In this document: positions 1 through 34,204 of the stretch, one piece after another
Numbering within the stretch: position 1 is the stretch's first letter
How the letters are laid out: each line of letters starts with the position of its first letter
Origin: a virus
Virus record (IMG/VR): IMGVR_UViG_3300018049_000075
Span: 1-34,204 of that record
Reading direction: 5' to 3' (one strand)
DNA length: 34,204 nt
The notes under the pieces: model-generated
The model's input: only the letters and a program-made list of their open reading frames with translations
Told to the model about the DNA's origin: nothing
Databases searched by the model: none
Program-made: the position numbers and the translations under genes

Positions 1-594
1 AATCCAATCTTTTTTTACAAAACGGAAAGGGTGTGCTTGCACTCGTCCTTTACGTTCTACCCATAAATCTTCCTGTGTTCCATCTTCTGCATCTTTATCT
101 CTATTAGTCATTCTATCGCTGCGACTACTATCAGGATTTTTACTAGTAGCATTAAACACTGCATCTAAATTATAATGCCATAATGCAAATTTATTAAAAC
201 TACCAACTATAATTTGATCTCCGCTACGACCATTAACAATAGGACCAATTACTCCGTGTTCAAGTTCAGGAGGAATAAATGTAGTAATTCTATTACTAAT
301 AATATTAGGAAACATGTCTTTGATTTTATTAAAAACTTGTATGCTTATATATCCTTGCCACGGTCTTGTTTCCCAACAACGTTGATAAGTTATAACATCA
401 ATCTTAGTATCTAATGAATGTTTGGTAATAATAGTACAAAGCAAATATGTAAGTAATGCACTATCTGCTCCGCCGCTTAAATTTACTCCTATACGTTTCC
501 ATTTAGGATCAAACACAATGTCTAAGTGACTAAACGTTTCTGTTATTAAAGACTCATCTAATGTCTTATAAAGTTTGTTATTAGTTTCGTACAA
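1..594 (-). CDS. PP-loop ATP pyrophosphatase-like protein, C-terminus beyond window edge
   Basis: 198 codons are visible and the frame is still open at base 1, so the C-terminal part is missing. Residues about 42-47 read S-G-G-A-D-S, preceded by a beta-strand (IGVNL). This is the PP-loop that binds ATP pyrophosphate in the QueC, asparagine synthase, NAD synthase and tRNA-thiolation families, which adenylate a carboxyl or carbonyl carbon. The only reasonable start is TTG at 594-592, with the Shine-Dalgarno GGAGAG at 604-599; no in-frame ATG occurs before the P-loop. The start lies inside the preceding radical SAM gene (14-nt overlap), so the two are probably translationally coupled. It is the last visible gene of the accessory operon. 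The CXXC zinc motif expected late in QueC would lie outside the visible part, so the subfamily is undecided. The fold call is good; the substrate is unknown. Confidence 0.75.
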   Translation of the reverse strand, partial: MYETNNKLYKTLDESLITETFSHLDIVFDPKWKRIGVNLSGGADSALLTYLLCTIITKHSLDTKIDVITYQRCWETRPWQGYISIQVFNKIKDMFPNIISNRITTFIPPELEHGVIGPIVNGRSGDQIIVGSFNKFALWHYNLDAVFNATSKNPDSSRSDRMTNRDKDAEDGTQEDLWVERKGRVQAHPFRFVKKDWI

Positions 595-1888
595 TGTTCT
601 CTCCGTCAAACTTATAGTTTGTTACATGACTATTAAAATCTTGATTCCATATATTATCAGTTTTTCTAATATATGCTTTAAAAGCATTCCAATCTTTAGA
701 ACTTGTTTTGTTATTTGTAATATAGTCCTTAATGTTCTTTAATGCCCTATGGGCACCTTCTATATCTGTCCAAGTTCCTCTATTGAAACTATGCAGATGT
801 CTTGCTTCGTCAATATTATCAAGTCGTTGTTTGTTTACTCTAAAAATCATATTTTCAGTTTCAGCAATATCTTCTAAAACTTTGGTTCCAAAGTGTTGCA
901 TCATTAGTGCAGGGTTTAGATATGTAGGTGTGTAGATAATACTACTATCAATATAATTACAATCTAAACTTAAAAAGCCTTCAAACACATCTTTAATTTC
1001 CATTATTTGATATGTTCCTGTAGTACAAACTAAATTTAATTCGCTTTTATTTTTGTTTACTTCTCTAAATTTAGCAATATTACTTTTTAGTTTGTTCCAA
1101 TCACCTTGTCTAAAATACGGATATAATGTAGGACCGCTGTCAACACTAACATGAATAACAGATTTTTTAAACTTAATAAGCAAGTCTGATAGTGTTACTG
1201 GATTAAAATCTGCATTAAAGTTACTATGAAACATGATAAGCATATTACTTGCATTAGGATGTTCTGCTAACTTTTCTAATGTAGGAAAGAATTGTTTTTG
1301 ATACAATACTTCGCCGCCTGCAAAGTCTACACGCTCTAAATTAGGAAAGTTTTTATTTAAATCGTCTACAATTTCTAATGCTTGTTTAGTAGGAATTTGC
1401 ATTGTTAAATCATCATCTTCCGATGCACGATGCATTTCACCTGTTAACTGTATTAGTTTAAGTTCTTTATCTTCCTGATCAGGTATATACTTTTTTAGTT
1501 TTTGCATCCATCCACTGCTATATACTTGACTACAATGCAAACAACTCATATTACAACTATGACTAAAACGTATTTCCGCAGTTTTTAGTCCTGCAAAGTC
1601 TACTTCTCCAGTAGTAACATTTACATTATCTAATGTTACAGGTTCTTCTTGACGCATACTCTTGCCTGCTTTACGTTCTTCAACGTGTTGACAAATGTCG
1701 CATCCTTTAGGCCATTTACCATTTAATAAGTCTAATCTATGCTTTTTAAAGTTTTCGTTATTAAAAAACTTACTAGGCAAGTAATCGTCGGAAAGGATTT
1801 GTAATTGATCACTTTGCTGTGGACAACTAGTAACAAACCCGTTTTTAAAGTTTACGCCACCTAGTGCATAGTAACATGGTAGACTCAT
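581..1888 (-). CDS. Radical SAM protein with N-terminal Cys-rich (twitch-like) domain, 435 aa
   Basis: The radical SAM cluster motif CX3CX2C is at Cys112, Cys116 and Cys119 (S-C-N-M-S-C-L-H-C), followed by a glycine-rich strand DFAGGEV that fits the SAM-binding GGE motif. About 110 residues precede it and contain Cys5, Cys22 and a CXXC at Cys63/Cys66 (K-G-C-D-I-C). This arrangement matches the family with a twitch/SPASM-like domain placed before the radical SAM barrel; such a domain usually binds an auxiliary Fe-S cluster. Radical SAM enzymes cleave SAM to a 5'-deoxyadenosyl radical that abstracts hydrogen from a peptide, sugar or other substrate. The start ATG overlaps the upstream gene by 4 nt (ATGA) and follows AAGGAG. 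It shares its architecture with the 466-aa protein just upstream, so the two look like paralogues. The substrate is unknown. Confidence 0.88.
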   Translation of the reverse strand: MSLPCYYALGGVNFKNGFVTSCPQQSDQLQILSDDYLPSKFFNNENFKKHRLDLLNGKWPKGCDICQHVEERKAGKSMRQEEPVTLDNVNVTTGEVDFAGLKTAEIRFSHSCNMSCLHCSQVYSSGWMQKLKKYIPDQEDKELKLIQLTGEMHRASEDDDLTMQIPTKQALEIVDDLNKNFPNLERVDFAGGEVLYQKQFFPTLEKLAEHPNASNMLIMFHSNFNADFNPVTLSDLLIKFKKSVIHVSVDSGPTLYPYFRQGDWNKLKSNIAKFREVNKNKSELNLVCTTGTYQIMEIKDVFEGFLSLDCNYIDSSIIYTPTYLNPALMMQHFGTKVLEDIAETENMIFRVNKQRLDNIDEARHLHSFNRGTWTDIEGAHRALKNIKDYITNNKTSSKDWNAFKAYIRKTDNIWNQDFNSHVTNYKFDGENIVRN

Positions 1889-3285
1889 TTTGTAAATATC
1901 TCCTTCATTTCAGGAAATACTTCTGTAAAACTAATACCACGCTGTGCATCGCAACGATTTAAAAATTCTTGCATTTCAGGCAAGCGTCTACTCCAGTCTT
2001 CACTTTCCATAAATGATAACATACCTTTTAAACGTTTAATACCATAACCTGCTTCCATAAATTGTTCTTTAGTAACCTTGCCTTTATGCCAACTAGGAAC
2101 ACCTAACTCCCAGTTCTCTTCCCACCATGGATAAAATTCTTCGTACTTTTTACGCACTTCTGCTTTAAACCAATCTGGCAATACCTTTACGTTCAAATGC
2201 GGTGGATGATAAACAAAATGATAGTTTACACCTCCTGCTCCAAACGGCCACATATTAATCTTTTTAAAATTTTGTGTAAGTTTCCATTTGATAAAGTCTG
2301 GAATATAATAGATGTTTAATGCTTGTACTGCACAAGCAACTGTAACTTCTGTATTGCTAGGTGTTTCATTATCAAGTATGTGGAATACTTCTTCAGTACG
2401 TTTCCATTTGCTCGGATAACGAATATAATCATTCATTTCGTGTATGCTATCAACACTATAATGAAATCTTACAAGTTTAAACTCTTTCCACAGATCAAAT
2501 AAATCGTCTCTCCATTCAACCCCGTTACTGTTATATCGAAGTTCCAAGTCCTTTGCAACACCTTGACGGATCGCTTCTTCAAGTATTTCATAATGTTCCT
2601 CTATAATTAAACTTTCTCCGCCGGCAAAATATATCTGTTGCATATTTGGCATTTGCTCATAGAACTGTTTCCAAAAAGTAGGATTTTGTTTATGCCAATT
2701 ATAACTACTACCGTTATAACTGCCTTTATCCTTCCATTGCATAGTTTCTTTAAGACTAGCATTTTCAACTGCTGGAAATATTGCTTTCCAATCTTTAACC
2801 CAGCCTGAGCTATCGTGCGGTGAACACATGACACAAGCAAGTTGACACTTGGTTCCAAAACGTAAATCGATATATGCTAATTGTGGAGGCACACTGCCGT
2901 CCTCTTTTGTACTAGCAATAAGATTATCTACATCTACACGCTCACTCCAATATGCAGTTTCCCACATACGTTTTGAATTATGTCCTGCTGCTTCTTCTTT
3001 AAAACATTTAACGCAACTAGGAGGTATTTCTCCGTTTAGCATTTGTAACCTTACATTCTTCATATAAGTGCTATTCCATGCAGTTTCAAAATCACTTACA
3101 TTTAAATTGTTAGGTTTACCATCTTCAGTTTTAAGAATACCAACTTGACCTCCGTGTACTTTATCATTTGTAGGTCCTACACTGCTTGCATTTGCAGTAC
3201 AACATACACGCATACTTCCATCTGGTCTTGTGCTAAGATGCACCCAAGGAAGGATACACCAGGTATCTGATACTTTCTTTGTCAT
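1885..3285 (-). CDS. Radical SAM protein with N-terminal twitch/SPASM-like domain, 466 aa
   Basis: The N-terminus carries Cys10 (W-C-I-L-P-W) and, after a short beta hairpin ending in PDGSMRVCC, Cys28/Cys29, then a CXXC at Cys91/Cys94. This is the layout of an N-terminal twitch domain ligating an extra Fe-S cluster. The radical SAM motif CX3CX2C follows at Cys147, Cys151 and Cys154 (K-C-Q-L-A-C-V-M-C), and FAGGES about 80 residues later fits the SAM-binding GGE strand. In most SPASM proteins the auxiliary domain comes after the barrel; here it comes first, as in the N-terminal-twitch radical SAM family known from phage and marine genomes. It sits 12 nt after the upstream radical SAM gene, with AGGTAAG ahead of the ATG, and overlaps the downstream one by 4 nt. 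The C-terminal third contains several Trp-rich stretches. The reaction is not deducible. Confidence 0.9.
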   Translation of the reverse strand: MTKKVSDTWCILPWVHLSTRPDGSMRVCCTANASSVGPTNDKVHGGQVGILKTEDGKPNNLNVSDFETAWNSTYMKNVRLQMLNGEIPPSCVKCFKEEAAGHNSKRMWETAYWSERVDVDNLIASTKEDGSVPPQLAYIDLRFGTKCQLACVMCSPHDSSGWVKDWKAIFPAVENASLKETMQWKDKGSYNGSSYNWHKQNPTFWKQFYEQMPNMQQIYFAGGESLIIEEHYEILEEAIRQGVAKDLELRYNSNGVEWRDDLFDLWKEFKLVRFHYSVDSIHEMNDYIRYPSKWKRTEEVFHILDNETPSNTEVTVACAVQALNIYYIPDFIKWKLTQNFKKINMWPFGAGGVNYHFVYHPPHLNVKVLPDWFKAEVRKKYEEFYPWWEENWELGVPSWHKGKVTKEQFMEAGYGIKRLKGMLSFMESEDWSRRLPEMQEFLNRCDAQRGISFTEVFPEMKEIFTK

Positions 3286-3297
3286 ATTAATACTTAC

Positions 3298-4350
3298 CTA
3301 ATTAACTGTGTAGTTTATTTCGTTGTGATATGCTTTATTTTTTGCACATGTCTTAATACATCTAGCAAAATGCATACTATGATAAGGGTGCCAACTTGCA
3401 CCTAATAACTTGCTATACCACTCATGTTGCATAACTTCTTGTATAGAATGGTGTTTTAAACTATTCCAATTTGGTTCAAATTGTGCTAACTTGTTTACAA
3501 TGTCTTCTTTATTTTTAAAAGCACTATCCCAAAGGAAACAGCAAGGCCACATAGTAAGATCGCTTGCAATAAAGATTTCACCTTCGTGAATATATTTGCA
3601 AACAATACTATCAGTAACTGCTTTAATTTTATCTTCATCAACTTGTGTTGTTTTGTATTCTTCAATAAACTTATCAAGTTCTTTTACAACTTCTTTTTTA
3701 CTATGTTCTTTAGCACCTGTAGTTGTAATAACCTTTTCCTGTTTATTGTTCTTTTTACCTAATTGTGCTACCCAATCATGGTAACTGTTACGCATACCTG
3801 TTCGTGTAGCAAATTCAAAATTTAACTTGGCTGCATGTTCTTTTGCTGCTTCTAATTCATGCTCATTGTGATCAAATACAATATAGATCCAAGATGCACT
3901 ATTTTTAGGTGCAGCATCAGAGAACGCTTTCATATTACGTTCAATAATATTAAACTTTGTATTAACACGATAGATATGATTAGTTTCTTTATGTCCGTCA
4001 ACACAAAAATGTATATACACTCTACCAGGATATTCTGCTGCGATGTTGCCTAAACTACGCCACCAGTCAGCAGTTTGATAACCGCCATTTGTGCTTAGTT
4101 CACAATATGCTCCGTTAGTAACTAGGTAATCTACCATCTTAACACATTCAACATTAAGAGCAGGATCTCCTAATACTCCGCAAAATTTAAATTCTTTACC
4201 GCGAATATCTGCTTCAGTAGGGAATAATCTTAAAATATCATGATATGTAAAACTTTGTATTTTTAACTTATCAGGATTAAGTGTTCTAGCACATCCTGGG
4301 CAGGCTGCATTACAATCACTAGTAATTTCTAATTCAATCTTATTAATCAT
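3298..4350 (-). CDS. Radical SAM/SPASM-like protein, 350 aa
   Basis: The radical SAM motif is almost at the N-terminus: Cys13, Cys17 and Cys20 (D-C-N-A-A-C-P-G-C). The C-terminal third has the cysteine pattern of a SPASM-type auxiliary cluster domain: one Cys before a strand pair (VCKYIHEGEIFI), a P-C-C after it (TMWPCC) and a late CXXXC (CIKTC). SPASM radical SAM enzymes mostly modify ribosomally made peptides or proteins, though some act on sugars. The cluster-binding N-terminus and domain order match the 361-aa protein immediately upstream, with which it shares a 4-nt ATGA overlap, so the two probably arose by tandem duplication and have since diverged. A lysine-rich, probably helical insertion lies around residues 195-235. 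Enzyme class confident; substrate unknown. Confidence 0.9.
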   Translation of the reverse strand: MINKIELEITSDCNAACPGCARTLNPDKLKIQSFTYHDILRLFPTEADIRGKEFKFCGVLGDPALNVECVKMVDYLVTNGAYCELSTNGGYQTADWWRSLGNIAAEYPGRVYIHFCVDGHKETNHIYRVNTKFNIIERNMKAFSDAAPKNSASWIYIVFDHNEHELEAAKEHAAKLNFEFATRTGMRNSYHDWVAQLGKKNNKQEKVITTTGAKEHSKKEVVKELDKFIEEYKTTQVDEDKIKAVTDSIVCKYIHEGEIFIASDLTMWPCCFLWDSAFKNKEDIVNKLAQFEPNWNSLKHHSIQEVMQHEWYSKLLGASWHPYHSMHFARCIKTCAKNKAYHNEINYTVN

Positions 4351-5432
4351 TTAAACTGTTCCGTATATGGGTCAAACTCTGTTCCGCACTTCATTGCACA
4401 TACACCTAGTTTACCGTTTTTAATTCCGTCAATATTCCAACTGTCTTGTATACCTTTTAATAGTGTACCATTCATTACAGTTTCAAGATCTTTATTAATT
4501 ACATCAATACCTTCTTTACCTCCAGCGTTGTCAATGTGATCCCAAATTTGTTCTACACGATAATCAGGATGCCACCATTTATACATACGTCCAGCAGTCC
4601 AACAGCAAGGCATTAATAGTCCTTCTGCTGTAATAAAAATACTACCCTGTTTGGCAACTTTACAATCAATGCTACACTTGTTATAGTATTGTTCCATGCT
4701 ACCATAAGTTTTAGTTATTTCTTCTTCTTTTAAAAGAGCAAGATTGATATATTCTTGTTTTTTAGGTTTTGCAAGTTCTGCTGTTTCTTCACCTTTGCGA
4801 TTAATTGCTTGATGTGTTTCCTTGCCTGTAAGTTGTGCTGTACTATAAAAACGTCCTGTCTTTTTTGCTACAAATCTTTCAAAGCCGTATTGCTTTGATA
4901 ATTCTTCTGCTCTTTCAACTTGATGTTCGTTATGTTCAAACACAATGAAATCCCAACGAGCCCTGCCGCCAGCATCTATAAATGCTTTCGCACTGCGCTC
5001 TACTATGCTCCAATTAACACCTTGACGATATATGTGATTAGTATCAGCCAACCCGTCCACGCTAAAAATAACAGCACCATATCTGCCAAAAACTCTCGCA
5101 AGTGATCTCCACCAATCTTCATCTCGTGCTCCTGCATTTGTATTCATACTCAACCACATTGTAGGATTGTGTTCTCTAAAATATTCAAATACTTCTAGTG
5201 TATCTTTAGCAACAATAGGATCACCTAAGTTACCACACATATACATTGTTTTAAGTTGTTTAATAAAGTCTGGTTTGAAGATACGCTTACAATCTTCAAG
5301 AGTAAGTTCTGCATTTGTAATATGCGGATTATCAGGGCCACCATTACAATTTCTATCGCACATAGGACAAGCCGCTTGACAGCGTTGCGTAATTTCTAAA
5401 TGTACTTCTTTTATGTCTTGATATCTATACAT
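4347..5432 (-). CDS. Radical SAM/SPASM-like protein, 361 aa
   Basis: Cys18, Cys22 and Cys25 (R-C-Q-A-A-C-P-M-C) form the radical SAM CX3CX2C motif. MCGNLGDP, about 40 residues later, fits the second strand near the SAM pocket. The C-terminal part has CSIDC, then FITAEGLLMPCC, and a final CAMKC, which is the spacing expected of a SPASM-type domain holding one or two auxiliary Fe-S clusters. It is the first of four consecutive radical SAM genes. Its ATG overlaps the stop of the 74-aa gene by 8 nt, so translation of the small protein and the enzyme is probably coupled. The likely product class is a peptide, protein or sugar modifying enzyme; nothing in the sequence fixes the substrate. Confidence 0.9.
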   Translation of the reverse strand: MYRYQDIKEVHLEITQRCQAACPMCDRNCNGGPDNPHITNAELTLEDCKRIFKPDFIKQLKTMYMCGNLGDPIVAKDTLEVFEYFREHNPTMWLSMNTNAGARDEDWWRSLARVFGRYGAVIFSVDGLADTNHIYRQGVNWSIVERSAKAFIDAGGRARWDFIVFEHNEHQVERAEELSKQYGFERFVAKKTGRFYSTAQLTGKETHQAINRKGEETAELAKPKKQEYINLALLKEEEITKTYGSMEQYYNKCSIDCKVAKQGSIFITAEGLLMPCCWTAGRMYKWWHPDYRVEQIWDHIDNAGGKEGIDVINKDLETVMNGTLLKGIQDSWNIDGIKNGKLGVCAMKCGTEFDPYTEQFK

Positions 5433-5649
5433 TATAAACCAATTCTACATCTTTGCCCGGACCTGCTTTGCTAGGCAAATCTCCGTATTGTTCTACATAC
5501 CATGTAATTACAGCCTTATACCAATTATGACTATTATGGTGTGCTTGTTTATTAAATTGAAATATATTATTATTTGTAGCCTGCATGGTACTCAGAGCTC
5601 TTGCACTCTCTGTTTGTAACTCGCGCAATGTTAAATTATCTAATTCCAA
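5425..5649 (-). CDS. Small protein of unknown function, 74 aa, next to radical SAM genes
   Basis: The first in-frame start is TTG at 5649-5647, with AAGGT about nine bases upstream, inside the end of the methyltransferase gene. An internal ATG at residue 22 is an alternative. The N-terminal half is predicted helical (LTLRELQTESARAL), the middle is rich in Asn, Gln and His (NKQAHHNSHNWYKAV), and the tail is SKAGPGKDVELVYNV. No cysteine, signal peptide or membrane segment is present. It lies directly before, and overlapping, a SPASM-type radical SAM gene, the usual position of a precursor or accessory peptide in peptide-modification clusters. However, it lacks a Gly-Gly leader cleavage site, Cys-rich core or repeated core motif, so that role is only a possibility. 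It could equally be a small structural or accessory protein. Confidence 0.7.
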   Translation of the reverse strand: MELDNLTLRELQTESARALSTMQATNNNIFQFNKQAHHNSHNWYKAVITWYVEQYGDLPSKAGPGKDVELVYNV

Positions 5650-6679
5650 TTTTCATATACCTTATGTATTGTCCTAAGTCTAGACGTCCTTCATATAAAA
5701 CATTTGACATAGGAGCAGTTTCACTAAATTCTTCTAGTGATTTAGAACAGTTAATGTGATCCTCAATTTCAAAGTAATTGTTACTTTGTAATATAACTAA
5801 TTTATTTTTAGGAATTTTATTATACCATTCTGCAAAGTTTTCAATATGCTCACAACTTGTGTTAATAATAGTATCAGGTGATTCTACAACTTTTGTTTCT
5901 TCACCTTTAGAATTTTTTGTAACATAAGAGTGCATATTAAAATTAATATTATGAATATCTTTAGTTGTTGCTTTAAACTTCCATTTGTCTAAAACCCAAG
6001 GCTTGTTCATAACTTCTGCAATTGAAACACACGATTCATCTATATCAAAACTTCTAATTTTGTCAACATTTATTTTAGATTCAAATAACATAGTTGCTAA
6101 TGTAGAATACCAACCTGCACAAAGATATACTGTTCCTAAACTTTGATTTAGTTTAGATAGTTCTTCAACCAACCACAGTTTACTTTTTAACTGTCCTCTA
6201 CTAAAACAATCTTTATCGTATTCTATTTCGTTAGCAAATAAATTTTTAAATGCTTCAACAAATTGTGTATCTGTGTACCTAGACAATACTGGCCAAAGTT
6301 TCCATCTATTATCTTGTATTACTAATTTTCGTAAATCTTCATCTGGTGCAAATTTAAATATGCTATATAAATTTTCTTCAATTACTGCTTTACGCAACTC
6401 GTCATTTTTAACAAGTCTGAACAAAGAATGTAAATTATCTGTTAGTGTAAACTTTCTTAAATCTTCTATGTCGCCAACAAACGACCCACTGCCAAGTAAT
6501 CTAAAAATACTGTGCTTATTTTTATCAACTACTGCTTTTCTTACATCTTCGTCTGCATGAGCTAAACGCATTATTGAACTAATATCTTTATCAATATATG
6601 CTCGTCGTAGATCAGCTAAAGCAACATTATTGTTGTATAGCAATTCAAATCTATCTAATAACTCAAATGGTTCTAGCAT
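5636..6679 (-). CDS. Helical-repeat protein fused to class I SAM methyltransferase, 347 aa
   Basis: Residues about 20-135 hold five degenerate copies of a roughly 24-30 residue unit with the pattern L-R-K-x-V-I-x-x-N-x-x-S-I-F-R-L, for example DLRKAVIEENLYSIFKF. This looks like short HEAT-like helical hairpins. From about residue 180 the sequence changes to a Rossmann-type methyltransferase: VYLCAGWYSTLA fits motif I for SAM binding, RSFDIDESC fits the acidic motif II, and DTIINTSCEHI fits the motif IV region. The acceptor is unknown; the repeats may be a docking or substrate-recruiting part. The ATG at 6679 follows AAAGGA and overlaps the end of the preceding gene by 17 nt. Its place between the sugar-transferase-like and radical SAM genes suggests one shared pathway. 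Confidence 0.8.
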   Translation of the reverse strand: MLEPFELLDRFELLYNNNVALADLRRAYIDKDISSIMRLAHADEDVRKAVVDKNKHSIFRLLGSGSFVGDIEDLRKFTLTDNLHSLFRLVKNDELRKAVIEENLYSIFKFAPDEDLRKLVIQDNRWKLWPVLSRYTDTQFVEAFKNLFANEIEYDKDCFSRGQLKSKLWLVEELSKLNQSLGTVYLCAGWYSTLATMLFESKINVDKIRSFDIDESCVSIAEVMNKPWVLDKWKFKATTKDIHNINFNMHSYVTKNSKGEETKVVESPDTIINTSCEHIENFAEWYNKIPKNKLVILQSNNYFEIEDHINCSKSLEEFSETAPMSNVLYEGRLDLGQYIRYMKIGIR

Positions 6680-8267
6680 TAAATTTTTCCTTTAACCAAT
6701 CAAAGTTGTTTATCATTTTTAGTGCGTCTACATTACCGCGATTAGCAGTACCGTACTCTCTACCGGCTCTTGCACCTTGAGTAACATAATCACCAAAAGG
6801 TTCATTATTGCCAGTATCACTTGTCCATACATCTAAGCGAATATCTGTTTCATCATCTTTCTGTCTATCAATAATTTTAGAAGATAATTTTGCACATTCT
6901 CTAAACGCACTCTTCCAGGCGTTGAACGGATCTGTATTAAATTCTGTTATGTTTGCTACTTCTTTTACAGGTTTAAATTTTCTGCTGATGCTAGTAGTCA
7001 TGTCTGGCTTACTAATATCCATATTCAAAGTTAATTCTGTAGGGAATAATTTTACACCGCCATAGCCGTATTCTAATCCTTTAACTTTATTCTCGCTTCT
7101 CCAAACATGAACAACATCATAATCTTTTATGTCTACATAGTAATCAAAATTAAAATTATCCTTAATTACTGCATCACCATCAACAATCCAAGTCATTGGC
7201 GTTTTAGATAATTTTGCTGCTTCAATGTGTGCTTGGTGAATACCTTTTACACCGTGTACACGTTGCGCTCTTGGAAATCTATGTTTTAATAATTCCCAAT
7301 TCTTTTCAGCGTTAGGTTCATTATAACTGATAAACACAATATCATAGTTACTAATACTTCTAGCAGATAATGATGCTTGCTTCATTTTTGCTCTTGCTGG
7401 GTTAGTATATACTTGCTTAAAGAACTTACTTTGTCCTGGCAGCAAAGGGTTAGGATCAATAGGAATATCTAACTGACTAATTAAATCATTACCTAGTGCT
7501 TGTATATGTATTAGCAATTCATCTTCTTTAATTCTTTCGTTTTCCCACATATTATTTAGATATGTAAAATCACGAACATTAACATAATCCCAGTCTGTAC
7601 ACATTGTCATATACAAGCCTTGTCTTGCTCCGTAGATTGCCCATAGTCCATTATCAACATCTGAGCCTACCATTGTCCAAATATACAGTCTATCTAAATT
7701 GCCTTGATGTAATTTTTTAAAATCTAAAGGTGAAACTTTTCTGCCTTCTTTTAATGCCATTTTGACACCTTCACGGAAACCTGCTCTCCATGCTTGCTGC
7801 GGTGTTTCATTATTAAGTACTGTACTATAACAGCCTTCCATATGATAATAATTAATATCCCAACAAAATTCTACTTGAGCTTGTATATTATCAGGTGGAG
7901 CATTTTCGTGTGTACGCATGTTTAGCAGTACATCTTTTGGCCAACTTTTAATACCGCCGTTGCCGTATTCTAAGCCGTTAATAATATTTTTAGCCGTCCA
8001 ACTGAGTACACTTCTACTTAGATCTACATTAGGATCTACTTCAAACTCTTGATTAACAAATTCTTGATTAATAACATTATCGCCGTCTATTACAATTAGT
8101 CTATCTGTTTCGCTTAAATCAGCACAAGCCTTATGTGCAGCATCTGAGCCTTCTACACCGTGTACACGTTTTGCCCACGGAACTTTAGTAAGAAGATCTG
8201 CATAATTCTTCTCTGCATTAGGTTCATCGTAACTTAAATAAATTATATCGTAATCTACTACTTTCAT
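6663..8267 (-). CDS. Protein with duplicated GT-A-like (glycosyltransferase-like) domain, 534 aa
   Basis: Two homologous halves are visible. The first begins near residue 6 with YDIIYLSYDEPNAEKN and carries D-G-D at residues 61-63. The second begins near residue 305 with YDIVFISYNEPNAEKN and carries D-G-D near residue 361. In both, the strand is followed by RVHGV and a helix before the D-G-D, and then a conserved Y-G-x-G-G segment about 45 residues on. A D-x-D-like triad after a Rossmann-like half resembles the nucleotide-sugar and metal site of GT-A glycosyltransferases, but the family was not recognised. The open frame extends ten codons further up to a methionine at 8297; ATG at 8267 is preferred because AGGT lies seven bases before it, it sits one base past the upstream stop, and domain one starts at once. 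Confidence 0.72.
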   Translation of the reverse strand: MKVVDYDIIYLSYDEPNAEKNYADLLTKVPWAKRVHGVEGSDAAHKACADLSETDRLIVIDGDNVINQEFVNQEFEVDPNVDLSRSVLSWTAKNIINGLEYGNGGIKSWPKDVLLNMRTHENAPPDNIQAQVEFCWDINYYHMEGCYSTVLNNETPQQAWRAGFREGVKMALKEGRKVSPLDFKKLHQGNLDRLYIWTMVGSDVDNGLWAIYGARQGLYMTMCTDWDYVNVRDFTYLNNMWENERIKEDELLIHIQALGNDLISQLDIPIDPNPLLPGQSKFFKQVYTNPARAKMKQASLSARSISNYDIVFISYNEPNAEKNWELLKHRFPRAQRVHGVKGIHQAHIEAAKLSKTPMTWIVDGDAVIKDNFNFDYYVDIKDYDVVHVWRSENKVKGLEYGYGGVKLFPTELTLNMDISKPDMTTSISRKFKPVKEVANITEFNTDPFNAWKSAFRECAKLSSKIIDRQKDDETDIRLDVWTSDTGNNEPFGDYVTQGARAGREYGTANRGNVDALKMINNFDWLKEKFNARTI

Positions 8268-8268
8268 T

Positions 8269-8805
8269 TTATACCTGTATGTAACTATATCTATCAAATG
8301 CCTTGGCTGTAAAGATACTTACATCTTTATTAGACTCTTCTTTGTCATTAATGAAACCTACTGTTATTTCGTTTTCAGTAAGTTCTTTTAGATTAACAAA
8401 AAACGTTCTTAACACAATATTAGGGTTGTCTTTTTGTGTACACGCAAACCAAAGATCTTTATCAAGTACAACATTTAATTCTTGTACTAATTTAAATGTC
8501 CACGTTTTATTTTTTGTATCTTGTACAATTTTAAAATCGTAATCGCTAACTGTATTTGGATTAATTTTATGAATACTGTCTTTTATTCTAAAAGTCATTA
8601 ATTCAAAATTTTCATCGTCTACTAGTTCATACTTCTTTTCTTCTGTATTAAATTTAATTTTATATTTTGAAATATTTTCTTTACCTAATACAACATCTTC
8701 TATTGCTTTAATAGGCACTGCAATAGAATTAGGAATTTCTTGTCCGGACATTCTTGTAATAGAACCTTTGTCGTTCCAACACAAGTACATTAACTGTTCT
8801 GACAT
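8269..8805 (-). CDS. Hypothetical protein, 178 aa, beta-rich
   Basis: No family was recognised. The protein looks mostly beta-stranded, with alternating charged and aromatic residues (YKIKFNTEEKKYELV, DYDFKIVQDTKNKTWTFKLVQ). The early segment WNDKGSITRMSGQEI could be a small barrel. No cysteine cluster, DxD, signal peptide or membrane segment is evident; a single Cys lies in the segment LWFACTQKD. The start ATG follows AAGGAAG and overlaps the preceding glycosyltransferase stop by 16 nt. The stop lies one base before the preferred start of the duplicated GT-like gene, so it is clearly an internal gene of the operon. It may be an accessory or scaffold protein for the neighbouring enzymes, but that rests on position alone. 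Confidence 0.7.
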   Translation of the reverse strand: MSEQLMYLCWNDKGSITRMSGQEIPNSIAVPIKAIEDVVLGKENISKYKIKFNTEEKKYELVDDENFELMTFRIKDSIHKINPNTVSDYDFKIVQDTKNKTWTFKLVQELNVVLDKDLWFACTQKDNPNIVLRTFFVNLKELTENEITVGFINDKEESNKDVSIFTAKAFDRYSYIQV

Positions 8806-9536
8806 TGATACTTCCTTACCTTTTCTTTGGTTACAAAATCATTTTCTGTATAATGAAATATACCGTGTTGTTTATTATTACCAATAAACAATTCACAATC
8901 GTCTGTTAAATAAACACCAACCTTATCTTGCCAGTGCTCTGGATTATTTTCCCATCCTTGTATTCTAGGTTTCATGTGTACTAGATGTGGAATATTGCTT
9001 TTATAAAAATTTGTTCCTGTAATTAAACTAGTAATAGCAGTGTTAACATCCATACTAGGTTTAGTAGGAGTGTGAAACGGACAAAACTCTGCATACACAT
9101 CTTTCCAGTTATCGTTTACTTCTTTTTGTACTTTATAAAACTCATCTGCTGCTTTAGATTTTTTAAAATAGTAAAATGCATTGTACACATTAGGTAAATT
9201 ATTTTTAATAAATGTTTTTCTATAAAACGTGTCGTTAATAACATCGCCTCTAAAGGTAAATGCTTTTGTAGTATAGTAAATGTCTTGCTGCGATAAACAC
9301 TCCCAAACATAATCTAAGTTATCTAATACTAATGTGTCAGTATCTAAAACAATAGTTTCATCATATATTGATTCTTGATATATGTTACATCTACCATCAG
9401 TTGCAAATCTACCAGTGTCCGTTTCTATAACTGTAGTAATACTAATTTCTTTATTGTGTTTACGAATGCTAGATGCACAAAGCTCTGCTTGTTCTTCGTA
9501 CTTTTCGCCAGATGCATACAATACTATTCCTCGCAT
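8790..9536 (-). CDS. Glycosyltransferase-like protein with DTD motif, 248 aa
   Basis: The N-terminus (RGIVLYASGEKYEEQAELCA) looks like the first strand and helix of a nucleotide-sugar binding GT-A fold. YDETIVLDTDTLVLDN places D-T-D at residues 65-67, the metal and nucleotide-sugar ligand in retaining, GT8-like families. A late HMKPRIQGW segment could supply the His/Gly part of the acceptor side. The upstream neighbour has the same YDETI-x-x-DTD signature, suggesting two diverged paralogues. A GTG two codons upstream (9542) also opens the frame, but ATG at 9536 has GGAGAGG five bases ahead and is preferred. It probably transfers a sugar to a glycan, protein or lipid in the host cytoplasm; donor and acceptor are unknown. 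Confidence 0.8.
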   Translation of the reverse strand: MRGIVLYASGEKYEEQAELCASSIRKHNKEISITTVIETDTGRFATDGRCNIYQESIYDETIVLDTDTLVLDNLDYVWECLSQQDIYYTTKAFTFRGDVINDTFYRKTFIKNNLPNVYNAFYYFKKSKAADEFYKVQKEVNDNWKDVYAEFCPFHTPTKPSMDVNTAITSLITGTNFYKSNIPHLVHMKPRIQGWENNPEHWQDKVGVYLTDDCELFIGNNKQHGIFHYTENDFVTKEKVRKYQCQNS

Positions 9537-10369
9537 AAGCACCTCTCCAAACTAAACTTATTCATAACATGAACATTCATTTTTTTAGTTCTACAAGCAG
9601 TAAATTTTCTTGGGTATGTAGGATCATTAATTAAAAGTAACATATTCTCGTTATCTATTTCTTTTAATATACCTTTGTCTGTTATATAATACAGTTGTCC
9701 TGGCATATTTTTAGCAAAGTCGCCTTTCTTAAATCCGTTAACAATGTGTATTGCAATACTAAAAGCGTAATCGCTTCTATATTTTTTAGATGGCAAAGAA
9801 TACACATGAGTATAATGTATCCATTCTTCTTTTATATGCTTTAACAAATCAAAATAAATTTTATTTTCATCAGTCTTTCTAAAAAATACAACACTTGCCC
9901 AGTAAAAGTCTGGACCTATTTCTCCTAATTTTTCATATTGATAAGGCCAATGATTCTCTGATAGATTTATACAGTCTTTGTATATCATAAAATTGTGTGG
10001 TTGGTCAAAACATATATTCCAATCACTATTACAAATTACAATATCAGTATCAACTAGTATAGTTTCATCGTATGGCGTTAGATCGTAAGCAAGAGGTCTT
10101 GCTTCATTCTTCCAATGTGCTTTTTTAAATCCGTAATCGCCGTCATACATTTCTCGTTGATTGCTAATTCCAAAAGATTCTTCGTCTGTATAAATTATAT
10201 TTTCAAATACAGATAGATTACATGAAGTATTTGCAACAGATGACTTATCTGTAACAACAGTAGTAGGTAAATCTAAGTATTTTAATGCACGTTCTGCTAA
10301 TTGCTGTGCCTGTAACAAATAATCAAATTCACTATTGTTTGATGCAAGTGTTAAGATACCCTTACTCAT
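9524..10369 (-). CDS. Glycosyltransferase-like protein with DTD motif, 281 aa
   Basis: KGILTLASNN opens a Rossmann-like strand-helix unit, followed by a second strand (PTTVVTDK). YDETILVDTDIVICN places D-T-D at residues 107-109, the expected metal and nucleotide-sugar site of a GT-A glycosyltransferase. EARPLAYDLTPYDETILVDTD is preceded by H-W-K-N, and aromatic-rich stretches such as HWPYQYEKLGEIGPDFYWA may line an acceptor site. It overlaps the 116-aa gene by 8 nt, and the following glycosyltransferase overlaps its 3' end. The length and the YDETI-DTD signature are close to that downstream gene, so the pair may act in sequence on one glycan. It lacks membrane segments and is presumably cytoplasmic. 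Confidence 0.8.
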   Translation of the reverse strand: MSKGILTLASNNSEFDYLLQAQQLAERALKYLDLPTTVVTDKSSVANTSCNLSVFENIIYTDEESFGISNQREMYDGDYGFKKAHWKNEARPLAYDLTPYDETILVDTDIVICNSDWNICFDQPHNFMIYKDCINLSENHWPYQYEKLGEIGPDFYWASVVFFRKTDENKIYFDLLKHIKEEWIHYTHVYSLPSKKYRSDYAFSIAIHIVNGFKKGDFAKNMPGQLYYITDKGILKEIDNENMLLLINDPTYPRKFTACRTKKMNVHVMNKFSLERCLCEE

Positions 10370-10712
10370 GCTCTACAAGTTTCTCCACAGATCTATTTTT
10401 CCTTAGAGCATCATATTCTGTAAAATATGTTGCAGTTGCATTATTGTACTTGTCAGTAATAACTTCTAGGAAATTTGATAACGGAGATACTTGTATAGGA
10501 TTTTGATTATCGTCTATTAAAATAGTTTCTACAGTGCTTTGATCGCAAAGATCTTTAACATACACAATAAGAGATCTATCAATAGTAAACTGCCCACCAT
10601 TAAAGTAGTAAGTGGTGTCGTTTTTAAATTTTTCTTTTAAAATTCTACGTTGGTTGTTTAACGTTGCCATGTAGTTTGAGAAATGCAACGCCATTTTTAA
10701 TCTGTTATCCAT
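10362..10712 (-). CDS. Conserved-looking hypothetical protein, 116 aa, first gene of accessory operon
   Basis: The function is not recognised. The N-terminal 30 residues look helical and basic (MDNRLKMALHFSNYMATLNN, then RRILKEKF), followed by a beta segment (YYFNGGQFTIDRSLIVYV), a loop with a hairpin (ILIDDNQNPIQV) and a C-terminal helix ending RKNRSVEKLVEHE. The layout is that of small proteins found next to tail genes in marine T4-like phages, which I recall only as uncharacterised. The ATG at 10712 has AGGAG six bases upstream and lies about 14 bases from the predicted transcription start of the promoter immediately upstream. As the first gene behind that promoter it may be the most strongly expressed member of the operon. 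Confidence 0.75.
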   Translation of the reverse strand: MDNRLKMALHFSNYMATLNNQRRILKEKFKNDTTYYFNGGQFTIDRSLIVYVKDLCDQSTVETILIDDNQNPIQVSPLSNFLEVITDKYNNATATYFTEYDALRKNRSVEKLVEHE

Positions 10713-10732
10713 ACAAAACTCCTAGTTTGTAT
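10711..10732 (-). repeat. Inverted repeat at predicted start site, operator-like
   Basis: Two 7-base arms, ATACAAA (10732-10726) and TTTGTAT (10717-10711), flank an 8-base centre holding the ribosome binding site AGGAG. The repeat abuts the TATAAT box and ends inside the ATG of the 116-aa gene. If DNA-bound it would sit over the transcription start as a repressor operator. An RNA hairpin is less likely, because transcription probably begins within or after the first arm. A chance AT-rich palindrome cannot be ruled out. Confidence 0.4.
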
Positions 10733-10761
10733 ATTATATAACAAATTTAATGGTTTGTCAA
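10733..10761 (-). promoter_or_regulatory. Consensus sigma70-type promoter of accessory operon
   Basis: On the minus strand TTGACA (10761-10756) and TATAAT (10738-10733) are separated by exactly 17 bases, a perfect match to the bacterial housekeeping promoter consensus. It lies in the 52-base gap after the stop of the 354-aa structural gene, the longest gap between clear genes in the window. The predicted start is near 10726, giving a leader of about 14 bases that still contains AGGAG. It should let host RNA polymerase transcribe the radical SAM and glycosyltransferase operon without the phage late system. Confidence 0.8.
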
Positions 10762-10764
10762 GTG

Positions 10765-11829
10765 TTATTCGAACGTATTTACACGAAGAATTGATGGTGC
10801 AGTAACATCTACTGAATTAATTGAGCGTCTATATCCAAAATTAAAGTCAATATCAATTGTTACTGGTTCTACAACACCGCCGTCTACACCGCCTTTTGCT
10901 CCAAAGTCTGCATCTGTTTCTGGACCATCGTCATGTAAAAGGACTTTAAATCTTAAAATAGCCGGATCAGTGTTACTACCAGCGTCTTGAACTCTAGCCT
11001 GTACCGACCAATAACTATCTGAGTAGTCACCAGCAGCGGCTGTTCTTCTAATAATTGTTTGATATACAGAACTTAATGTATCGTTGCCAATTTCGCCATC
11101 TGGTTTATCAAGGTTTGTGCTTTGTCCGTCGTAAGTAGTATAGTTAAATCCCATTCTAATTACACCCGGAGTGGTAATCATGCTTTGCCAGCCTAAGTTT
11201 CTTTCATAACTAGCATCACCAACAACACCAAGAGTTGCAGCATCAACGGCTCCTTGTATTGTTATTTGTCCGCCTGAATTAAAAAAGTAACGTCTTTCAT
11301 TTGCGTTTGCAAATGTTACTGTAAATTCAGAATCAACATCACCATTAAAGGATGTATCTCTAAAATCTGTTTCTGCGGCTAAATCAGTATCAGTTTGACC
11401 AGCGCCAACTGTAGTACGTCCTGCTTCTAATAGTGCCATTACAGTTGAGAAGTCGTTAATGCCACCTTTATTATCTAAATTGTCAATAGTATACGAACCG
11501 TCTGTTGCATATGTAACACCAGAACCAGTAGCATCTGCTCCAATTACATCAGTTGCATCGATATATGCTAAAAGTGTGTCTAGTGCAGCACCAGATGTTC
11601 CGTTTTGGTGTATCCAAGCTGTTTCCATGTCATCATACAACGCTCTAAGTTGTGTATGGGTTACAGTATCTCCTGGTGTACTTGCACCCGGACCTGAAAC
11701 TTGGCTGCTTCCTACTGATTGACCATATCCAAAATTGTCTGTAACTTGACCATTACCTAAAATTTGAGAGATTTTACTTTGTAAATTGTTATAGTCCGTT
11801 GCTTGTATTGTATCACCCACAGATGGCAT
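10765..11829 (-). CDS. Virion structural protein (marine T4-like phage type), 354 aa
   Basis: The N-terminus MPSVGDTIQATDYNNLQSKI, followed by a Gly/Ser-rich GYGQSVGSSQV stretch and a THTQLRALYDDM helix, is typical of a structural protein I recall from marine T4-like phages, where two short helical units set up a trimeric base. After about residue 150 it becomes beta-rich with acidic and Asn-rich loops, including NERRYFFNSGGQITI near residue 180 and long Asp/Gly strands to the end. It has almost no cysteine, consistent with a particle protein. A late-promoter octamer lies 26 bases before the ATG, which follows AAGGA. It is the last structural gene before the accessory operon. Its position in the tail or fibre assembly is inferred from the neighbouring fibre genes. 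Confidence 0.75.
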   Translation of the reverse strand: MPSVGDTIQATDYNNLQSKISQILGNGQVTDNFGYGQSVGSSQVSGPGASTPGDTVTHTQLRALYDDMETAWIHQNGTSGAALDTLLAYIDATDVIGADATGSGVTYATDGSYTIDNLDNKGGINDFSTVMALLEAGRTTVGAGQTDTDLAAETDFRDTSFNGDVDSEFTVTFANANERRYFFNSGGQITIQGAVDAATLGVVGDASYERNLGWQSMITTPGVIRMGFNYTTYDGQSTNLDKPDGEIGNDTLSSVYQTIIRRTAAAGDYSDSYWSVQARVQDAGSNTDPAILRFKVLLHDDGPETDADFGAKGGVDGGVVEPVTIDIDFNFGYRRSINSVDVTAPSILRVNTFE

Positions 11830-11855
11830 AATGTCTGTTCCTTATTAACTACGTA

Positions 11856-11863
11856 TATTTATA
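11856..11863 (-). promoter_or_regulatory. T4-type late promoter TATAAATA
   Basis: This is the exact T4 late -10 octamer on the minus strand, 26 bases before the ATG of the 354-aa structural gene. The TAA stop of the 509-aa fibre-like gene lies inside it. T4 late promoters need no -35 box and are read by a phage sigma (gp55 type) with the sliding clamp. Confidence 0.7.
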
Positions 11864-13388
11864 CCTTTAGTACGCACTCGATTAATTTTTCTTCATCGTC
11901 GGTGCTAGATTCTAAAGCCACTCCAACTAATGCCATCGATGCAATAGTTGTACAAACTCCGCCTTCCCATGCATATACTGCTTGACCTTTTGATACTGGA
12001 CCTTTTACTCTTACAGGAACACGCCCTTTAAGTGCAATGGCCTGGCCTTCACTTTCTTCATTCATTAGCAATGCCGGTGCTTCGGAAATAACTCCAATAC
12101 AAAGATCGCTTGTTTTTGCAGCTCTTGTTTCTTCGTTTCCACCAACTGCCATAGCAGTTCCAACTGCATAATGATTGTCTGTAGTATATTTTTCTGCAAG
12201 GTCTGCATAACGAGCTGTTAGTGCTGTACCTCTAAATAAATTTGCTCTTAAATCGCCGCTACCATCTCTAACTGCAACAGTGTTTGCTGTTGCTAAAGTA
12301 GCACCAAGTCTATTATTTCCATCAACTACAAGTGCAGTTGCTTTTTCTGCTAATCCTGTAAAGTTATCTGCAAACACTTCACTAAACGGTGCTGTTGATG
12401 ATCCAATACTAACTGTTTCTAAAACATAATTGTTCTCATCTGATTCTTCTACATCTGTTACACCTGGTAACATTGCAGTAGGAGTAATTCTAATAGAGTT
12501 CTTTGCTTGTGCATCAACTGGCTTAGCCATTAAAAATATAGTATTACCAATTTCGTTTGATAGTGCTATTTTATTATCTGTATTGTTTGGTACATAAATT
12601 TTAAAATCGTTTGAATCACCAATAGCAACACCAGCATCTGCAAATTCTGCAATTTCAGTAAACACTGTTGGTGCGCCTGGATTGGAAACAACAACATCAT
12701 CAACTGAAATTCTATTACCTGCAGAGTCAACTAGTGATAAAGACCCAGATGCTGTTCCCCAAAATATATGTTCACTTGATGTAACTCCGCCTGTTGCTGC
12801 TTGAGTGTTAACCATTGTAACACCTTTCTTAACAACATCAAAGCCAGGAATAACGTTTTCTGCATCAGTAGTATCAATAGTAAATGTGTCATTAGAAATA
12901 ATGTGTACAACAACATCGTTTACAACAGAAGTAATTACAGGATGTACAAAACCGTTTGTATCTCTAACAGAACGTGATTGCATCTGCGTAACACCTTCAC
13001 CTGCATCTTGCGGACCAATTAGAATAAAGTCAGTTCCGTTATATGCGTAAAGTTGTTCGTTTGCTGTATCCCACCAAAAGTCGCCTTCTGTTAAACCTGT
13101 CGGAGTGCTACCTGTAGTTTCAGCACCGCCTGTTGTACGCCATCTGCTGCCATCGTAAAATTTTAGTTTGCTTTCGTTTGAATCAAACCATACTTGACCG
13201 CTAATTGCTCTTGGTGGAGGGTTTGCACCCGCAAAATTTTCTAACAAGAACAAAAAGTTCTCGTTGTGTATTTCTCCGTATCCTGCGTAGTTTTTACCAA
13301 CAAAGTTTAGATCAGTTGACTGATCGATTGTACCGTCTTCAACTACTGTTAAGAGTGTTTTGTTGTATCTATCTATTTGATATGACAT
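11859..13388 (-). CDS. Tail fibre-like protein with shared N-terminal module and autoproteolysis-like C-terminal domain, 509 aa
   Basis: Residues 1-240 match the N-terminal module of the 619-, 632- and 676-aa proteins: NENFLFLLENFA near 42-53, GQVWFD at 64-69, then GDFWWDT-x-x-x-QLYAYNG with a following IGP. The middle is beta-rich. From about residue 390, ADLAEKY is followed by GTAMAVGG, CIGVISEAPALLMN and a VPVRVKGPVSKGQ segment. This pattern recalls the intramolecular chaperone/peptidase-G2-like C-terminal domains of phage fibres and spikes, which fold the trimer and may cut themselves off; no catalytic residue could be assigned, so cleavage is unproven. It is probably a trimeric adhesin or baseplate-attached fibre. 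A late-promoter variant lies 18 bases before the ATG, with GGAATAGG as ribosome site. Confidence 0.8.
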   Translation of the reverse strand: MSYQIDRYNKTLLTVVEDGTIDQSTDLNFVGKNYAGYGEIHNENFLFLLENFAGANPPPRAISGQVWFDSNESKLKFYDGSRWRTTGGAETTGSTPTGLTEGDFWWDTANEQLYAYNGTDFILIGPQDAGEGVTQMQSRSVRDTNGFVHPVITSVVNDVVVHIISNDTFTIDTTDAENVIPGFDVVKKGVTMVNTQAATGGVTSSEHIFWGTASGSLSLVDSAGNRISVDDVVVSNPGAPTVFTEIAEFADAGVAIGDSNDFKIYVPNNTDNKIALSNEIGNTIFLMAKPVDAQAKNSIRITPTAMLPGVTDVEESDENNYVLETVSIGSSTAPFSEVFADNFTGLAEKATALVVDGNNRLGATLATANTVAVRDGSGDLRANLFRGTALTARYADLAEKYTTDNHYAVGTAMAVGGNEETRAAKTSDLCIGVISEAPALLMNEESEGQAIALKGRVPVRVKGPVSKGQAVYAWEGGVCTTIASMALVGVALESSTDDEEKLIECVLKV

Positions 13389-13406
13389 TTTTCCTATTCC
13401 TTAATG

Positions 13407-13413
13407 TATTTAG
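13407..13413 (-). promoter_or_regulatory. Late-promoter variant CTAAATA
   Basis: CTAAATA on the minus strand lies 18 bases before the ATG of the 509-aa gene, in the 27-base gap after the 156-aa gene. It differs from the T4 late consensus at the start, and its spacing to the ATG is like that of the clearer copies in this window. It is the weakest of the four. Confidence 0.4.
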
Positions 13414-13415
13414 CA

Positions 13416-13886
13416 TTATTGCAGTAGCATCAAACATGCCCAATTTTTATCGGTAGTTGACGTTTTAATCTCATGTAAGTTTTTTAAACTAAATTTGATC
13501 CCTTCGCCGGTTGAAATTCTAGCCTCATTTCCAGCTACCCAAATATTATTACTATCAGATAAACTGTATGCAATTACAGTTCCTGCAACTGGTGCATCAA
13601 CCCATGCGTTTTGTTCATCTAAAAATCCTGTATTTGCAGGTAAGTGTAAAAACCATCCTATAAGTGCTTTATCAATATCATCTTGATTAAAGCATTCTTT
13701 GAAAGAATTACGTGTTGCTCTATCCCAAGTTTTCCATTTAGAGAACGAATAGACGCTCAACTTGTTAGCACCATTAGTGCCAAGTCGTATTCTATTGCTT
13801 ACAAAATCTATGTTACTTTGTAAGTTTTTTAATGTAGCAATTTTATCTGCTTCTAGATTTCCTATTCTTTCAATCATGTCTTTCAC
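13416..13886 (-). CDS. Hypothetical protein between oxygenase and fibre gene, 156 aa
   Basis: The family is not recognised. The first 35 residues look helical (IGNLEADKIATLKNLQSNID), the centre has aromatic residues (FSKWKTWDRATRNSF, GWFLHLP), and the C-terminal half is beta-rich with G-E-G-I-K-F and L-H-E-I near the end. That end resembles the last strands of cupin or oxygenase-like barrels, but no metal triad could be assembled, so it is not called an enzyme. The frame opens with GTG at 13886, overlapping the oxygenase stop by 4 nt; ATG at 13877 is an equally good start. Tight coupling to the oxygenase suggests a joint role, perhaps a fibre assembly factor. Confidence 0.7.
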   Translation of the reverse strand: MKDMIERIGNLEADKIATLKNLQSNIDFVSNRIRLGTNGANKLSVYSFSKWKTWDRATRNSFKECFNQDDIDKALIGWFLHLPANTGFLDEQNAWVDAPVAGTVIAYSLSDSNNIWVAGNEARISTGEGIKFSLKNLHEIKTSTTDKNWACLMLLQ

Positions 13887-14404
13887 TCATACAAATATAT
13901 TAAAGTATATCTTAACTTCTTTACTTCCGGCACTGAATGTGTAGGTCCTATTCCGTTAATACATACTCCCTGTCCTGTAACATCTTCAACAAATTTATCT
14001 TCATCGTCGATGTACAAACCATCGCCTTGTTCTTGTAGAGATATTACAAGGTTTTTTCTGTAATAATCTCTATCCTTGTGCTTTCCTAAATAATCTCCTT
14101 GCTTATACCTATTTATTGCTATTTCAGCAAGTCTATAGTTTTCAAATTTAGGAGCAATATCTTTTAGAAACTCTTTAGTTTCTTTAGACATTTGCTTATG
14201 CCCACAAAAATCATATTTACAACTAGCACCGTCGATTGCTCTTCCCGGTGCCATTCTATCTCTATGAAACCACCTAGGTTCTTCTATAGATTCTGCTAGA
14301 GAACGCACTTGTAGTGCTATATCCTTTTCTAATATTTTAGATATCTCTAGTGTCTGTTCCATATTCTTGAATTGCGCCTTCGTATTTCTCATTAATTGCA
14401 GCAT
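13883..14404 (-). CDS. 2-oxoglutarate/Fe(II)-dependent oxygenase (prolyl-4-hydroxylase-like), 173 aa or shorter
   Basis: H-x-D at His109/Asp111 (GKHKDRD), a distal His156 (PTHSVP) and Arg165 nine residues later (LRYTL) form the complete Fe(II) and 2-oxoglutarate site of the prolyl-4-hydroxylase/AlkB-like superfamily. INRYKQGDYL before the first His and the LVISLQ strand after it fit the jelly-roll core. Such enzymes hydroxylate proteins, nucleic acids or small molecules, and they are common in marine T4-like phages, often among structural genes. The frame overlaps the preceding gene by 68 nt; an internal ATG at 14362 (residue 15) would cut the overlap to 26 nt and still keep every motif. Shine-Dalgarno evidence is weak for both, so the start is undecided. 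Its place between fibre genes suggests a virion-protein substrate, which is inference. Confidence 0.85.
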   Translation of the reverse strand: MLQLMRNTKAQFKNMEQTLEISKILEKDIALQVRSLAESIEEPRWFHRDRMAPGRAIDGASCKYDFCGHKQMSKETKEFLKDIAPKFENYRLAEIAINRYKQGDYLGKHKDRDYYRKNLVISLQEQGDGLYIDDEDKFVEDVTGQGVCINGIGPTHSVPEVKKLRYTLIYLYE

Positions 14405-14852
14405 CCGCTTCTTCAGTTGTCATATAACGGAATTCAGGATTGTCTGCATAAAACTGTTTTCTTAATTTGTTAACTCTACGTGCTTCTGCAATAAAGTCAT
14501 TCATTTCTTTTAAATCTTCACATTCAATAGCATTTGCGTCAGCAACTTTTTCTAATACATTACCTAAAATAGATAATTGTATTTCTAACGGATATTCATC
14601 TGTTATTCTAACACGAGCCATTTCATTTAGACTATCTTCTGTAATTAAAGGATTATCATAAACATTATAAATTGTATAATTGTCATATGTTCCGTCAACA
14701 TCTTCGTTATCAAAGTCTATTTCAATTTCTCTGTAAAGATATAAATCGTGATTTAGTAACGATTGATCTTCAACCATACCCAACACTGTAGTAAACTTAT
14801 TATTAAGTTTGTTAAATTGTGCTAGTGCCGGTTGTCTGTTTAATTCTGTCAT
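14337..14852 (-). CDS. Hypothetical acidic protein, 171 aa
   Basis: The family is not recognised. The N-terminal third looks helical (NRQPALAQFNKLNNKFTTVL), the middle is very acidic and Tyr-rich (EIEIDFDNEDVDGTYDNYTI), and the C-terminal third is helical (ANAIECEDLKEMNDFIAEAR). The last part overlaps the beginning of the oxygenase frame. The ATG lies three bases after the stop of the 632-aa fibre gene, with GGGGAT as ribosome site inside its end. Length, acidity and position beside fibre genes would fit a fibre assembly chaperone, a role small proteins play next to T4-type tail fibres, but no homology was recognised to support it. Confidence 0.7.
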   Translation of the reverse strand: MTELNRQPALAQFNKLNNKFTTVLGMVEDQSLLNHDLYLYREIEIDFDNEDVDGTYDNYTIYNVYDNPLITEDSLNEMARVRITDEYPLEIQLSILGNVLEKVADANAIECEDLKEMNDFIAEARRVNKLRKQFYADNPEFRYMTTEEADAAINEKYEGAIQEYGTDTRDI

Positions 14853-14855
14853 TGT

Positions 14856-16754
14856 TTAATCCCCAATCGTTAGCCAACTGCCATTACTTTGTTTTTGTAC
14901 TGTTTGCTTATATCTGTCATAAACTGTTGCATTACCACCGTTACCGTTTCTTGGTGCATTGTAAACACGTTCATTCCAAAACGCAACTTTTGTTCCTGTT
15001 GGGAACGATGAATAAGTTGACTGAACATTTGCAAGAGTTGTTGCACCTGCCCAGTAAATATCACTTTGTGCAAAAATAGCATCTACATAACCTTTTGTTG
15101 CTGCATGGTTAATTTGAGTTGGAGAAGCATGTAGTGTTAAGTACCCACTTAGTGTTCCGCCTGCTATTTTTAAAAACGAATCATGATGGAACCCATCTAA
15201 TTTATCTGCATTATCTGCTTGAAATGCACTGTCTGCTCTACCAGCAGTAACAGCCTTTCCGTTAACACGTAAAAAGTCTGTTGAATCTAATCCATCTAGT
15301 TGACCTGAATTTGTAGCATAATCTGCTAGTGCAGAATCAACTGCTTTACCATTAACAAGTAAAAAGTCTGTTGCTTGTAACCCATCTAGTGTATCAGCAT
15401 CTAGTCCTGTGCCAGCACCCTGATTACCTTCGTGCCATACAGTGTTTCCTCTATATGTTAATCCATTAGCAACGTCATTGTTTACAAGTTTCATTAACTC
15501 AACAACACTACTACCTGTTGAATTATGTGTCCAACGGAATGCGTTATAGTCATTATTTAAAGTTTGAAACTCTAAACGTGCATCTGTGTCACCAACACCT
15601 GCATTATGATATTTGATAGTTGCATTATCTGTATTTGGTGCAAATACTAATCCTTCACCGTTATCACTAAAAGTAACATTACCGGTCATTGTTCCGCCGG
15701 AACGTTGTAAGAATGCTGTACTATCTAATCCGTCTAATAACTCTGAGTCAACTGCTTTAGCATTTACTTTTAAGAAGTCACCGTGCTGGTAGCCATCAAG
15801 TTTATCTGCATCTAGGCCGCTTCCAGGTCCTTGATTTCCTGCATGCCAAACTGTGTTACCTAAGTAAGTTAATCCTAGTTGTACTGCACCTGGATTAATT
15901 TTTAATGTTGTTGCGGTTCCTGCTTTAAAAACTGTTTCGTCAGTTGATCTAGTTTTAATTTCTAACTTGGCGTCAGCATCAAAACCTTTAATTGTTTGGT
16001 CACCACCGACCCAATTAACGCCTGTTGCTTCGTTATTAAATGTAAATTCGCCTGTTAACGCTGTGCTTACATCACTGCGTAAAAACTGTGTACTATCTAA
16101 ATCATCTAATTTTTCTGCATTAGATGCTGTACCCCAGTATCTATGAGCAGAACTTGTTACGCCCGATGCACTTGCACTGTTTATTAGTGTTGTTCCTGAA
16201 CGTATATCTGAATATCCTGTTATAGGATTAATAGCATTATCAAGAGTAAACGTATCTGTACTAATAATAAAAATTACATCGTTGTTACTGTATGCTTGAA
16301 TAATAGAATGTGTATTTCCTACAGTATCAACAACTTCAGCACTAACCATTTTTGTAATGCCTGTGCCAGCTTTTTCAGGACCAATTAATTCATGAGATGT
16401 ACCGTTGTAAGCATATAACTGTCCTTTGTCAGTATCCCACCAAAAATCGCCTAAAACTTGACCTGACGGCTCAGTTGTGTTAGTAGTTGTTACTCCTAAC
16501 TTTCTCCATGTAGTTCCGTCAAATACTCTAATTTTTTTAGATGTAGTATCGTACCAAAGTTGTCCGCTTAGTGCTTTAGTTGGTGCGTTTCCGCCACTAA
16601 AATTTTCAAGCAAATAAAGGAAGTTTTCGTTTTGTATTTCACCATAGCCGGCATAGTTTTTTCCCACCAACTGTATGTCAGTAGTTCTATCAACTGTGCC
16701 CTCTTCTACAGTTGTTAAAATCGATCTATCGTATCTGTTTATAGTATATGCCAT
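14856..16754 (-). CDS. Tail fibre-like protein with LDG repeats, 632 aa
   Basis: The N-terminal module of about 240 residues is shared with the other three fibre-like proteins: NENFLYLLENFS, GQLWYD, GDFWWDT and QLYAYNG. From residue 225 on there are six copies of a phage fibre repeat around x-L-D-G-x-x-x-x-x-F-L, for example ADKLDGYQHGDFL near residue 313, interleaved with GNTVWHAGNQ-type and SGGTMTGNVTF-type units. These are typical of T4 gp37-like fibres and usually form long trimeric shafts. The last 90 residues, from YVDAIFAQSDIYWAG, are distinct and end in a Trp-containing tip-like region. It is probably a host-recognition fibre. The ATG follows AAGG, and a late-promoter octamer lies 24 bases upstream. 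Confidence 0.85.
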   Translation of the reverse strand: MAYTINRYDRSILTTVEEGTVDRTTDIQLVGKNYAGYGEIQNENFLYLLENFSGGNAPTKALSGQLWYDTTSKKIRVFDGTTWRKLGVTTTNTTEPSGQVLGDFWWDTDKGQLYAYNGTSHELIGPEKAGTGITKMVSAEVVDTVGNTHSIIQAYSNNDVIFIISTDTFTLDNAINPITGYSDIRSGTTLINSASASGVTSSAHRYWGTASNAEKLDDLDSTQFLRSDVSTALTGEFTFNNEATGVNWVGGDQTIKGFDADAKLEIKTRSTDETVFKAGTATTLKINPGAVQLGLTYLGNTVWHAGNQGPGSGLDADKLDGYQHGDFLKVNAKAVDSELLDGLDSTAFLQRSGGTMTGNVTFSDNGEGLVFAPNTDNATIKYHNAGVGDTDARLEFQTLNNDYNAFRWTHNSTGSSVVELMKLVNNDVANGLTYRGNTVWHEGNQGAGTGLDADTLDGLQATDFLLVNGKAVDSALADYATNSGQLDGLDSTDFLRVNGKAVTAGRADSAFQADNADKLDGFHHDSFLKIAGGTLSGYLTLHASPTQINHAATKGYVDAIFAQSDIYWAGATTLANVQSTYSSFPTGTKVAFWNERVYNAPRNGNGGNATVYDRYKQTVQKQSNGSWLTIGD

Positions 16755-16778
16755 GTGCTAACCTTGTGTCCTATATGG

Positions 16779-16786
16779 TATTTATC
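16779..16786 (-). promoter_or_regulatory. T4-type late promoter GATAAATA
   Basis: GATAAATA on the minus strand, one base from the T4 late octamer, lies 24 bases before the ATG of the 632-aa fibre gene and 12 bases after the stop of the 619-aa gene, in a 44-base gap. Confidence 0.6.
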
Positions 16787-16798
16787 GCAATTTTGACA

Positions 16799-18658
16799 TT
16801 ACACTGTACTTACCCAAGCCCAAGCCCCGCCTTGTACTTCAAATGTCATAACTGTTCGTGTCGGTGTAAAGTTTGCAGTACCACTTACTGGATCAAAGTT
16901 CACGTCTTGAACTACTGATTCTGCACTTGAATCTTCTGCAATTACACTTAAATAACTCTTGTTCATTGCTCCTTGTACGTCAATTCCTGTAACAGATACG
17001 TTACTATATGACACTGTTGCAATTTTTGCTAGTGTTCCGTTTTGTTTTGCTGCTGCTGGCGAAATACTTTCTAGTACTGCCTTAACATCATCATACGGGT
17101 TACCAGCCGACGGTAATACAAATCCAGTAGCATCCATTGTTAATACAACAGGCTCTGAACTTAGTTGTATATCAACGTATTCTTTTGTTGCTGCATCTTG
17201 CGGATTAACTGGATCAGTAACGTCTGTAATTCTACTATTACTAACTGTAATATTACCTGCAGGGTTAATAATTAAACCTGTTCCTACAGTTGAAATAGTG
17301 TTGCCATCAATGCTTACATTGTCTACGTTTAACTGTACAAGTGTACCAATACTGCTTAGTCCATTTGCTGTAGCAACTGTTGGACCTAATTCTGTTCTGC
17401 TTAAAACTAGCTGATCATTAATTCTAAATTCTTTACCAAGTGGTAAATTAACATTTTCGCTAATGTCTAGTGACGATTGTGTATTATCCCAAATAATTGA
17501 TTTATCGCTATCGGTTGACTTTAAAATAAGTCCTGCGCCATCAAGCCCTGCATCGTCGCTTGCTGTTACACCGCCCGATATGTTTAATTCAATGTTTTTA
17601 TCTTCAACTTGAATATTTGCAACATTAACATATGTAGCATTACCGTTAACAGTTAAATCACCATCAATAACAGCACTTCCTGTAGCGTGTAATGTTCCAG
17701 TAATGTCAAGCGTATACTGAGGATTTGTTTGATATATACCTAATCTACTGTACTGAGCATTAACAAATAAAGGTGTAGTAAACTGGTTACCAGTTCTTGT
17801 TCTAAGTTGTATATTAGTATTACTTTGTTGTGTTTCTAATGTTGTAGTACTACCTACAATTTTTAAAACACCGTACTCAGTATCGCCAATACCTACACTT
17901 AAACCTGCGCTGTTCTTAATTCTTATGCTACCTGTAGTAACACCATTAGCGCCAGTTGGTAAAAAGTCTGCACTAGTAAATGAGTTGCCGTCGGCGTCTA
18001 CAAGAGATCTTGCATCTGCTGCTGTTCCTTGATACCAAAAAGCATCATCTACAAAATTAAAACCTTTTTTGATTAATTGTCTTGCTGGAAATACAACATC
18101 ATTTGGATCATCTGGATAACCTGGAATTTTATTGTCGCCGCTTAAACGAAATTCTTCTTTAGTAATAATACCAAATAATGTTCCGCCCATCCATATCTTA
18201 AGAATAACACGCTCACGTGCTGAAATATCAATTACTGATGCAACTTCAAAACCTGTTTGTCCTTGCCCTGCATCGTAGTCTGGACCAACTAATACTAAAT
18301 CTGTACCATCAAAGAAGTACATTTTGTTATTTTCGTTATCAATCCAAATATCACCAGCAACCATACTTGGTTGTGAATTACTTACAATAGGTCCGCCGGC
18401 TGTTCTAAATGAATTGCCGTCATATAATTTTAATCTTTGATCGCTAGTATCATACCAAAGTTGTCCAACTAGAGGATTACCTGGGGCAGCGGTATTAGCA
18501 AAGTTCTCAACCATCTTAATAAAGTTTTCGTTGACACTTTCGCCAAAGCCCTTGTAGTTTCTTCCAACTAACGTAATATCGGTTGTAGTAGTATCTATCT
18601 GGCCGTCTGCTAATTCGACTAGTAGTTCGCCGTCAGTTTTGTTTAACTTGTAACTCAT
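16799..18658 (-). CDS. Tail fibre-like protein, 619 aa
   Basis: It carries the shared N-terminal module in a more diverged form: NENFIKMVENFA, GQLWYDT, then GDIWIDN-x-x-NKMYFFDG and LVGP. The central region is beta-rich with typical fibre signatures, namely YTLDITGTLHATGSAVIDGDLTVNGN near residue 320 and later repeats of the form S-I-D-G-N-T-I, then a NPQDAATKEYVD segment near 490 that recurs in phage fibre shafts. The C-terminal 120 residues are a separate beta domain ending GGAWAWVSTV. The start ATG overlaps the stop of the 676-aa gene by one base (TAATG), with GGAGG eleven bases upstream. Together with the 676- and 632-aa proteins it probably contributes to a multi-protein fibre or baseplate rim. 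Confidence 0.82.
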   Translation of the reverse strand: MSYKLNKTDGELLVELADGQIDTTTTDITLVGRNYKGFGESVNENFIKMVENFANTAAPGNPLVGQLWYDTSDQRLKLYDGNSFRTAGGPIVSNSQPSMVAGDIWIDNENNKMYFFDGTDLVLVGPDYDAGQGQTGFEVASVIDISARERVILKIWMGGTLFGIITKEEFRLSGDNKIPGYPDDPNDVVFPARQLIKKGFNFVDDAFWYQGTAADARSLVDADGNSFTSADFLPTGANGVTTGSIRIKNSAGLSVGIGDTEYGVLKIVGSTTTLETQQSNTNIQLRTRTGNQFTTPLFVNAQYSRLGIYQTNPQYTLDITGTLHATGSAVIDGDLTVNGNATYVNVANIQVEDKNIELNISGGVTASDDAGLDGAGLILKSTDSDKSIIWDNTQSSLDISENVNLPLGKEFRINDQLVLSRTELGPTVATANGLSSIGTLVQLNVDNVSIDGNTISTVGTGLIINPAGNITVSNSRITDVTDPVNPQDAATKEYVDIQLSSEPVVLTMDATGFVLPSAGNPYDDVKAVLESISPAAAKQNGTLAKIATVSYSNVSVTGIDVQGAMNKSYLSVIAEDSSAESVVQDVNFDPVSGTANFTPTRTVMTFEVQGGAWAWVSTV

Positions 18659-20688
18659 TAGGTTATCGTCCTCCCAGTATAGATAATGTAATTAAGTGTT
18701 AGTGTTGGGTTCATTGCATTAATAGGTTGTCCTACATCGTCTTCACTAATAATAGCACCACTATTTGGAAGTGCTTGTCCGTTACCTAACCCTGTTGGAG
18801 CATCATATACAATCGCTTCGTTATCTCTAGGTGTACCACTAACGTCACGTATTGCAAAGTACTGGTCACCGGAGTCACCACTTAAATTGTGCTTGTGCTC
18901 TGGTAAATTTTCTACATTAATAGTTTTTGTTTCCGAACCGCCAATTTGTCCAATACCGTCTGCGTAGTCTGCTGTTACAGTATTTGCACTTAGACCGCCA
19001 ATGTTATCTGCACCTAGTGGCAATCTGCCTCTCATATCAGGTACTTTAAAGAATCCACTTGTTACTGTAGTTCTTGCACCAAATGCGTAACCAATTGCTT
19101 GGAATAAAACTGTGTATTCTGAAATTCTGTATTCTGAACCATCACATAACAACCAACCAGTTGGTGCAGAAGTACCTGCATATGGAAGTAACACACCTGG
19201 TGGGTTTACCGGAACAGCACTTAACAACGTTCTTCTTGAAGTTCTGTATAGTCCTTGGTTACCTGTAGTTCTGTTAATTAAAATTTCATCATCAATTTGT
19301 GTAACGTTTGTAAGTTCTTTTGAAGAAATAATTGCGTTACTAATTTCTGTATTAAATATTTTTAGTGTGCCGCCAGTTTGTCCGTCAAATACAACGTCAT
19401 CTGCTGTTACGTCACCACTAATTCTAAATGTACTACCTGATGTTAGTTTGTTAGCACTACCAGCAACGCCCGAAACTGTACCGTTTACGTTACCAGTCAA
19501 GTTACCGACAAACGTAGTAGCATAAATGTTTTGCCATTTAGATGCTGCTGCACCTAAATCTCTTGTGTTGTTACCATCTGGAATAGTGTTTGCTAGTGTA
19601 GTAACGTCATTTACTTGTAACTCTCCGCCAATATTAACACTTTTTGCAACGCCAACGCCGCCTTTAGTTATTAAACTACCTGTGCTAATTGTAGAGCTTT
19701 CTGTAGTACCATTAATAAACAATGAAGAATTAGTTTGTATATTACCTACAACATCTAATGCTTCGTCTGGTGCTTGCGTGTTTACACCAATACGTTGTGA
19801 AGCATCAACTCTTAATACTGTTCTAGTTCTACCTTGGCTTCTAGTTCTTAAGTCAATGTTTGAACCTTCAATGTTTTGTTGAATAATACCTGCCTGACCT
19901 TCAACTGCAACGTTTAGTGCAGCGTCAGTACCAATAGTAACACCTGTATTGTTTTGTACGTTTAAAGGAAATAGTGTTGTACTAGTGACATCACTTCTTA
20001 AGAAGTTACCTGCTGGAACTGTTGCATTGTTTACTACAAGATTTTCTGCTTTTTCAGCAGTACCGTAATATTTTGCAACGCCGTTGCCAGTAATATTTCT
20101 TGTACTTAGATTAAAGCCAGGTTTTAAGCCAGCTTCAAAACCAGGAATAGTAGTTTTAGGACTAAATGCACTTGTGCTAATTAGTGCAACTGGTTGAGCA
20201 TTTACTTCAACTTGTACTACAGTGTATTCTGCATTGTCTGTACCAGTAACATTTAATGGTGTAACACCTGTTGAAAGACCATCGCTAAACGTAGGTCCAA
20301 CTAATACCCAACCTGAACCTGAGTTTAAGTAAAGTTGTTGGTTGTCTGTGTCAACCCAAAGGTCGCCTCGTTGAGAACTTGTTACATTTGGTTCTGATGC
20401 TCCCTTATTAAGTCCACCTGCTGGCACCCATTGAGTACCGTCATATACTTTAAGTTGCTCTCCACTTGGTGTAGTATCGTACCAAAGCTGACCTTCAGTA
20501 GGTCTTGCTGGCTCTGTAGCACTTGCAAAGTTTTCTAATAAGTGTAAAAGGTTAGTTGCTACAATTTTACCGTATGAAGTAGTATTTCTTCCTGGAAACT
20601 GTAGTGTAGTTTCCGTATTAATTGTATTATCTTCAACAGTAATTGTACCGTTGTTTGCTTGGTCTGTGTAAGGAATAGTATATGCCAT
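18658..20688 (-). CDS. Tail fibre-like protein with phage tail-collar domain, 676 aa
   Basis: The N-terminal module is shared with the other three fibre-like proteins (LLHLLENFA, GQLWYDT, GDLWVDT, QLYLNSG, LVGP). A beta-rich shaft with VGNIQTNSSLFINGT-type repeats follows. From about residue 495 it has a classic phage tail-collar domain: LLPYAGTSAPTGWLLCDG near 500-515, then F-K-V-P-D-M-R-G-R-L-P-L-G, with LPEHKHNLSGD near residue 595. This is the domain of T4 gp12-type short tail fibres and related collar proteins, where histidines bind metal along the trimer axis. It is therefore the best candidate for a short tail fibre or baseplate pin. The ATG is three bases after the preceding stop, with GAGGTG as ribosome site. 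Confidence 0.88.
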   Translation of the reverse strand: MAYTIPYTDQANNGTITVEDNTINTETTLQFPGRNTTSYGKIVATNLLHLLENFASATEPARPTEGQLWYDTTPSGEQLKVYDGTQWVPAGGLNKGASEPNVTSSQRGDLWVDTDNQQLYLNSGSGWVLVGPTFSDGLSTGVTPLNVTGTDNAEYTVVQVEVNAQPVALISTSAFSPKTTIPGFEAGLKPGFNLSTRNITGNGVAKYYGTAEKAENLVVNNATVPAGNFLRSDVTSTTLFPLNVQNNTGVTIGTDAALNVAVEGQAGIIQQNIEGSNIDLRTRSQGRTRTVLRVDASQRIGVNTQAPDEALDVVGNIQTNSSLFINGTTESSTISTGSLITKGGVGVAKSVNIGGELQVNDVTTLANTIPDGNNTRDLGAAASKWQNIYATTFVGNLTGNVNGTVSGVAGSANKLTSGSTFRISGDVTADDVVFDGQTGGTLKIFNTEISNAIISSKELTNVTQIDDEILINRTTGNQGLYRTSRRTLLSAVPVNPPGVLLPYAGTSAPTGWLLCDGSEYRISEYTVLFQAIGYAFGARTTVTSGFFKVPDMRGRLPLGADNIGGLSANTVTADYADGIGQIGGSETKTINVENLPEHKHNLSGDSGDQYFAIRDVSGTPRDNEAIVYDAPTGLGNGQALPNSGAIISEDDVGQPINAMNPTLTLNYIIYTGRTIT

Positions 20689-20691
20689 TTA

Positions 20692-21306
20692 TTACACCTC
20701 GTTAAAGCCTGAAAGTGATTGCACTCGCACAGTATAATCAATTTGTATCAGTCTGTTTAAACTCTTTTGTACAGGATGGAAGATAACATGTGTAAGTAAA
20801 CGTCCTGTACCAGTAGCTGAATAAGCTCTTAATCCTAACTCGTCGAAGATATACGAACTATTTTCATCTGTGGCAGTATCAAATGCATCTTGTCCGTTTG
20901 GTTCTCCGTAATCTAGTAAACAAGTAACTAATATGTCTGTATAATTAGTACCACTTACGTGTCTTGTTTCAATTTTGTTACGTACTGGATCTACGTTATT
21001 AACACTTCTATCGTCAATCACTTTGCTGTAAGTTTGATTGTACAAACTTGCATTAGTACCTGTACTGTTTGGCGTCAAATATGTAATGATACCAGTAGGA
21101 TCAACTGACGTACCGCCGTTGCCTAGGCTCATTTCATATATCCATCCAGTGCCGCCATTACCGATACTTTCAGCTAATGAAATACTCATATTTTCGTAGT
21201 GTATTGCATTGCGCTTATTAACTAACACTTCCCCAGTTTCAGGGTTATGTATTTTAATATGCCCTTGCAACAATACACCGCTTTGATCTTTTAAGTTATC
21301 TGCCAT
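20692..21306 (-). CDS. Virion structural protein, probably baseplate or tail associated, 204 aa
   Basis: The family name is not recognised, but the layout resembles phage tail proteins. The N-terminus GVLLQGHIKIHNPETGEVL, followed by NKRNAIHYENM and SLAESIGN, looks like the start of small tail/fibre proteins in marine myoviruses. Then come Gly/Asn-rich loops (SLGNGGTSVDPTG), beta-strands (YTDILVTCLLDYGEPNG) and a C-terminal strand-rich part (LLTHVIFHPVQKSLNRLIQI). It lies between the giant structural gene and the first fibre gene, has a late-promoter octamer 19 bases before its ATG, and is followed by the collar fibre after three bases. It may be a baseplate wedge or connector component that fibres attach to; that is inferred from position. 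Confidence 0.72.
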   Translation of the reverse strand: MADNLKDQSGVLLQGHIKIHNPETGEVLVNKRNAIHYENMSISLAESIGNGGTGWIYEMSLGNGGTSVDPTGIITYLTPNSTGTNASLYNQTYSKVIDDRSVNNVDPVRNKIETRHVSGTNYTDILVTCLLDYGEPNGQDAFDTATDENSSYIFDELGLRAYSATGTGRLLTHVIFHPVQKSLNRLIQIDYTVRVQSLSGFNEV

Positions 21307-21325
21307 TTTTTTGTTTCCTATACAC

Positions 21326-21333
21326 TATTTATC
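21326..21333 (-). promoter_or_regulatory. T4-type late promoter GATAAATA
   Basis: GATAAATA on the minus strand lies 19 bases before the ATG of the 204-aa gene. The TAA stop of the giant gene is contained in it (CGA-TAA-ATA), the same stop-in-promoter arrangement seen at 11856-11863. Confidence 0.6.
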
Positions 21334-24300
21334 GTGGTAACTCAGTTGTCTTCGCTTGTAAGAACTTAGCAATGTCATTTTCTGATTTAGATAACGCAAT
21401 GCCCGGTTCTGACCATAAAGTACCAATCCTTTTAACGATTGTTACCTGTGTTCCAGCCGGTGGAGGCGATGTTAAACGTACATACGCACCCACGTTTTTG
21501 TTTACTGCAAACTCTGCTTCTACTGTAATGTCGCCTTCTGGACTATCTTGCGCATCGTAATTGTAAACACTTATTGGTGATTTACGCAATCTACGTCCTG
21601 CAACAAATACTTCAATGTCTTGTGCTTCCCAATACTCTAATGGAATACTTGTAAAGTCTAATACTGTGCCCGTTCCTGCTGGAATGCTTGTAGCAATAAA
21701 CTCTGTTCCAATAGCATTGTTTGGTGAACCATAATTTGTAAATGTTGTTGTGCCCTGAGAAGCAATAACATAGCCTCTACCCGGAACAATTTCACTTACT
21801 GGTATCTCTGCTTGCTCTTTATACCATCCTGTTGCAGTTCTTGGGTTTGGTATTGGAGCATACGGTAATAAAATTTGTACATAAATCACTGCGCCTGGTA
21901 CAACAACACTAGTTTGCGCTCTATCAATTGGTACTGATGTTGCAGGATTTACAACTACTAGGTCATAAGCACCTACAGGCAACAACGGAGTAATAAACAA
22001 TACTTCTGTATCACTTACGTATGTACTGCTGTTATAAACAACATTCATTATGCCGTTACCTGGTGTTAATACTTCTGCTGTTCCGCCTTGTGTTGTACTT
22101 ACTGCAATAGCAACTTCGTTTGCTGCTGCACTACTATCGAGTGTTGATGCTTTTACTACATCAACTACATAGTAATCTGTATCAGGTAGTAATCCACCAA
22201 ATGGAGTTCCTGTAAATCTTATAACTTTGCCATCAATTAGAGTTTTGTTCCAACTATTTGGTTGGAAGTAAAACGGTGGTTTTACTCTAATATAAGAACT
22301 TGTTAAAATATCATTTGCTGGTAAAGTTACTGTTGGTTCGGTATCTCCTACAAGAACGTTAACATTAGTTTCAAATTCTGTACCAATAATAGTTGTCAAC
22401 TGTCCGCCTAATGGGAAAGCAGTGTTATTGTTAAAGTCGTATGTAAACTTATCTACTGTAACGCCTGCGCTATCCTCATATATAGTTGATGCTATACTGT
22501 AACCACTACTTGTAACCGTGACAGTTTCTTCTTCGTCTTTGTACGGAACAGTTGTATCAACATTACCAGAAACAAAAGTTGTTCCTGCTTCGTATGAGGT
22601 TTTAATACTAGTTCCTAATGTTCCTCTGCGGAGTTGTTTTAATTCATTGCCGTCTTTAACAAAGTATTCAATACGTTCTCCGTTGATGAATATAACACCT
22701 GGATATTTTGCATCAAATGCTGGGCTAGGCAAATTAGTTGCATCTACAACTTTAATAATTTTATCGTAATACAATAATTCTTCAGCAAGTTCATAACTTT
22801 CTTCTAGACGCTTGTAATGTGTTCTGTTTAGAATGTCTTTAAATTGTCTCCAACCAAACTGATCTACAACAACACCGTTTGCAAAATGTATAAGTTCAAT
22901 TACATCATCTTCAGCAGGTTGTTGAAGTAATTTCACAGTTAGTTTGTTGGTTGTTAACGAGTAATCAACACTAGGCATTAACAGTTGTCCATTTTGTATT
23001 ACCCAAACAAACTCTGCAGATAACGCAGGTGATCTTAAATCAAACAGTCCACGCTGCCATCTTCTAAATGCATAGTAATCTTCGGTGCCTACTTCTAATT
23101 CTGTTTTTTCAGTAACTTGTATTTTTTGACGTTCAATGCCCTGACTATCATGATTACTAAACTGATACACTGTAATAATATCGTTATCATTGTAAGCAGA
23201 AGTTAGATATATTGTTCCAGGTGTTCTTTGGAAATCATTATTATTATCATAGTAACCTAAATTGTATTCTGCATCACTAATGATGTAAACTTCAAGTTTA
23301 TCACCCGCTTCGCCAATACCTAATTCAAGTGTAACTGTACTACCTGCTTGACCCGATGGCGGCAATGTGCTATCATATGCACTTGCACCTTCAAATGTCC
23401 ATTCTTGCAAGTAAGTTAATCTTCTTCCATTCAGATAAACTTCAACATCATATGCGTTAACACTTGCAATAGGTACCTGAGTTAAGTCTAACTGATATTG
23501 TCTAGTAGATGTTACATCAAATGTTTCATTGTAACCAGCATGTAATACTTTGTCATTAACTTTAACAAGCATATTTGTTCTTAATGGTTCTTGCTCAAAA
23601 GGTGCTTGACTTAGTGCAAAGTTTGTAGTACTACCATCTGCTACAATAGAATCAATAGTAACTTGACTATATCCTACATTTGTTAGTCCTTCTTCTGCAA
23701 TAAGAACTTTAATGTTTGCATCTGTAAACGGAGGTGACGGTAATTTAACAATAAAGTTACCTGGATATGCATACGTTTCGTCTGCTTCTAGTAAAGATAC
23801 ATTTACTACCTTACCGTTCACTGTAACAAATGCTTCTGCACTATCTTGGTATCTTGCATTTGAAAGGAATTCAACTGTAGTGCCGTCGCCAGTATATGTG
23901 TCAATATCTAATATATTTGAAGCACTCATCCCTACTGAAATAATGTTTATTCTTTGTCCTAAGGTTGGTGCGGTATCAAATGTAACTGTTTCACTGTTAT
24001 AGTCAATTACATAATCATCACTTGTTAAAATAGTTGATCCCACTTTAACAAATAAGTTTTCTTTCTTAATTGGAGAAGCACCAATACTATAAGTTCTTGT
24101 TGCACCATTGCCAATATAGTTTCTTGATTCTATTTGTGAAGATCCTACAGTAGGTCTTTCGTAAACTGTAATATCAAGAGTGTCAAGAACTTGTCCTGGT
24201 ACAACTTCTTCTGGACCTTTTGATGTAGTATGTGTTACAAATCCGTCACCGTCTACAGTAATATCTTCTGATCTTAAACCTGTAGCAGTTTGATATTGTA

Positions 24301-27300
24301 AATTGCCGCCTTCTAGTGCAGTATCATATACATCAGGATCAGGAAGGAATGCACCGTCTGAAGTAATTTTTCTAATAATAAATGTGTCGCCATCATTACC
24401 AGTAATATCATAGTCATTAATGTTAATAGTTGTTTGTACGCCATCGCCTACAATAGGTAACATTAATGCATTGTCGTTTGTTTGATCCGGTGTTCCGTAA
24501 TTAGGATCGTCAATTCGTACTCCGTTTTTATAAACGTTATAAGTGATTCCATCTTCTAATGGCTTAGGTTCTCCTAAACTATCTATTAAGTTAAATTCAT
24601 TAGTTGATCCGTCAAGTGTTACAACATAATCTTCATATGTTGTATCAAATACGTCCCAGGCATCGTCCATCCAGTTTCCAGTGTCCCAACCATTTTGTCC
24701 ACCAAACTCAAATCCTCTAACTTGTACGCCGCCATAGTCAACACCATCCATTAACTGACCTAGTGTTTTACCAAACTGCTCTGTTGTAGGTGCATACGCA
24801 AGATTAATTCTATCCTGTGCATTTAATAATGCAATATCTTTTGAATATTCTACAACAATGTTAGTTCCGCTTATTGGAGAATCAGTAAATGTAATTCTAC
24901 CATAATATCTATCATATCCCTTTGTTTGATCAAGAACATTTTCGTATGTGTAGTTTCCGCCAAGTACTTCATCACCGTCAACATAAACTGTAACTTTGTC
25001 AGTTCTTAAGTTCATTGGCCATAACAAATTAAACACGTTTTTATTACCGGTGCCTGCAAATTCTTCAGTCGTTGCAAGATCAATAAATTCGTATGTTCCA
25101 GATACTCTGTCAAACTTAATTGCAGTTGTTAATGTTCTAACAACAGTATTGTTAATAACTGCATTTGCCTTTACTTCAGATCCTCCAGCAGTGATACTGC
25201 CGTTAAAACTAATTCTCGGTGCCGACAAATATCCTGACCCTGGATTAGTTACTGTTATGCTAGTAACTTTACCGCCTGTACCAATAGATGCTACTGCTTT
25301 AGCACCTGATCCACCGCCACCGCTAATAATTACTTGAGGTGCATTAGTGTATCCTGAACCGGCGTCTGCGATGTTAATATGAGAAACTTCAAACCCTGCA
25401 TTGTCTGCCCAGTTTTTATAAGGATAAACATCAATATTTGCATCAGTATTAACTAACTGACTATCAATTACTTTAATACGTTGCGGAGTTATTTCGTCTG
25501 AGTTTTCAATATATCTAGGAGGTAAATCAAAGTCCGAAATCATTGACTGAGAATTATCAGTATTTTCATAACTACTTAAATATTCTCTAATTTTAGACTT
25601 GTAAGGTTTAACTTCTTTAATATATTCCTCATATGACGGTAAGTTATCATTTTGGAAATTAAGTTTCTGTGTTAATTCGCCAACATTGTGTTTTGCTTTT
25701 ATAAACGATGTTTTAAATGCCCAGTCTACATAACTTTGTTCTGCAAACACATAACGTAAACTTGCAAAGAACAACTTATTATATTCAACTGCTAAGTCAT
25801 CTGTAAATAACTTATCTCTAATTGTTTCTAATACAATTCGTGATTCAGTGCTAGGAATACCGTCAAACTGTTTAATATCAAAACTTGTAGTATCGTAACC
25901 TACAAGATTTTTTGTAGGATCGTACAATGCTTCTGCAATTTGTATTGTACCATTTTGTCTACCAATAGTTTTGTAATTTACAGTATAATCAACACCAGTT
26001 TGTGTATCAATTTTTTCTAGTAATAGCCAACCGCCAGAACCAACGTTATTGATTTTTACAACGTCACCGTATGCATTATCAAGTCCTTCAAGTTCGTATG
26101 AATAATCAATTACTTGATCAATTTGTGTAAATTGACTGTAACCTTCTTCCCACCAATCTTGATAATACCAATAATTGTTTACATTATAACTTTGGCTTCC
26201 AACTCTTACCCAAGTGCTGTTTACAACATCTCTTTCATATAGCGACCATCTGTCAGCAATAGTTTCGTCTGCTATTACAAGAACAGTATATTTTCTTACT
26301 GTTAGTCTTGTATTACTATCATAATACTTGCCGCCTTTAGTAACAGTTACATTAGTAATTCTACCTTGTGCATCTATTTCTGTTTTAACTTCTGCATCTT
26401 TACCTGCACCAAAAATTTCAACTGTAGGAGGTCTTAAATAACCTCTACCAGTATCAGTAATATCAACTCGAGTAATTACACCGTCAGTAATAACTGGAGT
26501 TAAAACTGCTTGTCTTGCTTTTGCAACACCAACAAATTGTAAATCACTATACCTATCAACAGTTCTATCGTATACATTTGATGTTAGTAATGGCTGTGCC
26601 TCTTTCTTTGTTAGATTTGATATATCCTTTTCGTCAACAATTAGTTCAGTTGCTAAAACATTATTAATTCTATCTACAACTTGTTTAAATGCTTCAATTC
26701 TATTAACAAACCAACCTTGACGTGGCTTGTTTAAAATACCGTATTTTTCCTTTGCACTAAGTTCTGGTGCAGGCACACTTCTATTTTGTGTGTCAAAACC
26801 AATTAAACTATCAAACCATTTTCTTTCAATGTCTGTACTTGGTCTGCTCGAAGCAAGTCCTTCACTAAGAATTTGATATTGATTATGAATATTCTGTGTT
26901 TGATTATCAATTGTCCAATACTGCACACTAAATGCAATGTCGTTTCCTTTAACTAAACTATCACAGTTATATAATGCAAACTGTGTAGGACTAATAAATG
27001 ATACAAATCGATATCCTTGTGCTGCTGGATCTGCAATAAGATCTCTAATGTTTACTGCACTTAAACTTCTTCCTTCAATGCTAGGAACAGTTGATTTGTT
27101 TGCAACCCAGAAATAATAGTAAACACTAAATGTTCTTGTTGCTTCGTCATAAACACGTTTAGTAGAATATGCATCGTCACCGTATAATGATGTTCCAGTA
27201 ATGCCTTGGGCAAGTCCTTTATCTGTACCAGACTTTTCATCCCATTCACTTGGCAAATATTTTGACTCTACCCACTCGTAAATATCAATTGAATTAGTAG

Positions 27301-30300
27301 TTGAGAATAATTTATTCCAGTTATTTGCACTGTAAATTACAGAATCTTGATAAGGATTAATAAATTTAGCATTTGTTAAATCCCACCATAGTTTACCAAC
27401 TTGCTCTGACGCCCAGGCATTTGTTACATCTAAATTTTGTCCGCTAGATGCAAATGAATATGTTGCTGGATCGTAATATGTTTTAAACGAAAGTTCTTGT
27501 TCTGCTGGTCCAGGGACTTTTCCTTGTAATACATCAACATAATCTAAGTACTGTAATAGTTCATTAGTTTTTGTGTCATACATAATAACACGTTTAATTT
27601 TATCAACATCAACAGTTTCTTTACCAACACGTAGTTCATTCCAAATACTGCCTTCAGTTCTACGGAAGTCTACAACAGTACCTTGTCTAGCACCGCTATA
27701 TTGTAATGACGGTAGGCCTGCATAAATGTGTCCATTATTTAATGTAATATTTCTACCAAAGAATCTTACACCACTATCGTCAAAATCAATAGTTTGTCCA
27801 TAAACTAGTGTATCACCAAGTCTTTCAAAAATTCTTACATTACCAGAATCTTCGTTAACAGTTCTAAATTTAGTAAACTCACTATCAAATGTAGTTCCGT
27901 CGCCAAACTGATCAAATGTTGTTTCAACAAACGCATCACCTTGACGACAACCCACTACTAACGTATTACCATCAAAGTCAATGTCAATACCAAACATTTC
28001 TGCACGTTGAGTGTCGGGACTACGTAATTCTTGTGATAGCGTAAATGATCCGCTAACTTGTTTGTAAATATAAACTTTACCTGTGTCTGTACCTAAGGCA
28101 TCATTGTACGGTTCTGATACAGCAATAAGAGTACCGTCTGGACTAATACTTACTTTATCTCCAAAACCATTTATATTATCAGGTGCTTGTATTTCTTGCG
28201 ACTTATAATAAAGTCCGTTTAAGTTTCTATATACAACTACTAAATTTGGTTGTGTATCGTTAACTACACTTGCAACAATCACTTCGCCGTTAGCACTTAT
28301 ATCAAAGCTCTTAGCAAATTCAAGCATATCAGTTTGATCAAGTAAAGTGTTTCCTGATAACGCTAAACCTGTATCATTAGGAATATAGCCTGTATAATCT
28401 CTTGGGTCTTCAATCTCTGTCCAGTTATTAGAATTAAATACTCCAGCACTCATATTAGTAATTGCTTGATACAATCTGTTGTTAAAAAATACAACATCAT
28501 CTTCGCTATAACTTCTTGTATTATCATAAGCACCTTTGTATTTCTTGTCAGTACTTAATTCCCAACCATACTGATAGTCACCTTCAGTACCGTTGTTTAC
28601 AATATAAAGTCTACCGTTATTTGTTAATGTGCCATTGCCTTCTTCTTTAATGAATAGTTTGTATAAATCATTAATTTTTGCAAAAGATAATTCTGCACCT
28701 AGTTTTGCATTGTCTTGTCTATCTGCAGAACTAAATGCTCCTAATTTTGCAAACTGTCCTACTCCTGTTCTTTGATAAACAGTATAATAACCTTCATTTG
28801 TAAGACCGCTTTCAGTTGTTCCAGCAGTAACTGGTAAATTAAACATTGTTTGCCAATCATTATTGGCTTCAGATGGAATATTTGCAGGACGAGCAATACC
28901 ATCAACTAATTCTTCTTGGTATACAAAGTATTCGCCTTCTAAAATTGTTTGTTCATCTGTAACAGGAATATCAGCAGATCTTGTTAATACAATCATTTTA
29001 CCAATGCCAGCTGCTGGTAATTCAAATGCTCGTGACTGTATTTGACCAAAAATACGACTTCCGGAACCTGGATCGTATAACGTATCTCCACTGCCGTCTG
29101 CTAAAAATTCAATTTCCCTGTTCTCGCCAAACAACGCACCAGCAGCCCATGTGCCTGATACATTCTTAACGTAAATTCTACCACTACTAATACCAGTTCG
29201 TTGATAGTGTGTAACTAATGCAGTACCTCTGTTAGTTACATCTCTAACTTCAATACCTGCTTTAGGTTCAATTGGTACATCATTAAGCGTTTTAGTAATG
29301 TCAAAATCAATGTAGCCGTCCCATACATCATAGATAGTATGTTTTTTGTTAATGTCATTTAGGTTTAGACCAATATCTTCAGGATTGTCAAATGGCAATT
29401 GATCAAGTGGTCTGTAAAAATCAATATCGTAAATTAAATCAGTTGGATCTTCTGTAGAAGTATCAAATTGCAAGAATGATGTTGCACTTTGATGTCTTGC
29501 TGTTACTTCCCAATAAATGTTATCATATTCAGCAGTAACATATCTTACAATGTCACCTGCTCTATAAACAGTGTTTGGTTCCCATTCAGATAATTCCCAC
29601 TGTGGCATTGGATTGTAAAATACATTAACAGTTGAATTATTAGTATTACCAGCAGCAACTACATTTAATACATCGCTTAATCCTTTTGGAACTCTTAGTA
29701 CAAACTGATTTGATAGTTGTTCTCCAATGACGCCACCTGGTCCAGGTTGGCCGTCATATGATAATTTTGTAAGTTCACTAAACAATTTGTTATTACTGTA
29801 AACTGCGTTTGTTGCGATTGCCTCAGACGGTTTAGTATCAAAAATTGAATACCAATCTCTATTAGGATCTGCTGTTCCATTAGGAACAATGTCAACATAT
29901 GCTAAACCGCGGCCTTCGTCAGAGTTAATTGTTCCTACATTGTAAGTGGTTCCTAAATCTAATTTCCAGTAACCACCCCAGAATGCTTCTGAATTGTTAA
30001 CAGTTTCTGCAGGAGCAACAGTTGTGTATTCACCAACAAACTCACCAATGCTAGTTGTTAAAGATCCGCTTAATCCAAATGTACCGTTTTGTCCTGAGAC
30101 ATAAATTGTTGCAGAGCCTTCAACTTCGTCCTCATATACATACTCAACATTACCAAATCCGCCAACTACTTCAACAACTTGTCCTACAAGGGGCACTGTA
30201 GTTGAACTTGGAACATAAAGTATGCTGTCAATTTTTGCAGCAATAGTAAAATTGCCAGTTAGATAATTGTTATTAATTAAACCAATATCTCCCGCAAATG

Positions 30301-33300
30301 GTTGTACTTCTGTATATTTTGCAACATCTTGGTTTGCATTTGTTATTAGATTCCATTTTAGTCTTAATGTATCACCTACACCCGAACCTTCGTACATGTC
30401 TGCAGGTGCTTTAACTACAATATGATCAACGTTGTTAATATTTGTAAATGGATAATTACCAGTTAGTAATACAGGAATCTTCTCATCAAAAGATTCTGTT
30501 AATCCTAAAGAAGTTAAAATCTCAGGAACACTATCGTTGCTACCAAATTGAATGTTTGCTTCTGCCCCTTCAATTGCAACTAAGGCTTTCCAAAGATTGT
30601 TTTGATATTTTACAATACTACCTTGTGCATAATCTTGTGTAGATACATAGTCACCTAAGAAAGTAGTTCTAACATTTGATGCATTAGGAGATCCTACTGC
30701 AAGATATCTTCCGTCAGCACTTAATGCAAGCGAAGATCCAAAACCTTCAAAGTCGTCTGCTTGATTATCATCAGGTTCTATAACATTTGATAATTTAAAC
30801 TTGCCTGCGCCACCGGCTCTAGTATAAACATATACTTTGCCATCTTCGTCATCTGGTGCACCTACTACTAAAACGTTATTAGCACTATTAGATGCAACAG
30901 CAATACCATAACTTGCGGCTTGCTCGCCAATTTCATTTGAAACAACATCGTGTTCTGCAAAAGAAGAAACTTGTTCAATTACTGCCCATCTATCATTTAC
31001 AGACTTGTCAACCCATAATTTAGTAATTCCTTCTGGAATAGATTGTACTAATGTGTTTGCACTTTCAAGATCTGAAACTCTTACATTAACAAGTTTAGTA
31101 ATTCTACCACTAATTGATGTATCAGTTGCTTCTGTAGTACGATCAATAGTAACAGTGTTACCTAAAATTTCTGTAACTTTATAAAATCCTTCTGCAAAGT
31201 TAGTTTCAGTAACACCAATAATGTCGCCTACAGAAATATCAATATCTGTAGTATTAAGATTTAACTTGCCGCCTTCTTCTACATCTTCAACAATGTAATC
31301 AGTTCTTATATGACTGTAAACATTCCAAGTTAATCCGTCATTACCTACCCAAATAGTATCGTTAAAATTACATGTAGAATAATCAATATTTAAAATACTG
31401 TCATAAGTTGATACAACAAAATCTACATCATCTCTATTTACAAATCCACTATTCTTTGTATACGTATCTTCTACATACTTTGATGGCCACGGAGCATGAT
31501 TGTATCCTGCTGGTTTTAAATAAGTCTCAAAAGGTTTAATTCTATAAACTAAATCTGTTTCTTGACCGGTAGTATTATTAACAAGTTCAATTGTTTGTGG
31601 CGACAAACGCATGTTTGCTTCGTCAATTAAATATTCAACTTCTTCAAATCCTTCAGAAGCACCATATTGTCCTGCTTTAACTGCCCATTCTTCAAAAAAT
31701 TCTAAACTATCTTTATCGCTACTACTTAATACATCAAACAATTTGCTTAATGCATTTTTAGTACCTTTGTCTTGAATCATACCTTGGTAGAACTTATACT
31801 GACTTACATCGTCATTAATAATGTTAGCAAGATAGTCGCGGTTTTGATAACCAATTAAATGCTGTGCAAATTTTTGTTGTTCTAAATCAAAATTGTCTGT
31901 GTCTAAATCGTAAAAGTCAGCAAACTGATTAGTCTTATATTCAAAGTTAGGTATTAACCCCATTGAAGGCTTCTCGTCTAGTCTAACCCAATCTGAATCA
32001 TTAAATACTTCTACACCTGGAACTTTGTTTCTTGCACTATAATAAAACTCTTTATATTTTACAAGATCGCCAATTGCATAATCTTTCCAAGATTCCCATT
32101 CAGTTATTTTTGCATTATCAAAAATAAATCCTGGAATATTTAAACTTCCGTCCCAATCACCTGTTCTATAACCTAATACTTTAATTCTTTCTTGTCTATA
32201 ACCAGGCTCTTGGTCAAATATAATATCGTTAAACACTGTCTTATTATCAATTAATACAGCATGTTCTTTTTGTACTAATGCCAAACGTACAGCAAAGATT
32301 CCGTCTTCAGTATTCTTAGGTCTTAAAATAAATTCTGCTGGATTCTCTCTAGTTAAACTTGCAAACTCTGATTCTAATTTTTTACCGTCTGCTTTAAACA
32401 AACTGTAGCCATAGAATGTATCAAATACATCATCTACAACAGCATATTCGCTAATAAATTTTAATTGTGATGCTGCTGGACTTAGTGTAATAACTGCGCC
32501 GGCGCCCCAGTTTTGTGTGGTCCAGAACATAAATTCTTTTGCACTGGTCTTCCAATCGCTAACGTATTGTTCATTTGTATCATAATAGTCAAAAACAAAT
32601 CCTTGATCAACAAGATAATCGCTATAACCTAAAATAAAATCAACTACTTCTTGAATAGTTTCATACACTGTTCCGTAAGGAACTTTTACAGGTGTCTTAT
32701 CAAATGAAGTTCTAAAAAATGCATCTCTACCACCAGTTAATGGTACGCTAGGAATCTTTGCAAATTTTGTTGAATCAAAGTCTGTTCCGCTAGTATGTGC
32801 TTCTGTAACTCTGTAATAACTGTTTTGATATTCAACAATACTATCTTGGGTATATGCCTTTCTTGAATCCCATAATAAAAAGTTTGCTGATATTCCGCCA
32901 ACGTTTATATAAGGGTCGTTTGTAATTTCATATGGTTTATGATAGTAAAAATATGGACGTTGTCCGTTATAACCTCTAACAACAAAACCGTATTCTTGTT
33001 TCTCTACAATAACACCACTATAATCAATAGTTGTTACAGGTGTACTTGTGTTTAAGAATATCTGATAGTTCTCTTCAGGAACAAAAACATTGCCTTGGTT
33101 AGTTGGAGTTCTACTGTCAAGAATTAATTTAAATTTATCTTTATTAGTAAATCCTGCAATCTTAAATGCCATTTGGTTATTAATAGATTTTACAGAATCA
33201 ACATATAAATTATAACTAGTTGATACACTAGATGCCATATAATCATAAATGTAATTTACTAGACCGCTAGTATATGTTCTAGATTTATCTGTAACATTAT

Positions 33301-34204
33301 TTGGAAATACTAAGTTATCTAATCTTAATTGCGTTTGATCATTATACACTAACTGCCCAGCAATATTTCTAGACTGTCTTGATCTATCCCAGGCTGTACC
33401 TAATACATAATTAGGCTGATTAATAAACAGCGAAGTAAGTAATGCAAATGGATATTCTGAACTACGTCTCCAAGCATTCTCGACAGGACCATGATCACCG
33501 TAGACAAAATTAAAATCAAGTTCAGTAGTATCGTAATTTCTAATATAACCACTAATTACAGGACTTACAAGATTACCGCTTTCGTCCACTGGTAAATGAC
33601 TTGTTAAAAATGGTCTTAAAAACTGCTCGTTAACTGTTACAGGTTGATCAGGAATTCTAATAATACCACTTTCAATATCTTCCCACATTAACAAGTTGTT
33701 GCTAGTGTACGGTGCTTCGCCGTACTGCTCATCCCACCAAGTTGGTTTAATTGTAAAACCTAACATTTCCCATGGATGTGTATGAGGACGATCAGTGTCG
33801 TATGCCCATTTGTAAACTGCTCTCCAATATCCAGTTACATTGTTTCCGCTAGGATCTGACATTCCTTGATGGTTGAATGTAAATGTATTTGTTCTTTCAT
33901 ATGCAGGATTAGCAGTGTAATCTTCATCTACTAATTGTAGCCACTGAGCAAAATCACTAAGCATTGTTTCGTCAATTTGCTCTTTAGTTAAAACTGTATT
34001 TCTTCCTTCGCTAGGAATAAAATCAAACAAGTTAAACAAATCTGTATCGTAGCGAACTTTAATGTTGTTAAATATTCTCTTCTCTAATTCTAAAATTAAA
34101 TCATCACGGAAATCTCCAAAAGCAATCATTATGCTTCCGTCGTGTCCTTGTATAACTGTTTGTGGTTCAAGGTACGTGTCATCTACATACATTGTAGGTT
34201 CGTA
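21329..34204 (-). CDS. Giant modular virion protein, at least 4291 codons, N-terminus beyond window edge
   Basis: One uninterrupted frame reaches the window edge; four further codons (Y-E-P-T) precede the first ATG at 34192, so the true start is probably outside. Residue numbers count from that ATG. FG-GAP/beta-propeller-like blades lie near 1095-1175 (VVGAPDDEDGKVYVY, LAVGSPNA) and 1960-2120 (IAVSEP, LVVGCRQGD). Five CBM5/12-like segments with Y-x-x-G/D-D/S-x-V-x-Y-x-x-x-x-Y lie near 441, 699, 1181, 1531 and 1884. GSGY-type beta repeats are at about 2570-2630 and 2937-3010. From about 3400 to 3850 there are several DGTT-type fibre repeats with V-x-V-N-G, and near 4130-4170 a GRGYVIASQGTTTFTNYG unit. 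There is no signal peptide or membrane segment within the visible part. It is probably a baseplate or tail-tip component contacting surface polysaccharide; T4 gp7 or gp10 would be far smaller. Confidence 0.82.
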   Translation of the reverse strand, partial: YEPTMYVDDTYLEPQTVIQGHDGSIMIAFGDFRDDLILELEKRIFNNIKVRYDTDLFNLFDFIPSEGRNTVLTKEQIDETMLSDFAQWLQLVDEDYTANPAYERTNTFTFNHQGMSDPSGNNVTGYWRAVYKWAYDTDRPHTHPWEMLGFTIKPTWWDEQYGEAPYTSNNLLMWEDIESGIIRIPDQPVTVNEQFLRPFLTSHLPVDESGNLVSPVISGYIRNYDTTELDFNFVYGDHGPVENAWRRSSEYPFALLTSLFINQPNYVLGTAWDRSRQSRNIAGQLVYNDQTQLRLDNLVFPNNVTDKSRTYTSGLVNYIYDYMASSVSTSYNLYVDSVKSINNQMAFKIAGFTNKDKFKLILDSRTPTNQGNVFVPEENYQIFLNTSTPVTTIDYSGVIVEKQEYGFVVRGYNGQRPYFYYHKPYEITNDPYINVGGISANFLLWDSRKAYTQDSIVEYQNSYYRVTEAHTSGTDFDSTKFAKIPSVPLTGGRDAFFRTSFDKTPVKVPYGTVYETIQEVVDFILGYSDYLVDQGFVFDYYDTNEQYVSDWKTSAKEFMFWTTQNWGAGAVITLSPAASQLKFISEYAVVDDVFDTFYGYSLFKADGKKLESEFASLTRENPAEFILRPKNTEDGIFAVRLALVQKEHAVLIDNKTVFNDIIFDQEPGYRQERIKVLGYRTGDWDGSLNIPGFIFDNAKITEWESWKDYAIGDLVKYKEFYYSARNKVPGVEVFNDSDWVRLDEKPSMGLIPNFEYKTNQFADFYDLDTDNFDLEQQKFAQHLIGYQNRDYLANIINDDVSQYKFYQGMIQDKGTKNALSKLFDVLSSSDKDSLEFFEEWAVKAGQYGASEGFEEVEYLIDEANMRLSPQTIELVNNTTGQETDLVYRIKPFETYLKPAGYNHAPWPSKYVEDTYTKNSGFVNRDDVDFVVSTYDSILNIDYSTCNFNDTIWVGNDGLTWNVYSHIRTDYIVEDVEEGGKLNLNTTDIDISVGDIIGVTETNFAEGFYKVTEILGNTVTIDRTTEATDTSISGRITKLVNVRVSDLESANTLVQSIPEGITKLWVDKSVNDRWAVIEQVSSFAEHDVVSNEIGEQAASYGIAVASNSANNVLVVGAPDDEDGKVYVYTRAGGAGKFKLSNVIEPDDNQADDFEGFGSSLALSADGRYLAVGSPNASNVRTTFLGDYVSTQDYAQGSIVKYQNNLWKALVAIEGAEANIQFGSNDSVPEILTSLGLTESFDEKIPVLLTGNYPFTNINNVDHIVVKAPADMYEGSGVGDTLRLKWNLITNANQDVAKYTEVQPFAGDIGLINNNYLTGNFTIAAKIDSILYVPSSTTVPLVGQVVEVVGGFGNVEYVYEDEVEGSATIYVSGQNGTFGLSGSLTTSIGEFVGEYTTVAPAETVNNSEAFWGGYWKLDLGTTYNVGTINSDEGRGLAYVDIVPNGTADPNRDWYSIFDTKPSEAIATNAVYSNNKLFSELTKLSYDGQPGPGGVIGEQLSNQFVLRVPKGLSDVLNVVAAGNTNNSTVNVFYNPMPQWELSEWEPNTVYRAGDIVRYVTAEYDNIYWEVTARHQSATSFLQFDTSTEDPTDLIYDIDFYRPLDQLPFDNPEDIGLNLNDINKKHTIYDVWDGYIDFDITKTLNDVPIEPKAGIEVRDVTNRGTALVTHYQRTGISSGRIYVKNVSGTWAAGALFGENREIEFLADGSGDTLYDPGSGSRIFGQIQSRAFELPAAGIGKMIVLTRSADIPVTDEQTILEGEYFVYQEELVDGIARPANIPSEANNDWQTMFNLPVTAGTTESGLTNEGYYTVYQRTGVGQFAKLGAFSSADRQDNAKLGAELSFAKINDLYKLFIKEEGNGTLTNNGRLYIVNNGTEGDYQYGWELSTDKKYKGAYDNTRSYSEDDVVFFNNRLYQAITNMSAGVFNSNNWTEIEDPRDYTGYIPNDTGLALSGNTLLDQTDMLEFAKSFDISANGEVIVASVVNDTQPNLVVVYRNLNGLYYKSQEIQAPDNINGFGDKVSISPDGTLIAVSEPYNDALGTDTGKVYIYKQVSGSFTLSQELRSPDTQRAEMFGIDIDFDGNTLVVGCRQGDAFVETTFDQFGDGTTFDSEFTKFRTVNEDSGNVRIFERLGDTLVYGQTIDFDDSGVRFFGRNITLNNGHIYAGLPSLQYSGARQGTVVDFRRTEGSIWNELRVGKETVDVDKIKRVIMYDTKTNELLQYLDYVDVLQGKVPGPAEQELSFKTYYDPATYSFASSGQNLDVTNAWASEQVGKLWWDLTNAKFINPYQDSVIYSANNWNKLFSTTNSIDIYEWVESKYLPSEWDEKSGTDKGLAQGITGTSLYGDDAYSTKRVYDEATRTFSVYYYFWVANKSTVPSIEGRSLSAVNIRDLIADPAAQGYRFVSFISPTQFALYNCDSLVKGNDIAFSVQYWTIDNQTQNIHNQYQILSEGLASSRPSTDIERKWFDSLIGFDTQNRSVPAPELSAKEKYGILNKPRQGWFVNRIEAFKQVVDRINNVLATELIVDEKDISNLTKKEAQPLLTSNVYDRTVDRYSDLQFVGVAKARQAVLTPVITDGVITRVDITDTGRGYLRPPTVEIFGAGKDAEVKTEIDAQGRITNVTVTKGGKYYDSNTRLTVRKYTVLVIADETIADRWSLYERDVVNSTWVRVGSQSYNVNNYWYYQDWWEEGYSQFTQIDQVIDYSYELEGLDNAYGDVVKINNVGSGGWLLLEKIDTQTGVDYTVNYKTIGRQNGTIQIAEALYDPTKNLVGYDTTSFDIKQFDGIPSTESRIVLETIRDKLFTDDLAVEYNKLFFASLRYVFAEQSYVDWAFKTSFIKAKHNVGELTQKLNFQNDNLPSYEEYIKEVKPYKSKIREYLSSYENTDNSQSMISDFDLPPRYIENSDEITPQRIKVIDSQLVNTDANIDVYPYKNWADNAGFEVSHINIADAGSGYTNAPQVIISGGGGSGAKAVASIGTGGKVTSITVTNPGSGYLSAPRISFNGSITAGGSEVKANAVINNTVVRTLTTAIKFDRVSGTYEFIDLATTEEFAGTGNKNVFNLLWPMNLRTDKVTVYVDGDEVLGGNYTYENVLDQTKGYDRYYGRITFTDSPISGTNIVVEYSKDIALLNAQDRINLAYAPTTEQFGKTLGQLMDGVDYGGVQVRGFEFGGQNGWDTGNWMDDAWDVFDTTYEDYVVTLDGSTNEFNLIDSLGEPKPLEDGITYNVYKNGVRIDDPNYGTPDQTNDNALMLPIVGDGVQTTININDYDITGNDGDTFIIRKITSDGAFLPDPDVYDTALEGGNLQYQTATGLRSEDITVDGDGFVTHTTSKGPEEVVPGQVLDTLDITVYERPTVGSSQIESRNYIGNGATRTYSIGASPIKKENLFVKVGSTILTSDDYVIDYNSETVTFDTAPTLGQRINIISVGMSASNILDIDTYTGDGTTVEFLSNARYQDSAEAFVTVNGKVVNVSLLEADETYAYPGNFIVKLPSPPFTDANIKVLIAEEGLTNVGYSQVTIDSIVADGSTTNFALSQAPFEQEPLRTNMLVKVNDKVLHAGYNETFDVTSTRQYQLDLTQVPIASVNAYDVEVYLNGRRLTYLQEWTFEGASAYDSTLPPSGQAGSTVTLELGIGEAGDKLEVYIISDAEYNLGYYDNNNDFQRTPGTIYLTSAYNDNDIITVYQFSNHDSQGIERQKIQVTEKTELEVGTEDYYAFRRWQRGLFDLRSPALSAEFVWVIQNGQLLMPSVDYSLTTNKLTVKLLQQPAEDDVIELIHFANGVVVDQFGWRQFKDILNRTHYKRLEESYELAEELLYYDKIIKVVDATNLPSPAFDAKYPGVIFINGERIEYFVKDGNELKQLRRGTLGTSIKTSYEAGTTFVSGNVDTTVPYKDEEETVTVTSSGYSIASTIYEDSAGVTVDKFTYDFNNNTAFPLGGQLTTIIGTEFETNVNVLVGDTEPTVTLPANDILTSSYIRVKPPFYFQPNSWNKTLIDGKVIRFTGTPFGGLLPDTDYYVVDVVKASTLDSSAAANEVAIAVSTTQGGTAEVLTPGNGIMNVVYNSSTYVSDTEVLFITPLLPVGAYDLVVVNPATSVPIDRAQTSVVVPGAVIYVQILLPYAPIPNPRTATGWYKEQAEIPVSEIVPGRGYVIASQGTTTFTNYGSPNNAIGTEFIATSIPAGTGTVLDFTSIPLEYWEAQDIEVFVAGRRLRKSPISVYNYDAQDSPEGDITVEAEFAVNKNVGAYVRLTSPPPAGTQVTIVKRIGTLWSEPGIALSKSENDIAKFLQAKTTELPR

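Follow-up and report, generated by a model that had tools for sequence, protein, structure and literature searches.

A radical SAM gene island of phages with relatives in Bdellovibrionota: a candidate pathway for an unusual surface sugar

The window, meaning the whole stretch of DNA analysed here (34,204 nucleotides, positions 1 to 34,204 of virus record IMGVR_UViG_3300018049_000075), carries on its minus strand a run of genes leading out of the tail-fibre region. Probable glycosyltransferase genes come right after the tail-fibre genes and are followed by a methyltransferase-like gene, a small conserved gene, four radical SAM genes and a PP-loop gene cut by the window edge. In the order in which they lie on that strand, the features are:

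P281: 9524..10369, minus strand; probable glycosyltransferase (phrog_1903, weak match).
GT250: 8790..9542, minus strand; probable glycosyltransferase (phrog_1903 and Npun_R2821-like, both weak matches).
178-aa protein: 8269..8805, minus strand; position between two glycosyltransferase genes conserved.
GT544: 6663..8297, minus strand; two glycosyltransferase-like domains, GTx and C3, fused.
MT: 5636..6679, minus strand; methyltransferase-like, by motif reading alone.
S74: 5425..5649, minus strand; conserved 74-aa protein, TTG start, predicted three-helix fold.
SP1: 4347..5432, minus strand; radical SAM protein, 361 aa, C-terminal twitch motif; core gene with a Bdellovibrionota orthologue.
SP2: 3298..4350, minus strand; radical SAM protein, 350 aa, C-terminal SPASM/twitch-like cysteines; optional gene with a Bdellovibrionota homologue.
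TW2: 1885..3285, minus strand; N-twitch radical SAM protein, 466 aa; core gene in phages and Bdellovibrionota.
TW1: 581..1888, minus strand; N-twitch radical SAM protein, 435 aa, assigned by NF033640 and cysteine motifs.
PP: 1..609, minus strand; QueC-like PP-loop ATPase with an SGGADS loop, incomplete at the window edge.

Reading frames overlap by 8 nt at S74/SP1, by 4 nt at both SP1/SP2 and TW2/TW1, and by 29 nt at TW1/PP, while SP2 and TW2 are separated by a 12-nt gap. The four neighbouring radical SAM genes had been predicted with these sizes and couplings, with CX3CX2C motifs and in two architectures, all of which proved correct on checking. The predicted extent of the cluster was too small. 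A 79.5-kb contig of the same virus, whose SP1 and SP2 are 100% identical to those of the window, continues past the window edge with the full PP gene, a second TW2-type gene, c8, an SP1-type gene split over two ORFs, c5 and c17. It adds five or six radical SAM genes outside the window and has 10 Radical_SAM matches in all. The genes are present as claimed, but the island extends farther at both ends, and the four radical SAM genes, S74 and the PP-loop gene are the middle of it.

Each of the four proteins has a single CX3CX2C motif, at residue 18 in SP1, 13 in SP2, 147 in TW2 and 112 in TW1. The additional cysteines are C-terminal in the first two proteins and precede the barrel in the other two, as originally described. 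SP1 has a complete CX9-15GX4C motif with a downstream cysteine pair (C257-X13-G-X4-C276, then C345-X3-C349); SP2 has the same cysteines without the glycine, and neither protein matched the Pfam SPASM model. TW2 (C10..C28, C91xxC94) and TW1 (C5..C22, C63xxC66) carry CX9-15GX4C...CXXC ahead of the radical SAM motif. All four matched the Radical_SAM model, three above its curated cut-off and SP2 just below. The twitch family NF033640 (cut-off 170 bits), whose name implies no reaction, includes TW2 (417 bits) and TW1 (195.6 bits) and not SP1 (42.6 bits) or SP2 (31.7 bits).

The idea that these genes form two duplicated pairs found no support. In a quick tree, SP1 from phages and from Bdellovibrionota fell together in a single starred set (97), and SP2 from phages joined that from Bdellovibrionota (100, starred). 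Since each protein groups with its own Bdellovibrionota homologues, the SP1/SP2 split must be older than the separation of phage and bacterial copies, and the tree contradicts recent tandem duplication within pairs. TW1 and TW2 share only 22% identity. With Bdellovibrionota orthologues as the nearest cellular SP1 and SP2, the pairs are not duplications of the phage lineage.

Relatives of the window genes were numerous in IMG/VR (225 for SP1, 122 for SP2, 525 for S74 and more than 500 for PP); loci were taken from the best 80 kept per query, a choice that favours close relatives. When the neighbours were clustered, a recurring order emerged, with insertions, of P116-P281-GT250-x-GTx-C3-MT-S74-SP1-SP2-TW2, continuing as TW1-PP-TW2'-c8-SDR-c5-c17. 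The 62 loci with both flanks had a median of 9 radical SAM genes per 21 kb, TW2 and MT being found in 95% and PP in 73%. As more than half of these 62 came from the SP2 scan, the three scans were dereplicated and counted apart. A core of glycosyltransferase, MT, S74, SP1 and TW2 was then present in 15/18, 16/25 and 16/20 loci, whereas SP1, SP2, TW2 and TW1 occurred together in only 5/18, 18/25 and 8/20, and in uninterrupted adjacency in only 2/18, 7/25 and 3/20. Co-occurrence is tested most cleanly by the S74 scan because no radical SAM protein served as query; SP1 and TW2 were found in all 20 of its dereplicated loci. SP1 and TW2 are therefore core genes, present in nearly all loci, and SP2 and TW1 are optional; c8, c16, c18 and others also vary between loci. 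The neighbourhood survey thus bears out conserved co-occurrence for a core centred on SP1 and TW2 and not for SP2 and TW1. Gene distances correlated no better within the island than with neighbouring structural genes, which argues that the parts of the island are mosaic; as proof of co-inheritance the distance correlation was uninformative.

A T4-type Gp23 capsid protein was encoded by 12 of the 18 contigs tested, and one such protein shares 69-73% identity with the capsid proteins of jumbo T4-like phages. Among 50,697 phage records, S74, C3, PP and c17 had no match and SP1 had distant matches only; S74 is not present in any cultured phage. A second, diverged phage group was reached through PP relatives of about 40% identity; it has the order P281-GT250-GTx-C3-c17-SP1-MT, with PP, c5, c8 and TW2 nearby and without S74. 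The surroundings there include a class-III aminotransferase and a nucleotide-sugar dehydrogenase above its subfamily cut-off. An amidinotransferase-like protein was also recognised by eye in this group, and matched no model.

In a scan of genome contigs, cellular relatives of SP1 were 41-49% identical and lay mostly on Bdellovibrionota contigs. Three further matches at 63-71% appear to be phage contigs binned with bacteria. The 19 cellular loci with a close SP1, mostly from Bdellovibrionota and with glycosyltransferases close by, had TW2 in 13 and c17 in 13 within 10 kb. The chromosomal islands of Bdellovibrionota combine SP1/SP2 orthologues with TW2, c17, MT and glycosyltransferases, and several loci have a GT2 protein (n19) next to SP1, TW2, c17 or MT. 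On one 350-kb chromosomal contig (L179), the reading frame of a nucleotide-sugar dehydrogenase overlaps that of SP1; a GT2 and a PMT/ArnT-like enzyme come next. Nine such genomes had 6-33 NF033640 matches each, many above cut-off, against none above cut-off in 14 control genomes; two islands examined in full contained long runs of NF033640-type genes. The genomes are metagenome-assembled and may contain binning errors, but a chromosomal location is likely because the contigs, of 0.3-0.9 Mb, carry housekeeping genes. No relevant link between Bdellovibrio, radical SAM enzymes and glycosyltransferases was found in the open-licence literature.

The full-length PP protein has 277 aa, with the SGGxDS loop at residue 45 and four cysteines (C222, C251, C254 and C257) invariant across 25 relatives. 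Loop and cysteines are shared with QueC and other Cys4 PP-loop enzymes; however, the QueC model barely reaches the family, matching 3 of the 25 members (best E 0.0099) and not the protein of the window virus at E 0.1. Judged by the QueC-like cysteine set, PP might activate a carboxylate. MT has N-terminal repeats and conserved FSRGQ, DID and INTSCEH motifs; it matched no family model and no PDB sequence, and a distant relative is an annotated methyltransferase of pelagiphage Mosig. A PDB sequence search with GTx found no relatives. The C3 half of GT544 was modelled at pLDDT 91.4, and its top PDB matches were nearly all glycosyltransferases (E 3e-5 to 1e-3, prob 0.9-1.0, TM about 0.4). The predicted fold of C3 is GT-A with a DxD motif (D58 and D60, invariant), the TM score being modest. 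Genes for carbamoyltransferase, AMP-ligase, class-III aminotransferase and amidinotransferase-like proteins are found repeatedly near the island in relatives.

S74 is conserved end to end (75% mean column identity), contains no cysteine and no variable core, and is modelled as a three-helix fold (pLDDT 91.9). Sequence and fold searches of the PDB gave no match that stands up; short sequence hits on designed repeat proteins and on antibody chains were discarded. A carrier protein was rejected when the fold search returned no ACP-like match, and a RiPP precursor was rejected on even conservation and a predicted fold, as against the conserved leader, variable core and disorder of such peptides. 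No fusion of S74 to long MT proteins was found. Its predicted fold, full-length conservation and location between MT and SP1 suggest a scaffold instead, and S74 probably serves as a small scaffold or adaptor that links MT/glycosyltransferases with SP1.

We lean, modestly, towards the reading in which the phage island builds and attaches an unusual sugar, the four radical SAM genes forming part of that pathway. In the scheme that we infer, the starting point would be a host sugar in activated form (an NDP-uronate is plausible), altered by several radical SAM oxidoreductases among which SP1, TW2 and, farther downstream, c17, c8 and c5 would be the ones that recur. A carboxylate could be adenylated by the QueC-like PP-loop enzyme on the way to an amide or nitrile. 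MT and optional SDR, acyl-, carbamoyl- or amidinotransferases might finish the sugar, which the GT-A enzymes (GTx/C3, GT250 and P281) would move onto a host surface glycan or the virion's tail fibres, with S74 linking MT and the glycosyltransferases to SP1. This reading is favoured over peptide maturation by the predicted glycosyltransferase fold of C3, the dehydrogenase overlapping SP1 on L179 and the aminotransferase and carbamoyltransferase neighbours. It draws further support from the co-occurrence of the core, the cellular loci with TW2 and c17, the genes of the second phage group and the neighbourhood in Mosig. Nucleotide-sugar dehydrogenase families and epimerase families each scored above cut-off in 11 of 22 phage contigs, all from island phages; NTP_transferase/nucleotidyltransferase was found in none of the 22, a combination that points to remodelling of host sugars. 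The reading is weakened by that same missing nucleotidyltransferase, by the lack of any nucleotide-sugar dehydrogenase or epimerase on the window virus's own 79.5-kb contig, by MT and GTx having no PDB relatives and by the mosaic distances. One of the nearest solved structures for SP1 and TW2 is that of BlsE, an enzyme whose substrate is a nucleoside sugar acid, and this resemblance speaks for the sugar; the matches to BlsE and NifB are nevertheless of a general radical SAM kind, which tempers it.

Most characterised SPASM/twitch radical SAM enzymes act on peptides, and the nearest solved relative of TW2 is SkfB; both points weigh against a sugar. The enzymes might instead crosslink, epimerise or hydroxylate S74, a tail fibre or a host protein, with the glycosyltransferases acting on the same protein. 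The tail-fibre genes adjoining the island, the place of S74 immediately ahead of SP1 in the window, and Asp/Arg hydroxylase-family neighbours, which suit protein modification, would all agree with this. We nevertheless hold it to be unlikely, since S74 is folded and conserved throughout, has neither cysteines nor a variable core and is missing from the Bdellovibrionota islands and the second phage group, and since nucleotide-sugar enzymes recur. The carbamoyltransferase, AMP-ligase, aminotransferase and amidinotransferase-like genes near the relatives' islands, together with the resemblance to BlsE, would also suit synthesis of a diffusible compound, aminocyclitol- or nucleoside-like, directed at the host or at competitors. 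The annotated neighbours, however, include no recognised exporter or resistance gene, and the several glycosyltransferases and the tail-fibre genes that accompany the island make such a product improbable. We give slightly less credence still to a loose set of unrelated auxiliary metabolic genes having no joint pathway: the variable genes (SP2, TW1, c8, c16 and c18), the rarity of exact adjacency and the low distance correlations would be expected of one, but the same core is found again in both phage groups and on bacterial chromosomes. Modification of bases or nucleosides in phage DNA or tRNA, suggested by the QueC-like cysteine motif of PP and a likeness to the 7-deazaguanine route in which PP-loop and radical SAM enzymes meet, is very improbable given that none of the four window proteins and no downstream radical SAM protein tested passed the QueE model, and given the glycosyltransferases and the surface-glycan context in bacteria.

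Returning to the preferred reading of sugar building and attachment, the original prediction of a dedicated multi-step pathway carried by the phage is upheld as far as a core recurs in related phages and Bdellovibrionota, and not for the four radical SAM genes as a unit, which occur together in only part of the loci of each scan. It is possible, if on the doubtful side, that one pathway is common to aquatic T4-like phages and predatory Bdellovibrionota, in which serial radical SAM enzymes and a QueC-like PP-loop enzyme, with S74 as a helper fold in the phages, act on one sugar to give a chemically new surface sugar. Radical SAM enzymes are iron-sulphur enzymes and are expected to be costly for a phage; the phage contigs have 3-20 radical SAM matches each despite this expected cost. 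The recurring core, the more than 500 viral S74 loci and the orthologous bacterial island suggest a surface chemistry, abundant but so far unseen, by which host recognition or exclusion could be governed. They offer concrete enzyme targets and a possible link between the island phages and Bdellovibrionota.

Radical SAM islands have been described in phages before. Campylobacter phages CP220 and CPt10 carry 11-12 radical SAM genes, with an exchangeable block of five and a glycine amidinotransferase, adjoined by nucleotide-diphospho-sugar transferases (PMC2853527). They resemble the present phages in being T4-related and in having a radical SAM block beside sugar transferases. Their SP1 relative, however, is just 26% identical over half its length, S74, C3 and PP have no matches in phage records, and in the stretch examined the module does not lie at the tail-fibre locus. 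No amidinotransferase of the CP220 type was recognised within the radical SAM block of the window; in relatives, amidinotransferase-like genes were seen by eye only. The T4-like environmental genome TARA_ERS488813_N000010, likewise marine and rich in radical SAM genes, has 12 of them (PMC5332604), and the passage on them presents them under Fe-S metabolism, without a cluster, small protein or pathway; it may belong to the same phage group. Host-recognition islands of pelagimyophages hold radical SAM cassettes with glycosyltransferases, which their authors tie to changes of the host O-chain (PMC7029224). Mosig EXVC030M shows the same association next to tail fibres, with a relative of MT, a carbamoyltransferase and a UDP-sugar aminotransferase, but tblastn found no match to S74, C3, PP or c17, and its SP1 match is at 22.5%. 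That no phage system of this kind had been described holds for this gene set but not for radical SAM-rich islands, which appear in all three of these reports (PMC2853527, PMC5332604, PMC7029224). Phage radical SAM islands are known as a kind, and it is the core set, S74 and the relation to Bdellovibrionota that look undescribed.

The phage version of the island that includes S74, the 74-aa protein, was also found on contigs L171, L172 and L173, assigned to Gammaproteobacteria, Neisseriaceae and Rickettsiales bins; these are probably phage contigs inside MAG bins. S74 is absent from a phage sub-group (L049-L059, L066, L069, L073, L074, L080) in which the methyltransferase-like MT proteins are long, up to about 600 aa, and SP1 is followed by opposite-strand genes of clusters c29 (Nudix-like), c30 and c31.

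The window also has these ORFs:

11859-13388, fibre-like protein, 509 aa
13883-14404, 2OG-Fe(II) oxygenase-like protein, 173 aa (Pfam, below cut-off)
21329-34192, giant single ORF, 4287 aa

The giant ORF, located upstream of the tail-fibre genes, encodes a putative structural protein. Near its C-terminus, the fibre-like protein weakly matches, below cut-off, the Peptidase_G2 autoproteolytic chaperone domain. PHROGs labels the oxygenase-like protein a DNA endonuclease.

Radical SAM islands are also present in Bdellovibrionota chromosomes:

G020:C1:745468-774898 (L401-L403)
G019:C15:638312-665211 (L404-L405)

These islands contain runs of N-twitch radical SAM genes and include relatives of SP1, SP2, PP and MT, together with HTTM-like membrane, SGNH-like and amidinotransferase-like proteins (all three recognized by eye).

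In gammaproteobacterial MAGs (L230, L233, L236, L242, L243 and others, near position 10000), a 166-aa methyltransferase-like gene precedes a distant SP1 relative. This pair is flanked by translation genes/ihfA/merR on one side and an ilvE-like gene on the other, a gene order conserved at some ten loci.

Follow-up and report, generated by a model that had tools for sequence, protein, structure and literature searches.

A giant protein at the baseplate-wedge position of a probable marine jumbo phage carries a predicted integrin-like propeller and CBM5/12-like modules

The giant gene running off the edge of the 34,204-nucleotide stretch of viral DNA analysed here (the window; IMG/VR record IMGVR_UViG_3300018049_000075) very probably encodes a baseplate-wedge protein of a jumbo T4-like myovirus, a placement based on its gene order at the gp7 position and on the presence of homologues in virions. 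Its product consists of a chassis in two halves with a variable slot between them (Table 1). The protein belongs to a known, poorly understood class, whose unusual part in this case is a lineage-specific, integrin-like head studded with CBM-like modules. This locus encodes some of the largest proteins of phage genomes, and they are common in the sea. A PDB search found no solved relative, and the role of these proteins has so far been guessed; recognition of a conserved chassis with a variable slot makes the function testable.

Table 1. Features of the window; residue numbers ("full") refer to the complete protein.
Feature	Position	Strand	Remarks
Next gene	20692..21306	(-)	204 aa, phrog_11259
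Giant virion gene (baseplate-wedge position)	21329..34204	(-)	5' end outside the window; 4,291 of 5,320 residues
N-chassis, second part	31622..34204	(-)	full 1030-1890; phrog_10938; 25-30% identity to PA5oct, Atu_ph07, 121Q, CBB
CBM5/12-like module 2	32747..32878	(-)	full 1472-1515; also the site of the single module in PA5oct and Atu_ph07
CBM5/12-like module 3	31973..32104	(-)	full 1730-1773; aromatics nearly invariant in the marine clade
Helical segment L-GY-R...FY...KGT...LF	31676..31861	(-)	full 1811-1872; weakly similar, by profile, to the FYxSKGT region of cyanophage proteins annotated as gp7
Variable slot, marine-clade module	27602..31579	(-)	full 1905-3230
Integrin-alpha-type beta-propeller, discontinuous	27629..30985	(-)	full 2103-3221; structure prediction
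Insertion in blade 2, between strands 2 and 3	28793..30682	(-)	about 630 residues; beta domains and CBM-like modules 4 and 5; bounds approximate
CBM5/12-like module 4	30536..30667	(-)	full site 2213; module profile
CBM5/12-like module 5	29459..29602	(-)	full site 2568; near relatives only
CBM5/12-like module 6	28406..28543	(-)	full site 2920; between blades 3 and 4
C-chassis	24212..27484	(-)	full 3270-4360; 24-34% identity to terrestrial giants
Gly-rich GSGY segment	25157..25402	(-)	similar to phrog_460, E 1e-22
Fibre-type beta repeat 1	24842..25060	(-)	
Fibre-type beta repeat 2	23930..24118	(-)	
Fibre-type beta repeat 3	23693..23896	(-)	
Fibre-type beta repeat 4	23432..23647	(-)	

The giant frame contains no stops in its 4,291 codons, where about 341 would be expected by composition, and has GC contents of 0.47, 0.38 and 0.19 at the three codon positions. 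Because of the lack of stops and this strong codon-position bias it was taken as a real gene, and a non-coding or chance frame was considered and rejected. As an earlier reading of the sequence alone (the sequence-only reading) had described, the single intact frame runs past the window edge, by which it is truncated. The upstream sequence whose recovery had been proposed there was obtained from the IMG/VR contig L004, which overlaps the window by 12,100 bases at 99.98% identity and supplies the missing 1,029 residues including the start of the protein, beginning MAFNNDQTEQPLPAG... The complete protein comprises 5,320 aa (about 595 kDa), and in the record behind L004 the frame at this place is open for 5,322 codons. 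An assembly artefact was considered and rejected in view of three overlapping contigs and of many relatives with frames of about 5,000 aa. The strong selection formerly deduced from the absence of frameshifts is better seen in the codon-position bias and in the retention of these long frames in many relatives. A scan of IMG/VR gave 251 stretches related to the giant protein.

On L004, the giant gene is preceded by a hub/lysozyme-like (gp5-like) gene, a gp25-like gene (matching phrog_261/43) and a gp6-like gene (1,139 aa; matching phrog_10646/219), and it directly follows the gp25/gp6-like wedge genes. In T4, gene 7 comes after gene 6, so that the giant gene occupies the gp7 position of T4. PA5oct, 121Q, RaK2, XaC1 and CBB all have the block gp25, gp6, giant, and in Atu_ph07 the order is partly kept, with the giant directly following the gp6-like gene. 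Cyanophages have the block as well; there, the third gene carries the annotation baseplate wedge initiator or subunit, in some records T4-like gp7, and encodes about 3,000 to 5,512 aa. The statement that the protein is far larger than T4 baseplate proteins is thus true, but its size is not exceptional, since jumbo phages and cyanophages commonly have proteins of ~3,000-5,500 aa at this locus. The presence of gp23-type capsid genes on four of the nine larger contigs of near relatives points to a T4-like myovirus, and probably to a jumbo phage, as the source. It is a large marine virus of bacteria. Just downstream of the giant gene, four fibre proteins sharing one anchor domain are encoded. Near the place of the 204-aa gene, PA5oct has a 201-aa virion protein.

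The giant protein family corresponds to phrog_10938 (the window part matches with E 1.3e-211, the N-terminal part supplied by L004 with 1.9e-159) and is common to the terrestrial giants, with E values down to 1e-156. Members such as PA5oct gp355, 121Q gp582, CBB_236 and Atu_ph07 gp180 share the gene position, and their chassis is homologous along both halves. Mass spectrometry places such homologues in purified virions, in agreement with the earlier claim of a virion gene: PA5oct gp355 was identified as a virion protein by ESI-MS/MS; CBB_236 is listed beside the baseplate wedge protein CBB_237 with the values 21 and 7.72, apparently peptide number and % coverage (PMC5259590); and phAPEC6 gp245, which we assigned as a homologue by position and size, was found in virions (381.88 kDa, 17 unique peptides) and listed beside the baseplate wedge protein gp244 (PMC7247149). 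The virion proteomics formerly suggested as a check is thereby partly answered for the family, but not for the phage of the window.

T4 gp7 resembles the giant in its position after gp6 and as a presumed partner of the gp6 dimer, but it has 1,032 aa versus 5,320 and shows no detectable direct sequence similarity. It is quite possible, if somewhat less than probable, that gp7 is replaced here by position only, i.e. that an unrelated scaffold stands in its place in jumbo phages. In keeping with this, direct hhalign comparison of T4 gp7 with the N-terminal chassis profiles gave no match. A PDB sequence search with two chassis profiles returned nothing significant. Against the cyanophage giants, A3 gave nothing in hhalign, and scores of the extreme N-terminal segments stayed within the range of shuffled controls. 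Near the N-terminus, a fold search with residues 1-1200 found only a cupredoxin-like domain at 164-324 (VIA Z 11.3, rmsd 2.3, 100 residues, 2dv6_A); gp7 was not among the fold matches listed, which has no bearing on gp7 given the size of the model and a list taken up by this one domain. In T4 gp7, an N-terminal helix-turn-helix forms the (gp6)2-gp7 core bundle; in the giant, residues 22-46 and 79-114 are predicted as partly helical, with low pLDDT.

Against mere positional replacement stand the shared locus beside gp25 and gp6 and two sequence links. The cyanophage giants match residues 729-814 of T4 gp7 through their FYxSKGT region (hhalign 91% probability, E 1e-6), and the short helical segment of the window family matches that cyanophage region with a score of 30.4 (E 7e-4), above the best of 150 column-permuted templates (25.4). 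This link to gp7 is counted as suggestive because the segment was chosen after the motif had been seen. The Kyanoviridae giants (P-TIM68 4,307 aa, P-SSM2 5,195 aa, S-H38 5,512 aa) further share with the window family the locus after gp25/gp6, the size class, a GSGY-like segment and the short FY..KGT..LF motif, whereas their chassis lacks family-level sequence similarity and, where searched, they have a YHYH domain in place of FG-GAP and CBM modules.

When full-length relatives are aligned, the protein falls approximately into four parts: N-chassis (1-1890), slot (1890-3270), C-chassis (3270-4360) and a tail bearing fibre-type repeats. Slot length varies between lineages. It is 271-273 residues in the RaK2 group and 386 in PA5oct, whereas the slot of Atu_ph07 has 1,599 residues and that of the marine clade about 1,285-1,380. 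The terrestrial giants combine slots of 271-386 residues (1,599 in Atu_ph07) with no or one clear CBM-like module, while an integrin-type propeller and 3-6 CBM-like modules are found on the marine side. In BLAST, the marine slot showed no convincing similarity to the terrestrial giants; the sole match was weak and CBM-like (E 0.006, to the CBM of PA5oct). No further relatives came up when viral contigs were scanned with segments of PA5oct and Atu_ph07. Compared with distant marine relatives, identity is ~28% in the slot versus ~55% in the chassis; among near relatives, 50-52% of residues differ in the slot and 33-40% in the chassis, and in all three regions changes were most frequent at third codon positions. 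The slot hence diverges ~1.5x faster than the chassis, as expected of a contact surface. Of the former view of a long surface binder, the giant modular chain remains, but it is better described as a probable wedge protein with a built-in, putative binding head, in which the propeller is inserted into a conserved chassis. The earlier reader had not foreseen that a conserved chassis at the baseplate-wedge (gp7) position makes up most of the protein.

The slot was modelled with AlphaFold2 (residues 2080-3260, 37 sequences), giving a pLDDT of 86 and a pTM of 0.66. In searches with this model (Foldseek, VIA-align 2), propellers of integrin alpha subunits ranked first (7usm_A: VIA Z 32.6, rmsd 3.0, 355 residues, model 30-1141; 9t5z_A: Foldseek E 2.4e-8), so that the propeller proposed earlier is borne out by structure prediction. 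In addition, Pfam FG-GAP_2 was above its cut-off in three stretches of the window protein (E 4e-11). The predicted propeller appears to have seven blades, judged from strand order and blade sequences, which also indicate the insertion of about 630 residues in blade 2 and a smaller one in blade 6, likewise between strands 2 and 3. The loops with these insertions would lie on the ligand face of integrins, whose I-domains insert between blades 2 and 3. The likeness to integrin alpha and to bacterial and viral FG-GAP propellers lies in the predicted fold (Z 32.6) and the FG-GAP_2 repeats, whereas identity is about 16%, the large insertion of the giant is inside blade 2 rather than between blades, and the propeller is part of a phage baseplate protein. 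Integrin propellers are marked by the calcium motif DxDxDG in the strand 1-2 loop of several blades (PMC3192720); in the giant protein this pattern is not conserved, occurring as a single DIDFDG in blade 6 in this phage only and 0-1 times in five relatives. A BFVD search returned FG-GAP-like propellers from Caudovirales, a virion protein of cyanophage S-TIM5 and giant viruses, and such propellers are therefore already known in viruses. The integrin-type propeller within a baseplate protein is a useful case of fold reuse.

Five CBM5/12-like segments had been proposed in the window; a module profile recovered them, together with a sixth upstream. Pfam CBM_5_12 was found in four stretches of the window protein (E 4e-13), and PF02839 scored 49.6 bits for the whole window protein against a curated cut-off of 26.2, single modules reaching 20-30 bits. 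The module profile located sites at 226, 1472, 1730, 2213, 2568 and 2920, the first of them upstream of the window, with 46-68 bits versus ≤0.3 in 20 shuffled proteins; these scores are inflated because the model was built from the same six modules. The sites also score in relatives outside model building, and most of the marine members scanned share those at 1472, 1730, 2213 and 2920. Key aromatics are conserved at 0.99-1.00 in modules 2, 3, 4 and 6, and modules 1 and 5 are poorly conserved. One clear module was found in PA5oct and Atu_ph07 and 3-6 in marine members, and in 121Q and RaK2 the module-profile scan gave none above noise.

The CBM5/12-like folds may be mere spacers. More broadly, the propeller and CBM-like modules could serve as structural spacers or fibre docking sites and bind no host, a reading that we consider possible but rather doubtful. 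Beta-propellers are general scaffolds, the four downstream-encoded fibre proteins with their shared anchor domain need docking sites, and the poor conservation of modules 1 and 5 would fit as well. The faster divergence of the slot, however, fits a host-facing role better, as does the lineage-specific gain of CBM-like modules (none in 121Q/RaK2, one in PA5oct/Atu_ph07, 3-6 in the marine clade), and other large frames of relatives also bear CBM-like arrays.

We consider it probable that the giant is a baseplate protein at the wedge position, with its chassis anchored to a gp6-like dimer and an outward propeller/CBM head contacting the host. By analogy with T4 gp7, six copies per baseplate would each sit on a gp6-like dimer through the chassis and carry the large head outward at the baseplate rim. 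T4 gp7 is among the wedge proteins that swivel in the hexagon-to-star change (PMC3004832), and in XM1 a gp7-type protein anchors spikes (PMC10457771). The marine head would be the predicted integrin-alpha-type propeller with blade 2 opened by ~630 residues of beta domains and CBM5/12-like modules, and further CBM-like modules would lie at three chassis sites. Most likely, such a head would make weak, multivalent, first-contact binding to a host-surface polymer, before or alongside the four fibre proteins encoded nearby, and binding may pass to the wedge as a contraction trigger. With a binding head of its own, a protein at the gp7 position would couple host contact directly to the wedge, and the slot, not the tail fibres alone, may set first contact and host range.

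A more far-reaching proposal, which at present seems unlikely, is that the chassis halves enclose a fixed exchange slot for lineage-specific heads and that the marine propeller, with CBM insertions on its 2-3 and 4-1 loops, is a lectin head in the contraction trigger. In integrins, the 2-3 and 4-1 loops form the face that binds ligand. If true, integrin-like lectin heads would be built into the contraction trigger, and no separate receptor-binding protein would be needed for first contact.

The GSGY repeats mentioned by the sequence-only reading amount to only a short stretch around P0001 2940-3010; cyanophage baseplate proteins gave weak matches to it where they have a motif of this kind. That the giant is a head or neck protein, to which the PHROGs categories point (phrog_10938 under 'head and packaging', phrog_460 under 'head closure Hc2'), is very improbable and was rejected on gene neighbourhood, since the gene lies in the baseplate block away from head genes in every lineage examined, and phrog_460 matches only the Gly-rich GSGY segment, a feature found in the baseplate protein of P-TIM68 too. 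The fibre-type repeats predicted earlier were confirmed as four homologous copies.

In the conserved N-terminal part of the giant baseplate-wedge-position protein, a cupredoxin-like domain was predicted at full-length residues 164-324 (VIA Z 11.3, rmsd 2.3, 100 residues, 2dv6_A), using the sequence of L004, the overlapping contig that supplies the N-terminus. CBM-like module 1, the CBM5/12-like site encoded upstream of the window, sits as an insert inside this predicted domain. The family of the giant, phrog_10938, is categorized as 'head and packaging' in PHROGs, even though in all the lineages examined the gene is found among those of the baseplate block. FG-GAP and CBM arrays also occur elsewhere in a relative (record behind contig L011), where a second large frame of 2,437 codons carries at least seven FG-GAP_2 repeats (79529-81073) and frames of 1,868 and 2,615 codons carry CBM5/12 arrays.

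The four fibre proteins begin with a common anchor domain, about 120 residues long and with 38-45% identity to that of the first one; their C-terminal parts differ, and one contains a Collar domain.

Genes in the window accompanying that of the giant
Feature	Window position	Strand	Remark
Gene with a PP-loop-like motif and several glycosyltransferase-like genes	1-609 and 6663-10369	-	near fibre genes
Four consecutive radical-SAM genes	581-5432	-	downstream of fibre genes
Fibre protein	11859-13388	-	
2OG-Fe(II) oxygenase-like gene	13883-14404	-	between fibre genes; match below curated cut-off
Fibre protein	14856-16754	-	
Fibre protein	16799-18658	-	
Fibre protein	18658-20688	-	

The gene with the PP-loop-like motif and the glycosyltransferase-like genes possibly form a virion or glycan modification cluster. 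The motif of the former is SGGADS, a Pfam search of this gene giving no match, and one of the latter has two similar internal halves. A SPASM-like match was found in one of the radical-SAM genes; the terrestrial jumbo phage Atu_ph07 has three radical-SAM genes, located downstream of the region that encodes its giant and fibres.
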